Below are positions 1 to 64,000 of a stretch of 64,000 nucleotides of DNA, piece by piece. A model generated the notes under the pieces. The model searched no databases. It saw only the letters and a list, made by a program, of their open reading frames with translations, and was not told the DNA's origin. The stretch is taken from the NCBI RefSeq assembly GCF_027941835.1, contig NZ_CP116005.1, positions 2,185,501-2,249,500 of the forward strand, written 5' to 3'. Made by a program: the position numbers and the translations under genes. Numbering within the stretch: the stretch's first letter is position 1; each line of letters starts with the position of its first letter. The stretch comes from Sphingosinicella microcystinivorans (GTDB taxonomy: Bacteria; Pseudomonadota; Alphaproteobacteria; Sphingomonadales; Sphingomonadaceae).

Positions 1-576
1 GAGCAGATAGTGGTGCGGGTGCATGATGTGCGCGAAGCCGGGCAGCATCTCGGGCGCCATGCCGTGCATGTGCGACATGCCGCCGAGAGCGACGGCGCAG
101 AGCGTGCTGCCGTGGTAGCCGAGATCGCGGCCGATGAAGGTCTGCTTCGTCGGCTTGCCGCGCAGCATCCAGTAGCGGCGCACGAGGCGGACGACGGTGT
201 CGTTGGCCTCGGAGCCGGAATTGGCGAACAGGATGTGATCGAGGCCTTCGGGCGTCAGCCCGGCGATCTTCTCGGCGAGCTCGATCATCTGCGGCGTCGA
301 GGTGCCGAAGTGGTTGTTGTAGTAGGCGAGCTCGTTCATCTGCCGCGCGGCGATGTCGACAAGCTCCTGACGCCCGTAGCCGACCGCGACGCACCACAGG
401 CCCGCCATGCCGTCGAGCAGGCGGTTGCCTTCGTTGTCCCACACGTAGCAGCCCTTGCCCTGCGTGATGATGCGCGCGCCCTTTGCCGCGAGCGCCTTCG
501 GGTCCGCGAAGGAATGGACGTGGTGCGCGGCGTCGACGGACTGGAGTTCGGCGGTATCGGCGAAGTTGCGGAGCAT
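1..576 (-). CDS. Class III (omega-type) aminotransferase, C-terminus beyond the window edge
   Basis: PLP-dependent transaminase of the omega-amino acid/pyruvate aminotransferase type, cytosolic. The first 192 codons are present and open to the left edge; the PLP lysine region lies outside. Visible family blocks: AKGARIITQGKGCYVWDNEG near residue 35, LLDGMAGLWCVAVGYG near 58, NNHFGTSTPQ near 90 and FANSGSEANDTVVRL near 122 (the PLP phosphate-binding SGSEAND turn), then GYHGSTL near 165. The ATG at 574-576 has a GAGG-type ribosome site about 12 bases upstream. It reads in the same direction as the beta-helix and transporter genes, with a 154-base gap that could hold its own promoter. The family is clear; the exact substrate is not readable. 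Confidence 0.88.
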   Translation of the reverse strand, partial: MLRNFADTAELQSVDAAHHVHSFADPKALAAKGARIITQGKGCYVWDNEGNRLLDGMAGLWCVAVGYGRQELVDIAARQMNELAYYNNHFGTSTPQMIELAEKIAGLTPEGLDHILFANSGSEANDTVVRLVRRYWMLRGKPTKQTFIGRDLGYHGSTLCAVALGGMSHMHGMAPEMLPGFAHIMHPHHYLL

Positions 577-730
577 GAACCTGAAATCCTCACGTTTCGG
601 TCCGCTTTTGCAGCGGGACCCGGTGCGCGCGATCATTCAGTCGGCCGCGGGACGGGCCAAGGCGACAAAGGGGCGAGCGGTGGTGCGCGGGCCGCACCAA
701 CGCCGCGCGTGCGGCGGTATTCCGTCGGTT

Positions 731-1687
731 CTAGCGGGTTTCGGCGGCCGGGCCGATGCCCTTGCCCCTGATCGGGGAACCGGCAAGCGGCCGGTAGTCC
801 GCATCGACGCGCGGGTCGCCCGCGACGACGCCCTCCAGCGTCACGCCGGTTTCGCTCGCGTCGGCGGCATTGCCGTGGAGCGCGAGGTTGCGGCCGACGA
901 TGCGGCTTTTGCCCGTCGCGTTGAGCGCGATCGGGCCGCTTCCCACGATCAGCGAGTCCGAAACGTAAATCGCCGCATCGTCTTCCGCGTAGAGGCCGTC
1001 GTCGGCGCTCCGGTCGACCGCGATGCGGGTGAGATGGGCGACGCTGTCGTTGTAGGCGGCGACCGCCGAGGAATCGTTGTTCCGGAACACGCCGCCGTCG
1101 AGCCGCAGGTAGGCGCCTTCGTAGAGCCACGTCGCGACATGGCCGTCGAGCACCCGGAGATCGCGCACGTCGAGGATCGTGTCGCCGCGCCCGGTGAGGC
1201 CCATCTTCTGATACTTGCTGATGGTGACGCCGGAGATGCGCGCGCGGCTGTCCACCGCGAAGATGCCGTGGCCTTCGTAGATGTCGTCTTCCTCGATGTC
1301 GAAGCGGAAGCCGGTGATCTCGAGGCCGCTGATCGTCACGTCCGCGTTCCTGAGGCCGACGGCCGTGGTCGGAAGGCCCGCGCTGCCGTCGAGGATCGCG
1401 CCCTTCTCACCCTCTATGGTGAGGCGCTTGCCGTCGACGGCAACAAAGGCGCGGACGATGATTTCCTTGTACGGAAGGTCGCGATACGCGCGCGGCGTGT
1501 AGACGCCTGCGCGCACGCGAACGGTATCGCCGTCGGCGGCCTTGTCGATCGCGGCCTGTATCGCCCCGTCGCCCTTGAAGGCGCAGTCCATGGCGGACGT
1601 GTTCGCGGGGCAGGCGACGATCGTCGCGCCGAGCGCGGGGCAGGCCGTCCCGGCAAGCAGGCCGATGGCGGCGAGCATGGTTTTCAT
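731..1687 (-). CDS. Secreted right-handed parallel beta-helix repeat protein
   Basis: 318-residue protein with a signal peptide (MKTMLAAIGLLAGTACPALG), so probably periplasmic or surface. After it come pectate-lyase-like coils: residues ~35-60 hold the typical IQAAIDKAADGDTVRVRAG opening, and residues ~100-290 are short repeats of the type ISGLEITGF, ARISGVTISKY, AYLRLDGGVF and LTRIAVDRSADDGLY. The ATG at 1687 follows an AGGAGGGA ribosome site; longer readings upstream overlap the transporter gene in another frame and are rejected. It lies 23 bases after the POT transporter stop, so they are probably co-transcribed. Enzymatic activity is not shown: no polysaccharide lyase triad was identified with confidence. 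Confidence 0.85.
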   Translation of the reverse strand: MKTMLAAIGLLAGTACPALGATIVACPANTSAMDCAFKGDGAIQAAIDKAADGDTVRVRAGVYTPRAYRDLPYKEIIVRAFVAVDGKRLTIEGEKGAILDGSAGLPTTAVGLRNADVTISGLEITGFRFDIEEDDIYEGHGIFAVDSRARISGVTISKYQKMGLTGRGDTILDVRDLRVLDGHVATWLYEGAYLRLDGGVFRNNDSSAVAAYNDSVAHLTRIAVDRSADDGLYAEDDAAIYVSDSLIVGSGPIALNATGKSRIVGRNLALHGNAADASETGVTLEGVVAGDPRVDADYRPLAGSPIRGKGIGPAAETR

Positions 1688-1710
1688 TCCCTGGTCCCTC
1701 CTGAAGACTT

Positions 1711-3090
1711 TTATCCGGCTGTTTTCGAACGGAGCGTCCGGACGAGCCACGTCCGCAGCAACAGGACGAACAGCGCGCCGCTCGCCACGACGGCCGCGTG
1801 GATCATCCAGAAGCCGAACGGGCCGACCGGCTCGTAGAAGCGGCCGAGCCAGCCGCTGCCGATGCCGCCGATGAAGATGCCGAGGTAGTAGGCGCCGACC
1901 ATCATCGCGTTCACGGCGGCGGGCGCATCGCGCGACACGAGCGCGAGCGCGATCGGCCCGACATAGAGATAACCGACGGCGCAGAGGAAATGGAAGGCGA
2001 CCGGCCAGATCAGCGCGACCTTGCCGCTGCCGGCGGTGAATTCCCCCATGCTGAGCAGCAGGCAGGCGGTGCCGAACGCGGTGCAGCCGATGGCGATCTT
2101 GGAAAGCTCGGCCGGCTCGGTGCCGCGCTTCGCCTGCTTGCGCCAGGCCACGACCATCACCGGCGCGAGCAGCAGCACCGCGAGCAGATCGAGCGACTGG
2201 AACCAGGTGACGGGCACGGTCCAGCCGAGGATGTCGCGGCCGACATGGTCGCGCACCCACAGCGGATAGGTGTTCCACACCTGCGCCTGCGCGGTCCAGT
2301 AGAGCGCGGTGATCGCAAGCACGACCAGCAGGGCGGTGATGACGCGGCCGTCGCCGTGCGCGAGCTTCGGCTTGTCGCCGCGCGCAAGAGCCGCGTTCTC
2401 CGGCGGGAGATAACGATAGCCGGCGAGGTAGATGACGATGCCCACCAGCATCCCGATCCCGGCCGCGCCGAACCCGTAGTGCCAGCCGTAAAGCTCGCCG
2501 AGCGTGCCGCAGATGAGCGGCGCGATCGTCGCGCCGACGTTGATGGCGGTGCAGTAGATGGTGAAGGCGCCGTCGCGGCGGCTGTCGTTCTTCTCGTAGA
2601 GGTCGCCGACCTGCGCAGCGAGATTGCCTTTCAGCAATCCCGCGCCGAGGATCAGCGAACCGAGCGCGGGAAGGAACGCCGCCTCGAAGGCCATGAGGAA
2701 GTGGCCGATCGCCATGAGGCCCGCGCCTGCCAGCACGGCGCGCTTGCGTCCCGTCACGCGGTCGCCGAGGAGGCCGCCCAGCACCGGCGTGAAGTAGATG
2801 AGCCCGACGTAGAGCCCGAAGATCTGCGAGGCGAGCGCCTGCACCGAAAGCGGGCCGGTGACGGCCTCGATGGCGCCGCGGAACGCCGCGAAGCCCCACA
2901 CCGCCTCGATATTGCCGGGATGCAGCAGGTGGCCCGCCATGTAGAGCACGAGCAGCGCCTGCATCCCGTAGAAGGAGAAGCGCTCCCACGCCTCGGTGAA
3001 GGCGATGTAGGCGAGGCCGCGCGGCTGGCCCCAGATTTCGCGGGGCGCAGGCTGCGCGGGCAGACAGGGAGCGTCGACGGCGGTGGTCAT
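1711..3090 (-). CDS. POT/PTR-family proton-dependent oligopeptide transporter
   Basis: 459-residue inner-membrane MFS symporter for di- and tripeptides. The family signature ExxERFxYY appears as EAWERFSFY at residues 33-41, followed directly by YGMQALLVLYM. Many hydrophobic helices follow (for example IFGLYVGLIYFTPVLGGLLGDR, VALIWPVAFHFLCAVGYLYVG). The ATG at 3090 is preferred; a TTG at 3126 would overlap the upstream serine hydrolase by 8 bases. Together with the hydrolase upstream, the M24 peptidase-like protein and the amidohydrolase nearby, it suggests uptake of a peptide-like nutrient (inference). Length is in the normal range for bacterial POT proteins. Confidence 0.93.
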   Translation of the reverse strand: MTTAVDAPCLPAQPAPREIWGQPRGLAYIAFTEAWERFSFYGMQALLVLYMAGHLLHPGNIEAVWGFAAFRGAIEAVTGPLSVQALASQIFGLYVGLIYFTPVLGGLLGDRVTGRKRAVLAGAGLMAIGHFLMAFEAAFLPALGSLILGAGLLKGNLAAQVGDLYEKNDSRRDGAFTIYCTAINVGATIAPLICGTLGELYGWHYGFGAAGIGMLVGIVIYLAGYRYLPPENAALARGDKPKLAHGDGRVITALLVVLAITALYWTAQAQVWNTYPLWVRDHVGRDILGWTVPVTWFQSLDLLAVLLLAPVMVVAWRKQAKRGTEPAELSKIAIGCTAFGTACLLLSMGEFTAGSGKVALIWPVAFHFLCAVGYLYVGPIALALVSRDAPAAVNAMMVGAYYLGIFIGGIGSGWLGRFYEPVGPFGFWMIHAAVVASGALFVLLLRTWLVRTLRSKTAG

Positions 3091-3118
3091 TGCCCGGTCT
3101 TGCCTCCGCCGTTCATCA

Positions 3119-4327
3119 TCAGCCAATCGCCTCGACCACCGAATTGAAGAAATCGTTGTCGAGGATCGCTTCGGCCCCTTTCGGTTTCGACCGCGCGCTC
3201 AGCACCACGATCTGGATGCGGCGCGCGGGGTTCAGGTAGATATATTGGCCGAAGATGCCGCGCGCTGAAAAGGCCCCGTCGGCGAGCGAGCCGTCGCGGG
3301 CCGGAACCGCCCACCACATGTAGCCGTAATCGAGCCGCTGGCCGCCGATGTCGCGCGCGCTCGTGGCCTCCGCCGTCCACCCTTCGGGCAGCGCCGCCTC
3401 GCCGTCGATGACGCCGCCTTCGAGGATGAAGCGGCCGAAGCGTGCATAGTCCCTGAGCGTGGCGCAAAGGCCGCTCCCGGCGACTTCGAGGCCGCCCGGC
3501 GATTCCAGCCACCACGCGGCATCGGCCTCGGTGCCGATTCGCGACCAGATGCGCTCGGAAAGATAGTCGGCGAGCCACTTCCCCGTCGCCGCGCGCACGA
3601 GCGCGCCGACGACGTGCGTCTCGCCCGTGCTGTAGTTCCACAGCGTTCCCGGAGGGCTGGTGCGCGGCAGGCCCGCCATGTAGCGCATGATCGCACCCGG
3701 CTGCTGCGCGATCTGGAGGTCCAGCATACGCCGCCGCTCGGACGCGGGGTTGGTATGCGTGTCGTCCCACTGCACGCCGGAGGTCATCTGCATCAGCGCG
3801 CGGATGGAGACGCCGTCGTAGCCGCTGCCGGAAAGCTCGGGCAGGTAGCGGGTCAGCGGGTCCTCGACCGAGGCGATGTAGCCGTCCCGGATCGCGGCGC
3901 CGACGAGCGTGGTGCTGACGGACTTCGCCATCGACATGGAAAGCCAGCGCGTCGCGGCGGTGATGCCGAGTTCGTACTGCTCGTGGACGAGCGCGTCGTC
4001 CTGCATGACGAGCAGCCCGGCGACGCGGTTGCGCGACATGTAATCGTAGAGATCGTAGGTCGTGTCGTTTGCGAGAATGGGGAATTCCGGGAGTCCCGCC
4101 GCCGGAGCTGTGCCGAGCGCGCGGACCGCAGCGCCGCGGCGGACCGTGCGCGTGGCGAAGGCGCGCTCGGTCTGCCCGAAGACCCGCACCTGCTCGTCGG
4201 GCATCAGCCGGCCGGAATAGACGTCGACCATCAAGGCCGCGACCGGGGCGTCGGCATCGGCGGGGGCGTCCCTGATTTCGGCCCTGATTTCGGCGTGCTG
4301 CAAGTCCTGCTCCATCGTCGGCGGCAT
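3119..4327 (-). CDS. S12-family serine hydrolase (beta-lactamase class C-like / esterase)
   Basis: 402-residue penicillin-binding-fold hydrolase. The catalytic SxxK motif is S-M-A-K at residues 132-135 within RWLSMSMAKSV; the second-motif tyrosine is probably in WNYSTGE, so the usual YxN reads Y-S-T. The DPLTRYLPEL and LMQMTSGVQW blocks are typical of EstB-like and 6-aminohexanoate-dimer-hydrolase-like S12 enzymes. No signal peptide is visible from the ATG at 4327, which has a GGGAGGAACG ribosome site; the open frame runs 303 bases further upstream but in implausible sequence. A close paralogue lies at 11543-12742. Substrate could be an ester, amide or small peptide; resistance to beta-lactams should not be assumed. 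Confidence 0.88.
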   Translation of the reverse strand: MPPTMEQDLQHAEIRAEIRDAPADADAPVAALMVDVYSGRLMPDEQVRVFGQTERAFATRTVRRGAAVRALGTAPAAGLPEFPILANDTTYDLYDYMSRNRVAGLLVMQDDALVHEQYELGITAATRWLSMSMAKSVSTTLVGAAIRDGYIASVEDPLTRYLPELSGSGYDGVSIRALMQMTSGVQWDDTHTNPASERRRMLDLQIAQQPGAIMRYMAGLPRTSPPGTLWNYSTGETHVVGALVRAATGKWLADYLSERIWSRIGTEADAAWWLESPGGLEVAGSGLCATLRDYARFGRFILEGGVIDGEAALPEGWTAEATSARDIGGQRLDYGYMWWAVPARDGSLADGAFSARGIFGQYIYLNPARRIQIVVLSARSKPKGAEAILDNDFFNSVVEAIG

Positions 4328-4538
4328 CGTTCCTCCCGCGTTGCCCGACCGGTTATGCCGAATGTCGGGCCGCCCCTGAGGTGCGAAGCGAGCGATGGCC
4401 GGTGTGCGCCAATCACCAGCAGGCGCGGGGCGGGCGGTGCATCCGCCGCACCGCGCAGGGCTTCGAAAGGGGCTTGCCGATCCGCACCCCGGACGGCCAA
4501 CATCGGCAGAATCAGGCGTGTTGCGCGGACGGGGGGCT
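4328..4538. promoter_or_regulatory. Divergent intergenic region, hydrolase / amidohydrolase
   Basis: 211 bases separate the starts of the minus-strand hydrolase-transporter-beta-helix group and the plus-strand amidohydrolase-peptidase group. Both groups must be transcribed out of this space, so at least two promoters are expected. I could not pick convincing -35/-10 boxes by eye, and no gene is visible here. Confidence 0.4.
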
Positions 4539-7500
4539 ATGAAAAGGTTTCTGGGGACACTGGTCGTTCTGGCGCTCGGGCTCGCGCCGCAGGCGGGCGC
4601 GCAGATGCAGCCGTGGAGCGTCGAAGACACCGGCCAGCCCTATCGCGACGTGACGGTGACGACGTCCGAGGGCACGTGGATGAGCCTCGACGTCAGCCCG
4701 GACGGCAAGACGATCGCCTTCGACATGCTCGGCGACATCTTCGCGATTCCGACGACCGGGGGCGCGGCGCGGGCGCTGCACGCCGGCCCGGCGATGCAGC
4801 GCTCGCCCCGCTTCAGCCCGGACGGCGCGAAGCTGCTGTACATCAGCGACGCGGACGGCGCCGACAACCTCTGGGTCTCGAACGCGGACGGAACCGCGCC
4901 GCGGCGCGTGACGTCGCAGACGGTGGAAAACGTGAACGGCCCGGCGTGGGGCGCGGACGGACGCTTCGTCGCCGCCGCGAAGATGTACGCCGACGATCAC
5001 CGCCTGCACGGTTCGGAGCTTCGCCTCTGGGAGCTGGACGGCGGGGCGGGGCGCGTGCTCGTGCCCGCGCCGCAGAACACGGAAAACGTGCATGAAGCCA
5101 GCTTCTCTCCCGACGGCCGCTACGTCTACTACACGGAGAAGGTTTCGCCGCCGACCGTGTCGCGCGTCTACATCGACGCCAACCACAGCAATTACGCGAT
5201 CATGCGCCGCGAGCTGGAGACGGGCGCGACGGAGGAACTGATCCGCGGTTTCGGCGGGGCGACGACGGCGGAACTCTCGCGCGACGGCAAGCGGCTCGCC
5301 TTCGTCCGGCGCGTCGCGGACAAGACCGTGCTGTTCGCCTACGACATCGAAACGCAGGCGCAGCGCCCCGTCTTCGATCGCCTCGACCGCGACGCGCAGG
5401 CCGATTTCATCGGACAGGGCAATTATTACCCCCGCTACGGCTGGTTCCCCGACAATCGCCACGTCGCGATCTGGGCCGGGGGCAAGCTCTGGAAGGTGGA
5501 CATGGACAGCGGCAGCGCGTCGGAGATTCCGTTCCGCGTGACCCGCGGCCACCGCGTGGCCGAGCCGGTGCGCTTCACGCACGATCTGGCGCCGGAACAG
5601 TTCACGGTGCGGGCGATCCGGCAGCTTGCCGTCTCGCGGGACGGCAGCACGCTCTACTTCAACGCGCTCGGGCGGTTGTGGCGCAAGCAGGGGGCCGCCG
5701 CGCCCCGGCGGCTGAGCCGCGGGACGGCGCTCGAGTTCGAGCCGACGGTCTCCCCGGACGGGCGGCGCATCGCTTACGTGGAATGGGCGGACGAGACGGG
5801 CGGCCTGCTGAAGCTCGCGAACGCCGACGGCACGGGCGCACGCACGCTGCTGGCGTCGGGCGGCGTGCTGCGCTCGCCCGCCTTTTCGCCGGACGGGAAA
5901 CGGCTCGTCTACAAGATCGACTACGGCGACCGCTGTCTCGGCGGGCACCAGTCGAAGCCCGGCCTCTACGTGATGGAGCTGGCGGACGGGAAAAGCCGCC
6001 ACATCGGCCCGCCCGGCAACGACCCGCTGTTCTCCCCTGACGGCACGCGCATCTATTACACGGCCGTCGCCTACGACGGCGAGAACAGCGTCACGACGCT
6101 CGAAAGCGTCAACCTTGCCGGTGCCGGGAAACGGGTCCACGCGACAACGCGCGATGCGGACACGTCCGAAATCCGCATCAGCCCGGACCTCAGGTGGATC
6201 GCGTTCCGCGACCGCCAGCAATACTGGATCGCCCGCTACCGGGAGACGGGCGCGCCGCTCGTGCTTTCGGCGGGCGGGGAGGAGACGCCCGCGCGGCGCA
6301 TCTCCGCGATCGGCGGCTATGCCCTCGTCTGGTCGCCGGATTCGCGGCGCGCGGTCTGGGCGATCGGCGACCGGATTGCGTCGGCCGCGCCGTCCGAGGC
6401 CTTTGCGGAGGGCTGGACGCCCCGGCGCTCGGGCGAGCCTGTCGGCCTGGTCGCGAAATCGGATGTGCCTGTGGGCGAGATTGCGTTCGTCGGCGGCCGC
6501 ATCATCACCATGGCGGGCGAACAGGTCATCGAGAACGGCACCGTGCTCGTGCGCGGCAACCGCATCGCCGCCGTCGGCCCCGCCGCCGCGGTCAGCGTGC
6601 CGGCCTCGGCCCGCGTCGTCGACATCGCGGGCAAGACCGTGATGCCGGGTCTCGTCGACATGCACGGGCACATCGACAACTGCTACTACACCTCATCGGG
6701 GCTTATGCCGCAGAAGCAGTCGGCGCGCTATGCCGGTCTCGCCTACGGCATCACGACGAACTACGATCCCTACAGCTCCGAACTGCCGACCTATTCGATG
6801 AGCGAGATGACGCGTACCGGCGACATGGTCGGGCCGCGCGCGATCGACTCCGGCATGGTCGCCTTCGGACGCGCGGGGAAGGGCGACAACGCCTATGTCC
6901 CGATCGCGTCCTACGACGACGCGGCCGCGCTGATGGCGCGCAAGTCCGCGCTCGGCGGCCGGATCGTGAAGAGCTACCGGCAGCCGATGCGCAGCCAGCG
7001 CCAGATGCTCGTCAAGGCCGGACGCGACGCGGGCGTGATGGTGGACGTGGAGGGCGAGAGCAGCTTCTACAACAACATCACGATGCTGACCGACGGCAAC
7101 ACCAACCTTCAGCACAACATGCCGATCCCGAACTACTACGACGACGTCGTCCAGCTGATGGCGGGCGCCCGCGCCTCCCACACGCCGACGCTGGTGCTGC
7201 TGTTCGGCGAACTCGCCGGCGAGAACTACTGGTATCAGCACAGCGACGTCTGGAAGGACCCGAAAGCACAGGCGTTCGTGCAGGTCACGACCAGCGGCTA
7301 CAGCCCGCTCGGCACGCCCTACGGCGCGCCGCCCTACGTGCGCGGCATGACGACGATCCACGCCGCGGACGAGCTGTGGGACATCGGCTTCCGGTCGGTC
7401 GCCCGCTCGATGAAGCGGCTGGACGACGCGGGCGTGCGGGTGAACGTGGGGTCGCACGGCCAGTTCTCCGGCCTCGCCCAGCACTGGGAGATGTGGCTGC

Positions 7501-7823
7501 TGGCGCAGGGCGGCATGAGCAACCACCGCATCCTGCGCGCCGCGACGATGAACGGCGCCGAGACGCTCGGCATCGACGGGCAGATCGGTTCGATCGAACC
7601 CGGAAAGCTCGCCGATCTCATCGTCCTCGACGAAAACCCGCTCGCGGACATCCGAAACACCAACAGCGTCCGCTACACGATGGTGAACGGACGCCTCTAC
7701 GACTCCTACACGATGGACGAGATCGGCAACCGGCCGCGGCCGCGCGGCAAGTTCTTCTGGGAGGTCGGCGCGGAACGCGGCGGCAACATCATCGACTGGA
7801 AGAGCGCGTGGGCGCACCAGTAG
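4539..7823 (+). CDS. Secreted amidohydrolase with N-terminal PD40/TolB-like beta-propeller
   Basis: 1094-residue protein. Signal peptide MKRFLGTLVVLALGLAPQAGAQ, then WD40-like PD40 repeats at about residues 45-640 (recurring FSPDGKRLVY-like units such as VSPDGKTIAFDMLGD, FSPDGAKLLYISDADG, VSPDGRRIAYVEWAD). The metal-dependent amidohydrolase domain follows from about residue 645. Its HxH metal motif is H709 and H711 in LVDMHGHID, and the end shows SIEPGKLADLIVLDENPL, the usual amidohydrolase barrel closing strand. The ATG at 4539 follows a G-rich ribosome site. Family members are periplasmic imidazolonepropionase- or Xaa-Pro-dipeptidase-like enzymes of poorly defined substrate. It is followed 82 bases later by an M24 peptidase-like gene, supporting a role in peptide or amide breakdown. 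Confidence 0.9.
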   Translation: MKRFLGTLVVLALGLAPQAGAQMQPWSVEDTGQPYRDVTVTTSEGTWMSLDVSPDGKTIAFDMLGDIFAIPTTGGAARALHAGPAMQRSPRFSPDGAKLLYISDADGADNLWVSNADGTAPRRVTSQTVENVNGPAWGADGRFVAAAKMYADDHRLHGSELRLWELDGGAGRVLVPAPQNTENVHEASFSPDGRYVYYTEKVSPPTVSRVYIDANHSNYAIMRRELETGATEELIRGFGGATTAELSRDGKRLAFVRRVADKTVLFAYDIETQAQRPVFDRLDRDAQADFIGQGNYYPRYGWFPDNRHVAIWAGGKLWKVDMDSGSASEIPFRVTRGHRVAEPVRFTHDLAPEQFTVRAIRQLAVSRDGSTLYFNALGRLWRKQGAAAPRRLSRGTALEFEPTVSPDGRRIAYVEWADETGGLLKLANADGTGARTLLASGGVLRSPAFSPDGKRLVYKIDYGDRCLGGHQSKPGLYVMELADGKSRHIGPPGNDPLFSPDGTRIYYTAVAYDGENSVTTLESVNLAGAGKRVHATTRDADTSEIRISPDLRWIAFRDRQQYWIARYRETGAPLVLSAGGEETPARRISAIGGYALVWSPDSRRAVWAIGDRIASAAPSEAFAEGWTPRRSGEPVGLVAKSDVPVGEIAFVGGRIITMAGEQVIENGTVLVRGNRIAAVGPAAAVSVPASARVVDIAGKTVMPGLVDMHGHIDNCYYTSSGLMPQKQSARYAGLAYGITTNYDPYSSELPTYSMSEMTRTGDMVGPRAIDSGMVAFGRAGKGDNAYVPIASYDDAAALMARKSALGGRIVKSYRQPMRSQRQMLVKAGRDAGVMVDVEGESSFYNNITMLTDGNTNLQHNMPIPNYYDDVVQLMAGARASHTPTLVLLFGELAGENYWYQHSDVWKDPKAQAFVQVTTSGYSPLGTPYGAPPYVRGMTTIHAADELWDIGFRSVARSMKRLDDAGVRVNVGSHGQFSGLAQHWEMWLLAQGGMSNHRILRAATMNGAETLGIDGQIGSIEPGKLADLIVLDENPLADIRNTNSVRYTMVNGRLYDSYTMDEIGNRPRPRGKFFWEVGAERGGNIIDWKSAWAHQ

Positions 7824-7905
7824 GCAGCGATCGCGGCACGCGGAACGCACGTGTTCGTGCCGGCATGAACCCTATGCGCCACTTCGGCACGGGAAGGAAA
7901 ATATC

Positions 7906-8586
7906 GTGAGCACAGACGAGAAGAGCCGCGCGGAAGCGGTGGGCGCCAATTTCGACAGGGAGATGTTCCTCCACGTGCGCGAGCGCACGCGCAAGGTCAT
8001 CAACGACATCGCGGCGGGCATCCGTCCCGGGATGCTGGAGGAAGAGGCCGTGGCGATGGCCAAGCAGCGCCTGCGCGACGCGGAGATGCTGCGCGGCTGG
8101 CACGGGCTTCACGTGCGCTTCGGCCCCAATACGCTGAAGAACTTCGGCCAGCCCTCCGAGCCCGGCGTCGTGCTTCGCGACAACGACATCTTCTTCATCG
8201 ACATCGGCCCCGTCTGGCAGAAATGGGAAGGCGACGGCGGCGATACGTTCGTCGTCGGGAACGATCCCGAAATGCTGAGGGCGCAGCGCGACGTGCGGGA
8301 GCTGTTCCGCCGCGTCCGCGCGGTGTGGCTCGCCGAGGGACTCTCCGGCACCGCGCTCTACGATTTCGCCGCCGCCGAGGCGCGGACGATGGGCTGGGAG
8401 CTCAATCTCGACATGTCCGGCCACCGGCTGGCGGACTTTCCGCACGCCGTGCTCCACAAGGGGGCGCTCGCGCAGGCGGCGTTCACCCCGTCTCCCGGGC
8501 TGTGGGTCCTCGAAATCCAGATCCGGCACCCGGACCGGCCGTTCAGCGCCTTCTACGAGGATCTGCTGCTTGCGGAGGGGGAGTGA
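7906..8586 (+). CDS. M24-family metallopeptidase-like protein (aminopeptidase P/creatinase fold)
   Basis: 226 residues with a pita-bread fold: metal-ligand candidates are D99 in FFIDIGPVW and D110/D113 in EGDGGDTF, a histidine in the SGHRLADFPHAV stretch and a glutamate in WVLEIQIRHP. It lacks the long N-terminal creatinase domain, so it is a single-domain member. The start is GTG at 7906 with GGAAGG about 7 bases upstream; no ATG fits better. It is followed one base after its stop by the next gene, indicating one transcript. Loss of some ligands cannot be excluded by eye, so a non-peptidase role remains possible. Confidence 0.8.
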   Translation: MSTDEKSRAEAVGANFDREMFLHVRERTRKVINDIAAGIRPGMLEEEAVAMAKQRLRDAEMLRGWHGLHVRFGPNTLKNFGQPSEPGVVLRDNDIFFIDIGPVWQKWEGDGGDTFVVGNDPEMLRAQRDVRELFRRVRAVWLAEGLSGTALYDFAAAEARTMGWELNLDMSGHRLADFPHAVLHKGALAQAAFTPSPGLWVLEIQIRHPDRPFSAFYEDLLLAEGE

Positions 8587-8587
8587 G

Positions 8588-9076
8588 ATGAGGTGGATGC
8601 ACTCGACTGCCGCCCTGCTCTTCGGTGCCGCGTTTCTGCTGGCGGAGCCCGTGGCTGCTGCCGGTGCCGGTGATGTCTCGGCTGTGAAATCGGCAGCGCT
8701 TCCGGCGGCGATCGAGGGAACATTGTCGTCGATGCTGGGCGCCATGCGTGGGCGTGACGCTGCCGCGCTCGACCGAACGCTGGCACAGGGCATCGAACCG
8801 CAGATCGTCTATTATTGGGGCGAGACGGTCTCCGGCCGCGATGCCATACTGCAATGGCACCGCGAATGGTTCGCCGAGACGGGCTGGAGCATCGAGCCCG
8901 GGCCGATCACCCACGCGCTTGTCGGTGCCGACGTCGCCGTGGTTTCCGCGACGATGCGGTACATCAAGAGCGCCGAGCGGCAATTCCTCATCCTCGTCAG
9001 CCACGAGCTGACGCGGGAGGCGTCGGGCTGGAAGGTCGCGCGAATTCAGCAGACCCTGCTGGAAGGGCCGGAATAG
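8588..9076 (+). CDS. Secreted NTF2-like/SnoaL-like protein
   Basis: 162 residues with signal peptide (MRWMHSTAALLFGAAFLLAEPVAAAG) and a compact alpha-beta domain of the nuclear transport factor 2 superfamily: an N-terminal helix pair with LSSMLGAMRGRDAAALDRTL, then GRDAILQWHREWF and a C-terminal curved sheet ending GWKVARIQQTLL. The ATG at 8588 has a strong GGAGGGGGA site located in the end of the preceding gene. Members are either small enzymes or binding pockets; nothing in the sequence fixes the ligand. It converges with the alpha/beta hydrolase gene, 12 bases away. Confidence 0.7.
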   Translation: MRWMHSTAALLFGAAFLLAEPVAAAGAGDVSAVKSAALPAAIEGTLSSMLGAMRGRDAAALDRTLAQGIEPQIVYYWGETVSGRDAILQWHREWFAETGWSIEPGPITHALVGADVAVVSATMRYIKSAERQFLILVSHELTREASGWKVARIQQTLLEGPE

Positions 9077-9088
9077 ACATTTGCCAGC

Positions 9089-10297
9089 CTAGCGCCCCGT
9101 TGCGGGCGCCTCTATCGACAGCAGCGCGCCGCGTCCGCGGATGGCCGTGCCGAACAGGCGGGCACTGTCCACCGCCGCCCGCTCGGCATCGGCGACGACG
9201 CCCGACCATTGCAGGAAGCCGTGGGCGAGTGTGGGATAGTTGAGATAGGTCACGGCGACGCCTTCGCGCTCCAGTCGCTGCGCAAGCAGCTGTGCCGGGT
9301 CGCGCAGGACATCGAAGCCGGCCGTCACCACGATCGTGGCGGGTATTCCGGCCATACTCCCGTCGTTCAGTTCCCGTGCCGCCGCGGCGATCCGGTCCGC
9401 ATCGCCGAAGGCGAGCGGCATCATGAAGTCGCGAAACGCGGTGTCGAGGCCGTAGCCCTTGCCGAACAGCTCGTAGGATCGGTAGCGCGGCGTGAAATCG
9501 ACCGATGTGTAATAGAGCAGCTGATAGAGCGGACCGGGTTTCCGCGCAGCCTGCTGCCGCCGCGATATCGCGAGCGAGATGTTGCCGCCCGCGCTGTCGC
9601 CGCCAACGCCGATCATCGCGGGGTCGCCGCCGAGCGCAGCCGCATTGGCGCGCGCCCACAGGAAGGCATCCTCGCCATCGTCGTTTGCGGCGGGCCATTT
9701 GTGATCGGGTGCCAGCCGATAATCGACCGAGATGACGATCGCGCGCGCTTCGTTGGCGATCAGCCGCACGCAGCGGTCGACGGCCTCGATATTGCTGTAG
9801 AGCCAGCCGCCGCCGTGAAAATAGAGAAGGATCGGTAGCGGCCCCGATTCGTCCAATGCGGGCGTGTAGATGCGGATCGGAATCGCATGACCGCCGCGCC
9901 CCGTGATGCTACGATCCTCGACGCGCCGCATGGGAGCGGTGACCTTGGTGAGCAGCGCCCAGTCCCGCGTCAGCCGTTCGCGTGCGATGGCCCTGCCTTC
10001 CGCGCTATAGAACATGTCGAGCCCGCGTTTCACCTCTTCGGGTGAGCGGGCGCGGCGAGCTTCGAAGTAGAACTGGAGTTTGGGATCGAGCGTCTGGCCG
10101 TCGATGATCTCGCGCGGCCCCGCGAGGTGATCGACGAACCAGCTTTCGGGCCGCGACATCAGGTCCAGCCGCTCCTGCTCGGCGGCGGTCGGCACGAAGC
10201 CGTCGGCAAGCGTGGGCGGCGATATCGGCGCGGCGGCGGCCGTTCCCATCGTCAGGGCCGCGAACGCCATCATCACACGTTTGCCGATTGCGGACAT
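9089..10297 (-). CDS. Secreted alpha/beta hydrolase, hormone-sensitive-lipase (HSL, family IV) type
   Basis: 402 residues, signal peptide through about residue 23 (MSAIGKRVMMAFAALTMGTAAAA). The oxyanion motif HGGGW is at 161-165 and the nucleophile elbow GDSAGG at 233-238 (Ser235). The triad acid is D329 or D333 in GFDVLRDPA, and the histidine is H359 in TLAHGF. These are the defining HSL-family carboxylesterase features. The ATG at 10297 follows AGAAGGAAGG. The start overlaps the reading frame of the upstream DUF418 gene by 25 bases if that gene is read through its internal stop, so the two were translationally coupled. Likely esterase on short acyl substrates. Confidence 0.92.
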   Translation of the reverse strand: MSAIGKRVMMAFAALTMGTAAAAPISPPTLADGFVPTAAEQERLDLMSRPESWFVDHLAGPREIIDGQTLDPKLQFYFEARRARSPEEVKRGLDMFYSAEGRAIARERLTRDWALLTKVTAPMRRVEDRSITGRGGHAIPIRIYTPALDESGPLPILLYFHGGGWLYSNIEAVDRCVRLIANEARAIVISVDYRLAPDHKWPAANDDGEDAFLWARANAAALGGDPAMIGVGGDSAGGNISLAISRRQQAARKPGPLYQLLYYTSVDFTPRYRSYELFGKGYGLDTAFRDFMMPLAFGDADRIAAAARELNDGSMAGIPATIVVTAGFDVLRDPAQLLAQRLEREGVAVTYLNYPTLAHGFLQWSGVVADAERAAVDSARLFGTAIRGRGALLSIEAPATGR

Positions 10298-11538
10298 GTG
10301 CCTTCCTTCTTTCTTGCAAAGGGTTGCAGCCGGACGCGTGCGAGCGAGCGCCACAGCCATTCGAGCGGACCGAAATGGAAGCGGTCGAGCCACGGCTTCG
10401 ACCAGAGCAGGATGACCGCCCACACCGCGATCACCACGAAATAGCACTGCCAGCGCTCCAGATCGCCGTACTAGCCGAGCCCATAGCCGTTGAAGATCAA
10501 TGTGCAGAGGATGCTGGTGCCGATGTAGTTGGAAAAGGCCATGCGTCCGGCCGCGACCAGTCTTTGCGCAAGCCGGCTTTCATGGAAGCGTTGCATGAAC
10601 AGGATGACGAGCGCGGCATAGCCCATCGTCATCGGCGTCCGCAGCAGGCTGAGGTGGATCGCTTCGGTGAGGTGCAACGTGACGGGGTGATAGTTGGCCT
10701 CCACGTTGATCGCGACCAGCGGCAGATGGAGCGGGATGCAGACGATGAAGCTCCAAAGCGCGACCCGGCGATAACCGGAAGGCGACCATGCGCCCGAGAA
10801 GAACCCGCGCTTGAACAGCCCCATGCCGATCGCGATCAGTGCAAGCGTATCGGGAATCGCCGCGGGGTGCGCCTCCGTCAGGATGTAGACAGCGAGGGGA
10901 ATGCGCGCCCGAAACGCATCGGCATAGCTGCCGCGATAGCCGTCGAGCTGCGATTGCACGGAGGGCAGCTCGATCTTCTCCTGCATCGCAGCCCATTCGG
11001 TCAGCGTTTCCGCCGAAGCGCCGGGTTCGGCAGCGGCGCGTTCCAGCGCGGTGAACGACGTGTAGGCCGCGATCCCGAGCGCCAGTTTCAGACACAGCAG
11101 CGCGGCGCCGATAGCGAACAGCCGCCGCGGCGGCCAGCGCCACGCTGCAATCGCGATCATGCCGCACAGGCTGTAAAGCACCAGTATGTCGCCGTACCAG
11201 ATCAGCCAGACGTGGATCATGCCGAATACCAGCAGCCACCACATGCGCGCGAACGTGACACGCACCGGGCTTTCCCCGGCACCGAGCGCGCGCTCGGCGA
11301 TCAGCACGGTGCTCGCCCCGAACATCATCGTGAACAGGCCGCGCATCTTGCCGTCGAACAGGATGTAGTTGACGGCCCAGGCAGCGAAGTTCGCGCCTTT
11401 ATCTCCGCCATAGTAGCTGGGATTGTAGTAAGCGAAGCCCGGCATCGCGAAATCGACGACGTTCATCAGCAGGATGCCCATCACCGCAAAGCCGCGTACC
11501 GCATCCAGTGTGCCGATACGCGCGCCGCCGCCTGCCAT
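10273..11538 (-). pseudogene. DUF418-family membrane protein interrupted by an in-frame TAG
   Basis: Multi-span inner-membrane protein of the DUF418 family: GTLDAVRGFAVMGILLMN at the N-terminus, then GLFTMMFGAS and MWWLLVFGMIHVWLIWYGDIL. The frame stops at a TAG (10471-10473) after NGYGLG, about 355 residues in. Reading past it in the same frame continues for another 65 codons with the conserved DUF418 ending (for example FHFGPLEWLWRSLARVR) and stops at 10273. Only a single base is needed to restore it. The ATG at 11538 begins four bases after the stop of the upstream hydrolase, so these are one operon. Either a recent nonsense mutation, a sequencing error or amber suppression; DUF418 function is unknown. 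Confidence 0.85.
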
Positions 11539-11542
11539 CGGT

Positions 11543-12742
11543 TTACCGTCCCGCCGCTGCGGCGCGGTCGCTCGCGTCAACCGCCGCCTGCAGGAAGGCC
11601 CATTGCAGGCCGTAGCGCTCAGGCCCGCCCGCCCGCGTCCACGCGCTCTGGATCACGACGACGAGCTTGCGCTTCGGGTCGATGAACAGCGCCTGCCCCA
11701 TGATGCCGATGCCGCGGTAGGCCCCGCTCGGGTCGACCCACCATTGATACCCGTAGCCGAGATCGCCGAAGCCGCTCTCGGCATGGCGCGCCGTCGCTTC
11801 GGCGATCCACCCGTCGGGCAGCACCGGCTTGCCGCCGATCCTGCCGCCTTCCAGCATGAACAGGCCGAAGCGGCCATAGTCGCGCAGCGTCGCGCTGAAG
11901 CAGATGCCGCCCGTCTCGAGGCCCTCGGGAGACGACATCCAGACGCCGTCCGCCTCCATTCCGAAGGGCTTCCAGATCTTCTCGGAAAGATAGCGCGAAA
12001 GCGACTTGCCCGTGGCGTTGATCACGGCCGCGCCAATCAGGTTGGATTCCGCCGTGGAGTAGTAGAACTTGGCGCCGGGCGCGGCGTCGCGCGGCTGGGC
12101 GGACATGCGCCTGTAGAAATCCGGCCCCATGTGCGTGGCGTAGCGGCTGAAATCCGAGGCGGGATCGTTGTAGTCCTCGGTCCAGTGCACGCCCGAGCGC
12201 ATGGTGAGCGCCTGCGCGAGCGTGACGCCCTCGTAGGCGCCGCCCTTCAGCTCCGGCACGTAGCGGCTGAGCGGGTCGGCGACGCTGCGAATCCGGCCGT
12301 CGCGGATCGCGGCGCCCACCAGCGTCGATGTCACCGACTTGGCGATCGAGAACGACGTCCAGCGCTCGTCGGGCCTGCGGCCCAGCCCGTAGCGCTCGAT
12401 GACGATGCGCCCGTCCGAAATGACGAGAAGGCCGGACACGCGGTTGGCCTTCATGAAATCGTCGATGGTGTAGGGGCGGTGCTCGTGGATGAAGTCGATC
12501 TCGAGCGGGGTTTCCGCGACCGGCAGCGCGCGAACCCGTCCGCCGGCCTTGATCGTGGTCGCCGGAAAGATGGTTTCCATCGCGCGGTATCCGGCTTCCT
12601 GTTCGCCCGGCGACCAGAAGCCGAGCCGTTCGGCCCGCGCGGGAAGAGCGTCCGCATCCTGCGCGACGGCGGCTGCGGGCATGAACGCAAACAACAGGAA
12701 AGCCAGTCCCCAGATCCGGCCATGACCACCGACAAACGCCAT
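11543..12742 (-). CDS. Secreted S12-family serine hydrolase, paralogue of 3119-4327
   Basis: 399 residues with a clear signal peptide (GLAFLLFAFMPAAAVAQ). SxxK is S132-I-A-K135 in RWTSFSIAKSV, at the same residue number as in the paralogue; the second-motif tyrosine is in FYYSTAESN. The two proteins share long near-identical blocks, such as STLVGAAIRDG, DPL(T/S)RY(L/V)PEL and GGxxF/C-(S)ATLRDYxRFG. The ATG at 12742 has a GGAGGGGAG site; earlier in-frame codons extend over the divergent promoter and are rejected. First gene of a three-gene operon with DUF418 and the HSL hydrolase. Probable periplasmic esterase or amidase. Confidence 0.9.
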   Translation of the reverse strand: MAFVGGHGRIWGLAFLLFAFMPAAAVAQDADALPARAERLGFWSPGEQEAGYRAMETIFPATTIKAGGRVRALPVAETPLEIDFIHEHRPYTIDDFMKANRVSGLLVISDGRIVIERYGLGRRPDERWTSFSIAKSVTSTLVGAAIRDGRIRSVADPLSRYVPELKGGAYEGVTLAQALTMRSGVHWTEDYNDPASDFSRYATHMGPDFYRRMSAQPRDAAPGAKFYYSTAESNLIGAAVINATGKSLSRYLSEKIWKPFGMEADGVWMSSPEGLETGGICFSATLRDYGRFGLFMLEGGRIGGKPVLPDGWIAEATARHAESGFGDLGYGYQWWVDPSGAYRGIGIMGQALFIDPKRKLVVVIQSAWTRAGGPERYGLQWAFLQAAVDASDRAAAAGR

Positions 12743-12933
12743 CGTCCGCTCCCCTCCCTCAGGATCCGCCGTGGAAGGTGCGGAGGGTAGGGCGGTTCGG
12801 GCCGGGCTATAGGTGCCAAGCGAACCGGAAGCGTTGCCGGTGGCGCACCATCCGTCCTGTGTTTCGCACCTCAGGCGGGCGGGCACCTTCGGCCTACCGT
12901 GATCGAAGGGACGAAGCAGCAAGGGAGAAGGCA
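12743..12933. promoter_or_regulatory. Divergent promoter region
   Basis: 191 bases between the start of the S12 hydrolase operon and the start of the small secreted protein; promoters for both must lie here. No convincing -10/-35 pair or gene was seen by eye. Confidence 0.35.
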
Positions 12934-13293
12934 ATGCGTGCGCCGGGTTTTCTGGCTCTGGCCGCGATCATGGCCGCCGCTGCGCCGGCGAGCGCCGCAC
13001 AGCACTGGACGAGGACGCGGATCGTCGGCGTGAGCGCCGTGACCGAGGACCCCGATCATCCGGTCTATCGCAACATATTCTGGATCGGCGTCGCCGACGA
13101 CGGCTGGCTTCCCGAGAAATGCCGCAAGCTGCCGGGGCTCATCTTTCCCGACCATGAGCAGGCCTTGGTCATGCTGGCGACGCGGGCCTACGAGCGCGGC
13201 GAGACCGTGGTGGTGAAAGCGGACGACGGCGCAATGATCGGCGACTATTGTCGGCTGTTCCAGATCACGCTGCCTGCCGATCCGAAACCCTGA
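12934..13293 (+). CDS. Small secreted protein of unknown function
   Basis: 119 residues; signal peptide MRAPGFLALAAIMAAAAPASAAQ, then a mature part of about 96 residues rich in beta-type segments (TRIVGVSAVTED, NIFWIGVADDGW) with two cysteines (in PEKCRKL and GDYCRLF) that could form a disulphide. The ATG at 12934 is preceded by GGGAGAAGG. I do not recognise the family. It is the last apparently native gene before the mobile region. Confidence 0.65.
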   Translation: MRAPGFLALAAIMAAAAPASAAQHWTRTRIVGVSAVTEDPDHPVYRNIFWIGVADDGWLPEKCRKLPGLIFPDHEQALVMLATRAYERGETVVVKADDGAMIGDYCRLFQITLPADPKP

Positions 13294-13399
13294 CCGGAAT
13301 AGGCCGTGAAGCCGTGTGGCGGGCTCCCGTCGCGCGGCGATTCCTGCCTGTTACGGTCGGAGCCTGCCAAACCGGTGCATGACGCGGCCCGGGCATGGC

Positions 13400-13417
13400 G
13401 GTGGTGTCAGTTCTGCG
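13400..13417 (+). repeat. IS6 left terminal inverted repeat
   Basis: GGTGGTGTCAGTTCTGCG, matching the inverted right end at about 15 of 18 positions. Confidence 0.6.
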
Positions 13418-13463
13418 CGAACCGGTCTCGACATGACGGAGGCCACTCTTTGAAGCTGGTGGT

Positions 13464-14186
13464 TTAAGCCATGAGAATTTGCCACTCGGCATATGCTGCC
13501 GAGCGGCGTTCCTTGTAGGTATTTCTATCGACAAGATGGCGTTTAAGCTGAAAGTGGTTGAGGACGTTGGCATGGGCCGAGGCAAACTTCTGTAAACTCG
13601 TCATCCTTCGGAACCTGAGCATTGCTCGCTCGTGTCGGCGCAGGGGCAAATGGCTGTTCTCTACGCGATTATTCAAACCCTTCCCCGTCTCCTGCCTGTG
13701 CTGATTTCCGAGCTGCTTCATGGCAGCTCCATACGAGCGCAGGCCATCGGTCACGATCTTTTCAGGAGCACCATGGCGCTTGAGCGCTTTCCTGATAAAG
13801 CACAGCGCGGCAGCTTTATCACGAGTTTTGGTCACATAACTCTCAAGTACCTCGCCTTCATGATCCACGGCCCGCCACAGGTAATGCGTCTCACCGTTGA
13901 TCTTCACGACCATCTCGTCGAGCGACCATTTCCAGTGCTGAAACCCGCGCATCCGGCTCACGCGTTGGCGACGAATGTCAGCCGCGAACAGCGGGCCGAA
14001 ATGATTCCACCAGAGCCGCACAGTCTCGTGGCAGAGGTCAATGCCGCGTTCGAACAGCAAATCCTCGACGTTCCGCAGGCTCAGCGGAAACCGGACGTAC
14101 ATCAGGACGACCAGCCGGATCAGCTCGGGCGAGGAGTGGAATCCGCGAAACGGGCTCGGCGGCTTCGCCCTCGATCTGCGTGGCAT
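13464..14186 (-). CDS. tnp: IS6-family DDE transposase
   Basis: 240 residues, normal for IS6. N-terminal helix-turn-helix region with LVVLMYVRFPLSLRNVEDLL and HETVRLWWNHFGP. The catalytic DDE triad is D90 in WKWSLDEMVVKI, D147 in KIVTDGLRSYGA and E176 in LNNRVENSHLPLRR. The frame is intact from the ATG at 14186 to the stop at 13464, so the protein could be active. It carries out replicative transposition with co-integrate formation (family knowledge). Confidence 0.93.
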   Translation of the reverse strand: MPRRSRAKPPSPFRGFHSSPELIRLVVLMYVRFPLSLRNVEDLLFERGIDLCHETVRLWWNHFGPLFAADIRRQRVSRMRGFQHWKWSLDEMVVKINGETHYLWRAVDHEGEVLESYVTKTRDKAAALCFIRKALKRHGAPEKIVTDGLRSYGAAMKQLGNQHRQETGKGLNNRVENSHLPLRRHERAMLRFRRMTSLQKFASAHANVLNHFQLKRHLVDRNTYKERRSAAYAEWQILMA

Positions 14187-14245
14187 CTGGGTTGGCTAGC
14201 ACTTGCCCGCTTGCCCTGCCACACAGGTTTGCAAAAAACCTGCCC

Positions 14246-14263
14246 CGCAGATTTGACACTACC
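14246..14263 (-). repeat. IS6 right terminal inverted repeat
   Basis: Reverse complement reads GGTAGTGTCAAATCTGCG, facing the left end at 13400. Confidence 0.6.
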
Positions 14264-14348
14264 CCTCTACCACATGCGCTCGTTTTTATCCGCACCTGGA
14301 CTGCCCGCGATGACTGGTCCGGTTGTGTAGTTAGTTGATGTGCGCCTT

Positions 14349-14446
14349 GAAGCGCTTGGGTTCTGTGGTCCGGGTCCGGTGTTAGTTTCCGGCTTGGTGA
14401 GGCGCTTGGGATTGGTGGTCCAGATCCAGCGTTAGTTTCCGGCTTG
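14349..14446. repeat. Tandem direct repeat, 2 x 48 bases, period 50
   Basis: Copies at 14349-14396 and 14399-14446 share GCGCTTGGG, GTGGTCC and the block GTTAGTTTCCGGCTTG, with scattered substitutions between. They lie at the stop codon and just beyond the IS3-family transposase fragment, so they are probably part of that element's terminal or subterminal region. Confidence 0.75.
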
Positions 14447-14572
14447 CCGGGCCCCGATCGGGGCCCGGCAAAATCCTGATCCGACAAGATATTCTGCCGG
14501 ACTTAAATTGCCAAGACCCATGTGAGGACGGCTAACATTGTAGTCCCGCCGCTAGGCCTCGATCAAACAATT
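14432..14572 (-). pseudogene. C-terminal fragment of an IS3-family transposase (OrfB integrase core)
   Basis: Minus-strand translation gives LIEA-stop-RRDYNVSRPHMGLGNLSPAEYLVGS. This matches the conserved end of IS3-family OrfB proteins (xxWRxDYNxxRPHSxLGxLTPAEF), with the usual tryptophan before RRDYN replaced by TAG. Nothing upstream in the expected direction continues the gene, so only about the last 45 codons survive. This records an older IS3-type insertion at the chromosome/element boundary. Confidence 0.75.
14444..14471. repeat. Perfect 28-base palindrome
   Basis: Symmetric about CGATCG at 14455-14460, with arms TTGCCGGGCCCCGA and TCGGGGCCCGGCAA. It could form a very stable hairpin at the end of the IS3 fragment, either a terminator-like or an IS-end structure. 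Confidence 0.8.
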
Positions 14573-14817
14573 TGTGCAACTGACACTCGACTGGATGAAT
14601 CATCGCAATCTTATCAAATAATCGATGTCGGTGGATGGATCAGCGGCGTCGAATTGTCTTCATGTTGTGCGACATTCCATTGGACTTCCGTGACAACCAG
14701 AGCATTGGTGCTGGTGTGAACGCGGCGCCCGATAGCCGCGTGCCCTGACCGGCTCGATCGGCAGGGCTGTGGGTGGTGGGAGCGGCACGGTGCCGCTCCG
14801 CACAAGGAGACACCCAC
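14573..14817. other. Leader of the recombinase operon, no gene seen
   Basis: About 245 bases between the IS3 fragment and DUF3489. No protein I can support; the short frames here are not credible. It ends with an inverted repeat at 14779-14799 and a good ribosome site (AAGGAGA). Confidence 0.5.
14779..14799. promoter_or_regulatory. 21-base inverted repeat upstream of the DUF3489 gene
   Basis: GGAGCGGCAC-G-GTGCCGCTCC is perfectly symmetric and sits 19 bases before the ATG, just ahead of the ribosome site. It could be an operator or a leader hairpin that controls expression of the recombinase operon. Confidence 0.6.
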
Positions 14818-15339
14818 ATGACCAACATCCGCCTCACCGACATGCAGCTGGTGCTGCTCTCGACCGCGGCCGATCGCAAGGACGGCAGCCTGATGCCGCT
14901 GCCGGCCAGCATCGGCGACCAGGCAGCCCGCGCCGCCAAGGCAGTCGAACAGCTGATCAAGAAGGGCCTCGCCGAGGAGAAACCCACTACCCGCAAGAAC
15001 GCCATCTGGCGTGAGGACGGCGAGACCCGGATCGGCGCCGTCATCACCGACGCCGGCCGCGCCGCGATCAACGCCGAGGAGCAGGCCGAACCGGGTGAAC
15101 ACGAACAGCCCGCTCCGGAACTGCAACCCGAGCCCGCACCCCGCGCGACCAAGCGGAACCTGCTGATCGAGATGCTGAAGCGCGAAGGCGGCGCCACCCT
15201 CGATCAGATGGTCGAGGCCACCGGCTGGCTGCCCCACACCACCCGCGCCGCCATGACCGGCCTGCGCAAGGCCGGCATGACCCTCGACAGCGATAAGGTA
15301 GACGGCGTGCGCCACTACCGGATCGTCGAGACCAACTGA
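14818..15339 (+). CDS. DUF3489-domain protein
   Basis: 173 residues. N-terminal half (residues 1-80) resembles a DNA-binding marker: LTDMQLVLLSTAADRKDGSLMPLP, then AKAVEQLIKKGLAEE. A proline/glutamate-rich linker (90-110) leads to the DUF3489 winged-helix-like domain (residues ~115-170) with LLIEMLKREGGATLDQMVEATGW and HTTRAAMTGLRKAG. The ATG at 14818 follows AAGGAGA. Its stop overlaps the DUF2924 ATG, and the pair is regularly found before large serine recombinases in Alphaproteobacteria. A regulatory or accessory DNA-binding role is inferred. Confidence 0.88.
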   Translation: MTNIRLTDMQLVLLSTAADRKDGSLMPLPASIGDQAARAAKAVEQLIKKGLAEEKPTTRKNAIWREDGETRIGAVITDAGRAAINAEEQAEPGEHEQPAPELQPEPAPRATKRNLLIEMLKREGGATLDQMVEATGWLPHTTRAAMTGLRKAGMTLDSDKVDGVRHYRIVETN

Positions 15340-15755
15340 TGGCCCGGCGGGTAGAAGAGGAACTGGCTGCGCTGGCGACGATGTCGTCAGTGCAACTGCG
15401 CGAACGCTGGGTCGAGGTGACCGGCGCGGTGGTGCCGAAGGTCAGCCCGGCGTTGCTGCGGCTGGCACTGGCCTATGCGCTGCAGGAAAAGACCTATGGC
15501 GGTCTATCCCGCCGCACCAGCCAGCGCCTCGCGCAACTGGCCGGCGGCAAGACCCGGACCAGCGATGCCAAACCCGGCATGCGGCTGGTCCGCGAATGGA
15601 ACGGTACCCTGTATGTCGTTACCATCGGTGAGGATGGCGCGATCCGCTGGAACGACCGCAACTGGAAATCCCTGAGCGAGGTGGCCCGCGCCATTACCGG
15701 AACGCGCTGGTCGGGACCGGCCTTCTTTGGCCTCAAGCGGAAGGTGACCCCATGA
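15339..15755 (+). CDS. DUF2924-domain protein (recombinase-associated)
   Basis: 138 residues, complete. Family hallmarks: LRERWVEVTGAVVPKVSPALLRLALAYALQEKTYGGLS near 20-60, then KPGMRLVREWNGTLYVVTI and RWNDRNWKSLSEVARAITGTRWSGPAFFGL at the end. Starts in TGATG overlap with DUF3489 and ends in a 4-base ATGA overlap with the recombinase, so all three are one translation-coupled operon. Function unknown; probably helps the recombinase. A second, divergent DUF2924 begins at 63755. Confidence 0.93.
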   Translation: MARRVEEELAALATMSSVQLRERWVEVTGAVVPKVSPALLRLALAYALQEKTYGGLSRRTSQRLAQLAGGKTRTSDAKPGMRLVREWNGTLYVVTIGEDGAIRWNDRNWKSLSEVARAITGTRWSGPAFFGLKRKVTP

Positions 15756-17458
15756 AGACGATTCGCTGCGCTATCTATACCCGCAAGTCGAGCGAGGAGG
15801 GACTGGAACAGGGATTCAACTCGCTCCATGCCCAGCGCGAGACCTGTGCCGCCTATGTGATGAGCCAGGTCAGCGAAGGCTGGACCCTGATCCCCGGCGA
15901 CTATGACGATGGCGGCATCTCGGGCGGCACGCTGGAGCGTCCGGGGCTCCAGCGGCTGCTCACCGATAACGCCGAAGGGCGGATCGACATTGTGGTCGTC
16001 TACAAGGTCGACCGGCTCACCCGCTCGCTGCTCGACTTCGCAAAGCTCGTCGAAGCCTTCGATAAGGCCGGCACCAGCTTCGTCTCGATCACCCAGTCGT
16101 TCAACACCACCACCAGCATGGGCAGACTCACCCTCAACATGCTGCTGTCGTTCGCCCAGTTCGAGCGCGAGGTGACCGCTGAGCGGATCCGCGACAAAAT
16201 CGCCGCGTCCAAGGCGAAGGGCATGTGGATGGGGGGTACGCCGCCACTCGGCTACCGGCCCGATGGTCGCAGCCTCGCTATCGTAGAAGATCATGCTGAA
16301 CTCGTCCGCGTGATCTACCGGTGTTATCTTGAAATGGGGGCCGTTCGGTTCCTGGCTGACAGCCTCGACCGACAGGGCATCCGCACACCCGTACGTACGA
16401 GCGGCAGCGGCCGAAGCTATGGCGACCGGGCTTTCACCCGCGGCCAGCTTTACTTCATCCTCAAAAACCCGATCTATGTCGGCGACATCGCGCATCGCGG
16501 CACGATCCATCGCGGGCGGCATCCTCCGATCATCGATCGCGATATCTGGGAAGAGGTGCAGCGGCAGCTGGCCAACCATCGTCAGGGCGCGCGGACGGTC
16601 ACTGCGGCCAACATCAGTCTGCTCGCCGGCAAGCTTTGCGATGCTGCGGGCGAGCCGCTGGTCGCCGCCCATGCCAGCAAGGCAAAGGGCGAAGGGAAGC
16701 TTCGCTATCGTTATTATGTCAGCCGCGTCCTCCAGCACGGCGCGCGCGAGCAAGCAGGACGGGGCCTGCGGATCCCGGCGCGCGAGATCGAGCGGTTGGT
16801 GGCCAATGAGGTGGCTGACCTGGTCGATGATCCGCTGGCACTCGCCGTGCGCACCGGCATCACCTTGCGGCCGGATCAGCTCTCATCCCTGAGCGAGCGC
16901 TGTCGTCAGATCGTGGCCGATCTGCGCAGCCGGACCCCGTGCCTTGCCGCGCTGGTTGCCAAGGTCCAGATCCATGCAGAAACGATCGATATCCATCTCG
17001 GCCTTGCGGCGCTTGCTCGCCTCCTTCACATTGATCTGTCGGTGGATGCATCGCCGATGCTCAAGCTGAACTGCTCCGCTGATATCCGGCGCACTGGACA
17101 TACCGTGCGGTTGATCCATCGCGACCCGGTGCGACGGATGGCCGAACCCGATCCGACCTTGCTGCGGCTGATCATTCAGGCGCGGCGCTGGTGGGGAGCA
17201 CTCTCCGACGGCACGCTGCGGGTCGACGCGCTGGCCAAACGGGAACGGGTAAGTGCATCCTATGTGACGCGCGTGGTGCGGCTGGCGTTCCTGGCGCCTG
17301 ACATCGTCACCACCATCCTCGATGGCAAACAAGACCCCCACCTTGAGGGCCAGATACTCCTTGCCACCGGCGGCGTCCCGCCACACTGGGCGGAGCAGCG
17401 CCGGAAATGCTTCGTTAATGCAATCGTGGATGGAAGGTCTTCCGAAACCGCGGCTTGA
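15752..17458 (+). CDS. Large serine recombinase
   Basis: 568 residues. Resolvase catalytic domain 1-150: YTRKSSEEG carries the nucleophilic serine (around Ser14), with YKVDRLTRSLLDF and SFAQFEREVTAERIRDK as the conserved arginine and helix-E regions. A recombinase domain at about 170-270 follows (GYRPDGRSLAIVEDHAELVRVIYRCYLE), then a shorter C-terminal region (to ~568). The usual zinc ribbon is not evident in its normal form. Frame intact. It may be the integrase of the element that brought in the neighbouring DUF5681 and methyltransferase genes. Confidence 0.95.
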   Translation: MKTIRCAIYTRKSSEEGLEQGFNSLHAQRETCAAYVMSQVSEGWTLIPGDYDDGGISGGTLERPGLQRLLTDNAEGRIDIVVVYKVDRLTRSLLDFAKLVEAFDKAGTSFVSITQSFNTTTSMGRLTLNMLLSFAQFEREVTAERIRDKIAASKAKGMWMGGTPPLGYRPDGRSLAIVEDHAELVRVIYRCYLEMGAVRFLADSLDRQGIRTPVRTSGSGRSYGDRAFTRGQLYFILKNPIYVGDIAHRGTIHRGRHPPIIDRDIWEEVQRQLANHRQGARTVTAANISLLAGKLCDAAGEPLVAAHASKAKGEGKLRYRYYVSRVLQHGAREQAGRGLRIPAREIERLVANEVADLVDDPLALAVRTGITLRPDQLSSLSERCRQIVADLRSRTPCLAALVAKVQIHAETIDIHLGLAALARLLHIDLSVDASPMLKLNCSADIRRTGHTVRLIHRDPVRRMAEPDPTLLRLIIQARRWWGALSDGTLRVDALAKRERVSASYVTRVVRLAFLAPDIVTTILDGKQDPHLEGQILLATGGVPPHWAEQRRKCFVNAIVDGRSSETAA

Positions 17459-17491
17459 TCGTGCGGCGCGCGTCAACCGACTGATGGTTTC

Positions 17492-17884
17492 TTATATCGT
17501 GGTTCCCTCTCGTCGAACTTGATGGAGTTCCCGAAAGAGGCGCTCCTGCTCTTCGCCCCAGTCGAACGTCGGAATCGCGGGGGAAGCTGCGGACTGGAAC
17601 CTGCGGTACATCTTCAGAATCATTTCCGTCAGCCGTACTTTTTCAGCGTCTTTGGCTTCGAGCGCCACCTTGAAGCAGCTATATGCCAGCGCCTCCTGCC
17701 CCGGAAGATGCACGGTCTTTCCACTCCGGGTGATCGGGAGCGGCTCCATCATCAGTTTGGCGAGGGCTTCTTCGAAGCCCATCTCTCCGCTTGCCCGGGA
17801 CGTCTTCTTCGGTCGCCCGTTGGGATTTCCTGAAATGCCTGCTGGCCACTGGCCAGCATTTCTCTTCTTGTCCTTTTTACTCAC
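17492..17884 (-). CDS. DUF5681-domain protein
   Basis: 130 residues. The basic N-terminus MSKKDKKRNAGQW leads into the DUF5681 signature GISGNPNGRPKK, typical of phage- and plasmid-borne proteins found near DNA methyltransferases or terminases. The GTG at 17884 is chosen because a perfect GGAGG lies eight bases before it; a start at 17905 lacks one. It lies 47 bases after the methyltransferase stop and is probably co-transcribed. A DNA-packaging-related role is only a guess. Confidence 0.8.
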   Translation of the reverse strand: MSKKDKKRNAGQWPAGISGNPNGRPKKTSRASGEMGFEEALAKLMMEPLPITRSGKTVHLPGQEALAYSCFKVALEAKDAEKVRLTEMILKMYRRFQSAASPAIPTFDWGEEQERLFRELHQVRREGTTI

Positions 17885-17931
17885 CTGATACCTCCAGATG
17901 ATCACATGACACCTGCAAACCCCGAGACCGG

Positions 17932-19362
17932 CTATTCGGTATCGAGGTCTTCCGTCCGTTCGTCAGCCAGCTCCTCAAGGGTAAGCCCGCTGGTTTCATG
18001 GATCGCTTTCTGTCCTGTCCGGCTTTCCCAGCGGCGGATGGTGCGATCGACAAACTTGGGATCGATCTCGATACAATACGCACGGCGCCCGCATATCTCG
18101 GCTGCGATGATCGTGGTTCCGGAACCCACGAAGGGATCGAGCACGATGTCGCCACGTTTTGTCACGTCGAGGATAAAGTCCTCGACAAGCTCGACCGGCT
18201 TGGGTGTTGCGTGGAGCTTCAAGGCTTCGGCTGCCGAGCTTCCCTTGCGGTTCGCTCCCGGGTAGTGCTGGACGTTGGTGCGGTCGCGGCCGGACTTGCC
18301 AAGTTCGATGTTGTTGGTTGCCGGCTTGGTCTCGGCACAATAGATATGAATCAATTCATAGGCGTTCCGATAGAGACTGCCCATGGCGCCCGAGCCTTTA
18401 TCCCATACGCACATCTGGATCAGGTTGAGCTGCGTATCCTGAGCTGCCAGCACGAGATCGTGCGAGTGCCGCCAGTCCATGCAGACATAAATCACCGAGC
18501 CGGGCAGGATGGACTGCTGGCACAGATCCAGATATTGGCCGAGGAAGATTCGAAACTGTGCGGGCGACATCTCGCCGCATCCGAGTGCGGAATCCTCGTG
18601 CTTGATCTTGCCGAGTCCACTGACAAAGCCTTTGATGCGGATATTGTAGGGAGGGCCTGAAAAGACCATGCGCGCACACTCGTTCCGCATCAGCGCCGCG
18701 TAGCTCTCTGTATCGGTCGCATCGCCGCAGAGGAGGCGGTGCTCGCCAAGGCGCCAGAGATCGCCTGGAACACTGGTGGGTGCAGCGTCATGTACGTCTT
18801 TCACCGCGTCTCCATCAGGGTCATCGCTCTCGACAGCGCTCTGCAGGAGGACATCGAGTTCGATATCGTCGAAGCCGGTGAGCGTCAGATCCATGTTCAG
18901 GACCTGTAGCTCGGCAAGCTCGATGCCCAGCTCTTCCAGGTTCCATTCACCGTTCTCCGCCAGGCGATTGAGGCTGATCGACAGCAGCCGCAGTTCCTCC
19001 TCGCTCAGATGATCGACAAGGATGCACGGGATTGTTTCCAGGCCGAGTCGCCGGGCGGCTTCGATGCGAATATGTCCATCGACGACCGTGCCGTCGGTAT
19101 TGATCAGAACCGGCACGCAAAACCCGAAAGCCGAAATTGAGCGGCATCGCGCTTCGATATGCGCATGATCCGATTTACGCAGCCGCCGCCGGGCTGGTGT
19201 GAGATCCGCAAGCCGGCGGTCCACCAGTGCGATCCCGGGCAACAGGTCGTTGCGTGGCATCCCACTAACGCTGGATTGCAGACGGACTTCACCGCCAAGC
19301 CGCTGGCGTCGTTCGCGGCTCTTCCCGTTGACGGCGTTCTTGATGGACTCGCGTGGTGACAC
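17932..19362 (-). CDS. ParB-domain DNA methyltransferase (N4/N6 type) with altered catalytic motif
   Basis: 476 residues in the longest form. ParB/Srx-like domain at about 45-130 ([25 protein letters not shown]). Methyltransferase domain from about 200: motif IV region [17 protein letters not shown] at 231-247 and SAM-binding motif [15 protein letters not shown] near 424-437. Motif IV normally reads DPPY; here Asp is Gly236 (codon 18655-18657), one base from Asp. This may abolish catalysis. The N-terminus is uncertain because the upstream DNA is IS21 sequence: GTG at 19362 is the longest start and lies at the junction, and ATG at 19260 is the alternative. Probably an orphan methylase of a decayed prophage or island. 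Confidence 0.85.
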
Positions 19363-19673
19363 GCCTCGAAGAGGAGACCCGGATCGGCAAAGGCGGGACC
19401 CTGGCGGCGCAGCTGTCGCGGCTCGACCTGATCGTGCTCGACGAGCTCGGTTATCTGCCGTTCGCCCGCTCGGGAGGGCAGTTGCTGTTCCACCTCATCA
19501 GCAAGCTTTATGAGCGGACCAGCGTCATCATCACCACGAACCTCGCCTTCGGCGAATGGCCGACCGTGTTCGGCGATCCCAAGATGACCACGGCGCTGCT
19601 CGACCGCGTCACCCACCACTGCGATATCGTCGAGACGGGCAACGACAGCTGGCGCTTCAAAAACCGCAGCTGA
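19350..19673 (+). pseudogene. istB: 3' fragment of IS21-family istB (transposition ATPase helper)
   Basis: About 105 residues matching the C-terminal half of Ist[15 protein letters not shown] (Walker B), [47 protein letters not shown] and the ending SWRFKNRS. The Walker A half and istA are missing, so it cannot function. The break at about 19350 adjoins the methyltransferase gene. Confidence 0.9.
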
Positions 19674-19788
19674 CAGCCACCTTCGGCGCCTTCAAAAATC
19701 TATCTTGCGCTGCGCGCGCCTCCGGTCGGGCTACGCCCGCCCTCCGCCGCACGCAGCGCAAGGCCATCTTCAACAAACCAGCATCATA

Positions 19789-21024
19789 TTATCCGAAAAG
19801 GGGGTCCCTCTTCGACGCCGATCGGGGGTCCCTTTTGAACGCCGTTTGACACCGTGGCAGATATGCGGCTCGATTATAGGCGGCCTCAACCTTTTCCCTG
19901 GGAACATGGGCCAGCATAAGGTCGATGATCTTGCGATCATGCTCCTTCCCATGCTGCTCCGCCCACTCGTTCATGATGGTGGAGAATGCTGCACGAAACC
20001 CATGTGGTACGTGACGACCATGATAGCCCGCACGGTTTAGCAAATAGCCGATGGCATTCTCGCTCATCGGGCGGTGGGCATGGTGGGAACTTGGAAACAC
20101 GAGCGTACCAGCACCGGTCAACGGCCATATTGCCCTCAGTATGGCCACCGACTGATATGCCAATGGAACGAGGTGATCGCCGCCGATTTCTTCCTTTCGG
20201 TCTTGACCTCCTTTCATACGCGAAGCCGGAATCCTCCAGAGCGGGTTCTTCCCATCCAGGTCTTCAAACTCGGCCCAGCGCGCGCCTCTGATTTCGTTCG
20301 GGCGTACGGCCGTAAGTGCAATGAAGCGCAGGGCGAGGCGCGTGATAGGACGCGCGTAATCTTCTTCAGCTGCATTGAGCATGCGCTGTAGCTCTGCAAG
20401 GTCAGTAATGGCGGGCTGGCGGCCTTTCCGGAGCGGCTTTAGGACGACGCCAAGCCGTTCCGACGGATCATGCTGCGCAAGTCCCTGGGCGATCGCATAG
20501 ACAAAGGCTGCTGATATGCGTTGCCGCACACGTTTGGCTGTCTCGAGGGAGCCTCGATCCTCGATGGCGCGCAGGACGTCGAGGACGAGAGGTGCGGGTA
20601 TTTCTGAAACAGGGAGCGGGCCGATGGCGGGGAAGACATCCCGTTCCAGGCTGCGGAGAACATCGTCAGCATGAACGCGAGCCCATTGGTTTTTGGTAAC
20701 TTCATGCCATTCTCGGGCGATACGTTCGAACGTATTTTGGGCAGCCTCGAGGTTTTCTTGGATCACGAGCTTCTTGGCGATGACGGGGTCTTTTCCCTGG
20801 GCAAGAATGGCCCGGGATTCATCTCGCTTCTCGCGGGCTTCGAGCAAGCTGACCAAGGGGTAAGGTCCCAGCGCCATCGTCTTTTGCTTGCCGCCGAACT
20901 GGTAGCTCCAGCGCCAGAGCTTGCCACCCGAAGGCGTGACGAGAAGATAAAGTCGATTGCTGTCGGTGAGCTTGTACGCTTTCGCGCGCGGCTTTGCCGC
21001 CCGCAGTTTTGCGTCACTTAGCAT
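19789..21024 (-). CDS. int: P4-type tyrosine integrase with an IS21-derived C-terminus
   Basis: 411 codons. DUF4102 arm-binding domain (residues 1-90, SDAKLRAAKPRAKAYKLTDSNRLYLLV), core-binding domain (~95-200), catalytic domain with TAVRPNEIRGARW, HGFRAAFST (HxxR), LMLAHVPREKV (His) and the catalytic tyrosine in AAYNRAAY (Tyr383). The last 20 residues and the stop (19789-19851) are exactly IS21 sequence, so the natural end after YLPR is lost. All catalytic residues remain. The ATG at 21024 has a perfect GGAGGT. It is probably the integrase of the defence island to its right. Activity after the insertion is uncertain. Confidence 0.9.
   Translation of the reverse strand: MLSDAKLRAAKPRAKAYKLTDSNRLYLLVTPSGGKLWRWSYQFGGKQKTMALGPYPLVSLLEAREKRDESRAILAQGKDPVIAKKLVIQENLEAAQNTFERIAREWHEVTKNQWARVHADDVLRSLERDVFPAIGPLPVSEIPAPLVLDVLRAIEDRGSLETAKRVRQRISAAFVYAIAQGLAQHDPSERLGVVLKPLRKGRQPAITDLAELQRMLNAAEEDYARPITRLALRFIALTAVRPNEIRGARWAEFEDLDGKNPLWRIPASRMKGGQDRKEEIGGDHLVPLAYQSVAILRAIWPLTGAGTLVFPSSHHAHRPMSENAIGYLLNRAGYHGRHVPHGFRAAFSTIMNEWAEQHGKEHDRKIIDLMLAHVPREKVEAAYNRAAYLPRCQTAFKRDPRSASKRDPLFG
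19800..19851. repeat. IS21 terminal tandem repeats
   Basis: GGGGGTCCCTCTTCGACGCC at 19800 and a second unit starting GGGGGTCCCTTTTGAACGCC at 19824 (period 24), ending at the IS tip. Such repeated terminal units are transposase-binding sites in IS21 elements. Confidence 0.8.
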
Positions 21025-21034
21025 GGTCTACCTC

Positions 21035-21078
21035 CGTACCACGTTTTCTCGCGCCCGTACCACGTTGCGTACCACGCT
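21035..21078. repeat. Three direct repeats of CGTACCACGTT upstream of int
   Basis: Copies at 21035-21045 and 21056-21066 are identical (CGTACCACGTT); 21068-21078 reads CGTACCACGCT. They lie 11-54 bases before the integrase start, as expected for integrase arm sites, an excisionase or regulator site, or part of the attachment region. Confidence 0.7.
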
Positions 21079-21381
21079 CCGGGTCGGAGGCGTGCGAACG
21101 GCTACGGTCCAATCGACTCGCTAAGTGTCCGATTTCAGAAGAAAATTCGCAATCCTGGTGGACTGCTACGGCGTGCTACGGAAGGGGGTCTGGCGGTGGG
21201 GGAGAGCCTGCGGACAAACTCTCTCGGAGTAGCAGTGCGTATCCCCCGTTATGACAGCGCAAACCTGCGCACTGAAAAATCGATCGTTAACCAGCTTTGT
21301 GATTGCCCCCGTAGTATCCGCCCCGTAAGCTGACCCAACAATAAACTGGTCCCATGCGGATCCGGTTGGGGGGGCAGGTTG
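21079..21381. promoter_or_regulatory. Divergent region between integrase and the defence operon
   Basis: About 300 bases with no credible gene. It must hold the promoter of the five-gene plus-strand operon and is the expected binding site of the WYL regulator encoded first in it. No tRNA or clear attachment core was recognised. The stretch 21240-21350 is noticeably less GC-rich than its surroundings. Confidence 0.45.
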
Positions 21382-22236
21382 GTGGATGACAGGTCAAATC
21401 TCAGATGGGGCGTGGAGCAGAAGCTCCAATTCATCGAGTTCCGCCTGTTCTGGGAGGGCCATGTCAACCGAAGCGATCTGATCGACAAGTTCGGCGTATC
21501 GGTCAACCAGGCATCTGGCGACCTCAACCGCTACATCGCACTCGCCCCTGACAACATGATCTACGACAAGAGCGGCAAGACCTATGTTCGCGGGGCAGCC
21601 TTTGCCCCGCTCTTCATGAAACCCGATGCAACGCAGTACCTGTCACAGGTCCGCTCCGTTGCGGAAGGGATTGTCGCTCGGGAGGACGCATGGATCGGCA
21701 ACCTTCCGGCCTTCGATGCGACCCCGGCTCCCGCACGCGGGATTGATGCGGTTGTCCTGCGCTCGCTCGCCATCGCTATCCGGCGCCACGAGGCCATCGA
21801 GGTTTTCTACCAGTCGATGTCGTCACCCGATCCAGAATGGCGCTGGATTGCTCCACATGCTCTAGCCTTCGATGGGTTCAGGTGGCACGCCCGATCATAT
21901 TGCGAGAAGAGCGGAGAATACCGCGATTTTGTAATTTCCCGGATTATCGATGCCCGCCAAAGCCGACCGGCCGGACAACTGGCAACATCGGACGTTGCCT
22001 GGCAGCAAATGGTGGAACTCGAGATAGGTCCTCACACGGGGCTCAGCCCAAACCAGAGGCGGGTCATTGAGCTGGACTACGGCATGCAGGATGGCTGCGT
22101 GAAAATCCCGGTCCGACGGGCCCTCCTTTACTATGCTCTGAAGCGCCTGGGCCTCGACACCGACCCCGGCGCACGCAAACCACAGGATCAGCAGATCGTC
22201 CTGCTAAATCGGGAGGCGATCCATGCAGATCATTGA
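21382..22236 (+). CDS. WYL-domain transcriptional regulator (BrxR/CapW-like)
   Basis: About 284 residues. N-terminal winged helix (RWGVEQKLQFIEFRLFWEGHVNRSDLIDKFGVSVNQASGDLNRY), a WYL Sm-like ligand domain in the middle (AIRRHEAIEVFYQSMSS, WRWIAPHALAFDGFRWHARSYC) and a C-terminal dimerisation extension. This layout is that of BrxR/CapW regulators, which repress phage-defence operons (established for those families). The start is GTG at 21382 or TTG at 21379. It overlaps the helicase gene by 14 bases, so it is the first gene of the operon and probably autoregulates it. Confidence 0.88.
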   Translation: MDDRSNLRWGVEQKLQFIEFRLFWEGHVNRSDLIDKFGVSVNQASGDLNRYIALAPDNMIYDKSGKTYVRGAAFAPLFMKPDATQYLSQVRSVAEGIVAREDAWIGNLPAFDATPAPARGIDAVVLRSLAIAIRRHEAIEVFYQSMSSPDPEWRWIAPHALAFDGFRWHARSYCEKSGEYRDFVISRIIDARQSRPAGQLATSDVAWQQMVELEIGPHTGLSPNQRRVIELDYGMQDGCVKIPVRRALLYYALKRLGLDTDPGARKPQDQQIVLLNREAIHADH

Positions 22237-25200
22237 TAACAATTCCCATCTTTGGGGTGACGATCTCAAACAGGCCCTGACCAAGAGCTCGCGTGTAAAG
22301 ATCGCCGCCTCCTGCTTCTCGATCTATGCCTTCGAGGCGCTCAAGTCTGAGCTCTCCAGGATCGACAGCCTGCAGTTCATTTTTACCGCCCCCACGTTCA
22401 CACCGAACGGGGCGACCGATCGTCTCACCAAAGAACGACGCGAGTTCTTCATCCCCAAAGCGCGGCGTGAAAGCGGCCTATATGGAACCGAGTTCGAGAT
22501 CCAACTTCGTAACAAGCTGACGCAGCGTGCCGTTGCACGCGAATGCGCCGACTGGATCCGCAAGAAGGCAAAATTCCGGTCCAACGGGACAAAGGCGCCG
22601 ATGCAGCAGTTCATGCATGTGGGAGGCGCGGCTGATGCTGTGGCCTACATGCCCATCAGCGGATTCACGGCGGTCGACCTGGGCTACCAGAAGGGCGATG
22701 CCGTCTCGAATTTTGTCACGCGGTTCGACGACCCGAGCCATGCGCAGATGTACCTGCAGCTGTTCGACCAGATCTGGGCAGACCCGGAGAAGTTGCAGGA
22801 CGTCACGAACGCCATCTGCGACCATATCGAGTCCGTTTATCAGGAGAATACGCCCGAACGCATCTATTTCATGATGCTCTACAATATCTTCCGGGACTTC
22901 CTCGAGGAGGTCGATGAAGATGTCCTGCCAAACGACCTGACCGGCTACCGAGATAGCGTTGTCTGGAACAAGCTGTTCAATTATCAGAAGGATGCGACGA
23001 CCGGCATCATCAACAAGCTCGAGACCTACAACGGCTGCATTCTGGCCGACTCTGTGGGGCTCGGCAAAACCTTCACCGCGCTGGCAGTGATCAAATATTA
23101 TGAGCTGCGGAACCGGTCAGTCCTGGTGCTTTGCCCCAAGAAGCTCGCGGACAACTGGCGCAACTACAACACCAACCTGACGACCAACATCTTCGCCAGG
23201 GACCGGTTCAACTACGATGTCCTGTGCCACACCGATCTGTCCCGCACCTCCGGGGAATCCTTCGGCATCCCGCTGAACCGGGTCAACTGGGGCAATTACG
23301 ACCTGGTCGTCATCGACGAATCCCACAACTTCCGGAACAACGACGTCTTTAAGGATCGGGAGACGCGCTACCAGAAGCTGATGAACAAGGTCATCCGCGC
23401 GGGCGTGAAGACCAAGGTCCTGATGCTATCGGCAACGCCGGTGAACAACCGCTTTACTGATCTGCGCAACCAGCTCGCACTGGCTTACGAGGGGCAGTCC
23501 GAGGCGCTAAGCAAGAACCTCAAGACCGATACCAGCATTGAAGAGATCTTCCGCCGGGCTCAGAAGGCCTTCAACGAATGGACATCGCTGCCTCCCGAGG
23601 AGCGGACGGCAGCGTCGATCCTCAAGACGCTGGACTTCGACTTCTTTGAACTGCTCGATTCCGTGACCATTGCCCGGTCCCGCAAGCACATCGAGACGTT
23701 CTACGACACGAAGGATATTGGCAAATTTCCGCAGCGGCGGAAGCCGCTCTCGTTCCATTGCCCGATTACACAGCGGTCGGACGTGATGGGGCTGAACGAC
23801 ATTTTCACGCAGCTGTCGGTGCTCAAGCTCGCGGTCTATGCGCCCATCAGCTACATCCTTCCCAGCCGTCTGCGGAAATACGAAGAAATCTACGACACGC
23901 AGGTCGAGGGCGGCCGCGGCAAACTGCGTCAGGCAGACCGGGAGCGCAGTCTCCAGGCGCTCATGACCACCAATCTTCTGAAGCGCCTTGAGAGTTCGGT
24001 CGCGGCGTTCCGGCTGACGCTGCGGTCCCTCGGTACCAACATTTCCCGCACGCTGAACGCAATCGAAGAGTTTGAGCGAACTGGACGCGCAGGCAGCGTC
24101 AGCGACCATCTCGCAGAGATGAGCGCCTTTGATCCTGAAGACGACGATCTGGCCGGCCTTGATGAGTTCACCGTGGGCAAGAAAGTCCAGATCAGTCTTG
24201 GCGACATGGATTTGCCGTCGTGGAAGCACGACCTGGCTGCCGACCTTGTGCTGATCGACGATCTGATTGCATCGATGGACAAGGTGACACCCGGAGACGA
24301 TACGAAGCTCCAGCACCTGCTTTCGCTCATCGGTCAGAAGGTCGAAGCGCCGCTGAATGTCGGTAACCGCAAGGTCCTGATCTTCACGGCCTTCGCCGAT
24401 ACCGCCAATTATCTCTACGACAATCTCGCGCCCTTCGCGCAGCAGCTGGGGCTGCACGTCGGCAAGGTCACCGGATCAGATTCACCGAAGACCACCCTGA
24501 AGAAATCCTACGACTTTCAGGGGGTGCTGACGCTGTTTTCCCCCCGTTCAAAGGACAAGGCCATTGTCCTGCCCAATGAGCCCGGCGAGTTGGACATCCT
24601 GATCGGCACTGACTGCATTTCTGAAGGCCAGAACCTCCAGGACTGCGACTTCCTGGTGAATTACGACATCCACTGGAACCCGGTACGCATCATCCAACGC
24701 TTCGGCCGGATCGACCGCATCGGCTCACCCAACAGCCAGATTCAGCTGGTCAACTATTGGCCTGACATAACGCTCGACGAGTACATCAACCTCAAAGAGC
24801 GCGTCGAAAACCGGATGGTGATCGCCGACGTCACCGCGACCGGCGATGACAATGTGCTGACCGCCAAGTCGAGCGACATTGCCTACCGCAAGGAACAGCT
24901 GAAACGGATGCAGGAGGAGGTGATCGAGCTCGAGGACGTGAAGGCCGGCATTTCCATCACCGATCTCGGCCTGAACGACTTCCGCATGGACCTGCTCAAC
25001 TACGTCAAGGAGCATGGCGAGCTCGACAACGTGCCCTTCGGTATGCACGCCATCGTCCCGGCACAGCCAGAGCTTGGATTGCATCCAGGCGTTATCTTCG
25101 CCTTGAAGAACATCCATGACAGCGTGAATGTGAACCAGCAGAACCGGCTCCACCCGTTCTACCTGGTCTATATCGGTGACGATGGCGAGATCGTCGCCGA

Positions 25201-25492
25201 CCATACCGAGGTCAAACGGCTGCTCGATCTGATCCGCACCAGCTGTAAGGGGCAGGTAGAGCCGATCCGGGAGGTTTGCCGGGTCTTCAATGAGCGGACC
25301 GATGATGGGCGCCAGATGGGCCTCTATTCCGACCTGCTCTCTAGCGCGATCCGGTCCATGATCGAGGTGAAGGAAGAAAAGGACATCGACAGCCTGTTCA
25401 GCGGCGGTCGCACTACGGCACTCACCCATACCATCAAGGGGCTGGACGACTTCGAGCTGATCGCGTTCCTGGTCATCGAGGGGGGATCATGA
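22223..25492 (+). CDS. SNF2/DEAD-like helicase with PLD-like N-terminus, defence-associated
   Basis: 1089 residues. Residues 1-200 resemble a phospholipase-D-like nuclease domain (KIAASCFSIYAFEALKSEL, then PISGFTAVDLGYQKGD where PLD proteins carry SNFT), but no HxK catalytic motif is visible, so it is probably degenerate. Helicase motor: Walker A SVGLGKT near 276-282, VVIDESHNF near 360 (DESH box), LSATPVNNRF near 402, and the C-terminal lobe GTDCISEGQNLQDCD and QRFGRIDRIG near 825. SNF2-type helicases use ATP to move along duplex DNA. The ATG at 22223 has GGAGGCGATCC. Its stop overlaps the DUF4391 start (ATGA). It is not a usual part of type III restriction systems. Confidence 0.88.
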   Translation: MQIIDNNSHLWGDDLKQALTKSSRVKIAASCFSIYAFEALKSELSRIDSLQFIFTAPTFTPNGATDRLTKERREFFIPKARRESGLYGTEFEIQLRNKLTQRAVARECADWIRKKAKFRSNGTKAPMQQFMHVGGAADAVAYMPISGFTAVDLGYQKGDAVSNFVTRFDDPSHAQMYLQLFDQIWADPEKLQDVTNAICDHIESVYQENTPERIYFMMLYNIFRDFLEEVDEDVLPNDLTGYRDSVVWNKLFNYQKDATTGIINKLETYNGCILADSVGLGKTFTALAVIKYYELRNRSVLVLCPKKLADNWRNYNTNLTTNIFARDRFNYDVLCHTDLSRTSGESFGIPLNRVNWGNYDLVVIDESHNFRNNDVFKDRETRYQKLMNKVIRAGVKTKVLMLSATPVNNRFTDLRNQLALAYEGQSEALSKNLKTDTSIEEIFRRAQKAFNEWTSLPPEERTAASILKTLDFDFFELLDSVTIARSRKHIETFYDTKDIGKFPQRRKPLSFHCPITQRSDVMGLNDIFTQLSVLKLAVYAPISYILPSRLRKYEEIYDTQVEGGRGKLRQADRERSLQALMTTNLLKRLESSVAAFRLTLRSLGTNISRTLNAIEEFERTGRAGSVSDHLAEMSAFDPEDDDLAGLDEFTVGKKVQISLGDMDLPSWKHDLAADLVLIDDLIASMDKVTPGDDTKLQHLLSLIGQKVEAPLNVGNRKVLIFTAFADTANYLYDNLAPFAQQLGLHVGKVTGSDSPKTTLKKSYDFQGVLTLFSPRSKDKAIVLPNEPGELDILIGTDCISEGQNLQDCDFLVNYDIHWNPVRIIQRFGRIDRIGSPNSQIQLVNYWPDITLDEYINLKERVENRMVIADVTATGDDNVLTAKSSDIAYRKEQLKRMQEEVIELEDVKAGISITDLGLNDFRMDLLNYVKEHGELDNVPFGMHAIVPAQPELGLHPGVIFALKNIHDSVNVNQQNRLHPFYLVYIGDDGEIVADHTEVKRLLDLIRTSCKGQVEPIREVCRVFNERTDDGRQMGLYSDLLSSAIRSMIEVKEEKDIDSLFSGGRTTALTHTIKGLDDFELIAFLVIEGGS

Positions 25493-26247
25493 TCCTCTAC
25501 GAATGGCCTCGCGCTGCCGCTTTCGGACGCGTGATCCCGAAGAATAAGATCTACGAACATGCTGCTGCCAACACGGCGCTGAAGGACCTCTTTGTGCGCG
25601 AGGTTGACCAGATCGTCTGGTCGCACAAGCTGGCGCCCGAGACGGTCAACCTGGCGGCAACGAAGTCAGTGGCCGAGATTCAGGTCTTCCGCATCACCGC
25701 CCGCACCCCGTCGCTGGACCACGAAGTGCTGCGGGCCATCGACAAGGCTATTCCCTTCCCGCTCATTTTCGAAGTGGCCCATGGCGGCCGCGTAAGGCTA
25801 GGTGCGGCCTACAAGCGACCGAGCGAGGCCGACAGCACTCGTTGGGTGGTGGGAGACTATTTCCTAGGGGACTGGCTACCCGAGGATGCGCCGCGCGCCC
25901 CGCTTCCGGTGGCGCTAAACATGGGCGCTCTGTACGATCGGTTGCTCGAGCCCCTGGTGACGGAACAGACCAATCGGCTGGTCCCAGGCATGAACGAAGC
26001 GACGAACTCCGTTTCCGCGGTCGAAAAGCCCGCCTCGCTAGAAGAGCGCATCGCGCTCGCAGAGGCGATCAAGGCGCAGCTGCGTGAGGTCGAGCGGATC
26101 AAGTCGCGGCTGGCGCGCGAAAAGCAATTCAACAAGCGTGTGGCGATAAATGCCGAGCTGCGCGAGGCCAAACAGGAATTTGAGCGGCTGACGGCGGGGA
26201 CCGCCGACGCTGCTGTAGCGAACTACCAAGAGGAAGATCATGGATAA
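25489..26247 (+). CDS. DUF4391-domain protein
   Basis: 252 residues. The N-terminal two thirds match DUF4391 (WPRAAAFGRVIPKNKIYEHA, VREVDQIVWSHKLAPETVNLA, VAEIQVFRI). The C-terminal third (195-240) is a charged coiled coil (ERIALAEAIKAQLREVERIKSRLAREKQFNKR) suited to holding partners together. Starts in the stop of the helicase gene and overlaps the Mod gene by 8 bases, which implies coordinated production and perhaps a complex. The biochemical role is unknown; the fold may be nuclease-like, but no catalytic motif was confirmed. Confidence 0.85.
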   Translation: MILYEWPRAAAFGRVIPKNKIYEHAAANTALKDLFVREVDQIVWSHKLAPETVNLAATKSVAEIQVFRITARTPSLDHEVLRAIDKAIPFPLIFEVAHGGRVRLGAAYKRPSEADSTRWVVGDYFLGDWLPEDAPRAPLPVALNMGALYDRLLEPLVTEQTNRLVPGMNEATNSVSAVEKPASLEERIALAEAIKAQLREVERIKSRLAREKQFNKRVAINAELREAKQEFERLTAGTADAAVANYQEEDHG

Positions 26248-28192
26248 GCTGAAGATGCATAGCCCCGACCTGAGCCAGGACAACATCGCGAAGATCCGCG
26301 ACCTGTTTCCCAGCTGCGTGACCGAGGCGCGCGACGAGGCTACGGGGACAGCACGTCTGGCGGTGGACTTCGATCAGCTGCGTCAGGAGTTGATCGATCA
26401 AATTGTTGAAGGGGCTCAGGAGCGATATCGGCTGGACTGGCCAGGGAAGCGGGAAGCCTTGGTGCTGGCGAATAGCCCAATCAATAAGGCGCTGCGTCCC
26501 GTGCGAGATGAAAGCCTTCAATTTGATTCGACAAATAATCTTTTCATTGAGGGCGACAACCTGGAAGTTCTGAAGCTTTTGCAGGAATCTTACCTTGGTA
26601 AGATTGATATAATATATATAGATCCTCCTTACAACACCGGTGGCGACCTTATTTATGATGATGACTTTTCTTGTTCATCGCGCGATTTCTTTATAAACAG
26701 CTCTCAAGTTGACAAAAGCGGTAACCCGCTTGTTGCAAATATGGAATCAAACGGCCGTTTTCATTCTGACTGGATGTCTATGGTCTATCCTCGACTAAAA
26801 ATTGCACGAAACCTCCTTTCGAGTTCAGGAGTGATTTTCATTAGCATCGGAGAGGATGAGGTTGATAACCTAAAGAAAATTTGCACCGAAATATTTGGTG
26901 ATGAAAATTTCGTCGCGCAAGTGACCCGCGTTGCCAAGAGGACTTCCGACAAGGGCACGCATTTTCGTCCCACGAAGGATTACATACTTACCTATGCTAG
27001 GAATATCGAAGAATTGCCTGAGTTTGGTATCCCAAAGGATCGGGATGAAAAAGATTATAAATACAAAGATGAGACAGGCCGAAAGTATAAAAAAAGCGGC
27101 GCCTCTCTTTATCAGCCCTCCCTAGATTCTCGCCCCAACCAGAGATATTATATCGAGGCTCCAGACGGTAGCCTTATAATCCCTCCTGGCAATGTTTTCC
27201 CATCTGCGAAATCGGATGGATCAAAGGTAAAGCCTCTCTCCAATGCCGATAAGGTGTGGAGATGGTCAGTGGACACGTATCTTAAGCAAAAACATCTTCT
27301 GATGTTCACAGAGGGTTCTGACAGAAACCCCCTACTCGATGAGAATGGAAATAGGTCAAAGTGGAATATATACCCAAAAGTATTTTTTGATGAGGATGCT
27401 GAGGCAACGCTTCATCCAGAAGATATTATATATGAATTTCCTAACTCACAGGGAACTAAGGAACTAAATGCTTTGTCAATCCCGTTCAGCTTTGCAAAAC
27501 CCGTCGGGCTTATACAATACCTTCTGAAGGTTACGCGCAAAACTGACGCACTCATTTTGGATTTCTTTGCTGGCTCTGCCACCACGGCTCATTCGGTCAT
27601 GCAGCAGAATGCTGAAGATGGTGGAAACAGAGCCTTCATCATGGTTCAGTGGCCTGAAGCCTGTGATGACAAATCTGAAGCTGCGCAGGCTGGATATATT
27701 ACCATCGCAGATCTAGCAAAAGAACGTATCCGTCGCGCAGGTAAGAAGATCGTCGACGGCGAATGCCATCCAGACTGGAACCGCGATGTCGGCTTCCGGG
27801 TTCTCAAGGTAGACACCTCAAACATGAAGGACGTCTACTACCGCCCCGACGAGCTGAAGCAGTCTGACCTGCTCGATATGGTCGACAATGTGAAGGAAGA
27901 CCGCACGTCCGAAGACCTGCTGTTCCAGGTACTGGTCGACTGGGGCGTGGACCTGACGCTGCCGATCCGACGCGAGACGGTCCAAGGCAAGACCATGTTC
28001 TTCGTTGACGACAACGCCCTGGTCGCCTGTTTTGATCGTGGCGTGACCGAGGAACTGGTGAAGGAGCTTGCGAGCCGTGAGCCTTTGCGCGCCGTCTTCC
28101 GCGACAATGGCTTTGTCTCGGACGCGGTGAAGATCAACGTCGAACAGATCTTCCGTCAGCTTTCGCCGTCAACCGACGTCAAAGCAATCTGA
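26240..28192 (+). CDS. mod: Type III restriction-modification DNA methyltransferase (Mod)
   Basis: 650 residues. Beta-class N6-adenine methyltransferase order: motif IV DPPYNTG at 128-134, target recognition region in between, SAM motif [14 protein letters not shown] at 441-453. Mod recognises an asymmetric site and methylates one strand, protecting it from Res. The central 1.2 kb (about 26500-27720, residues ~90-495) is strikingly AT-rich: hand-counted bases 26521-26640 are about 37% G+C, against about 65% just upstream. Both ends match the operon's composition. This points to a swapped core by recombination. It overlaps DUF4391 by 8 bases. Confidence 0.93.
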
Positions 28193-28202
28193 GGCTGCAC
28201 CC

Positions 28203-31200
28203 ATGAAGCTGAAATTCAAGGTCCAGCCCTATCAGACCAATGCTGTTGAAGCGGTGGTGGATTGTTTCGCTGGTCAACCGAAGGTCGATGGTCTGACCTA
28301 CCGCATCGACCCTGGCCAGAAGGCACAGGCTGCCGCTTTCGAGGAAGGGTTCAAGAACGCCGATTTTGCGCTGAGCGAAGCCCAGATCCTCGAAAACATC
28401 CAGACGGTGCAACGCCGCCAAAACCTCCCCGTCGCGCAGCGGCTGGACGAGTTCATGGTGCTTGACCGGAACAATCAGCGCGTCGCCGCACCGGCGACCT
28501 ATCGCCGTGATGCTCTGGCCGCGACCCGCGTTCACCTCGATGTCGAGATGGAAACCGGCACCGGCAAGACCTATTGCTACATCAAGACCATTTTTGAGAT
28601 GAACAAGCGATACGGCTGGTCGAAGTTCATCATCATGGTGCCCTCGATCGCCATCCGTGAAGGCGTTTACAAATCCCTGCAGATCACGGCGGACCATTTC
28701 ACCGAAAGCTACGGCAAGAAGGCGCGGTTCTTTATCTACAACTCCAAGCGCCTGCATGAGTTGGAGAGCTTCTCGTCCGATGCCGGCATCAATGTCATGG
28801 TGATTAACATCCAGGCGTTTGCCGCGCGCGGCGCGGACAACCGCCGCATCTATGAAGAGTTGGACGACTTCCAGTCGCGCAAACCCATCGACGTCATCGC
28901 GTCCAACCGGCCGATCCTGATCTTGGACGAGCCTCAGAAGATGGAAGGCGCGGCAACGATGGAAGCGTTGCCGAAGTTCAAGCCGCTGATGATCTTGCGC
29001 TATTCGGCCACGCATAAAACCCAGCACAACCGCATCCATCGCCTTGATGCGCTGGATGCCTACGACCAGAAGCTGGTGAAAAAAATCGCCGTGCGCGGCA
29101 TCCAGACCCGCGGATTGGCCGGCACCAACGCCTACCTCTATCTCGAAGGGATCGACATCTCGAAGAAGGCCCCGGTAGCCAGGATAGAGATCGAGGTGAA
29201 GCTGAAGTCCGGCGAGATCAAACGCCAGATTCGGCGACTGGAATTCCGTGACGACTTGTTCGTGGAGTCAGGCGAGCTCGACCAGTATCGCGGGTTCACG
29301 ATCAGCCAGATTGATTACAACACCGACACGGTCGAGTTCACCAACGGCATCGTGCTGAATGCAGGCGAAGCCAACGGCGATGTGTCTGAGCGCGACATCC
29401 GTCGCATCCAGATCCGCGAGACGATCAAGGCGCATTTCGACAAGGAAAAGCAGCTATTTGCACAGGGCATCAAGGTCCTGTCGCTGTTCTTCATCGACGA
29501 AGTGGTTAAGTACCGGGACTACGACCAGGCCGATGAGAAGGGCGAATATGCCCGGGTCTTCGAGGAAGAGTACGAATTACTGAAGGCCGAGTATCTGGCG
29601 GAGCTCGCCATCGATAACGAGGCGTATCGGAAGTACCTTGCTGGCATAGACCGGGCCAAGACCCACAATGGCTATTTCGCGATCGACAAGAAGACGAACC
29701 GTCTGAAGGATCCATCCGTTGGGGCCCGCTCGGTCGATTCCGACGACGTGGACGCCTACGACCTGATTCTGAAGGACAAAGAGCGCCTACTTTCCTTCGC
29801 CGAACCCACCCGGTTCATTTTCTCGCACTCGGCGCTGCGCGAAGGGTGGGACAACCCGAACGTCTTCGTCATGTGCATGCTGAAGCATAGCGACAACACC
29901 ATTTCGCGCCGTCAGGAGGTGGGTCGAGGACTACGGCTTAGCGTCGACCAGCACGGCGACCGCATGGATCACCCGGCGGTGGTGCACGATATCAACGTGC
30001 TGACCGTGGTCGCGAGCGAGAGCTACAAGGACTTCGTGACAGGCCTTCAGAGGGAAATTGCAGAGACCCTCTCTTCGCGTCCCCGTCAGGCAACTGAAGC
30101 CTATTTCACCGGCAAGACGATCACCACCGAGCAAGGCCCAGTTGAGGTGACCGGTTCGATGGCGAAGCAAATCTACCGCTATCTGGTGAAAAACGACTAC
30201 ACCGACGACGCGGATCAGATTGCAGGCTCCTACCACGAAGCAAAAGCCTCCGGTGCCCTGGCGGAATTGCCCGATGAGCTAAAACCCTATGCGGACCAGG
30301 TGTTCCAGCTGATCGACAGCGTGTTCAGCGACGCGCAGTTGCCCAAGGTGGGTGATGGCCGCAAGCCCAAGACCAATCCGCTCAATGCGAACTTCGATAA
30401 GAAGGAGTTCCAGGAATTGTGGACGCGGATCAATCGCAAGGCGGTGTACCGTGTCGAGTTCGATTCTTCGGAACTGGTCAGGAAGTGCGTCAGTGCGCTG
30501 AACAGCCAACTGCGCGTTACGCCGCTGCAATACACGATTCAGGAAGGCAGACAGAACGACGGCCTGACCGACGACCAGCTCCGCACCGGCGATGGCTTTA
30601 CGGTTACGACCACAACTACCGAACAGGGAGGCTCTATCCATTCACTGGTGAAATATGACCTTGTCGGAAAGGTTGCCGAAAGCGCGCAGCTGACTCGAGA
30701 TACGGCTGCAACTATCCTTGGCCAGATCGAGCATGCAGTATTCGGGCAGTTCAAGATGAACCCTGAACACTTCATTTCCGAGGCCTCGCGGATCATCGCC
30801 GAGCAGAAGGCTGCGATGGTCATCGAGCGCTTGGCCTACGACGAAGTCGAGGAGCGTTACGACGTCGACATTTTCACTGCCAACCAGACCGGGCAGGACT
30901 TCTCTCGCGCCTCGGCGAAGCTCAAGAACCATGTCTATGACTACGCAATCACGGATTCGGATGTCGAAAGAGAATTCGTCAAAGAGCTGGACACGAGCAG
31001 CGAGGTCGTCGTGTACGCCAAGCTGCCGCGGGGCTTCCTGATCCCGACCCCTGTCGGGGATTACAACCCGGACTGGGCGATATCGTTCAAGGCTGGCAGC
31101 GTGCGGCACATCTATTTCGTGGCCGAAACCAAAGGCACGATGTCCTCGATGAAGCTGAGAGAGATCGAGAGGACGAAAATCGAGTGTGCCCGGAAATTCT

Positions 31201-31295
31201 TTGATGAAATCAGCGAACAGATCACCGAGGACCGCGTCAAATACGATGTGGTCACGGATTATGGAAAGCTGATGGAGATCGTTGGCGTAAATTGA
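28203..31295 (+). CDS. res: Type III restriction endonuclease subunit (Res)
   Basis: 1030 residues. Superfamily 2 helicase domain: Walker A METGTGKT at about 116-123, Walker B DEPQ near 241-244 (the form typical of Res), SATH near 264, and the second lobe with [15 protein letters not shown] and [12 protein letters not shown]-terminal PD-(D/E)XK nuclease: [11 protein letters not shown] near 952 and FVAETKG near 973. With Mod it would translocate and cleave unmethylated DNA (established for EcoP1I/EcoP15I). The ATG at 28203 is 10 bases after the Mod stop. It is the last gene of the operon and faces the prophage holin. Confidence 0.93.
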
Positions 31296-31301
31296 GCCGA
31301 G

Positions 31302-31334
31302 GGATCTGGCGACGAACATATCGCCGCCAGATCC
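31302..31334. terminator. Hairpin between res and the prophage
   Basis: Perfect 10-base stem GGATCTGGCG (31302-31311) with CGCCAGATCC (31325-31334) and a 13-base loop, 6 bases after the res stop and just beyond the convergent holin stop. It fits a bidirectional terminator, although no U-run follows. It also marks the island/prophage boundary. Confidence 0.6.
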
Positions 31335-31338
31335 ACGT

Positions 31339-31533
31339 TCAGCCGATCCGCGCCTTCGCGGTCTTCCGGAACACCACGCTGCCGATACCGGTCAGCGCGA
31401 GTACGACGGTCAGGACGTCCGCCTGAGTCAGCCCTTCGGGCAGGATACCAAGCGCTGCGGCGACGCCCCACAGGCTGCCGATGACGCCGGTCCAGATGGC
31501 CTTGGACGCCCACCAGGGTTTCAGATCTTCCAT
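31339..31533 (-). CDS. Small holin-like membrane protein
   Basis: 64 residues with two membrane segments (AIWTGVIGSLWGVAAALGIL and VLTVVLALTGIGSVVF) separated by a short turn and a positively charged tail (RKTAKARIG), the plan of a class II holin. The ATG at 31533 has a GGAG site. It lies downstream of the endolysin gene, the usual lysis pairing, although a terminator separates them. Holin is inferred from topology and position. Confidence 0.65.
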   Translation of the reverse strand: MEDLKPWWASKAIWTGVIGSLWGVAAALGILPEGLTQADVLTVVLALTGIGSVVFRKTAKARIG

Positions 31534-31546
31534 GTCGTTTCTCCAC

Positions 31547-31571
31547 AAAAAAGCCCGCAGGGATTGCGGGC
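31547..31571 (-). terminator. Rho-independent terminator after the endolysin gene
   Basis: Minus strand: GCCCGCA-ATCCC-TGCGGGC followed by six T. Seven-base GC-rich stem plus T-run, 28 bases after the endolysin stop; it would end most late transcripts and lower expression of the holin gene beyond. Confidence 0.85.
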
Positions 31572-31598
31572 GGACGGGTTGGTGATGATGTCGGCCGA

Positions 31599-32135
31599 TC
31601 AGGCCTCGTTGGTCGACAGCACGCCGTTGGCCGCGAGCTGGACCGGCTTCGCGCTTGCAGGCGCCTTGCGATAGGCCGGTCGGCGAATGGCGATGCAGCG
31701 GTCCCGGGCGATCCGGGTGATGGTCACGCCGTCAGACTGGTTGCCGCCTAGGACATGGAACGCGCCATAATCCTCGCCAACATAGAGCCCGACATGGCCG
31801 GATCCCTGCGCGCGGCGGAACACCAGGATGTCGCCAAGTTGGGCCTGATCAGCGAGTTTCCCGAACTTCGCCCAGTTGCGCGCCCAGAGCGGGCCTTCCA
31901 CGACCGGCTTGCCGGCGCGCTTGGCGACCACGGCCATGAACAGCCCACACCACGGAATGCTATCGTCATTGTAGACCTTGGCGAGGCCAGTCTCCTTTGC
32001 CCAGCCGAGGATCACGGGATTGTCGGCGGGCCCGGCAACCTCGAAGGTACCGTAGAGCTTGCGGGCCTCCTCCAGCATCCTGGGCAGCGGACGCATGTCG
32101 TCGATCCAGCCGTAGGCCGGTGGCAGCGGTTTCAT
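31599..32135 (-). CDS. Phage endolysin-like peptidase (TIGR02594 type, NlpC/P60-CHAP fold)
   Basis: 178 residues. Catalytic cysteine candidate C63 in SIPWCGLFMAVVA and histidine H114 in GSGHVGLYVGED, with a following GGNQSDGVTI block: the order of papain-like cell-wall peptidases of the TIGR02594 family common in alphaproteobacterial phages. The ATG at 32135 follows GGGAGAC. No signal peptide, so export would rely on the holin. Likely cleaves peptidoglycan cross-links. Confidence 0.82.
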   Translation of the reverse strand: MKPLPPAYGWIDDMRPLPRMLEEARKLYGTFEVAGPADNPVILGWAKETGLAKVYNDDSIPWCGLFMAVVAKRAGKPVVEGPLWARNWAKFGKLADQAQLGDILVFRRAQGSGHVGLYVGEDYGAFHVLGGNQSDGVTITRIARDRCIAIRRPAYRKAPASAKPVQLAANGVLSTNEA

Positions 32136-32152
32136 GGATGTCTCCCGGGAAG

Positions 32153-32377
32153 TTAGCGGCCGGACAGGCCTTTGACGGTAGCGTAGAGGACGGCGAGCGC
32201 CGTCGCGAAGGTCGACAGCCACTTGACGAACCGGACCATGCCGGTCGCGGTGTTCCAGGCCTCGAGCAGGTCCTTCAGCTCCTTGCGGACGGCTTTCAGG
32301 TCCTCCTGCATGGCCTCGAGATCAGCCCGGATCAGAGCAATCTCGACGGCGGAATCGCGATCAGGAATGTCTGCCAT
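32153..32377 (-). CDS. Small coiled-coil membrane protein of the lysis region
   Basis: 74 residues: a charged amphipathic helix (ALIRADLEAMQEDLKAVRKELKDLLEAW) followed by one membrane span (FATALAVLYATVKGL). Start overlaps the upstream stop at 32377 by one base. Position between tail-tip genes and endolysin and its N-in coil/TM layout suggest a holin or spanin-like role; the family is not recognised. Confidence 0.6.
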   Translation of the reverse strand: MADIPDRDSAVEIALIRADLEAMQEDLKAVRKELKDLLEAWNTATGMVRFVKWLSTFATALAVLYATVKGLSGR

Positions 32378-32958
32378 CAGCGCAGCCCCCCGATGATGGC
32401 GATGTCGCCCGGGGCCGCATCGAGGGCGTGCCCGGCCGGCAAGTCGAAGTCTGTCTGCTTCTGCCGCACACCTGTGGCGTAGTGGGAAAACAGCGCATCA
32501 CGCTCAAGCACGGCCGGCCCGATCAGCACCGCGAAGTGGTACTGCACGCCGGGCGTCCGCCGGAACTTCTGCACCACGCAGCACAGCGTGAAATCATCAT
32601 GGAAGGTCCGGATAAATTCGCCGGCCGGCAGATAACCGCCGCCATTCTCGACATTGTGGCATCCGGGCGTCCACGCTTGCGTGATCGGCCCATCGGGACC
32701 TTCGAACACATAATCGGCCCACCCGTTGATGGCGACTGAGACATGCTCGCACAGGGTCCATTCGACACCGGCATCGACCATTTCCGCGATGGTGGGATTG
32801 AGCTTTGGCGGCACGAACTCGAGCATCGGCCACAGCCGCCAGGAGTTCGCCGCCCGGCGGAAGGTGAAGTCGTTTTTGAACACCCCGTAGTTCACCTCGA
32901 AGTCGTCGTTGATGGCGATCACCTCGTCGGTGACCGTGGGTCGGTGATCTGCCTGCAT
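32377..32958 (-). CDS. Phage protein of unknown function (tail/lysis junction)
   Basis: 193 residues, no signal peptide or membrane span. Aromatic-rich with three cysteines in CEHVSVA, GCHNVENGGG and LCCVVQKF. The N-terminal part (VIAINDDFEVNYGVF) and the LPAGEFIRTFHDDF block give no family I can name. The gene is transcribed with the fibre genes and shares a one-base overlap with the next gene. Possibly a minor tail or fibre-associated protein. Confidence 0.6.
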   Translation of the reverse strand: MQADHRPTVTDEVIAINDDFEVNYGVFKNDFTFRRAANSWRLWPMLEFVPPKLNPTIAEMVDAGVEWTLCEHVSVAINGWADYVFEGPDGPITQAWTPGCHNVENGGGYLPAGEFIRTFHDDFTLCCVVQKFRRTPGVQYHFAVLIGPAVLERDALFSHYATGVRQKQTDFDLPAGHALDAAPGDIAIIGGLR

Positions 32959-32970
32959 GATGTTTTCCCC

Positions 32971-33876
32971 TCAGCTGACCGTGACCGTCACAACCTCACG
33001 CAGCGTATGCGTGCCGGACTGTCCGCCCGAGGTGACGATCGCGGCGCCGCCGGACGTGGCGGCGAGATTGAAGGCGTTGGTGATGGCGTTGATGACGTAA
33101 TAGGTGGTGTTGACGGCCAAGCCGGACGGCAACACCCCGCTGGTGATGAGCTGCACCCGGGTGCCATTGGCGAGCCCGTGACCGGTCGCCGTCACCACGG
33201 CCGGATTGGCGATGCTGATCGTCGCGGTGCGCGGCAACATGGCGCCGAACACATTGCCCGAGAGCGCTCCGCTGGCCTCATAGGCGGTGATGGGCCCCTT
33301 GTAGCCATAGCGGGTGCCCGAGCCTGAACCGGTGAACGAGAGCATGCTGCCGCCCGGGCTCGCGGTAATCCTGAACGCATTGGCGCTGACCACCGTTTGC
33401 ACGAAGTAGATGGTGTTCGTCGTGATTCCGCTCGGCATGCCGCCGGTGCAGTAGAACTGGACCGCATCGCCGACGACCAGACCATGCGCGGTCCAGTTGA
33501 TGTTGTTGGTCGGCGACGGGCTGAACGTGATCCCGGTGATTATGGTTCCCCAGCTGAGCGCCCCCGGGCTGAGAACAAAGATCGTGCCGTTGATCCGCAA
33601 GACCGTCGGAACGGGGCTCGCGCCATAGCCCTCGAGACCGACCCACGTGCGCGAGACCGCGCCATAATAGTCGTAGCTGTGCATGATCGTCCGCAGGGTT
33701 CGGCCCCGCCAGGTGGCTGGCGTGAAGTTCCCACTGAGTATCGCAAAGCTGCCGCTGTCGGCGCCATATTGCTCGCCCGCGCTGTATTTATCGGCCCAGC
33801 TATAATAGCCCATCGGCAGGGAAATCTGCTGACCGCCGCTGCCGGCCCCCAGCAGCGTCATGAGCACGCCCGCCAT
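32971..33876 (-). CDS. Tail tip/fibre protein with two tandem beta modules
   Basis: 301 residues. Two related ~65-residue modules, at about 124-188 and 226-291, each running AHGL/GHGL...VGDAVQF or NGTRVQL...MPSGI or LPSGL...TTNTIYF or VNTTYYV...NAFRIT or NAFNLA...GGS/GGA. This repeated all-beta unit is common in phage adhesins and surface-binding proteins. Starts within the stop of the preceding fibre gene (ATGA). Probably part of the host-recognition tip. Confidence 0.7.
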   Translation of the reverse strand: MAGVLMTLLGAGSGGQQISLPMGYYSWADKYSAGEQYGADSGSFAILSGNFTPATWRGRTLRTIMHSYDYYGAVSRTWVGLEGYGASPVPTVLRINGTIFVLSPGALSWGTIITGITFSPSPTNNINWTAHGLVVGDAVQFYCTGGMPSGITTNTIYFVQTVVSANAFRITASPGGSMLSFTGSGSGTRYGYKGPITAYEASGALSGNVFGAMLPRTATISIANPAVVTATGHGLANGTRVQLITSGVLPSGLAVNTTYYVINAITNAFNLAATSGGAAIVTSGGQSGTHTLREVVTVTVS

Positions 33877-34976
33877 CAGCTGAGCCCCGCCCCCGTGATC
33901 ACCCAGGTGGTGGCCGCGACCTTGACCAGCGTTGCGAGGCCATAGCCGTCGAGCGTGCGGGCGCCGGTATTGGCGGTACCGGCCTGGCGCAGCGTATCGG
34001 TGGTGATTGTGATGCTCTGCGAAGAGGCACCAGCATTGTAGAGGACGATGGTCGCGCCGATCGGGAACGCCACCGCGCCATTGGCCGGGATGACAATGCC
34101 GCCGGTGGTGATGCTGATATGCTTGCCGATATCGGTCAGTGCCAGCGTGTAGCCCGCAGTCTTGCTGTTCTGCGGCACGCCGCGGAATCCCACGCTGCCG
34201 GTGGCGATGGTGCCACTGTCGCTGACGGTCGAGGCGGCATTGAGGGCGCCGCCGTTAATCGCCGGGCTGGTCAGCGTCTTGCCCGAGAGCGTCTGGCTGT
34301 CGGTGGTGCCGACCACAACACCAGCGGGCACGGTCTTGCCCGACCAGGAGGTCAGCGCGGCATTATAGGCCTGGACGTTGGTGCCGATGACAAGACCGAG
34401 ACTGGTGCGGGCCGCCGCAGCCGTCGTTGCACCCGTGCCGCCATTGGCGACAGATACCGTTCCGGCGAGCTTGGCGGCCGACAGCGACGTCAGCCAGGCG
34501 GGATCGGCGTAGCTGCCGGTCGCCAGCAGCGCATTGGTGCCCTGCGACGGGGCGGCAAGTCCGACGGTCCAGGCTGCGATCGTGCCGCTGCCGGCAGTCA
34601 TGCCGACATTGACGACCAGCGCGCCGGTGCCGCTGGTATAGGCGGTGATCTGGCCGTGCATCCAGTTGGCGGGCGTGGCCGTGCTGGTAATCGTCACCCA
34701 CTGGCCGACCACCAGGGCCTTGCCCGTCTGGATCGTCAGCGACTTCGAGCCGGTGCCGACGGCAAGACTGGTCGTGCTGGTCGCACTGGTGCCCGGCGCA
34801 TTGACCGCGGTTGCAGCGCTGGTTGCGGCGTTCGCCGCGTAGCCATTGGCCTCGCTCGCCAGGGCATTGGCCTGGGTGACGAAGGTCGGCAGCGCGCTCA
34901 GGAAGGATTCTGCGCGCGTGTTGAAGTTCGCCGCATCCGTCCGGGACGGCGGCGTCGGCAAAGCTGTGATCGGCAT
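33876..34976 (-). CDS. Tail fibre-like protein
   Basis: 366 residues, rich in Ala, Thr, Gly and Ser with few charges. N-terminal helix (residues 1-55, ESFLSALPTFVTQANALASEANGYAANAA) is the usual fibre attachment coil. The fibre-repeat signature SVANGGTGATTAAAARTSLGL at about 176-196 and repeats such as TLSGKTLTSPAINGG are typical of side tail fibres. C-terminus is a beta domain (ITTGGIVIPANGAVAFPIGATIVLYN). Likely receptor-binding; expect strain-level variability. Confidence 0.82.
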   Translation of the reverse strand: MPITALPTPPSRTDAANFNTRAESFLSALPTFVTQANALASEANGYAANAATSAATAVNAPGTSATSTTSLAVGTGSKSLTIQTGKALVVGQWVTITSTATPANWMHGQITAYTSGTGALVVNVGMTAGSGTIAAWTVGLAAPSQGTNALLATGSYADPAWLTSLSAAKLAGTVSVANGGTGATTAAAARTSLGLVIGTNVQAYNAALTSWSGKTVPAGVVVGTTDSQTLSGKTLTSPAINGGALNAASTVSDSGTIATGSVGFRGVPQNSKTAGYTLALTDIGKHISITTGGIVIPANGAVAFPIGATIVLYNAGASSQSITITTDTLRQAGTANTGARTLDGYGLATLVKVAATTWVITGAGLS

Positions 34977-34990
34977 GAAATGCTCCGATT

Positions 34991-35884
34991 TTAGGTCAGG
35001 CCCTCAATCGTGAGGCTGCAATAGCTGACGGTGGGATAAGCAAGGTCGATCGAGAACTCCTTGTAGAAGCCGAAGACGGTCAGGCTTTCGAAGGTCTCGG
35101 ACCCGATCCACAGGACCGGGGTGGCGCGCAACGCCGCAAGGTTGCGCAGGACATCATCGACGGCATCGGTCTGCATGACGACCCGGGCGGTCATGCGCTT
35201 GGCAAAAGCACGCTGGACCACCGAATTGACGCCGAACTGGTCGGTCTCCTTGCGGGAATAATCGATGATGCCGATGTCGGCGCCGTGCTCGGTCTCGCCG
35301 ATCGCAAACTGCCGCCCGGCGATCAGCGTGCCGCAGGCGAGCGTATCGCCCGGATCGTCGCGGGTCATGGTGACCGTGACCTCGCTGCCGTCATAGACCG
35401 GCACGTCGAGGAACAGCAGGCTGGAACGCCGGCCGATCGTCTCGAAGAACCAGGAGAACCAGTTGTCGATGGCCTTGCCGCCGAGGTTGAAGCTCTGGGT
35501 GCGGGTGTAGCGGGTGATGCCACCGGCGGTCAGCGTGACGGTCGCGCTTTCGGCATCGGTGTCGATCAGCGCGAGGGCATCGATCGGCCCGGTGGCAAGC
35601 ACAACCGACAGCGATCCCGTGCGGGTGGCAACGGTGCCGACGCGGTCGTCGAACATGGCCCAGCGGTTGGTGGGTCCCAGATCGAGCCATTTGGTCGGAT
35701 CGCTGGCCGGATTGACCCCGGTGGACGCGGCCAGCGCCTCATAGCGCCGGTGGGTTGCAGCAAGGATCACCCGGTTGCCGGTCCCATAGGCGGTACCGGC
35801 ATTCCAGGCGGGATGGTCGGTCTCGGCGATACTGCTGCTCACCAACATGGCATCACTGATGGTGAGCGGGCGGATCAGTTTCAT
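34991..35884 (-). CDS. Phage tail (baseplate/tip) structural protein
   Basis: 297 residues. Begins MKLIRPLTISDAMLVSSSIAETDHPAWNAGTAYGTGNRVI, a motif frequent in phage tail-tip proteins (carbohydrate-binding-like NAGTAYGTGNRV box), followed by a beta-rich body. The ATG lies in an ATGA overlap with the tape measure stop. Order after tape measure suggests a distal tail or hub component; the exact role is not readable. Confidence 0.68.
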   Translation of the reverse strand: MKLIRPLTISDAMLVSSSIAETDHPAWNAGTAYGTGNRVILAATHRRYEALAASTGVNPASDPTKWLDLGPTNRWAMFDDRVGTVATRTGSLSVVLATGPIDALALIDTDAESATVTLTAGGITRYTRTQSFNLGGKAIDNWFSWFFETIGRRSSLLFLDVPVYDGSEVTVTMTRDDPGDTLACGTLIAGRQFAIGETEHGADIGIIDYSRKETDQFGVNSVVQRAFAKRMTARVVMQTDAVDDVLRNLAALRATPVLWIGSETFESLTVFGFYKEFSIDLAYPTVSYCSLTIEGLT

Positions 35885-38800
35885 GCGGCACTCCGCACGG
35901 CAAGGGCATCGCCATCGGGGCTGACCCGCTCGAGGATGCGCGCGGTTTTGCTCGTGCCCGACGCGATCGTGGCCGCGGCGATGCGCTGTTCGTCCCGAAG
36001 ATCCGAGACTTCCTGCCGCAGCGCCTGCAGTTCATCGAGCAGCGCGCTCTGGCCGTCATTGGCGGCCGGTGACGCGCCCGCATTCTGGTTGGCGGCAAAC
36101 TGATCCCACCAACCCGGCACCGTGCTGGTGGCCGCTGGATCGATTACGCCGTTGGCACCAGCAGCCTGGTTGATGATCGTCAGCGTCTGCTCCAGGCTGG
36201 CGGCCGTCAGTCCCTGCAGCCGCGCCAGATCTTCGCCGGACCTGGCCGTATTCGCAGCCACCGACAACAGCGCCTGGCTCAGTCCCGGTAACGCTTTGCC
36301 AGCGTCCTGATCACCGGCCCGTGCCAGCATCGAGGCATTGTTGAACTCGGCCAGCGCCCTTGCGTAGCTTTGGGGTTCAGTGCCCATGACACCGCGGATG
36401 CGCTTGATCTCGGCGATCAGTCCGTCGGTGATCTGAGCCCAGGCCGACCGCAGTTTCTCGGCGGCATTGGCGGCGTCTTCGGCCGCCTTTTGCTGATCTT
36501 CCAGCGCCCAGACCTGCTGTTGCAGCGCGCGATTGCTGGCATCGAGCTGGGCCAGATCGAGCGCACGCAGCGTCGCCGTATCGCCCTGCAATTCGAGCAT
36601 GCGCCGCTGCAACGACAGACGCTCATCAGCAATGGCAGCGGCACTGGCTGCATCCTGCGCCGCGCCCACCAGATCAGCAAAGGCCGGGGCAAGCTGGATC
36701 AGGGCGACATAGGCTGCGCGTCCGGCCTCGGTGGTGAGGTCCTGCGCTTCGACCAGCGCCCGGAATCCCGCAATGCTGTCGGGCATCGCAAGGCCGAGGC
36801 TGGTCAGCACCTTCTTCATCTGGGCGGTGCGGGCCGCAGCCTGTTCCGCATTGGTATAATAGAGCGAGAAATATTCCCCCGTCGCCGACACCATGTCACT
36901 GACCGAACCGAACAGATCGACCAGATCCATGGCGCCGGCGATCGTGAGATGGGTGGAGCGCCCGAGCATGGTCATCGCGCTGGTGAGCGCTTCGACGCTC
37001 GAGGCAACGCGGATCAGCGTCTCGAAATAGCCTTCGCCGATCTTCTGGAACTGCTCGAGTCCGCCAATGGCATAACGGGCGAGATTGTCGGCCGCCGCGC
37101 CGAACACCGCTGCCAGCTGCTCCTGGATCTGCTGGCCAGTCAGGCCTTTCAGATCGATCTTGCCGATATTCACGACAAAGCTGTCGAGCCGGGCCTGCAC
37201 CTCGCCCAGCGACAGACCCAGCGGGCCGGCCGCCGCCGAGATCGCATCGTAGAAGCCGGTGAAGATCAGGGAGAACTGGCGTTCGAGTTCCGCGCTTGCA
37301 TTGGAATATTGCGTGCTGGTGCGGGTGCTGGTCGTAATCCCGAGGAATTTCTTCTTTTTCTGGACGTCGGTGTAATACTGGCCCTGAAAACCGCCGGCCA
37401 GGATTCCGCCGAGCGACTGCGCGCCGCCATAAATGCCCTGGCCGGTGATGCTGGTCTTAGTGCCGAACAACGATCCGATCAGCTTGCCGACCGCGCCGAC
37501 GATACCGCCAAGCAGCCCGCCGATCACCGGAATCTTGTCGAGGATCGAGCCCATTCCCTGTATGGCGCTGCCAAGGATCCCGGTAACGCCGGTCGGCTTG
37601 AACCCGGGCTGGATGCCAGCAGCAGAGGCCTCGCCGCCATTGGTGCGGATGATGAGGTTGGTGAGCCCGCCGATGTTGGCTTCGATGCTGCGCAGCGATG
37701 CCAGCATGGCGGCGGAATAACGCATGGTCAGCGTATCGACCTCGCGCAGATGATCGATCGATTTGGCAATGCTCTCGGACTTGGCTGCGCTGTCGCCGAA
37801 TATTGTGCCGGTCCCGTCATTGGCAGCAGCTGGCTTGGTGCCATCGCCGCCAAAGGCTCCGCCGATCGCGATCCCCAGCGATGCGATCACGCCGGCGGTC
37901 ACTGCGCCGGCGGCGATATTCAGCGGAAACGGCAGCGAACGGATCGCGTTCACCACGGCCTCGACCGCCTTGATGCCGGTGGTGATGATCGAGTTGCCCT
38001 GCTCGACAGCGGCGCGCGCCGTATCGGAGGCCGCCATGGTGGTGTCGGAGGCAACCTTGGCGACCGTCACGCCGCCGATCAGACCAATCTTCACCGCGGC
38101 ATTCTTGATCGCGATCGCCAGTTCATAGGCGCGGAAGGCTTTTTCTGCAGCTTCCAGCGCCTGAAATCCCTTGGACCCGGTCTTGAAGAAGCCTTTCGCC
38201 GCCGAGGCGAGATTGCCATAATGGTTGATCTGGGCCGAAGCTTGCGCGGTGCGGGCAGCAGCATATTGGAAGGATGCCCGGCCATAATCGCGTTCGGCAT
38301 CGGCAATACGCTGGGTGGCATTCGCCTGATCTGCGGCATAGCGCGCAAATTCAGCGGCGACCCCGCCGATGGCGCCGCCAACACTGCCGAACGCATCCGC
38401 CATATTCTGGGCCGCCGTCTGGGTTTGCGAGGCCATCTCATCAAGGCCGGCGAGATAGGCTTCCTGGTCTTTCAGCCCCAGATCATGCGCGATCATCTGT
38501 ATCCGGGCCGCGCGATAACGCTCCCAGGCTGCTGCGCCACGCTCGAGCACGATCTGTTCGCGCTCGGCTTCCAGCGTCGCCAGTGCCTGGGCACGGGCGG
38601 ATTGGCCCAGCAGCGCAATTTGCAGCTCGAGCGGGGCAACCGTGCTGCGGATGAACTCGGATGCGGCAAAAGCTCGGGTTGTCTCTTCCCATGCCTGACC
38701 CGCTTCGAGGATCGCGATCCGGCTGGCGTCGGTTGGGGCTTTGAGCGCCGCCATGGCGACCTCAAGCCGTTTGATCTCGATCGGGGTCTTGCCGATCCTG

Positions 38801-40011
38801 GCGGTTTCCAGCGCGAGGTTGGCGGCAAATTCCTGGGCCGCCTTGAGGGCTTTTTCAGCCTCCGTGGCCTTATGGGCAGCGGATGCCTTACCGGCCTTGT
38901 CCGAGCGATCGGCTTTGATTTCAGCGGCCTTGGCGGCCAACCGGTCGCGCGCGCCCGCCAGGCTGTTCTCGCGCCAGCGAGCCGAGAAGGCATCCATCAT
39001 CGTCATGGCATCGCCAAACGCCGAGGTGAATTCAGCGCGGACCGACGCGCCCATGCGCGCGGTTGACCCGGCAAAGCTGTTTTCCATGCGCGGCAGGGCC
39101 ACGTTCTCGATCTGGCTGATGGTTGCGAGGCCGACCCGGTCGAGCACCGGATTGACCCAGCTCGCCAGCCAGTTGAGCGCGGCAACCGCCTTGTTCGCGA
39201 GATATTCAATGCCCTGAATCGCGAGATTGGCGGCACCGACTGCGGCTTCGCCGATTACGCCGGGGAGAGCCTGCCAGACGATCTTGATCGCGTTGAACCC
39301 GCCGACCCAGCCCGCATAGATCACGGCGATACTGATCTTGCCCACCTCGAGTATTTTCTGAAAGGCCCAGACCCCCCAGTCTTTCAGGATGGAGAATACC
39401 GGGCCGAGATTGAGACCATCGCTGATCGTGCGCCACAGCCCGCGCATCACATCGCCCACGGTAATGCCGACCGGCCCGAGCTTCTTCATCTCCTTGGCGG
39501 TCAGGCCAAGGCTCGCGGCATAGCGGTCGAGGTCGCCCGACTGCTTCACGCTCGACTGGAACATCTTGAACGCGCCAAAGGCGATCCCCGCCGCTGCTGC
39601 GGCAGCCAGCAGATAGGGATTGGTGAGCGCGGCTGCTGCTGCACTAGCCGCGAGACCCAGCAGCGCCCGGGCCATGCCGCCAATGCCGACGCCGGCCTGC
39701 ATCGCGATCTGGCCGATCTGCGAGCCCTGCTGCATGAACACCGTCATCGGCTTCTGGCCCGATGCAAGGCTCACCACCACGTCGTTCACCTGATAGACGA
39801 GGTTCTGGATATGGTGACCCGCAAGCTTGGCCGACCCGCCCATCCGGGTCATGCCGCCGCTCCCGACCGAAGCCAGTGCCCGGTCCGCGCGGCCGGCGGT
39901 CGCCACGATATCGGTCATCGTGCCGCCGACGGCCCGTTTCATGTCCGCCATCTCCTTCTGAAGACGCGCGACATTGGTGATCATCTCGATTTCGAGGGTC
40001 CCGGCTTTCAT
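35881..40011 (-). CDS. Tail tape measure protein
   Basis: 1376 residues, the largest phage gene. N-terminus with EMITNVARLQKEMADMKRAVGGT coil and the conserved QNLVYQVNDVVVSLASGQKPMTVFMQQGSQIGQI segment of tail-length tape measures at about 70-105. Hydrophobic stretches (LLAAAAAAGIAFGAF; PLNIAAGAVTAGVIASLGIAIGGAFGG) may insert in the host membrane on DNA entry. Long coiled coils fill the middle (AAKAAEIKADRSDKAGKASAAHKATEAEKALKAAQE). It sets tail length, giving a tail of siphovirus type. Starts 4 bases before the end of the tail chaperone frame. Confidence 0.94.
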   Translation of the reverse strand: MKAGTLEIEMITNVARLQKEMADMKRAVGGTMTDIVATAGRADRALASVGSGGMTRMGGSAKLAGHHIQNLVYQVNDVVVSLASGQKPMTVFMQQGSQIGQIAMQAGVGIGGMARALLGLAASAAAAALTNPYLLAAAAAAGIAFGAFKMFQSSVKQSGDLDRYAASLGLTAKEMKKLGPVGITVGDVMRGLWRTISDGLNLGPVFSILKDWGVWAFQKILEVGKISIAVIYAGWVGGFNAIKIVWQALPGVIGEAAVGAANLAIQGIEYLANKAVAALNWLASWVNPVLDRVGLATISQIENVALPRMENSFAGSTARMGASVRAEFTSAFGDAMTMMDAFSARWRENSLAGARDRLAAKAAEIKADRSDKAGKASAAHKATEAEKALKAAQEFAANLALETARIGKTPIEIKRLEVAMAALKAPTDASRIAILEAGQAWEETTRAFAASEFIRSTVAPLELQIALLGQSARAQALATLEAEREQIVLERGAAAWERYRAARIQMIAHDLGLKDQEAYLAGLDEMASQTQTAAQNMADAFGSVGGAIGGVAAEFARYAADQANATQRIADAERDYGRASFQYAAARTAQASAQINHYGNLASAAKGFFKTGSKGFQALEAAEKAFRAYELAIAIKNAAVKIGLIGGVTVAKVASDTTMAASDTARAAVEQGNSIITTGIKAVEAVVNAIRSLPFPLNIAAGAVTAGVIASLGIAIGGAFGGDGTKPAAANDGTGTIFGDSAAKSESIAKSIDHLREVDTLTMRYSAAMLASLRSIEANIGGLTNLIIRTNGGEASAAGIQPGFKPTGVTGILGSAIQGMGSILDKIPVIGGLLGGIVGAVGKLIGSLFGTKTSITGQGIYGGAQSLGGILAGGFQGQYYTDVQKKKKFLGITTSTRTSTQYSNASAELERQFSLIFTGFYDAISAAAGPLGLSLGEVQARLDSFVVNIGKIDLKGLTGQQIQEQLAAVFGAAADNLARYAIGGLEQFQKIGEGYFETLIRVASSVEALTSAMTMLGRSTHLTIAGAMDLVDLFGSVSDMVSATGEYFSLYYTNAEQAAARTAQMKKVLTSLGLAMPDSIAGFRALVEAQDLTTEAGRAAYVALIQLAPAFADLVGAAQDAASAAAIADERLSLQRRMLELQGDTATLRALDLAQLDASNRALQQQVWALEDQQKAAEDAANAAEKLRSAWAQITDGLIAEIKRIRGVMGTEPQSYARALAEFNNASMLARAGDQDAGKALPGLSQALLSVAANTARSGEDLARLQGLTAASLEQTLTIINQAAGANGVIDPAATSTVPGWWDQFAANQNAGASPAANDGQSALLDELQALRQEVSDLRDEQRIAAATIASGTSKTARILERVSPDGDALAVRSAA

Positions 40012-40015
40012 CGGT

Positions 40016-40881
40016 TCACTCCTTCGACATGATCAGGGCCCGGAAGGCCTGGCTGACTTTCCGGGAGATGGTGGTGCGGTTGATGCCGTCGGTGACGTCG
40101 GTCCAGGGCGCTGGGCAGTCAGATTCCCGTGCCCGCTGTCCCTCGGCGACGAACTCGACCGAAAGCCTGCGGATCAACCGGCATGCCCAAGGCGGAAGCT
40201 CAATCCCGATACAGTGCTGCCAGTGATCGATCGTGGCCCATGACACCGGGACTGGCCCCATGGCGCCGGCCTCGGACGGGCCTATTTCCATGAGGGTATC
40301 GATGATCCACGGACACCGGATCAGCGGCATGTCGGGAACGATGCCGTCCACGCCCATGCGCTGCAGCCGGGTCAGCGGTTCAGTATCGGGGTCTCGTTTG
40401 GAATGCCTGGTTGGCCGGGGCTTGGGCGCGGTGCCGAGCCAGGCCAGTTGCCGGACGTAGAGGCTCAGCTCTGCCCTGAGCTCTTCGTAAAATTTGCCCA
40501 GTCATTGATGTGGTTCGAAACCTGCGCCGCGATAAATCCGATCGCCGGATCCTCATAGGCCTTGCGGAACAGCGCGGCGCCTCCGATGCCCTCGGCGGGC
40601 GGATAGGTAAAGCCATTGAAGCTGACCGTGCAGGCGGCGAGGAATTCGGCCTGTTCGGCGAGCTTCTCCTCGGCCGACTGGTCCATCTTGCCGCGCTTCT
40701 TGATCTTGTCGACCAGCAGGTTCTGCTGCCGGGATTGCGCACGTTGATAGATCTTGGTGCCCGGCCCGTAGACGGTGATCGAGAGGCGCTGGCCCTTGTC
40801 GTCGTAAAGCGGGGCATCGTCGCCGCCGACCAGCTCCACGATGGACGTATCGGCGGCAGACAAAGTGGTGATGTCGAACAT
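40016..40881 (-). CDS. GT tail assembly chaperone made by -1 frameshift
   Basis: Predicted fusion of 131 residues of the G frame and 157 residues of the -1 frame (288 in all). The downstream frame has no ATG until 40357, and its upstream part between the G stop and that ATG is clean coding sequence (YEELRAELSLYVRQLAWLGT). So it is best read as a lambda-like T domain entered by frameshifting at A AAT TTT (40495-40489). The T domain binds the tail tube protein while G coats the tape measure (established for lambda). A separate 113-residue product from 40357 is the alternative, but leaves the conserved-looking stretch unexplained. Confidence 0.78.
40459..40495 (-). promoter_or_regulatory. Programmed -1 ribosomal frameshift signal
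   Basis: Heptamer A-AAT-TTT (minus strand 40495 to 40489) in the G frame GCA-AAT-TTT-ACG fits X-XXY-YYZ. It is followed after 4-7 bases by a hairpin: GCTCAG pairs with CTGAGC over a 7-base loop, extendable by AGA/TCT past one bulge (40484-40459). Slippage yields AAA-TTT-TAC-GAA in the T frame. The G stop is 24 bases after the heptamer. Confidence 0.85.
40465..40881 (-). CDS. G tail assembly chaperone
   Basis: 138-residue unshifted product, MFDITTLSAADTSIVELVGGDDAPLYD to HINDWANFTKSSGQS. It sits between the tail tube and tape measure genes, exactly where lambda G lies. It is produced in large excess over the frameshifted GT form and discarded from the finished tail (family knowledge). Start 27 bases after the tail tube stop. 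Confidence 0.85.
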   Translation of the reverse strand: MFDITTLSAADTSIVELVGGDDAPLYDDKGQRLSITVYGPGTKIYQRAQSRQQNLLVDKIKKRGKMDQSAEEKLAEQAEFLAACTVSFNGFTYPPAEGIGGAALFRKAYEDPAIGFIAAQVSNHINDWANFTKSSGQS

Positions 40882-40908
40882 AGAAATCTCCGATTATGGC
40901 AGGGTGAA

Positions 40909-41370
40909 TTACGGGGCGAGCACTTCGACCACGCCGACACCGGCAGAGTTGGTGGTCAGCTCCAGCGTGACGCTGGCGGTGGTGATCTGGTCGACCGAGC
41001 CGACATTGACCTTGAAGCTCATCACCTGCGCCTGAAAATAATATATATCGCCGTTCTGGGTGGTGACGCAGATGCTGTGGTCGCTGTCCGAGGTCGATGC
41101 GGATTTGAGCAGGATCTGGCCGGCATCGTCGGTATCGAGGCCGAGCTGGATGGTCATGCTGCCCTGGTTGAAGCTGCCCTTCTTCTTGACCGTGCCCCGG
41201 CTACCGACGGGGTTGAAGGTGACCAGATTATATTCACGGCCGAACTCGCCGAGATCGGAGACTTCGCCGACAAGCGTCATGGTCAGCGCAGCATAGCCGA
41301 CGGCATCGAAGGTTGCAGGCGAGCCGGCCGATACGCCCAGGGTGGTGCCGGCAGAAGTCCGAACGGTCAT
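40909..41370 (-). CDS. Major tail tube protein
   Basis: 153 residues, all-beta, with LGEFGREYNLVTFNPVGSRGTVKKKGSFNQGSMTIQLGLD in the middle and a C-terminal strand set (SFKVNVGSVDQITTASVTLELT). This matches the small tail tube family of siphophages of Alphaproteobacteria, and the gene sits directly before the G/GT chaperones. Forms the stacked hexamer rings of the flexible tail. Confidence 0.82.
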   Translation of the reverse strand: MTVRTSAGTTLGVSAGSPATFDAVGYAALTMTLVGEVSDLGEFGREYNLVTFNPVGSRGTVKKKGSFNQGSMTIQLGLDTDDAGQILLKSASTSDSDHSICVTTQNGDIYYFQAQVMSFKVNVGSVDQITTASVTLELTTNSAGVGVVEVLAP

Positions 41371-41398
41371 GGCAGTGTTTCCTTATGAAGGTGAGGCC

Positions 41399-41803
41399 TC
41401 AACGCGCCTCGTTGAATGAAACGCGAAAATCCTGGCTGTGCATGTGGATGCCGGTCTCCTCGTCGAGGAAATCAGGCCCGGCGGAATCGGTGTGGACGGT
41501 GACGTCGGTCAGTCCGCCAATTGCGGGCATGCGGTCGGCCGCAGCCGCACGGACCGCACGGATAAGGGCCTTGGCGGCCGGATAGCTGGCGGCCAGCACC
41601 GTGACCTGCACCCGCTCGGTGACCCGGCGTTTCGAGCCCGGGGCGGGAATATTGCGATCGATGCTGCTGACCGACATGAGCGATATTGCCGGCAGTGCAG
41701 ACCCCTGCGGGATGACTCCGGCAACAATCCGGATCGCAGGCACAAGCGCCGTCACTCCGGTGTCAGCCACCAGGAGCGCGCGAACCGCAATCACCCCGTT
41801 CAT
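41399..41803 (-). CDS. DUF3168 tail completion/terminator-like protein
   Basis: 134 residues of the DUF3168 family (gpU-like tail terminators): IAVRALLVADTGVTALVPAIRIVAGVIPQGSALPAISLMSVS at the start, ERVQVTVLAASYPAAKALIRAVRAA in the middle. Caps the tail end that joins the head. ATG overlaps the upstream HK97-gp10 stop by 4 bases. Confidence 0.87.
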   Translation of the reverse strand: MNGVIAVRALLVADTGVTALVPAIRIVAGVIPQGSALPAISLMSVSSIDRNIPAPGSKRRVTERVQVTVLAASYPAAKALIRAVRAAAADRMPAIGGLTDVTVHTDSAGPDFLDEETGIHMHSQDFRVSFNEAR

Positions 41804-42363
41804 TCGTCATCGACCTCGAGGGTCGGGGCTTTCAGGTTCCCGATCTGCACCCGGTGGGCGATGTAGGCGCCCATGGCATTGACGGCTTCCTCGGCTTTCT
41901 GGTCGAGCGCCGGGCGCAGGAAGGGTTTGGCAGCATGGCCCGGGTGCATGACCATGGGGCCGACAAAGTGCTCGCCGATCTTCAGGCTGCCGCGCTTTGC
42001 CATCTTGTTGATCGTGCCGATGCTGATCTTGCGTAGGCCATGGCGGGTGTCGCGCACCGGGACATCGACATCGGCCACGCTGATCAGGTGCGGCGCGACG
42101 CCATATTCGATAAACAGGCCAAGATAGGATCCGGACCCGCGCAGTTTGACGTAGGAGCTGAGCCTGCTGCCGTTAGTACGGGTACCAATGCTGATCGCGC
42201 GTTTGAGCTGGCCGGTTTTCACCGGCACATTGGCCTTGGCCTGCTGCTGGATCACCTTGGCACCGGCGCGCAGGCCGCCGCGGATGACGTTGCGTTCGAG
42301 GTTTTTGGGCAGTTCATCGAGCATGCGCAGCAGTTCGGGACCGCCCTTAAGCCGAATGGTCAT
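41800..42363 (-). CDS. HK97 gp10-family head-tail component
   Basis: 187 residues. Opening IRLKGGPELLRMLDELPKNLERNVIRGGLRAGAKVIQQQAKANVPVKTGQLKRAISI is the HK97 gp10 signature. Helps complete the neck. The ATG at 42363 lies in the stop of the head closure gene (ATGA); the longer frame upstream is a shadow of that gene. Confidence 0.9.
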   Translation of the reverse strand: MTIRLKGGPELLRMLDELPKNLERNVIRGGLRAGAKVIQQQAKANVPVKTGQLKRAISIGTRTNGSRLSSYVKLRGSGSYLGLFIEYGVAPHLISVADVDVPVRDTRHGLRKISIGTINKMAKRGSLKIGEHFVGPMVMHPGHAAKPFLRPALDQKAEEAVNAMGAYIAHRVQIGNLKAPTLEVDDE

Positions 42364-42707
42364 GGCGTGGCTCCTTCGCTGCTGTGCTGTTCGACAATGA
42401 GTTCGATGCCTTCGCGGCGGCCGATCTCGGCAGGGCCCGACACGATCTGCAGGCCGCGGTTTCCGATGATCACCCGCATGTCGGCGGTGATCCCGGCGAG
42501 ATGGCGCATGCGGATCCGTGCGGGGCGGTTGGCAATGATAATGCTGTCGGCCAGACGCTCGGCCCGGCTCGGCAGCACGTCCTGGACTTCCGCCCAGACG
42601 GTGGCGAACGTGGTCCAAGTGATGGTTTCCGTCCCATAGAGGGGATCAGAGGTGGCGGATTTGCGCTCGATCCGGATCCGGGTGTCGAGCTTCGAGGCTA
42701 GATCCAT
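42360..42707 (-). CDS. Phage head closure protein
   Basis: 115 residues of the SPP1 gp16-like head closure family: LDTRIRIERKSATSDPLYGTETITWTTFATVWAEVQDVLPSRAER, then ARIRMRHLAGITADMRVII. Plugs the connector after DNA packaging. Overlaps the preceding connector gene by 10 bases. Confidence 0.88.
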   Translation of the reverse strand: MDLASKLDTRIRIERKSATSDPLYGTETITWTTFATVWAEVQDVLPSRAERLADSIIIANRPARIRMRHLAGITADMRVIIGNRGLQIVSGPAEIGRREGIELIVEQHSSEGATP

Positions 42708-43234
42708 TTGGCGGCCAGCTGATTGACGAGGGTGTCGAACGCCAGACAGGCCGCTCCCTCGCGGTTTTCGAAGAGGGACGCAGTTTTCACGAGGATGGCT
42801 GCCCGGGCGATGGCGAGATCAGGGTCCCCCTCGGCAAAGCCCGCCAACAGGGTGATGGTGATCTGGCCATCGGGCCCCAGCGCAGGCCATGATGTGCCAG
42901 CAGCGGGCCGGATGCGCATGAATCCATAGCGTGCACGGGCAACATAATCGGCTTCGGGCAACGTGACGGACGTACCGTCCGTGCCGGTGCAGGTGATGAC
43001 CGCGACGCTAACCGGCCGAACCGGCACGGTGATTTCATCGGCCCATGCCTCGAACACCATGGCCAGTGTCTGCGGGCAAAGCCGCAGATCGGCGGCCCGT
43101 TCAAGTTCTGCCTGCGCCGCGTCGAGGTGGACGGCCAGCAGCATGTCCTCGTCGTTGGCATCAAGCCGCAGCTGTTGGCGCGCCTCTTCCAGCGTCACCG
43201 CGCGCATGGTCGGGGCGGTGACGGTCGTGATCAT
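42698..43234 (-). CDS. Head-tail connector protein (gp6/gp15-like)
   Basis: 178 residues. TLEEARQQLRLDANDEDMLLAVHLDAAQAELERAADLRL is the helical hallmark of HK97 gp6-type connectors; the second half contains a long insertion of beta type and ends AAILVKTASLFENREGA. Forms the ring under the portal. 4-base overlap with the small gene upstream. Confidence 0.9.
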   Translation of the reverse strand: MITTVTAPTMRAVTLEEARQQLRLDANDEDMLLAVHLDAAQAELERAADLRLCPQTLAMVFEAWADEITVPVRPVSVAVITCTGTDGTSVTLPEADYVARARYGFMRIRPAAGTSWPALGPDGQITITLLAGFAEGDPDLAIARAAILVKTASLFENREGAACLAFDTLVNQLAAKWI

Positions 43235-43410
43235 TTCGCGCGGGTCTTGGGCTGCGCAGCGGGTGTCGGGGTTTCCGTCACCGGCTCGGCAAGGCCGCGC
43301 TGACGCAGGATTTCGCCGTCATTGTCGGCGATCTCGAAGATCTCGCCGGCGTGGATATTATCAGGGCCGACCGCGCTGACGTGCAGCGTGTCGAGGGCTT
43401 TCATCAGCAT
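43231..43410 (-). CDS. Small phage head-region protein
   Basis: 59 residues: MLMKALDTLHVSAVGPDNIHAGEIFEIADNDGEILRQRGLAEPV followed by a Pro/Thr-rich basic tail. A small beta-barrel-like frame of this type often sits between capsid and connector genes. The ATG at 43410 has a GGGAGA site. Possible capsid decoration or neck accessory; no firm family. Confidence 0.65.
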   Translation of the reverse strand: MLMKALDTLHVSAVGPDNIHAGEIFEIADNDGEILRQRGLAEPVTETPTPAAQPKTRAK

Positions 43411-43466
43411 AGTGCTGTCTCCCAAATGGAAGAACGGGGCCGACCCATCAGCCGGCCCCATCCGGA

Positions 43467-44696
43467 TTACGGTGCGGTTGCGGCGGTGATGGCGGCGGCA
43501 AAGCCACCCTTGATGAAGGCTTCCGGCCGGTAAACCGCGAGCGCGAGACGCTCTTCGGCAAGGATCGTGACCAGGTTCTTGCGGAAGTTCTGGTCATCCT
43601 CGGTCGAGATCTCGACCCGGGCGTCCCAGCGGTCGAAGATCTGCGCGCCGAGCCGGAAGGCCCCGGTCAGGAAGTTGCCCTGCGCAATCGCCTGGGTGGT
43701 GACGATGGGAATGCCCCAGAGCGTCGGCGACAGCGTGCCCTGCGGATTGCCGATCAGATAAGCGCCGCTCGTTTCCTTGAGCAGTTCGATGCTGGCCCAG
43801 TCGGTCGGATGCATGACCGCGCCCGTGGTCGGCAGTTCGGCGAGCGCCGCCTGCAGCATGGCCAGACGCAGCACATCGATCCGGGTGACGGTCGCCGGGA
43901 TGGTGATCGGCGCGGCGAAGGCGCTGGCCTGGGTGTAAATCCCATGCAGATCGGTGCCAGTGCCGCCGCCGTTGAGCAGCTGGTTCTCCTCAACCAGCGC
44001 CAGACCATAACGCAGACGCCCGTCGATATAGGACTGGAGCATCGGCGCATCGTCGAGGATCTGCCGGGTTGCCAGCACCCAATGGGCGATGGTGGTGACG
44101 CTGCTGGTCGCGATATCGAACTTGATGTCGGACTGGGGTTTGAGCGCACCGGTGGTTTCCGCCACCGTTGCCGCCGCATTGGTGAACCCGGTTTCCTTCA
44201 CATACTGGACCGAGGTGCTGGCGGTGCGGCCCGGGGTCAGCAGATCGCGAACGGTCAGGCGGCGCTGGCCCGGTGCAATGATGCCGGGCAGCCGGTCCGG
44301 CACGATGAGATCGCCGGCCGAGCCTGCGGCATCGGTCGTGAGCGAGGAGATGATCGCCTTCACCTCGACACTGGCGCGGCCGCGCGAGACCTTGGACTCG
44401 AGGAAGGATTTGATCTCCTCGGCGGCCAGCACCTGTTCGCCGACCGACTGGTGGCGGGACTGGTCGTCCGGTCCCTTGCGGGCAATCTTCTGCTCGAGCT
44501 CGTCGAGACGGGCCTTGGCCTCATTCATGCCGACAAGGGCTTCATCGGCCAGCTGCTTGGTGGCCGTGGTCAGATCCTCGCCCGTCTTGGCCTTGCCCAG
44601 CGCCTCTTCGGCAATGGCTTTGACCTGGTCGTGGCGCGCGTCGAACGCGGCTTTTACCTCGCCGGCAAGCTGCTCGGCGGTCTTGGGTTCAGTCAT
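43467..44696 (-). CDS. Major capsid protein, HK97 fold
   Basis: 409 residues. N-terminal ~110 residues are a charged coiled-coil scaffold (delta) domain (KAKTGEDLTTATKQLADEALVGMNEAKARLDELEQKI), removed by the protease in HK97-type phages. The capsid domain follows: LIVPDRLPGIIAPGQRRLTVRDLL, TTIAHWVLATRQILDDAPML and the C-terminal FRKNLVTILAEERLALAVYRPEAFIKGGF. Directly follows the protease gene in transcription. Confidence 0.95.
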   Translation of the reverse strand: MTEPKTAEQLAGEVKAAFDARHDQVKAIAEEALGKAKTGEDLTTATKQLADEALVGMNEAKARLDELEQKIARKGPDDQSRHQSVGEQVLAAEEIKSFLESKVSRGRASVEVKAIISSLTTDAAGSAGDLIVPDRLPGIIAPGQRRLTVRDLLTPGRTASTSVQYVKETGFTNAAATVAETTGALKPQSDIKFDIATSSVTTIAHWVLATRQILDDAPMLQSYIDGRLRYGLALVEENQLLNGGGTGTDLHGIYTQASAFAAPITIPATVTRIDVLRLAMLQAALAELPTTGAVMHPTDWASIELLKETSGAYLIGNPQGTLSPTLWGIPIVTTQAIAQGNFLTGAFRLGAQIFDRWDARVEISTEDDQNFRKNLVTILAEERLALAVYRPEAFIKGGFAAAITAATAP

Positions 44697-44722
44697 GGGA
44701 TGCTCCGTGAATATAGGTGAGT

Positions 44723-45349
44723 TCAGGCGCGGACATGCGCCGCGAGCGCTGCGATAAAATCAGCGGGGGCACTGCCGGACTCACTCCGGAGCAGCGGCGC
44801 CAGGCCTTTGCCCGCAATTGCGGTGGCCTGACTTTTCGAGAACCCTGCCTCGCGCAGGAAATCCTCAAATTGGGAGAGGCTCGGCATCTGGCCGGCCGCG
44901 ATGAGCGATTTGACACTGGTGATCAGCGCCTTCTCGTTCATCGGAATGGTGACGAGGCTGACCTCGTGCAGCGCGACCTCGATCAGATGGCGGGCCTTGC
45001 CGACGATCCGGTCCCGAACCGCGCGGTAGCCGATCGACAGGCCGCCAATCGCGCCGTCCTTGACCAGGCCGTGGGCTTCGCGCCCCGTGGTGGTCGACAT
45101 GGAGAAGCGGCCTTTGACGAGGAGGCCGTCGCTGGTTTCCTGAAAGTCGGTCCAGACGCCGGCTGGGCGCTTCTGGTCATGGTACATCAGCATCGGCACC
45201 GACTTGCGGCCAGCAATCGACCGGGAAATCGCACCGGGCAGGATCACGTCGCCGCCATGGTCGAGATTGCCATAGCCGGCGGCCAGGCCCTCAATATGAC
45301 CGTCATCGTCGAGCGCCTTCGCGTCGAGGGTGAAATCCAGTTCGTTCAC
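44723..45349 (-). CDS. HK97-family prohead protease (U35/S78)
   Basis: 208 residues. GLAAGYGNLDHGGDVILPGAI is the family opening; catalytic candidates are H57 in MLMYHDQKRPAG and S105 in IGGLSIGYR; then HLIEVALHEVSLVTIPMN. Cleaves the scaffold domain of the capsid protein during maturation. ATG overlaps the portal stop by 4 bases. Confidence 0.93.
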   Translation of the reverse strand: MNELDFTLDAKALDDDGHIEGLAAGYGNLDHGGDVILPGAISRSIAGRKSVPMLMYHDQKRPAGVWTDFQETSDGLLVKGRFSMSTTTGREAHGLVKDGAIGGLSIGYRAVRDRIVGKARHLIEVALHEVSLVTIPMNEKALITSVKSLIAAGQMPSLSQFEDFLREAGFSKSQATAIAGKGLAPLLRSESGSAPADFIAALAAHVRA

Positions 45350-46587
45350 ACCGGTTCTCCGGGAATTGGGACGTCGGGGCCAGGCAGTCCCGCCTGCGTG
45401 ATGGGGACATTCTGCATCTGCATGCGGGGCACATCGCCGCCCTCGACCGGCGGCAGGTTTTCGAGGCTGCGCACCTCGTTGATGGTCATGACGCCGTTGG
45501 TCAGCATCTGCTGGTAGAAGGACGCCCGCGCCGCACTGTCCCCGCGCAGCAGGCCTTCGAGGTTGAATTCGATGGTGATGCCGGCCAGCCGATCGGCAAC
45601 CGACAGCAGCTGCTTTTCCAGCGCCTGTTCAATGCGTTTGAGGCGCCGGCGCAGCGTGAACTTCTGGAACCCCAGCGTCTGCTGCTCGAGTCCGGTGCCC
45701 CAGCTGGTGGTTTTCTCGGTATGGCCGACCATGAACGGCGGCACCCCGAAGAACCGGCAGACCTCCTCGACAGAGAAGGACCGGCTTTGCAGCATCTGGG
45801 CATCTTCCGGGCTGATCGAGAGCTGGACCCAGTCCATGCCCCGGTCGAGTAGCATCGGCCGCCCGGCATTGATCGCGCCAGCAAACTTTTCCTGCAGCAG
45901 TTCCTCGGCCTGTTTACGCTGCTCGATATTGAGCGTGTCGGCCGTTTTCAGCAGGCCAGACGGGCGCACCCCATTGCGGAACGTGTCACCCGAGGCCCGC
46001 TCGATCGCCTGCGCCAGCCCGAATGTCTGCCGCCCAGCGCTCAGCGTCGAGAGACCGCCCAGCGGATTGCCGCCAAAGCCCCGGATATGGAGGATCCTGT
46101 CTTGGCCGACGATGTGGCGGATGCCCTGGTCGACCCATTCATATTCGAGCGCGCCATCATCACGGCGGCGCACCGTCATCAGCTCGGGCGCGACCGGGAC
46201 ACCGAGCGCAATGACCCGGCCGTTGCCGGCCCGGATCACCTCGGCATAGGCATTGCCGTGCAGCTCGACGCTGGCACAGATAAACTCCCAGAAGTCGAGC
46301 GCGGTCTGGTCGGCGTTCGGGCTGTCGTGCAGAATCCGGTAGAGCGGGTGATCGTCCGCCACCGTGCGCGCGCCATTTTTGGTGCGGTAGACCATCAGCG
46401 GCAGCGAGGCGATCGTGCCGGCCAGCAGATTGACGCAGGCCCAGGCCGCAGCGAGCCCGAGGACCGAGGTGGTGCTGACGATCTCGCCGCTGGCGCTCGG
46501 CCGCGCGCCCATCTCCCGATAGAGGAACGGATCCGTGAGGCCGATCGAGCGGGCCAGATAGCCGACCGCCTTTTGCAGGAGGTTCAC
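45346..46587 (-). CDS. HK97-family portal protein
   Basis: 413 residues. SVLGLAAAWACVNLLAGTIASLPLMVYR near 40, NADQTALDFWEFICASVELHGNAY near 95, PPFMVGHTEKTTSWGTGLEQQTLGF near 283 and LTNGVMTINEVRSLENLPPVEGGD near the end are standard portal blocks. Forms the dodecameric DNA entry ring. ATG overlaps the terminase stop by 4 bases. Confidence 0.95.
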   Translation of the reverse strand: MNLLQKAVGYLARSIGLTDPFLYREMGARPSASGEIVSTTSVLGLAAAWACVNLLAGTIASLPLMVYRTKNGARTVADDHPLYRILHDSPNADQTALDFWEFICASVELHGNAYAEVIRAGNGRVIALGVPVAPELMTVRRRDDGALEYEWVDQGIRHIVGQDRILHIRGFGGNPLGGLSTLSAGRQTFGLAQAIERASGDTFRNGVRPSGLLKTADTLNIEQRKQAEELLQEKFAGAINAGRPMLLDRGMDWVQLSISPEDAQMLQSRSFSVEEVCRFFGVPPFMVGHTEKTTSWGTGLEQQTLGFQKFTLRRRLKRIEQALEKQLLSVADRLAGITIEFNLEGLLRGDSAARASFYQQMLTNGVMTINEVRSLENLPPVEGGDVPRMQMQNVPITQAGLPGPDVPIPGEPV

Positions 46588-48437
46588 GCGGCGAGGCTCT
46601 TCAGCCAGTCGTCGATTGTGCCGCCGGTGTCACTGGACATTGCCGCTCCTACCGCCATGCACAGCGCGACGGCTGCGTCGATCTTGTTCAGGGCCCGCTG
46701 CTTGGAGAGCCAATAATTGTCCCAGCGGTCGGTCTCGATGACCGCCGACATGATCGCGGAGACCAGCACCGGATTGCGGCGGAGCCGGATCCGGCCCTCG
46801 AGCATCATCTCTTCGAGCTGGCGGACCGAGCCCGGCATCCACAGACCCTGCGGCTCGCGGTCCTGCGATTTGGCGGCCAGTTTCATGGCATCGGTGGGCT
46901 TGCCGCGCTTGGTGCCGCCCTGCGGATGCTCGACGAACTCGAGATTAAGCCCGATCTCGGCAATATCCTCTTCCAGCCGCCGGAAGGCGTAGCGGTCGTA
47001 GGCGACCATCTGGACGTCGTAATCGCGATCATATTCCGCCAGTGCCTGGGCAACGTGCCGGAAATTGATGTTCTCGCCCTGCGGTGCCTGCAGAAATCCT
47101 TGGGCGACCCAGACGTCATAGGGCTGCTTGTCGCGCAGCGTGCGCGCAGCAAGCGTGTCGCCGGGCGTCCAGGCCTCGACCCACGCATCGAAGCAGGGCT
47201 TGCCGTCCTTCTCGCCGGTCCGCTGCACGGCGGCGAGCGCGGTAATGTCGCGGTTCTGGCTGAGGTCGAGCCCGAGCCAGACCTTCGTGCCCGTCTGCGG
47301 ATCGAAATCCGCCAGCAGCGGTTCCAGCGTCGCCCGGGTCATCCAGGCGGTCTCGGCATCGGTCCAGACGCAGAAGTGCAGCCGCAGGATGCCGTTCAAC
47401 TGCCCCGGAATGGACCGGGCCTGGGCCACGACCTCGCTGAGATATTCCTCCGTAATCGTGATGCCGAGCAGCGGATTAGCTTTGATCCAGCAACTGGGGT
47501 CGTTGAGCGGGTCATCGCCGTCATCGAGCGCGCAGACATAGCTGAATGTCGTGTCGTCGAGGACCTTGCCCAGATAAGTCGGGTCGGTCAGCGCATCGAT
47601 GTTGCCGGCGGCGACCTTCACCGCATGTTCGTGCTCTTCCCACGCCACCGAATTGCGATCCGAGCCCGAGTTGGTGATCATGAACAGCAGCGGTTCGCGG
47701 CGGAACTTGAAGCCACGCTCCAGCATCTCGATGATCGAGCGGTCGGGCAGTTCGTGAATCTCATCCGCCAGCACGAAATAAGGACGCGGGCCCGAGCCGG
47801 TCTTGCCAGTATCACGCGACACGGGCCGGAAAAACGATCCTGACCCATGGTGCGCGATGTTGAATTCGCGGCCAGGACCGCCTGAAAACTCCAGCCGCCG
47901 GGCCAGAGCTGGCGACTGACGGACCATCTTCACCGCGTCCGCGAACAGAATGCCGGCCTGTTCGCGCTTGGCGGCTGCGGCATAGATCTGAGCGCCGGCT
48001 TCCCCGGCAGCGGTCATGCCGAACAGGCCGATGCCGCCGGCGACCGGGGATTTGCCGTTGCCTTTGCCCTGTTCGATATAAGCGCGGCGGAACCGGCGGC
48101 GACCGTCGGCGCGTTTCCAGCCGAACAGGCTACCGATGATGAAGGCCTGGCTGAGTTCGAGCCGGAATGGCTGGCCCTCAAACTGGCCTTCGGAGAGTTT
48201 GAGCACCTCCTCGAAGAAGCCGAAGGCATGGGTGGCGGCATCGACATCAAAGCGGATGCCGTCGGTGCGTTTGAGGTCATCAATATGCCGGCGGCAGGCA
48301 TTGCGGACATGGGGTCCTGCAACAATCTCGCCGGCAACGACGGCCCGGGCGTAATCACTCGTCCGATCAGTCGAAGAAGCGGTCGGCGGGATCGGCGTCT
48401 TGCGACGACGTTTCCGCTGAGATCCTGCTTCTGGCAC
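46584..48437 (-). CDS. terL: Terminase large subunit
   Basis: 617 residues. Packaging ATPase with deviant Walker A GKGNGKS at 124-130 and Walker B FVLADEIHEL (Asp225-Glu226). RNase H-like nuclease domain begins LGLDLSQNRDITAL with Asp391, with further acidic positions in MVAYDRYAFRR and LNKIDAAVAL. Cuts the concatemer and pumps DNA into the prohead. The start at 48437 gives a 71-base overlap with the small subunit, longer than usual, so the true start might be internal. Confidence 0.95.
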   Translation of the reverse strand: MPEAGSQRKRRRKTPIPPTASSTDRTSDYARAVVAGEIVAGPHVRNACRRHIDDLKRTDGIRFDVDAATHAFGFFEEVLKLSEGQFEGQPFRLELSQAFIIGSLFGWKRADGRRRFRRAYIEQGKGNGKSPVAGGIGLFGMTAAGEAGAQIYAAAAKREQAGILFADAVKMVRQSPALARRLEFSGGPGREFNIAHHGSGSFFRPVSRDTGKTGSGPRPYFVLADEIHELPDRSIIEMLERGFKFRREPLLFMITNSGSDRNSVAWEEHEHAVKVAAGNIDALTDPTYLGKVLDDTTFSYVCALDDGDDPLNDPSCWIKANPLLGITITEEYLSEVVAQARSIPGQLNGILRLHFCVWTDAETAWMTRATLEPLLADFDPQTGTKVWLGLDLSQNRDITALAAVQRTGEKDGKPCFDAWVEAWTPGDTLAARTLRDKQPYDVWVAQGFLQAPQGENINFRHVAQALAEYDRDYDVQMVAYDRYAFRRLEEDIAEIGLNLEFVEHPQGGTKRGKPTDAMKLAAKSQDREPQGLWMPGSVRQLEEMMLEGRIRLRRNPVLVSAIMSAVIETDRWDNYWLSKQRALNKIDAAVALCMAVGAAMSSDTGGTIDDWLKSLAA

Positions 48438-48849
48438 TGGGCGTCATCCCGAATTCTGCGGCGTAACGCATCATGTCCGCGGCGGCCTTGTTGGCGGTGC
48501 CGACGAGCGGGTTCTGGATGGCGTTGCCGTTGGACGTCTTGATCATCAGGCCGCCGGTCAGCTGGTCCTTCTCGGCCATCTTGGCGATGGCGCGTTCTGC
48601 CTGGACCCAGCGGCCATAGGACTGGGCGTATGCAGCAAGGGCGGCGCGATCGACCTCGGAGAGGAGCCCGATCTGGTGCAGCCAATGCGCGACCCGGTGC
48701 CATTCTTCCAATGCGTCGGCGGTCAGATGCGGTGGCGGTGCCGGCAGCGCCGGGATGGTTCTGGCCTCTTTGCGGTTGAGCGGGCGCTTGCCGCGGTTAC
48801 CCTCGATCAGCTTCAGATGGGTCGGTTTGGGTTTGGTTCCGGGCTTCAT
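48367..48849 (-). CDS. terS: Terminase small subunit, P27 family
   Basis: 160 residues. KPGTKPKPTHLKLIEGNRGKRPLN is the P27-family N-terminus; the helical core LTADALEEWHRVAHWLHQIGLLSEVDRAALAAYAQSYGRW binds DNA and sets the packaging start. Its 5' end overlaps the methyltransferase gene by 53 bases. Confidence 0.92.
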   Translation of the reverse strand: MKPGTKPKPTHLKLIEGNRGKRPLNRKEARTIPALPAPPPHLTADALEEWHRVAHWLHQIGLLSEVDRAALAAYAQSYGRWVQAERAIAKMAEKDQLTGGLMIKTSNGNAIQNPLVGTANKAAADMMRYAAEFGMTPSARSRISAETSSQDADPADRFFD

Positions 48850-50098
48850 CGTTTATTTCCTGAATGCGCCCGGCTGCAATGTCCTCAAATACCCGGCCAT
48901 CTCCTTCAAGGGTGGCGCTTGCGCCGGTGAAATCCTGCCAGCGCTTGATCGCAACATCGACATAAGCCGGGCTCAGCTCGATCGCATGGATCGAGCGACC
49001 GGTCATTTCGCCGGCGATAATGGTGGTGCCAGACCCCGAGAATGGCTCGTAGATGGCCTGACCCGGGCTGGAATTGTTCTCGATCGGGCGCTTCATGCAT
49101 TCGACGGGCTTCTGGGTGCCGTGGCCGGTCTCGTTCTTCTTGGGCTTGGGAATATGCCAGATCGTGGTCTGCTTCCGGTCACCGGCCCAGTGGCCTTTGG
49201 CGCCCTTTTTGACGGCATACCAGCAGGGCTCATGCTCCCAGTGATAATCACCGCGGGACAGAACGAGCTGGCCCTTGTCCCAGATGATCTGGGAACGCAG
49301 GCGGAAGTCGCAGGCCGCGAGACTGTCGCCGACAACACCGGCAAACAGCCCGGCATGCCAGACATAGGCAACGTCGCCGGGGAACAATGCCCAGGCCTCG
49401 CGCCAGTCGGCGTTATCGTCATTCAGCACCTTGCCCTTGGCGGAACCGCTGGCTGCAACGCCAGCCTGTTCGCGCCACGCAGGGTCATATTCCACACCAT
49501 AGGGAGGGTCGGTAACCATAAGATGCGGGGTGATCCCGTTCAGAGCCTTGGCGACAGTGTCGGCGTCGGTGCTGTCGCCGCAAACCAACCGGTGTTTGCC
49601 AAGAATCCAGACATCACCGGGCACCGCAACCGGGTCGGCGGGAGCCTCGGGAATTGCGTCTGGGTCGGTCAGGCCATCGGCTTTGTCGGCGGTCAACGCC
49701 GCCAGTTCGTCATCGGAAAAGCCGGTGAGCCCAAGGTCGAAATCGAATGCCTGCAAGTCGGTCAGTTCGACACGGAGCAGCTCGGCATCCCAGCCAGCGT
49801 TCAGCGCCAGCTTGTTGTCGGCCAGCACATAGGCCCGCTTCTGAGCCTCGGTCCAACCAGCCGCGACCATCACGGGGATATCGGTCAGGCCGAGCTTTCG
49901 CGCGGCAAGCACCCGTCCATGGCCAGCGATCAGGCCGCCATCTTCGTCGACGAGCACCGGAACCGTCCATCCCCACTCACGGATCGAGGCGGCGATCTGG
50001 GCCACCTGTTCCTCGCTGTGGGTGCGGGCATTGCGGGCATAGGGCACCAGGGCCGAGACGCTCCTGCGCTCGACCTTGTCTGCCGGCCAATTCATCAT
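48797..50098 (-). CDS. Phage ParB-domain DNA methyltransferase
   Basis: 433 residues. ParB-like domain 10-110 (ALVPYARNARTHSEEQVAQIAASIREWGWTVPVLVDEDGGLIAGHGRVLAARKLG), then a methyltransferase with intact motif IV DPPYGVEYD (about 209-217) and motif [15 protein letters not shown] near the end. Same architecture as the enzyme at 17932-19362, but with its catalytic Asp. An orphan methylase here could protect phage DNA from host restriction, or mark packaging sites. It sits immediately before the terminases. Confidence 0.93.
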   Translation of the reverse strand: MMNWPADKVERRSVSALVPYARNARTHSEEQVAQIAASIREWGWTVPVLVDEDGGLIAGHGRVLAARKLGLTDIPVMVAAGWTEAQKRAYVLADNKLALNAGWDAELLRVELTDLQAFDFDLGLTGFSDDELAALTADKADGLTDPDAIPEAPADPVAVPGDVWILGKHRLVCGDSTDADTVAKALNGITPHLMVTDPPYGVEYDPAWREQAGVAASGSAKGKVLNDDNADWREAWALFPGDVAYVWHAGLFAGVVGDSLAACDFRLRSQIIWDKGQLVLSRGDYHWEHEPCWYAVKKGAKGHWAGDRKQTTIWHIPKPKKNETGHGTQKPVECMKRPIENNSSPGQAIYEPFSGSGTTIIAGEMTGRSIHAIELSPAYVDVAIKRWQDFTGASATLEGDGRVFEDIAAGRIQEINDEARNQTQTDPSEADRG

Positions 50099-50194
50099 GT
50101 GACCCCCGGTCGCTAACTCGCGGTCGTGAAAAGTTTGGGCCAGGCGCGGTTTCCCCTCCCGAGGCCCCAGACTTTCGACCCGCCCCCGGGGGGC

Positions 50195-50461
50195 TCAGCC
50201 GAACGGCCATCCATCCGGGCCGGTGCCGACGGTGCGGCGCAGCCCGAACTGCTCGGCCGTGCGGGCCCGGTGACAGTCGGCGCAGAGGCAGCGGATGTTG
50301 CTGTCGTCATCGCTGCCGCCCTTGGTGAGCGGGACGATGTGGTCGGGCACCGTGGCTTCCCGAACGATGCCCCTGGCGGCGCAGTCCCGGCAGAGCGGCT
50401 CGGCACGTAATCGTCGCAGACGCTGCGCTACTGCCCGACGTCCCCGTTGCCGTTCAGCCAT
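50195..50461 (-). CDS. HNH endonuclease
   Basis: 88 residues with zinc-bound HNH layout: CRDCAARG, then VPDHIVPLTKGGSDDDSNIRCLCADCHRARTAEQFG (His-Asn-His and two CxxC pairs). HNH enzymes encoded near terminases stimulate packaging cleavage in HK97-like phages (established). ATG at 50461 chosen over a TTG six bases upstream. Confidence 0.9.
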   Translation of the reverse strand: MAERQRGRRAVAQRLRRLRAEPLCRDCAARGIVREATVPDHIVPLTKGGSDDDSNIRCLCADCHRARTAEQFGLRRTVGTGPDGWPFG

Positions 50462-50630
50462 GCGCAACGCCTGAAACGAACAACGCCCGGAAGCTGGTGG
50501 GCTCCGGGCGCAGTTCTCAATCCTCTATTTCGGAAGGTCTACAGCATCGGGCAAGTCTGGTCAATGTAAAATGCAACAATAACCCAATGCATTCAGTTTG
50601 TTAATTCACTTGATGGGCAAGTGAATCTGA
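50462..50630. other. Gap between early/middle genes and HNH: two hairpins
   Basis: 169 bases without a gene. It contains GCCCGGA...TCCGGGC (about 50487-50511) and the terminator-like repeat at 50604-50626. The stretch 50570-50610 is AT-rich and could carry a late promoter for the HNH-terminase block. Confidence 0.5.
50604..50626 (-). terminator. Hairpin after the 50631 gene
   Basis: Perfect 9-base arms ATTCACTTG and CAAGTGAAT with a 5-base loop, starting five bases after the gene's stop in the direction of transcription. Stem is modest in GC and the T-run is poor, so termination may be partial. Confidence 0.55.
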
Positions 50631-51212
50631 TCACGAACTGTCGCTGCCAATACGAAACAGGCGACACAAGGCGTCCAGACCATGGCCAAGGTTGATGATG
50701 TCAGCTGCCGGCCAGTTCGATGCTTCGGCTTCATGGCACACCACGGCATGAACAAGGGCGCTGGGCTTGCGACCGATCGTGCCGGGGGCATCGTGGTCGG
50801 CTGTGCACAGCATCATGATTGCAGCAGCAGCGCGGCGGCGAACCTTCTCGACCAGGTCCGGGTCATGATCAGGCGCGCTACCACCGAAGATACCCTCGTT
50901 GATGAGCAGGGCTGTCACAGAGCGCGGCTGATCCATGGGCAGGCCCATGACCGCACGGTTGCGGGCCATGATTTCACCGTACATCTCGCCTGCAGAATAT
51001 TGGTCTGCTGTGATCTTGCCCGCAAAGGCGACCCGGCCAAGCGCAGTGCCCAAGCGGTCGTCCTTCGCCTGCCGGGCCGTAACGCCGTAATGGCGCTGCC
51101 GGGCTTCGAGCACAGTTGCCACGACTTCACGCTGGGTCTCGCCCACACTGGCAGGGACCAGCTTGCCGCAGGGATGGCGGCGGCCCGCCTTGCGCTTACG
51201 ACCGCGGGCCAC
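50631..51212 (-). CDS. Phage protein of unknown function
   Basis: 193 residues from GTG at 51212, preferred because GGAG lies seven to ten bases before it; ATG at 51239 is the alternative. Very basic N-terminus (ARGRKRKAGRRH) suggests nucleic acid binding; then helical segments with ARQRHYGVTARQAKDDRLGTALGRVA and a C-terminal part with LVHAVVCHEAEASNWPAADIINLGHGLDALCRLF. It is the last gene of the early block before a terminator, where late regulators (Q-like) often lie, but no family was recognised. Confidence 0.65.
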   Translation of the reverse strand: MARGRKRKAGRRHPCGKLVPASVGETQREVVATVLEARQRHYGVTARQAKDDRLGTALGRVAFAGKITADQYSAGEMYGEIMARNRAVMGLPMDQPRSVTALLINEGIFGGSAPDHDPDLVEKVRRRAAAAIMMLCTADHDAPGTIGRKPSALVHAVVCHEAEASNWPAADIINLGHGLDALCRLFRIGSDSS

Positions 51213-51465
51213 GGATAATCTCCGGAATGAGCGCCGCATAGCCGATCACATCGATCGGACCGTCAGCATAATTGGGATCATGGGCGAGCCGCGCCAGCTT
51301 CAGGTCGATCATGCACATCGCAACCTGCTGCGCCGATACGGGCGTTCCCAGGGTGATCGACCAGCGCCGGGCAATCGCCTCCATCTGGGTTTTCGGATCG
51401 CTGTATGCAGCGCCGCGATCTTCGAGCACCTGCGCCACGCGCTTCAGGAAACCGGCTGCGCTCAT
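51196..51465 (-). CDS. DUF6378-type phage protein
   Basis: 89 residues: VLEDRGAAYSDPKTQMEAIARRWSITLGTPVSAQQVAMCMIDLKLARLAHDPNYADGPIDVIGYAAL matches the DUF6378 pattern (RGxxYG...W...lG..V....V...M...K..Rl......D...D..GY). Found in phage replication regions; function unknown. Overlaps both neighbours, so translationally coupled. Confidence 0.75.
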   Translation of the reverse strand: MSAAGFLKRVAQVLEDRGAAYSDPKTQMEAIARRWSITLGTPVSAQQVAMCMIDLKLARLAHDPNYADGPIDVIGYAALIPEIIRGPRS

Positions 51466-52001
51466 TTCACGCCTCCACGGGTCTCAATGGCCCAGAGCAA
51501 GATGGCGATGGCATCAGCCTCGTTGTCATCGGCAGGGGCAAAGCCCTTGGCGCGAACTGCCGCGATAACGGCTGCCTTGTCGGCATTGCCCTTGCCGGCG
51601 ATGAACCGCTTGATCGTGCCGACAGGAACGCCCTGATAGGCAATTCCCAATTCCTCACCCCAGGAAGTGAGCACTGCAAGCAAGCCGCCGTAGATGTGGG
51701 CGGCATCGGTCCCGAGGTGGCGTCGGACCTCCTCGAAATGGACGGTCGCAATTGGCCCGGCATCAACATCCAGTTGATCGAGCCATTTGCGAAACCGGAC
51801 GAACCGCATGCCGCCACCGTCATAGCGGGAAGGCTTGAGGCTGAGGGTGCCACTGACGATCGGACCGGTTGTCGGGCGCATCGCCCAACCGGTTGTGGTC
51901 CCCAGATCCAGCGCAAGCATGGTGGTGGTCGGGGCGATCAATCCCTTAGTTGTTGCAGGGGGTGCAATACCTGAAGGCAAAGCGAGGGTATTCGAAGCCA
52001 T
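51462..52001 (-). CDS. RuvC-like Holliday junction resolvase of phage type
   Basis: 179 residues. RNase H-fold opening MLALDLGTTTGWAMRP with the first catalytic Asp, then VHFEEVRRHLGTDAAHIYGGL (Glu) and the C-terminal acidic pair in ADDNEADAIAILLW. Cleaves branched DNA before packaging. ATG at 52001 has GGAGACC. An N-terminal 28-residue Thr/Pro-rich extension precedes the fold; a start at the internal Met29 is possible. Confidence 0.87.
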   Translation of the reverse strand: MASNTLALPSGIAPPATTKGLIAPTTTMLALDLGTTTGWAMRPTTGPIVSGTLSLKPSRYDGGGMRFVRFRKWLDQLDVDAGPIATVHFEEVRRHLGTDAAHIYGGLLAVLTSWGEELGIAYQGVPVGTIKRFIAGKGNADKAAVIAAVRAKGFAPADDNEADAIAILLWAIETRGGVK

Positions 52002-52132
52002 GATGGTCTCCGTTCGGAAGGTCTGGATGATGTTTGCGGAAGATCGGGATCAGGGTGGTGCGCGTTGCTGCCGTGGTGCGACGGCACGCGGGTTCCCATT
52101 CTGAAGGTGGACGCACACCCCACGGGGTGCGT

Positions 52133-52152
52133 CCCCATCCTTTAGGATGGGG
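52133..52152. terminator. Perfect hairpin CCCCATCC-TTTA-GGATGGGG
   Basis: Eight-base GC-rich stem with a 4-base loop, directly next to a second imperfect hairpin at about 52110-52133 (GACGCAC...GTGCGTC). No T-run on the minus side, so it may be an RNA structure rather than a simple terminator. Confidence 0.5.
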
Positions 52153-52237
52153 GTTTCACACCCACAACTTGGGGTGGAGCTCAACCCCTTAGAAAACTGC
52201 CAAAAATTGAAGTTGTGGCAGTTGGGAATGGTCAATC

Positions 52238-52397
52238 CGTCCGCAACTGGATTCCGGGTAGTACGGCGTGACCGTGCGAAGGCGTGCGGGGGTAGTTGGG
52301 AAAATCGTCCGCAACTGGATTGTGCGTATCCGCGCGGGAGAACGGGTGTCTGTGCGGACCCAGTTGCGGAAATCGTCCGCAACTTCCCCAACTGGAT
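52238..52397. repeat. Iteron-like repeats CGTCCGCAACTGGATT
   Basis: Full copies at 52238-52253 and 52306-52321; a third at 52374-52397 split by 8 bases (CGTCCGCAAC...AACTGGATT), plus an inverted partial CAGTTGCGGA at 52361-52370. Spacing 68 bases between equivalent positions of all three copies (52238, 52306, 52374). Confidence 0.75.
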
Positions 52398-52438
52398 TGT
52401 GCGTGCCCATGCGTAGCCCGGAATGGCCGACCCGAGGA

Positions 52439-54724
52439 TCATTGCTCGTCCTCCGGATAGACCCAGACCCGGGGGTTCTCGACCGGCAGGGCCCCGCCTG
52501 ACTGGGGACATTTGAAGTGGCTGGGCAGCACCTCCAGCATCGTGGGGGATATTTCGCCGGTGTCGGGATCCGCCGTTTCGCCATTCCCAGGAATGGTCAT
52601 CCCTTCGGTGCAGAGATAGCCGAACTTCGATGTCGTTCTGGCCATGCCGTAGGGCGAGCCATCGCGGACAAACTTGATGTAGCCCTTGGTCGCCAGAACC
52701 GAGATGCGGTCCCTGATGGTGTAAGTCCCGCCAAGGCCGCCTTTGTTCTCGAACTTCTCCGCGAACTGCAGCGACGTATAGAGCCGTCCGGCAGCAGCCT
52801 CGTCGAGCAGGATGCCGAGAATGACGTCATGCTTGCGCACCCGCTCAGCATCGAGCCGGGCACCTACATCTTTGCGGATCAGCCGTTCGCTGCTTGCGTC
52901 GATCTCGACCCATTGCCCGCCACGTTTGTCTACCAGCATCGGGCCGATCGCTGGACCATTGCGCAGCTCGATCTCGAGCTTGCGCGCCGGCATTTCCTCA
53001 TCGGGCCGATGCATGATGATGCCAGACGTATAGAAACCGCGCAGCGCACTGGCGCCGGAAAGCGCCTGGAACGGGTCCTCGGCAATCTGCTTCTTGTTCA
53101 GCTTCTTGGTGTGGTGAGCGAGGATCACGCCGGCATCAGGGGCGACGGCGTCGCGCAGCTGCTCGACCCGCTGCTGCAGGAAGAACATCATGGCGCTGTT
53201 GTCGTTTTCGCCACCGCCGTCGGGCCCGCCGTCAAAAAGGTTTCGGATCGGATCGATGCAGATGATGTCCGGCGGATCGCCCGGGAAATTGGATTTGATG
53301 GCATCGACCGCCAGCGCCACGCCGCGCTCGTCGAGCAGTAGGCGCAGCTTGGGAGTGACCACCAGGTTGTCGCGGGCGGCGGCAATGACGGCAGGATCGA
53401 GCCGGATGGCCTGCAACCGCTCGCGCAGATAGTGGTACTGGATCTCTGCCTGGAGATAGAAGATCCGCAGAGGGCGCGGCGGTGTGAAGCCAAGAAACGC
53501 CACGCCCGCAGCCATGTGCGCTAGAAGGCAAATCAGAAAATCGCTCTTGCCCACCTTGGGGGCGCCGCCGAGCACGAGCAGACCGCCGGGTGTCAGAAGC
53601 CGGGGTGCGACGATGTCAGCGGGCATCGGGCTGGCGTCATCCAGCAGCGCGCCAAAGGTGAAGGCGGGCATGTCTGCCCGGCGTGCGGTTTCAGCAGACC
53701 GAAGCATCGGCGGGCCGTTGCGCTCGACATGCAAGCGCCACAGCCGATCGGATTCCGCCTTCAGGCGATCGAGGGGCCAGCTCGGCCGTAGCATTGCGGC
53801 ATTGTACTGGCAGATCGCCTCCCAGCCTTCGTCCGGGCTGATCCGGCCATCATGGACCTGCCGGATATAATGACCAATGGCGGCGCTCGCGCCCTCGAAC
53901 CGCGACCAGGCATCAGCTCCGCCTTCATGGACCGGCGTCGTCAGAACATCGGCGAGAGCGGGCTTTCCGGGCGATGAGGTAGAAGCCGCGCCAATCCCGG
54001 GCATGGGCGGCATGGCCGAAACCATCTCGGCAAAATCAGCAAGGTCCACTTCACGTTTGGCGGCGTGCTGCAGGATCTGCACCATGCGCTGGCTGCCACC
54101 CTTATGGTAGATGGTGCCCGGGACACGGATCGGCTGGTGCGCGGAGCGGAAATGGGTGTCGCCCGCCACCTTGGCAGCGATGGCACCGCGCAGAGTGCAA
54201 ACCTGCTCGACGTCGGCATCGGTCGCAGGCTCCGAGAGTTTCCACCAGACATGGAGCTTGTGCGCACCCTCAGGTGTTCGCCCGCCGCTTTCCACGATCA
54301 GAGTGGGGTCACCCAGATGCCGGGTCAGGTGGGTAAGCTTGGCACCGATATCGCCGGTGTCGATGTCGACGACGATCGCCTGCATCGCGGTGATGTCGGC
54401 AGACTTTGCCTGGCCGCTCTCCGCCACCGTGCCTGGGATCACGTAAACTGCCGCGCCTTCGCGGCCTGCCCAATTGGCAAAGGTCGTGAGCTTTTCCGGT
54501 GCGGACGCATCCGCATCAATCCAGATATTATGGGGCTTGCCCTCGATGCCCTGACCCTTGTCAATGAAGCTGCGGACCGGAATCAGACCTTCGCAATAGT
54601 CGAAGACGACGTCGAAGAAGGCAGCGATCTGGGCCGGGTCTGGCTCCAGGAACAGCTCTTCTAGCGATGCGGCATCGTTGAAATCCCGCCAGGGGTTGAA
54701 GTGGACGATGTTGTCTTCGGTCAC
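52439..54724 (-). CDS. Primase-helicase: PrimPol-like domain plus RepA-type RecA ATPase
   Basis: 761 residues from GTG at 54724, which overlaps the preceding stop (GTGA) and has GGGAG upstream. N-terminal primase-like domain (~1-280) with catalytic DID in AIVVDIDTGD near 118 and SGGRTPEGAHKLHVWW near 145-160. Helicase domain 370-600 with Walker A GAPKVGKS near 387-394, IICIDPIRN (Walker B) and AGVILAHHTKK, the RepA/hexameric-helicase pattern. C-terminal winged-helix region (~650-710). It would start and drive phage DNA replication. The repeats just downstream are a possible origin. Confidence 0.88.
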   Translation of the reverse strand: MTEDNIVHFNPWRDFNDAASLEELFLEPDPAQIAAFFDVVFDYCEGLIPVRSFIDKGQGIEGKPHNIWIDADASAPEKLTTFANWAGREGAAVYVIPGTVAESGQAKSADITAMQAIVVDIDTGDIGAKLTHLTRHLGDPTLIVESGGRTPEGAHKLHVWWKLSEPATDADVEQVCTLRGAIAAKVAGDTHFRSAHQPIRVPGTIYHKGGSQRMVQILQHAAKREVDLADFAEMVSAMPPMPGIGAASTSSPGKPALADVLTTPVHEGGADAWSRFEGASAAIGHYIRQVHDGRISPDEGWEAICQYNAAMLRPSWPLDRLKAESDRLWRLHVERNGPPMLRSAETARRADMPAFTFGALLDDASPMPADIVAPRLLTPGGLLVLGGAPKVGKSDFLICLLAHMAAGVAFLGFTPPRPLRIFYLQAEIQYHYLRERLQAIRLDPAVIAAARDNLVVTPKLRLLLDERGVALAVDAIKSNFPGDPPDIICIDPIRNLFDGGPDGGGENDNSAMMFFLQQRVEQLRDAVAPDAGVILAHHTKKLNKKQIAEDPFQALSGASALRGFYTSGIIMHRPDEEMPARKLEIELRNGPAIGPMLVDKRGGQWVEIDASSERLIRKDVGARLDAERVRKHDVILGILLDEAAAGRLYTSLQFAEKFENKGGLGGTYTIRDRISVLATKGYIKFVRDGSPYGMARTTSKFGYLCTEGMTIPGNGETADPDTGEISPTMLEVLPSHFKCPQSGGALPVENPRVWVYPEDEQ

Positions 54725-55488
54725 TGGGGCATCTCCCAGCAACGGACGGCCCACGAGCAGAAGCGGCATTCGAAATGTTCGCGGGTTCGGGTGAAGCGCG
54801 GCAGCAATTCCCCAGCATCGGTGGCTGACAGGATGCGCACGGCCTTGTCGCTCATGCGCTGGGCCAGGTCTGCATCGAACGGGACCAGTTCGTGGTGGAG
54901 TTCAGCCGTGTCCTTGTTGATCGCGGTGAACAGCGCTGGCGCGGTCGAAATCCCCGGCACGCTGGCTTCCATATAGGCCTGGTAGAGCGCGATCTGGGCG
55001 GCATAGACTGGCTTCGACAGCACGACGCCCTTCGACACGGTCTCGCGCCAGTTCTTCGCGTTCATGGTCTTGCATTCCCAGAGCGCGGGGACACGAAGCC
55101 CAAGCGCAGCAGGAGCGCCGGCGATGATCCCATCGACGTGACCGCGCAGGCGCCCGCCAGCGGCCGAGAAGCCGAACTGCTCCCCGTCCGGACGATTGCC
55201 TTTGCGGGTGAACAGATCGAGGCCGGCACCGCGCAGCCAGGCTATAGCGAGGTCTTCCAGGGCGTGACCCATCGCGAAAATCCGCAGGGTTCGGCCTGAG
55301 AAGCCCGCATTTTCGTCCATGGGCGTGGCCGTGAACTCGAACTGGAGCGCGCGCTCGCAAGAAACACCGATCCGCGAGCCGCCGAGATAATCCCGCGGGC
55401 TGCGCGCGGCGTTGTCTGCCGCGAGATGGCTATCGACGAGGGCATTCAGACGTTCGCCGAATGCGGGACGGTGATTGAAGTCCAACAT
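54721..55488 (-). CDS. PD-(D/E)XK nuclease, RecB-exonuclease-like
   Basis: 255 residues. Nuclease core HVDGIIAG...PALWECKTMNAKNW (Asp, then E-C-K) and the QxxxY motif AAQIALYQAYM. The C-terminal cysteine cluster FECRFCSWAVRCW resembles that of Cas4/AddB-type nucleases, possibly an iron-sulphur site. In phages it acts as exonuclease in recombination. The ATG at 55488 shares a base with the upstream stop. Confidence 0.85.
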   Translation of the reverse strand: MLDFNHRPAFGERLNALVDSHLAADNAARSPRDYLGGSRIGVSCERALQFEFTATPMDENAGFSGRTLRIFAMGHALEDLAIAWLRGAGLDLFTRKGNRPDGEQFGFSAAGGRLRGHVDGIIAGAPAALGLRVPALWECKTMNAKNWRETVSKGVVLSKPVYAAQIALYQAYMEASVPGISTAPALFTAINKDTAELHHELVPFDADLAQRMSDKAVRILSATDAGELLPRFTRTREHFECRFCSWAVRCWEMPQ

Positions 55489-55892
55489 CAGAACGGCACC
55501 TCCATGGGGTCGTCCACGGCTGCCTGATGCATCGCGGTCTGGAAGCCATCGATCGTGACGGTGATCAGCTGGAGCACCTGCTCCTGCGACCATGCGGATG
55601 GTGGGGCGTGCCAGCCGATCGTGTCGATCAGGGCTGCGACAGGTTGCAGCGTCGCACGGATCGCGGCCTCTTCGCGGGCGGTCAGATCAACCATGTCCTG
55701 CACCTTGCGCGCCCGCAGCCAGAAGAAGCGCTGGCAGCTGATTGAGCAGAACCACACAGAGGGGCCCGATCGTCTCGTGCGTTGCGGGCCCGACCAGCCG
55801 AAGCCAGAGGTTGGACGAAGGCAGACAGCACACAGCAATCCGCGTGGATGCCAGCACCGCAGTCGCTTTTCGGCAGAGGGCGATTTTTCCAT
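55488..55892 (-). CDS. DUF6511-like zinc-finger phage protein
   Basis: 134 residues. N-terminal CAVCLRPTSGFGW...WFCSISCQRFF gives a treble-clef-like CxxC...CxxxC cluster at ~20-55. The C-terminal helical half (REEAAIRATLQPVAALIDTIGW, SQEQVLQLITVTIDGFQTAM) belongs to a family often fused to it. Placed between helicase and nuclease genes, so likely a DNA-metabolism accessory. Confidence 0.75.
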   Translation of the reverse strand: MEKSPSAEKRLRCWHPRGLLCAVCLRPTSGFGWSGPQRTRRSGPSVWFCSISCQRFFWLRARKVQDMVDLTAREEAAIRATLQPVAALIDTIGWHAPPSAWSQEQVLQLITVTIDGFQTAMHQAAVDDPMEVPF

Positions 55893-55904
55893 GGGCGGTA
55901 TCCA

Positions 55905-57584
55905 TCACGCCGCCTCCCGCAGAGCATGCGGATCCGCGCCCATCACGAGGCCGCGGATGGCTGACTGGTTGAAGCGGAAGGAAAGCAGCGCGGAGGCGTG
56001 GTAACGCGTCAGGCCGTAGTCGGTCCGATAGGACGGCGGCAGGAATACCAACTGCTTGTCGGTCGGCGGTTGCCGCAGCCAGCCACGGCTTTTGTGGGCG
56101 GACTCGTCGCTCTCGTGGGTGTTGAGCCAGTCGTCGGCGGCAGCGAGGCAAATGCTGCGCTCACCCATGGCCAGAAGATGTGCGGACTTTTTGGGCTGAC
56201 CGCCGATGCCGTACCAGCGACCGTTCAGGAAAAAGACACCGGCCCAGGCATGGAAGCCATTGGCGACGAGTGCGGCATCGTCCCCGAACAGATCCACCCA
56301 CTCGAAGCTCGAACGCTTCAACAGGTCAATTTCGGCCATGATGAACTGGCTGAGCGGCTCGGCAGGATCGCTCGCCGAGCCTTCCCAGATGTGACCGCAC
56401 AGAGGACATTCGGTCACGGCGGCCGGCACGACAGCACCGCATTCAGGACATTCTTTGGTCGGCGCATCACCGTTGGCCTGCTTGCCATCCAGATCGACGT
56501 CCTGCTCAAGCGAGCCATGGATCAAGGTCGACGTCCCGAAGTCGAGGACAATGCAGTCGGTCTTGACGATGCCGGGATATTCTTCCGGGTTTACCGTGCG
56601 CAGGCCACGACCGATCATCTGGATCATGGTCGACTTGAACGAGCTGGGGCGCAGCAGGATGACGCAGGAGGTCGGGGGGTGATCCCAGCCTTCGGTCAAC
56701 ACAGCGACATTGACGACCACCTGAATGTCACCGGCATCATAGGCGGCCAGGGTGGCACGACGGGTCGCGTCATCCAGATCGCCATGTACGACTGCTGCGG
56801 GAATGCCGTTTGCGTTGAAGGCGTCGGCAACGTTCTCGGCATGACTGACAGTCGAGCAGAACGCGACGGTCTGGCGGTCGCCGGCTTTTTCCCGCCAATG
56901 CGCGATGACCTGGTCGGTCACGGGCGCCTTGTTCATGATGGCGTCGACCTGACCCATGTCGAAATCGGCAGCCGTCTTGCGCACCTTGCCGAGATCTTCG
57001 CGAACCCCGACGTCGATTACGAAGGTGCGCGGGCGCACGAGATGGCCCGAAGCGATCAGTTCCCCCATGCGGATCTGGTCCGCCACGTTCGTGAATACCT
57101 CACGCAGCCCTTTGCGGTCACCGCGGTTCGGTGTGGCGGTCACACCGAAGATGCGCGCCATCGGATTGAGGTGGAGAACGCGATCAATGATGCGACGGTA
57201 ACTTTCGGCGACCGCATGATGCGCCTCGTCGATCACGAGCAGATCGACCGCTGGCATGGCGTCCAGATTGGCCGGCCGGGAAAGGGTCGGCACCATCGCG
57301 AAGGTGACCTGGCCACTCCAGTTCTTGGTGGCAGCATCGATAACCGAGGTGGTCATGCCCGGATTGACCCGGGAGAATTTATCCCGGTTCTGGTCCGTCA
57401 ATTCATCGCGATGGGCCAGAACACAGGCCTTGGCGCGGCTGTCGCCGATCATCTGGCCCGCCACCGCAGACAGGATGATCGTTTTGCCTGTGCCGGTAGG
57501 AGCCACACCGAGCGTGTTGCCGTGGGTGTCGAGCGCAGACAGGCTGCGCTCGACGAAAAGGGACTGGCGGGGACGAAGGATCAT
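55905..57584 (-). CDS. DEAD/DEAH-box helicase
   Basis: 559 residues. Q-motif-like LRPRQSLFVERSL, Walker A APTGTGKT near 28-35, DEAH in LLVIDEAHHAVAES near 118, SAT-equivalent GVTATPNRGD, second lobe with LTEGWDHPPTSCVILLRP and MIQMIGRGLRT. A zinc ribbon CPECG...CPLCG at ~380-400 follows, then a C-terminal domain of ~150 residues of phage type. Probably replication or recombination helicase. Confidence 0.92.
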   Translation of the reverse strand: MILRPRQSLFVERSLSALDTHGNTLGVAPTGTGKTIILSAVAGQMIGDSRAKACVLAHRDELTDQNRDKFSRVNPGMTTSVIDAATKNWSGQVTFAMVPTLSRPANLDAMPAVDLLVIDEAHHAVAESYRRIIDRVLHLNPMARIFGVTATPNRGDRKGLREVFTNVADQIRMGELIASGHLVRPRTFVIDVGVREDLGKVRKTAADFDMGQVDAIMNKAPVTDQVIAHWREKAGDRQTVAFCSTVSHAENVADAFNANGIPAAVVHGDLDDATRRATLAAYDAGDIQVVVNVAVLTEGWDHPPTSCVILLRPSSFKSTMIQMIGRGLRTVNPEEYPGIVKTDCIVLDFGTSTLIHGSLEQDVDLDGKQANGDAPTKECPECGAVVPAAVTECPLCGHIWEGSASDPAEPLSQFIMAEIDLLKRSSFEWVDLFGDDAALVANGFHAWAGVFFLNGRWYGIGGQPKKSAHLLAMGERSICLAAADDWLNTHESDESAHKSRGWLRQPPTDKQLVFLPPSYRTDYGLTRYHASALLSFRFNQSAIRGLVMGADPHALREAA

Positions 57585-57594
57585 GGCATGCTCC

Positions 57595-58170
57595 TCACTG
57601 TGCCCAGGCGGGGCGACCGCCGGTTGCAGGTGCCGTGGAGAACTGAGGCGATGCCGCCGTCGGCGCGGCCGCGACCGATCCCATCAGCGCCGCATATTCG
57701 CGGTGGTCCGGGGTAACGGCGGCGCGAATGTCGTTCTTGTCATCGCCGTTGCTGTCGGTGCCGACATCGATGCGGGCGACGAACTCCAGTCCGTCGAGGT
57801 CGCCGAAGCCGCTGATGCGGCGTGCCGCCTGGGCCTGCGGGCTGTTGTCCTTGTCGGAAATCCCTCGCGCCGAGTTCAGCATCGAGCGCACCAGGCCGCG
57901 CCCCATATTGGCCCAGTCGGGACCCTTCGGGCTGTAGAGCCCGATCATGCTGAAGACCTTGCGCTTGGCAAAGGGGCCTTCGACCACCGTGTACTCGGTG
58001 TTCAGATAGACTGAGCCGGTGGTGCCGCGGGTGGCATAGCCGCCCGTCCAGCCCTGGCTGGGATCGTCATGACCACCGGGCCGGATGGTCACACGAACCT
58101 TGGCGAGCGTGCCCTTGGGGATGATGTTCGAGGTCTGTTTGGCGTCGTTAAAATCGTTCCAGCTACCCAT
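57595..58170 (-). CDS. Phage DNA-metabolism protein, candidate ssDNA-binding partner
   Basis: 191 residues. Beta-rich body (IIPKGTLAKVRVTIRPGG, GSVYLNTEYTVVEGPFAKRKVFSMIGL) then SMLNSARGISDKDNSPQAQAARR and a flexible Ala/Pro tail ending PAWAQ. Genes of this type lie next to Sak4-like ATPases, where an SSB-like protein is expected; an OB-fold is plausible but not proven. Overlaps the ATPase stop by 8 bases. Confidence 0.62.
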   Translation of the reverse strand: MGSWNDFNDAKQTSNIIPKGTLAKVRVTIRPGGHDDPSQGWTGGYATRGTTGSVYLNTEYTVVEGPFAKRKVFSMIGLYSPKGPDWANMGRGLVRSMLNSARGISDKDNSPQAQAARRISGFGDLDGLEFVARIDVGTDSNGDDKNDIRAAVTPDHREYAALMGSVAAAPTAASPQFSTAPATGGRPAWAQ

Positions 58171-59059
58171 GATGGGGCTCCTTGTTCAGGTCAGTTTGGG
58201 GGGATTGCGTGTCAGTGGCCGGCAGTGCAGGCAGGCCGAATTCCAGCCGTTCGCCGGCGGGCATCACGGGGCCGCGGATCTTGGCCATGAGGCGGCCCAA
58301 GTGCGGTTCCTCGACCAGTGCGAGGCGGCCGGACCGGTCCTTGGCCGGGTAGGACCAGGGGTTGATCGTCTGGCAGATGAAGGCACGCGAAGCGTTTCCG
58401 GCCTCGTCCTTCACCTCGGCCATCGTCAGGACTTCATCGACGATGCCCGGCAGCTCGAGTCCGGTCTTGGAACCGTCGATCTGCGGCTGGAAAACCTTGC
58501 GATTGAAGTCGTCCAGCTTCTCGTCGAGGATGCCGACGAACCAGACATTCTTCGTCCGGGTGTGCTGAAGGTGGGTCAGCCAGGCGATCATTTCCCGGCC
58601 GTGCAGACCATAGGCACCGCGCATGTCAGGCTTGCCGGTCTTGTCGGAAAATGCCTCGGGCTGCCCCTTGCACCACTGGAAGCACAGGCGCCCGGCAACC
58701 GTGATCGAGTCGATGAAGACTGTCTCGTACCGGTCGATCGCCGCGGCATCGCCGAACCGGGCGCACACCGCATTGTAATGCGCCTGGCTGTAGACCTGAT
58801 CGTCGCGCAGTGCCGGGTTCGGCCCGCCGATGAACACCGCAAAGTCCCGGCATTCCTCCCAGGTGCGGGGACGGATGCTGTCGCCGGTCCACCCTTCGAT
58901 GGCGAGGTCACCCGCCTCGAGGTCGAAGAACAGGGTCGTCGTTGCAGGAAGCGTCCAGAGCAGACTGGTCTTGCCGATGCCGGATTTGCCGAAGATCACG
59001 CCCTTGATGCCGCGGTTTTCTGCGAGACGCTGATCCGCCGAAATGATCGGGAGAGTCAT
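58163..59059 (-). CDS. Sak4-like AAA/RecA ATPase
   Basis: 298 residues. Walker A GKSGIGKTS at about 24-32, TLFFDLEAGD near 42-51, and TVFIDSITVAGRLCFQW (Walker B) near 113-129, the core of phage single-strand annealing or recombination ATPases of the Sak4/AAA_24 group. Works with the exonuclease and the adjacent putative SSB. 4-base overlap with the upstream gene. Confidence 0.85.
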   Translation of the reverse strand: MTLPIISADQRLAENRGIKGVIFGKSGIGKTSLLWTLPATTTLFFDLEAGDLAIEGWTGDSIRPRTWEECRDFAVFIGGPNPALRDDQVYSQAHYNAVCARFGDAAAIDRYETVFIDSITVAGRLCFQWCKGQPEAFSDKTGKPDMRGAYGLHGREMIAWLTHLQHTRTKNVWFVGILDEKLDDFNRKVFQPQIDGSKTGLELPGIVDEVLTMAEVKDEAGNASRAFICQTINPWSYPAKDRSGRLALVEEPHLGRLMAKIRGPVMPAGERLEFGLPALPATDTQSPQTDLNKEPHHG

Positions 59060-59538
59060 GCTGCGCCCTCCAGCTTGAGCTTGAAGCTGGGGGAGCCGTT
59101 GCGCACCGTCCGGGCGGTAGTGAAGGCGCTGCGAATATGGCTGGGCCAGGCCGCAAACTTGCGCTCAGAGACCTTGAAGCTGATGTCGACATATTCGCGA
59201 GGGTCTTCGCCGTCGGCCTTGATACGCTCGACCAGCTGGGCCAGTTCGAACTGATCCCAGTCGACCTTCTTCGGCAGGTCCGCGACGATCGTTACATCGC
59301 CGTCGGTAAAGCGGGCAGCGCCAAAATCCTTACCGGCATCGCCGCGCGCCTGCTGAGCGCGATCGGCATATTTGAGGGCAAGCGCACCATTGAGCCAGTC
59401 GCTGGCCAACTTGGCAAAACGCAGGCGCTCCTCGATCTCCTGCTGGAGATTGGCGAGCACCTCGGCCGGCAGGGCGACGATCTCGCCGACGGCCATGTGA
59501 ACGAAATCGTCCACGCCGATGTAGTTGGGGATGGTCAT
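59056..59538 (-). CDS. Phage protein of unknown function in the recombination block
   Basis: 160 residues. Two parts: helical N-terminus (VGEIVALPAEVLANLQQEIEERLRFAKLASDWLNGAL) and a C-terminal charged region ending FTTARTVRNGSPSFKLKLEGAA. The ATG at 59538 has GAGGG in front; a GTG at 59553 is possible. Transcribed first with the Sak4-like ATPase. No family recognised with certainty. Confidence 0.6.
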   Translation of the reverse strand: MTIPNYIGVDDFVHMAVGEIVALPAEVLANLQQEIEERLRFAKLASDWLNGALALKYADRAQQARGDAGKDFGAARFTDGDVTIVADLPKKVDWDQFELAQLVERIKADGEDPREYVDISFKVSERKFAAWPSHIRSAFTTARTVRNGSPSFKLKLEGAA

Positions 59539-59549
59539 GTCGGCCGCCC

Positions 59550-59759
59550 TCACGCCACGGCCGGCGCATCAGCGCGGGCGGTGTTGTGCCGGGCCTGGGC
59601 AGCTTCGAACGCCTCGACATCTTCGAGGCGATAAACGACGCGACCGCCGAGCTTGATGAATTGCGGGCCTTCGCCCGTCCACCGCCAGCGCTCGAGCGTG
59701 CGGTGGGAAAGGTTCCAGCGAGCGGCAAGCTCGATCTGGGAAAGGTGTCTGGTAGCCAT
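59550..59759 (-). CDS. AlpA/excisionase-like helix-turn-helix protein
   Basis: 69 residues: SQIELAARWNLSHRTLERWRWTGEGPQFIKLGGRVVYRLEDVEAFEAAQ is the MerR-like winged helix of AlpA and excisionase proteins. First gene of the recombination-replication operon; could activate it or act as a directionality factor for the prophage recombinase. Confidence 0.85.
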   Translation of the reverse strand: MATRHLSQIELAARWNLSHRTLERWRWTGEGPQFIKLGGRVVYRLEDVEAFEAAQARHNTARADAPAVA

Positions 59760-59883
59760 TGGCGTCTCCTTGGGTTCGGTTCGAAAACCTGCGGAGACAT
59801 TGGCGCTGGCGAAGGTAGGAGCCGGGAAGGAGAGAGGTAGGGCTTAGGGTAGGAATCAACGATTGAGCCCGCCGGACACAAAA

Positions 59884-59905
59884 AAGCCGCCCGAAGGCGG
59901 CTTTC
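59884..59905. terminator. Rho-independent terminator
   Basis: AAAGCCGCC-CGAA-GGCGGCTTT, nine-base stem with UUCG-type loop on the minus strand (TTCG) and A/T flanks on both sides, 22 bases after the 59927 gene stop. It separates the lysogeny-side genes from the replication operon. Confidence 0.88.
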
Positions 59906-59926
59906 GATGACGGATTCTGCGACTGG

Positions 59927-60859
59927 TCAGCACTGGATCCAGCAGCGACCACCCTCCACCTTGATGAACTCCTGCCAGTCCTTTCGGCCGGAAAAGGCCT
60001 TGGTCAGCGTGTTCACGCTATTAGCGCATTCGGCCGCCTCCAGCACCGCTTCGGTCAGGCATTCGGGTTCCCCGTTCTTCCAGGCGTCATGGAGATGTCG
60101 AATAATGGCCCGATGCTTCTGGCCGGTGAATGTGTAGCGTTTCCCGCGCACCGTGACAGATCCTCCGTCTGCGGACACGGCAATTGGCACATCGGTCTGT
60201 GGCGATCCGTTTGTGATCCGAGCTGCCAACAGCGCAGGATCGACGGCAATCCCGGCCGCGTGGTCGGCCACATCGCCGATGCTGATGATCTCATGACCCT
60301 CGAACATCTGCTTTTGAAGGCGGCTGGTCGGCGTTGTACTCAACACGATTCTCAGCCCCGGCGCCGGACGCAAGCGCGTAGCGGCCACGAACGCGGACCA
60401 GCAATCTGGATCAGACAGGCGCCGCGCGACCCACAGCGGAACGGGCTTACTGCGCCCGGGCAAACGGACATTGCCGATTTCCCAGACGGCATCAGGCACC
60501 AAAGCAAGAGGTTCGGCCCCGCCCACGACCTCCAGCTGCGCCAGCATCCGCGCCAACAGCACCGGCATATTGACGCTGAACATGGTCAGGCTTTCCAGGG
60601 GCACTGTGATCCAGACCGCGGCCGGGTTGTAATAGCCAAAACAACCGTGCTCGCCCGACCAGATCAAAGGTAGCGGTTCATCACCGTGATCCAGATCCAG
60701 TGGCGCCGCGAAGGTATTTCCTAGCGGCGCCAGCAGATTGGTCTGCATCAGTTGCTTGCCTTGACGGGGATAAAAGTCGTCGAGGACCGAACCCGCGATT
60801 TTTCCGCCCGGCGTTTCAGCAATCGTCATCAGCAGCCGGGCAGCAGCCTGATCAATCAT
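59927..60859 (-). CDS. Unrecognised prophage protein, second gene of the XRE/ImmA-linked module
   Basis: 310 residues, soluble. N-terminal LLMTIAETPGGKIAGSVLDDFYPRQ resembles a helical regulatory segment. C-terminal GKRYTFTGQKHRAIIRHLHDAWKNGEPECLTEAVLEAA (about 237-275) looks like a winged-helix DNA-binding region. Starts inside the end of the 60852 gene (8-base overlap), so the two products are made together. Function not known to me. Confidence 0.6.
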   Translation of the reverse strand: MIDQAAARLLMTIAETPGGKIAGSVLDDFYPRQGKQLMQTNLLAPLGNTFAAPLDLDHGDEPLPLIWSGEHGCFGYYNPAAVWITVPLESLTMFSVNMPVLLARMLAQLEVVGGAEPLALVPDAVWEIGNVRLPGRSKPVPLWVARRLSDPDCWSAFVAATRLRPAPGLRIVLSTTPTSRLQKQMFEGHEIISIGDVADHAAGIAVDPALLAARITNGSPQTDVPIAVSADGGSVTVRGKRYTFTGQKHRAIIRHLHDAWKNGEPECLTEAVLEAAECANSVNTLTKAFSGRKDWQEFIKVEGGRCWIQC

Positions 60860-62033
60860 CGCCGCCGGTATCCCCGGACAGGATGCCCCAGCGGCGCAGA
60901 TACTTCTCGCCGATCAACTGCTCTTCCGGCGTCAGGTCCTTGAGATTGCAGCCGTGCGGCATCGTGATCGTCAGCGCCAGCACACGCCCACGCCGCGCAT
61001 CCCCCTTGGGTTGGAAAGCGATGCTAAGCTTTGCCTGGGTAACCACCCAGCCGCCGAGAAGCGGATTACGGTCGCCAAAATGCCTCGCGGCCATCTCCCA
61101 GATGGTCTCCTCACTGCCGCGCATGCACTCCAGAGTCACGCGCTGGCCCTGATTGTCCATCGGCATCAGGCGCAGCTGTTTCAAAGTGACGGACTCGATC
61201 CCGTCGGAAGCATCCCGGGGGAAAGCATGGGGCTGCTGAAGCGAGTTCAGATCATAATTGCGGGACGGCATTTTTTCGCTGGTGAACTCGATCTCGAGCA
61301 GATCACGCACCATGATCCGGGCCATGGCTTCACGGCTCTTGCTGTCGTTCGCGACCACCTCGACCACGCCGGTGGCGGGTTCATACGTCAGGGCGGCCTC
61401 GAACACCGGGCTGCGCACGCGGCGAACCAGATCGCCTGCGTCAAACTCCAGAACATCATCCGGCAAGCCCTCGCGGTACACCGCGATCTGGATCAGTTCG
61501 CAATCCTCACCGTCGAAGGTGGGGCGGCGGCGGTCAAAGATATCGATGTGGATATTGGGCGAGGCGAAGCATTCGCGCAGCGCCGCCTTGAATGCGTCGA
61601 GAGCGGCTGGATCCTTGTTCAACGGCTGATCGGCGGCAACAATGAAACCCGCCCATGAACGCCCACGGCGACGTTCATCGGTGTAGCGGACCTCCTCGGC
61701 ACGACGGAAGCGGTCCGGATGATTGAGAAACATCCAGAAAGCGCGGTCGTGCGCGCCGCCAAGGCTATCCAGAACGGCCTTGTCTTCGGCAACGCTGTAA
61801 AGTGCAATCTGGCCAACGTCGCTGACCAGCTCGCCAATCCGACCGGCGTCGAGCGCCAGGCGGGCCTTTTCGGTATCGGTCAGTTCATCGACCGCCTTCA
61901 GAAGGGGCGGCAGGATTTCGGGCTCGGGGACCGCCCAGTCGATATTTGCAGGGAGGCCAATCCCGCTGTGCTCAAAATAGGCACGGAGGGTGGGGGTGGA
62001 GGTTTTCCGAATGATGGTGGCAATCGAGGTCAT
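60852..62033 (-). CDS. Unrecognised prophage protein, first gene of the XRE/ImmA-linked module
   Basis: 393 residues, no signal or membrane span. Regions that look structured: TPTLRAYFEHSGIGLPANIDW near 15, LLKAVDELTDTEKARLALDAGRIGELVSDVGQIAL near 44, HIDIFDRRRPTFDGEDCELIQIAVYREGLPDDVLEF near 156-195, ending EEQLIGEKYLRRWGIL. I do not recognise the family. Expressed from its own promoter (62085-62113), which matches that of the XRE repressor gene. Candidate immunity, superinfection or defence function (inference from location only). Confidence 0.6.
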   Translation of the reverse strand: MTSIATIIRKTSTPTLRAYFEHSGIGLPANIDWAVPEPEILPPLLKAVDELTDTEKARLALDAGRIGELVSDVGQIALYSVAEDKAVLDSLGGAHDRAFWMFLNHPDRFRRAEEVRYTDERRRGRSWAGFIVAADQPLNKDPAALDAFKAALRECFASPNIHIDIFDRRRPTFDGEDCELIQIAVYREGLPDDVLEFDAGDLVRRVRSPVFEAALTYEPATGVVEVVANDSKSREAMARIMVRDLLEIEFTSEKMPSRNYDLNSLQQPHAFPRDASDGIESVTLKQLRLMPMDNQGQRVTLECMRGSEETIWEMAARHFGDRNPLLGGWVVTQAKLSIAFQPKGDARRGRVLALTITMPHGCNLKDLTPEEQLIGEKYLRRWGILSGDTGGDD

Positions 62034-62149
62034 GGGGGACTCCTTGAGCAGAATCAGGCGTCATTGCACGCCGATCTGCTAAAGAGCGTATTTGCGCCCA
62101 TGTGGCGGGTCAATCGAAAATCTACGCAGATTAGCGGATTTGCTGTGGA
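62034..62149 (-). promoter_or_regulatory. Promoter of the two-gene module with XRE-like operator
   Basis: -35 TTGACC (62113-62108), 17-base spacer, -10 TACGCT (62090-62085). A 24-base segment at 62120-62143, just upstream of the -35, matches 63245-63268 at 19 of 24 positions, and GCAAATACGCT recurs over the -10. This identical architecture at the XRE promoter implies common control. Confidence 0.72.
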
Positions 62150-62866
62150 TCACCCGAACAGCGATCCCTGACGATCAGATTCCCCAAGTAGTTTGAGTAC
62201 CTTGAGCCTGACTTGAGCAGCCTCCTCGGAAACCTGAAACGTCTCCATCACTGCACCAACGATCTGTCGACCATGGTCTGACCGCACTGCCACGGCAGCG
62301 TGGAGATCACGCTCCTGGCAATAATCGGACACCAGCCGGCGTATGGATGTGACCGGCATCAGTATCGCGCCGCTCACATAACCGGCTTGCCACTCCATCC
62401 AGTCATAGTTCGCGGCTTGAATGATGGTGTCGCGCTTGCAGATCGCCTTGTTTTCATGGCTGCTGCGGTCGAACAGTTGGCCATGCTGAAACTTGCCCGC
62501 CCACAGGTGCCGGTGGAAATGCACATGGCCAAACTCATGGGCCAACGTCGTGCGCAGCCGGTTCTCGCGGCGGGAATCGTTAGCCAGCCGGTCTGAGATT
62601 GCGACTTCGGGATCCCTGTCTGGATGGAAGGCGGTCACGCCTTCGACATCGTCGCCATAGATTGTCAGGTCGGCAGAGGAATCCAGGCTGGCGTCGTTGA
62701 GCTCGATCAGCAGATGGAGTTCATCGGTCGTGATACGTGGACGTGCTTCCTGGTTCCGCTTGCGGTGCAGATCCCTGACAAGCCGCTCACACTCCCGATC
62801 GAGCTCGTCGTTCGTGTAATAGGGGCGCTCTGGAAATCGGCCTTTTGGATCCCGTATCATCCTCAT
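62150..62866 (-). CDS. ImmA/IrrE-family metallo-endopeptidase
   Basis: 238 residues from ATG at 62866 (a GTG at 62938 is the alternative). Zinc motif HEFGH in RTTLAHEFGHVHFHRHLW, with a downstream acidic ligand region (YDWMEWQAGYVSGAILMP) as in IrrE/ImmA. Such proteases cut XRE-type repressors and so trigger excision or stress genes (ImmA-ImmR, IrrE-DdrO). Lies 13 bases after the XRE gene: a repressor/anti-repressor pair. Confidence 0.92.
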   Translation of the reverse strand: MRMIRDPKGRFPERPYYTNDELDRECERLVRDLHRKRNQEARPRITTDELHLLIELNDASLDSSADLTIYGDDVEGVTAFHPDRDPEVAISDRLANDSRRENRLRTTLAHEFGHVHFHRHLWAGKFQHGQLFDRSSHENKAICKRDTIIQAANYDWMEWQAGYVSGAILMPVTSIRRLVSDYCQERDLHAAVAVRSDHGRQIVGAVMETFQVSEEAAQVRLKVLKLLGESDRQGSLFG

Positions 62867-62879
62867 CGCCGTCGATCCG

Positions 62880-63206
62880 TCAGTTGGTAATGGCGCGACG
62901 GAAATTGACGAATGCCTCGGCCGCCTTGGCTGGGTCACTGACCTGGCTGCGGAGGTCGTCGGGAATCTTCCCTGCCAGCAAGAACAGAACGCCTTCGTCG
63001 ATGTTCAACACCTCCGCAAACTGCCGGATCAGGTGATCCGAGGTGGGACTGCGCCGGTCATGCTCGATGTCGTTGAGGTATTGCGGCGAGATCGGTGTGC
63101 CGTCTTCCTCTTTCATGATCCTTGCCGCCAGCTCCTTCTGGCTGAGAGCCATGGCCTTCCTGGCTTTGGAAATCTGACGTCCAAAACTCGTCCCGTCAGT
63201 GGTCAT
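62880..63206 (-). CDS. XRE-family transcriptional repressor
   Basis: 108 residues from ATG at 63206. Helix-turn-helix GRQISKARKAMALSQKELAARIMKE...ISPQYLNDIEHDRRSPTSDHLIRQFAEVLNID at about 8-72, with a short C-terminal tail. Probable prophage repressor, target of the ImmA-like protease. Own promoter at 63258-63286. Confidence 0.92.
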   Translation of the reverse strand: MTTDGTSFGRQISKARKAMALSQKELAARIMKEEDGTPISPQYLNDIEHDRRSPTSDHLIRQFAEVLNIDEGVLFLLAGKIPDDLRSQVSDPAKAAEAFVNFRRAITN

Positions 63207-63241
63207 CGGTTCATCATGGCTTGGGCCAACCCTCAAAATCA

Positions 63242-63286
63242 CGCATCTATGCGGATCAGCGTAGTTGCGAGGATTTCCGGGGTCAA
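63242..63286 (-). promoter_or_regulatory. Promoter and operator of the XRE repressor gene
   Basis: -35 TTGACC (63286-63281), 17-base spacer, -10 TACGCT (63263-63258). The palindrome CGCATCTATGCG lies at 63242-63253, over the expected start of transcription. The operator-like 24-base block 63245-63268 recurs at 62120-62143. Confidence 0.72.
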
Positions 63287-63536
63287 GAACGCATTGCCGT
63301 GAACTCCGGCCGCACACTCGGGCGCCGAGGTCAGATGTAGCCGACCGGCGACCCCGCGCGAATCAAATTACGAAGAACTTCGCAGGCGTTCCGAGCGACT
63401 TTTCAAAGGCCCGGATCGCATCACCAAGCAATGCTCATGATTTCGCAAGACTACGATAAACTCATGATTTTGCTTGTTTAAAGATAGTTCTCAAACCTAC
63501 CGTGTCGCCACCCACCCAGTATTGCGAACGGTCTCC
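63287..63536. promoter_or_regulatory. Promoter region of the right-edge recombinase unit
   Basis: About 250 bases with no supported gene. Two direct repeats CTCATGATTTCGC (63434-63446) and CTCATGATTTTGC (63461-63473), 27 bases apart, lie in AT-rich DNA some 60-100 bases before the small protein start and could be operator sites. Confidence 0.5.
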
Positions 63537-63755
63537 ATGTCCACCGACACATTCAACCCAAACGGGCTTTGCCCATCCAAGATGTCGCCAGAAGCCCGAC
63601 TTTCAGAGTTGGGCCGCATCGTCGCCACCGGCGTCCTGCGGCTGCGCGAACAGTCCAGTTCTTTATCTGCCTATGGTGGAGATAGTTCACTCGCAATCTC
63701 GCCGGCCAAGAGCGTCAGTCGTCCCCGGGCAAAGGCCCGGATCGGAGGACGATAA
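63537..63755 (+). CDS. Small recombinase-operon protein
   Basis: 72 residues: MSTDTFNPNGLCPSKMSPEARLSELGRIVATGVLRLREQSSSLSAYGGDSSLAISPAKSV and a basic tail. This type of short frame (PEARLxELGRIVAxGVLRLRxxSS) commonly precedes DUF2924 and recombinase genes in Alphaproteobacteria. ATG at 63537; its stop overlaps the next start (TAATG). Function unknown. Confidence 0.75.
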   Translation: MSTDTFNPNGLCPSKMSPEARLSELGRIVATGVLRLREQSSSLSAYGGDSSLAISPAKSVSRPRAKARIGGR

Positions 63756-64000
63756 TGCACAAACAGGATGACAATGCGCAGGTGCTGGCCAGGCTGGCGG
63801 CGCTGAAGGACATGCCGGTCAGGGAACTGAAGGCCGAATGGGCAAAGCTGTTCGAGACAGAGGCGCCCAACAACAGCCGGTCGTTCCTCAAGCAGCGGCT
63901 GGCCTACCGGATCCAGGAGCTGACGTTCGGCGGCCTGTCAAAGCCGGCACGCCAGCTGCTCGATGCCCTGGCCGACGAGGTCGAGGGCAAGAAGGTCAGG
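63755..64000 (+). CDS. DUF2924 protein, cut by the window edge
   Basis: First 82 residues: VLARLAALKDMPVRELKAEWAKLFETEAPNNSRSFLKQRLAYRIQELTFGGLSKPARQLLDAL, the standard DUF2924 N-terminus, preceded by GGAGGACGATA. It continues beyond 64000. A serine recombinase is expected next and could be the integrase of this prophage. Clearly divergent from the DUF2924 at 15339. Confidence 0.92.
   Translation, partial: MHKQDDNAQVLARLAALKDMPVRELKAEWAKLFETEAPNNSRSFLKQRLAYRIQELTFGGLSKPARQLLDALADEVEGKKVR

Follow-up and report, generated by a model that had tools for sequence, protein, structure and literature searches.

Genes A and B, which lie side by side in a prophage within the 64,000-nucleotide stretch of DNA analysed here (the window; its source genome is 4.53 Mb), probably form a two-protein prophage switch. 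On comparison of sequences, an XRE/ImmA pair is predicted to repress A and B, and B, together with A, to activate the operon that follows. In the lysogen the XRE repressor would occupy one operator at its own promoter and two that frame the A promoter. Upon induction ImmA probably inactivates XRE, as the ImmA of the same family does in ICEBs1. A and B would then be made, and the winged helix of B would bind four repeats upstream of an excisionase-like operon, sitting in place of the -35 box and recruiting RNA polymerase; the excisionase-like, AAA ATPase, helicase and exonuclease genes would thereby be switched on. A, with a predicted RdgC/RexA-type DNA-binding fold, would work with B, perhaps as a sensor or as a DNA-loading partner. 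The original prediction had named superinfection immunity or defence as a possible function; as the main function it is not supported, since B looks like an activator of the neighbouring excision/recombination operon. The switch offers a function and testable binding sites for two unannotated protein families that recur in alphaproteobacterial prophages. The features concerned are as follows, in the order of reading on the minus strand.

63258..63286, minus strand: XRE promoter, TTGACC-17-TACGCT
63238..63257, minus strand: candidate operator at the XRE promoter, GATCCGC-ATAGAT-GCGTGAT, with 2 mismatches to RATCYGCN6GCGKATT
62880..63203, minus strand: XRE repressor gene, 107 aa (Pfam HTH_3, 1.2e-8), of the XRE2 type found in about 30 loci
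62150..62938 (the start may be 62860), minus strand: ImmA-type metalloprotease gene (Peptidase_M78, 5.3e-8; HEFGH motif)
62121..62140, minus strand: candidate operator O1 of the A promoter, upstream of the -35, AATCCGC-TAATCT-GCGTAGA
62085..62113, minus strand: A-B promoter, TTGACC-17-TACGCT, its layout kept in XRE2 loci
62073..62092, plus strand: candidate operator O2 of the A promoter, over -10/+1, GATCTGC-TAAAGA-GCGTATT, the only match without mismatch in the window, and conserved
60852..62033, minus strand: gene A, 393 aa, predicted RdgC/CENP-N/CENP-L-type fold
59927..60859, minus strand: gene B, 310 aa, an N-terminal part with no clear match and a C-terminal winged helix
59930..60190, minus strand: the winged helix of B, residues 224-310, PhoB/OmpR type (VIA Z of about 7 to VanR, CovR and PmrA)
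59880..59903, minus strand: intrinsic terminator downstream of B, hairpin and T run
59814..59853, minus strand: tandem array of four direct repeats of the CCTACC type, 11-12 bp apart, predicted sites of B
59797..59802, minus strand: -10-like hexamer CAATGT downstream of the array, with no -35
59550..59759, minus strand: HTH_17 (excisionase/AlpA-like) gene (HTH_17, 2.4e-8; PHROG excisionase, 1.8e-9), with which the predicted target operon opens
54721..59538, minus strand: rest of the early recombination/replication region, encoding a 160-aa protein, AAA ATPase, a 191-aa protein, helicase, an 89-aa protein and an exonuclease-like protein

A and B are open reading frames that overlap by 8 bp. Their predicted position next to an XRE/ImmA pair was confirmed, the HTH_3 and Peptidase_M78 (HEFGH) genes adjoining them, and so was the closing terminator, a hairpin and T run at 59903-59880. 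The pair is of the ImmR/ImmA type, consisting of an XRE repressor and an adjoining M78 protease with HExxH. Neither A nor B matched a Pfam family (E<=1), PADLOC or NCBIfam, a PDB sequence search with the A and B profiles gave no match, and an Rfam search returned no RNA element. They are not ordinary replication proteins; had they been, this would have counted against the original prediction by its own criterion. The gene order of 54721..59538 is conserved in related loci, its function names being read from the sequence by eye and not from gene-by-gene tests. The integrase side of the prophage extends just past the window, with a DUF2924-like gene followed by a serine recombinase. A second DUF2924-like gene and serine recombinase, probably of another integrated element, are found at 15339-17458 (plus strand). 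An island at 21412-31295 (plus strand) carries a WYL regulator, an HKD/Snf2 helicase (PADLOC C3a139, 2.5e-132), a type III methyltransferase and a type III restriction enzyme.

Homologues of A occur on 53 viral contigs and at 72 genome loci, the hosts being nearly all Alphaproteobacteria, with a few Gammaproteobacteria and one Magnetococcales bin. B follows A almost always. Genes in the related loci were called with a codon model made ad hoc. Their typical order is serine-recombinase module, XRE/ImmA, in some loci a small DUF2188-like or nuclease-like gene, A, B, excisionase-like gene and recombination genes; the XRE/ImmA pairs are of two types, codirectional (as in the window) and divergent. 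Loci found via the downstream AAA ATPase may hold other cassettes in the A-B slot; one of these pairs an S24 repressor with a protein of 229 aa, the final 85 residues of which match the winged helix of B (E 1.5e-10). Since other cassettes fill the slot, A-B appears to be an exchangeable module of a regulatory slot and not a fixed replication gene. At L184 a distant A homologue is followed by a B-like neighbour and a CCCACC array before its next operon; this neighbour, called B by position, a winged-helix hint and the array only, gave no significant alignment with the B profile. Several loci differ in smaller ways. An SNase-like ORF of about 80-89 aa takes the usual DUF2188 place between XRE/ImmA and A in L018, L019, L041 and L045. 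At L145:4146-6793, and likewise in L140, L142 and L153, the A-B slot holds a protein of 262 aa and a QatC-like one of 600 aa with an HTH-like C-terminus. In Porphyrobacter sp. GA68 an A fragment (L127:9016-9291, 93% identical) lies beside a serine recombinase remnant in a decayed prophage.

The promoters of A-B and XRE had been described as twins, and TTGACC-N17-TACGCT does occur at 62113-62085 and 63286-63258 on the minus strand, these being the only two exact matches in the 64 kb. A 24-base block had also been proposed as shared by the two promoters. The similarity is real (62143-62120 against 63268-63245, 19/24 identical), and the best local match of the two upstream regions was equalled in 0.5% of dinucleotide shuffles; the register of the block, however, is about 8 bp off the likely operators, and a 20-bp XRE operator (RATYYGC-N6-GCGKAT) fits better and replaces it as the shared element. 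The shared element at the A-B module had been placed upstream of the -35, which holds for O1 but not for O2, which lies over -10/+1. A perfect inverted repeat, AATCCGCN6GCGGATT, is found at the XRE promoter in four loci (L004, L020, L078 and L163). Counted in the codirectional loci at up to 1 mismatch, with both strands of palindromic sites and some near-duplicate loci included, the operator sequence has 61 occurrences ahead of A, 22 ahead of XRE and 17 elsewhere in 428 kb. The divergent XRE type has a different palindrome (GTTCG...CGAAC), while the two-operator layout at the A promoter is unchanged. Control of A-B by XRE is supported by this conservation and by the two XRE/ImmA pairs, with different operators, flanking the A promoter alike. 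Of the repressor-controlled, protease-inducible cassette first proposed, the XRE control and the ImmA linkage are thus well supported by inference from operators conserved across divergent loci, and inducibility by the protease would follow from the ImmA family. XRE was also considered as a direct regulator of the excision operon and rejected, the B-HTH gap of the window holding no operator, barring a look-alike in the terminator stem (59884-59903).

The AlphaFold model of B (pLDDT 87) places a PhoB/OmpR-type winged helix at its C-terminus, which aligns with many members of that family at VIA Z 6-7 over 80-89 residues; the first 220 residues have no clear match. Pfam returned neither a Trans_reg_C match (a weak hit, 0.044, was obtained in the distant B of L184 only) nor a Response_reg match in B. 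PhoB sites are 11-bp direct repeats upstream of a -10, with no -35. B resembles the PhoB/OmpR regulators in the fold of the C-terminal domain and in this arrangement of repeats, and differs from them in having an unmatched N-terminal part and the partner A in place of a receiver domain. Phage AcaML1 (Gp6) and the loci L182, L193 and L197 encode A and B as one fused protein; these natural fusions, together with the overlapping genes, suggest that the two proteins act jointly.

The model of A (pLDDT 90) matched CENP-N (Foldseek 9.7e-5; VIA Z 9.3 over 112 residues) and RdgC (Foldseek 4e-4; VIA Z 6.6 over 215 residues), with the CENP-L/Iml3 group also among its matches, so that the top matches listed are one fold group. 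An RdgC/CENP-N/CENP-L-type fold is suggested for A, although Z values of this size are not conclusive. A differs from these best structural matches in its low identity (about 5-16%), the low whole-chain TM-scores and a helical N-terminal part of its own. RexA is absent from the matches listed, which is no evidence against a RexA fold. As a sequence relative of lambda RexA, A was rejected on hhalign profile comparison (probability 0.1%).

The window holds a single array of this kind, at 59814-59853 (score 36, against a shuffle maximum of 29), which lies past the B terminator and before the excisionase-like operon. Because the terminator separates B from this operon, the predicted target operon would need its own, seemingly assisted, promoter. 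Related arrays have four repeats at 11-12 bp spacing, in most loci 53-56 bp ahead of the ATG of the next operon, and reach p<=0.024 in most loci, the best value attainable with 40 shuffles; in the TTCTCYC class the third repeat is degenerate and several loci are not significant. A -10-like hexamer lies 10-12 nt downstream in 65/84 arrays (13 expected), and 80/84 match a -35 at two of six positions at most. This class II geometry is typical of activators, though no proof of activation. No convincing array was found in the fused A-B loci (L182, L193, L195, L197 and AcaML1).

Repeat identity follows the identity of the B winged helix, with r 0.66 and, once A, the HTH gene and the remainder of B are controlled for, a partial correlation of 0.61 (p 0.001), in permutations that ignore phylogeny and with a contribution of hitch-hiking, since B and the array are adjacent. 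Two phages, L006 and L010, share 94-99% identity up to and including A and 96-98% from the HTH gene onwards, and between these stretches B and the array have been swapped as one block. B looks like a sequence-specific activator of the neighbouring excision/recombination operon. That the HTH/excisionase protein itself binds the repeats, with A-B unrelated to them, has a precedent in the excision factor RdfS, which binds its own promoter (PMC11963761), but is extremely unlikely here: the partial correlation of the repeats with the HTH gene is 0.03 once B is accounted for, phages with an identical HTH protein have different arrays, and operons for polyubiquitin-like proteins (see below) carry the array with no adjoining HTH gene. 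It is less improbable, yet still very unlikely, that B binds the array as a Cro-like repressor and keeps or turns the excision operon off. The array does occupy the site of RNA polymerase, and binding alone would leave the sign of regulation undecided; such a repressor, however, would act at a promoter which in 80 of the 84 arrays has no -35 for transcription independent of B, and the terminator behind B leaves the operon in need of a promoter of its own that is apparently assisted.

Lambda RexA is reported to be an immunity-region protein of the RdgC/Iml3/Chl4 fold and to bias the lambda switch to the lytic state (PMC11077077). A Rex-like pair for superinfection exclusion or defence, induced on XRE cleavage, with A as effector and B as regulator or partner, is unlikely as the main function, in spite of the RdgC/CENP-N fold suggested for A and reported for RexA (PMC11077077) and the position of A beside a repressor, as rexA lies beside cI. 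The slot in relatives also holds AbiE, RES-type toxin-antitoxin or QatC-like genes, and operons for polyubiquitin-like proteins follow A-B elsewhere. Against exclusion, the specificity of B tracks the array at the neighbouring operon, and lambda expresses its rex pair in the lysogen, where A-B looks repressed. A has no detectable sequence similarity to RexA, and its partner is a soluble winged-helix protein and not RexB: no 19-residue window of B exceeds a hydrophobicity of 1.6, while RexB has 51. Neither A nor B has a PADLOC match. A second or side role of A in Rex-like exclusion, by way of the fold reported for RexA, is possible alongside the activating switch. AbiEi/AbiEii-like genes lie between B and the excisionase-like gene in L026, L037, L040 and L086, the array being kept directly upstream of the latter.

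The design of the proposed switch resembles SetR-SetCD and FseA-RdfS, and by the tests made its proteins belong to none of those families. SetR represses setCD, and SetC and SetD are FlhCD-like, whereas A and B have no FlhC/FlhD homology (Pfam, E<=1). In SXT/R391 SetCD is, like A-B, a two-gene activator complex of a mobile element; it binds near the -35 as a class II activator, and expression of int/xis needs it (PMC4344509). In ICEMlSymR7A, also an alphaproteobacterial mobile element, the activator FseA is made from two reading frames and turns on the gene of the excision factor (PMC10359603, PMC11963761). FseA has DUF2285/DUF6499 and an inverted repeat as its site, in contrast to the PhoB-type winged helix and four direct repeats of B, and Pfam gave no DUF2285 match in A or B at E<=1. 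ImmR/ImmA of ICEBs1 and CapH/CapP share with the locus an XRE repressor adjoining an ImmA-type protease. PADLOC found no CBASS cyclase or effector at the locus, only a capP-like protease match (1.8e-11), and the target here would be the activator pair. A literature search, largely of papers open without subscription, found no description of such an A-B relay.

The module extends beyond excision genes. In four gammaproteobacterial loci (L056, L121, L123 and L124, one of them a plasmid) A and B are followed by a CACACC-type array and then a polyubiquitin-like protein, with no adjoining HTH gene; further downstream, JAB and ThiF/E1 genes could be recognised in L123 and on the plasmid. Operons encoding such polyubiquitin-like proteins have been described as type 6e (PMC1779556). 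In these elements the same A-B module would drive the polyubiquitin-like/JAB/E1 operon, which is predicted to respond to a switch of this design. A-B might even be the founding example of a mobile sensor-activator that is widespread, in which a protein of the RdgC/CENP-N/RexA fold senses the state of DNA (e.g., DNA that is damaged or invading) and thereby allows a PhoB-like partner to fire the operon behind the array, be it excision genes in phages or, in conjugative elements, an operon for ubiquitin-like conjugation. This reading is speculative and rather unlikely as it stands; were it true, RexA's influence on the lambda switch would be left over from such a role. The proposed switch would connect transcriptional switching with the RexA/RdgC/CENP-N fold, and the exchange of B with its array in nature offers a ready recognition code (CCTACC, CCTCCC, TTCTCYC, CCCACC and CACACC). 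In L193 (4235-7386) and L197 the fused A-B is followed by a 240-aa protein that has the look of a sigma factor, with a region 4-like end, suggesting a different output.
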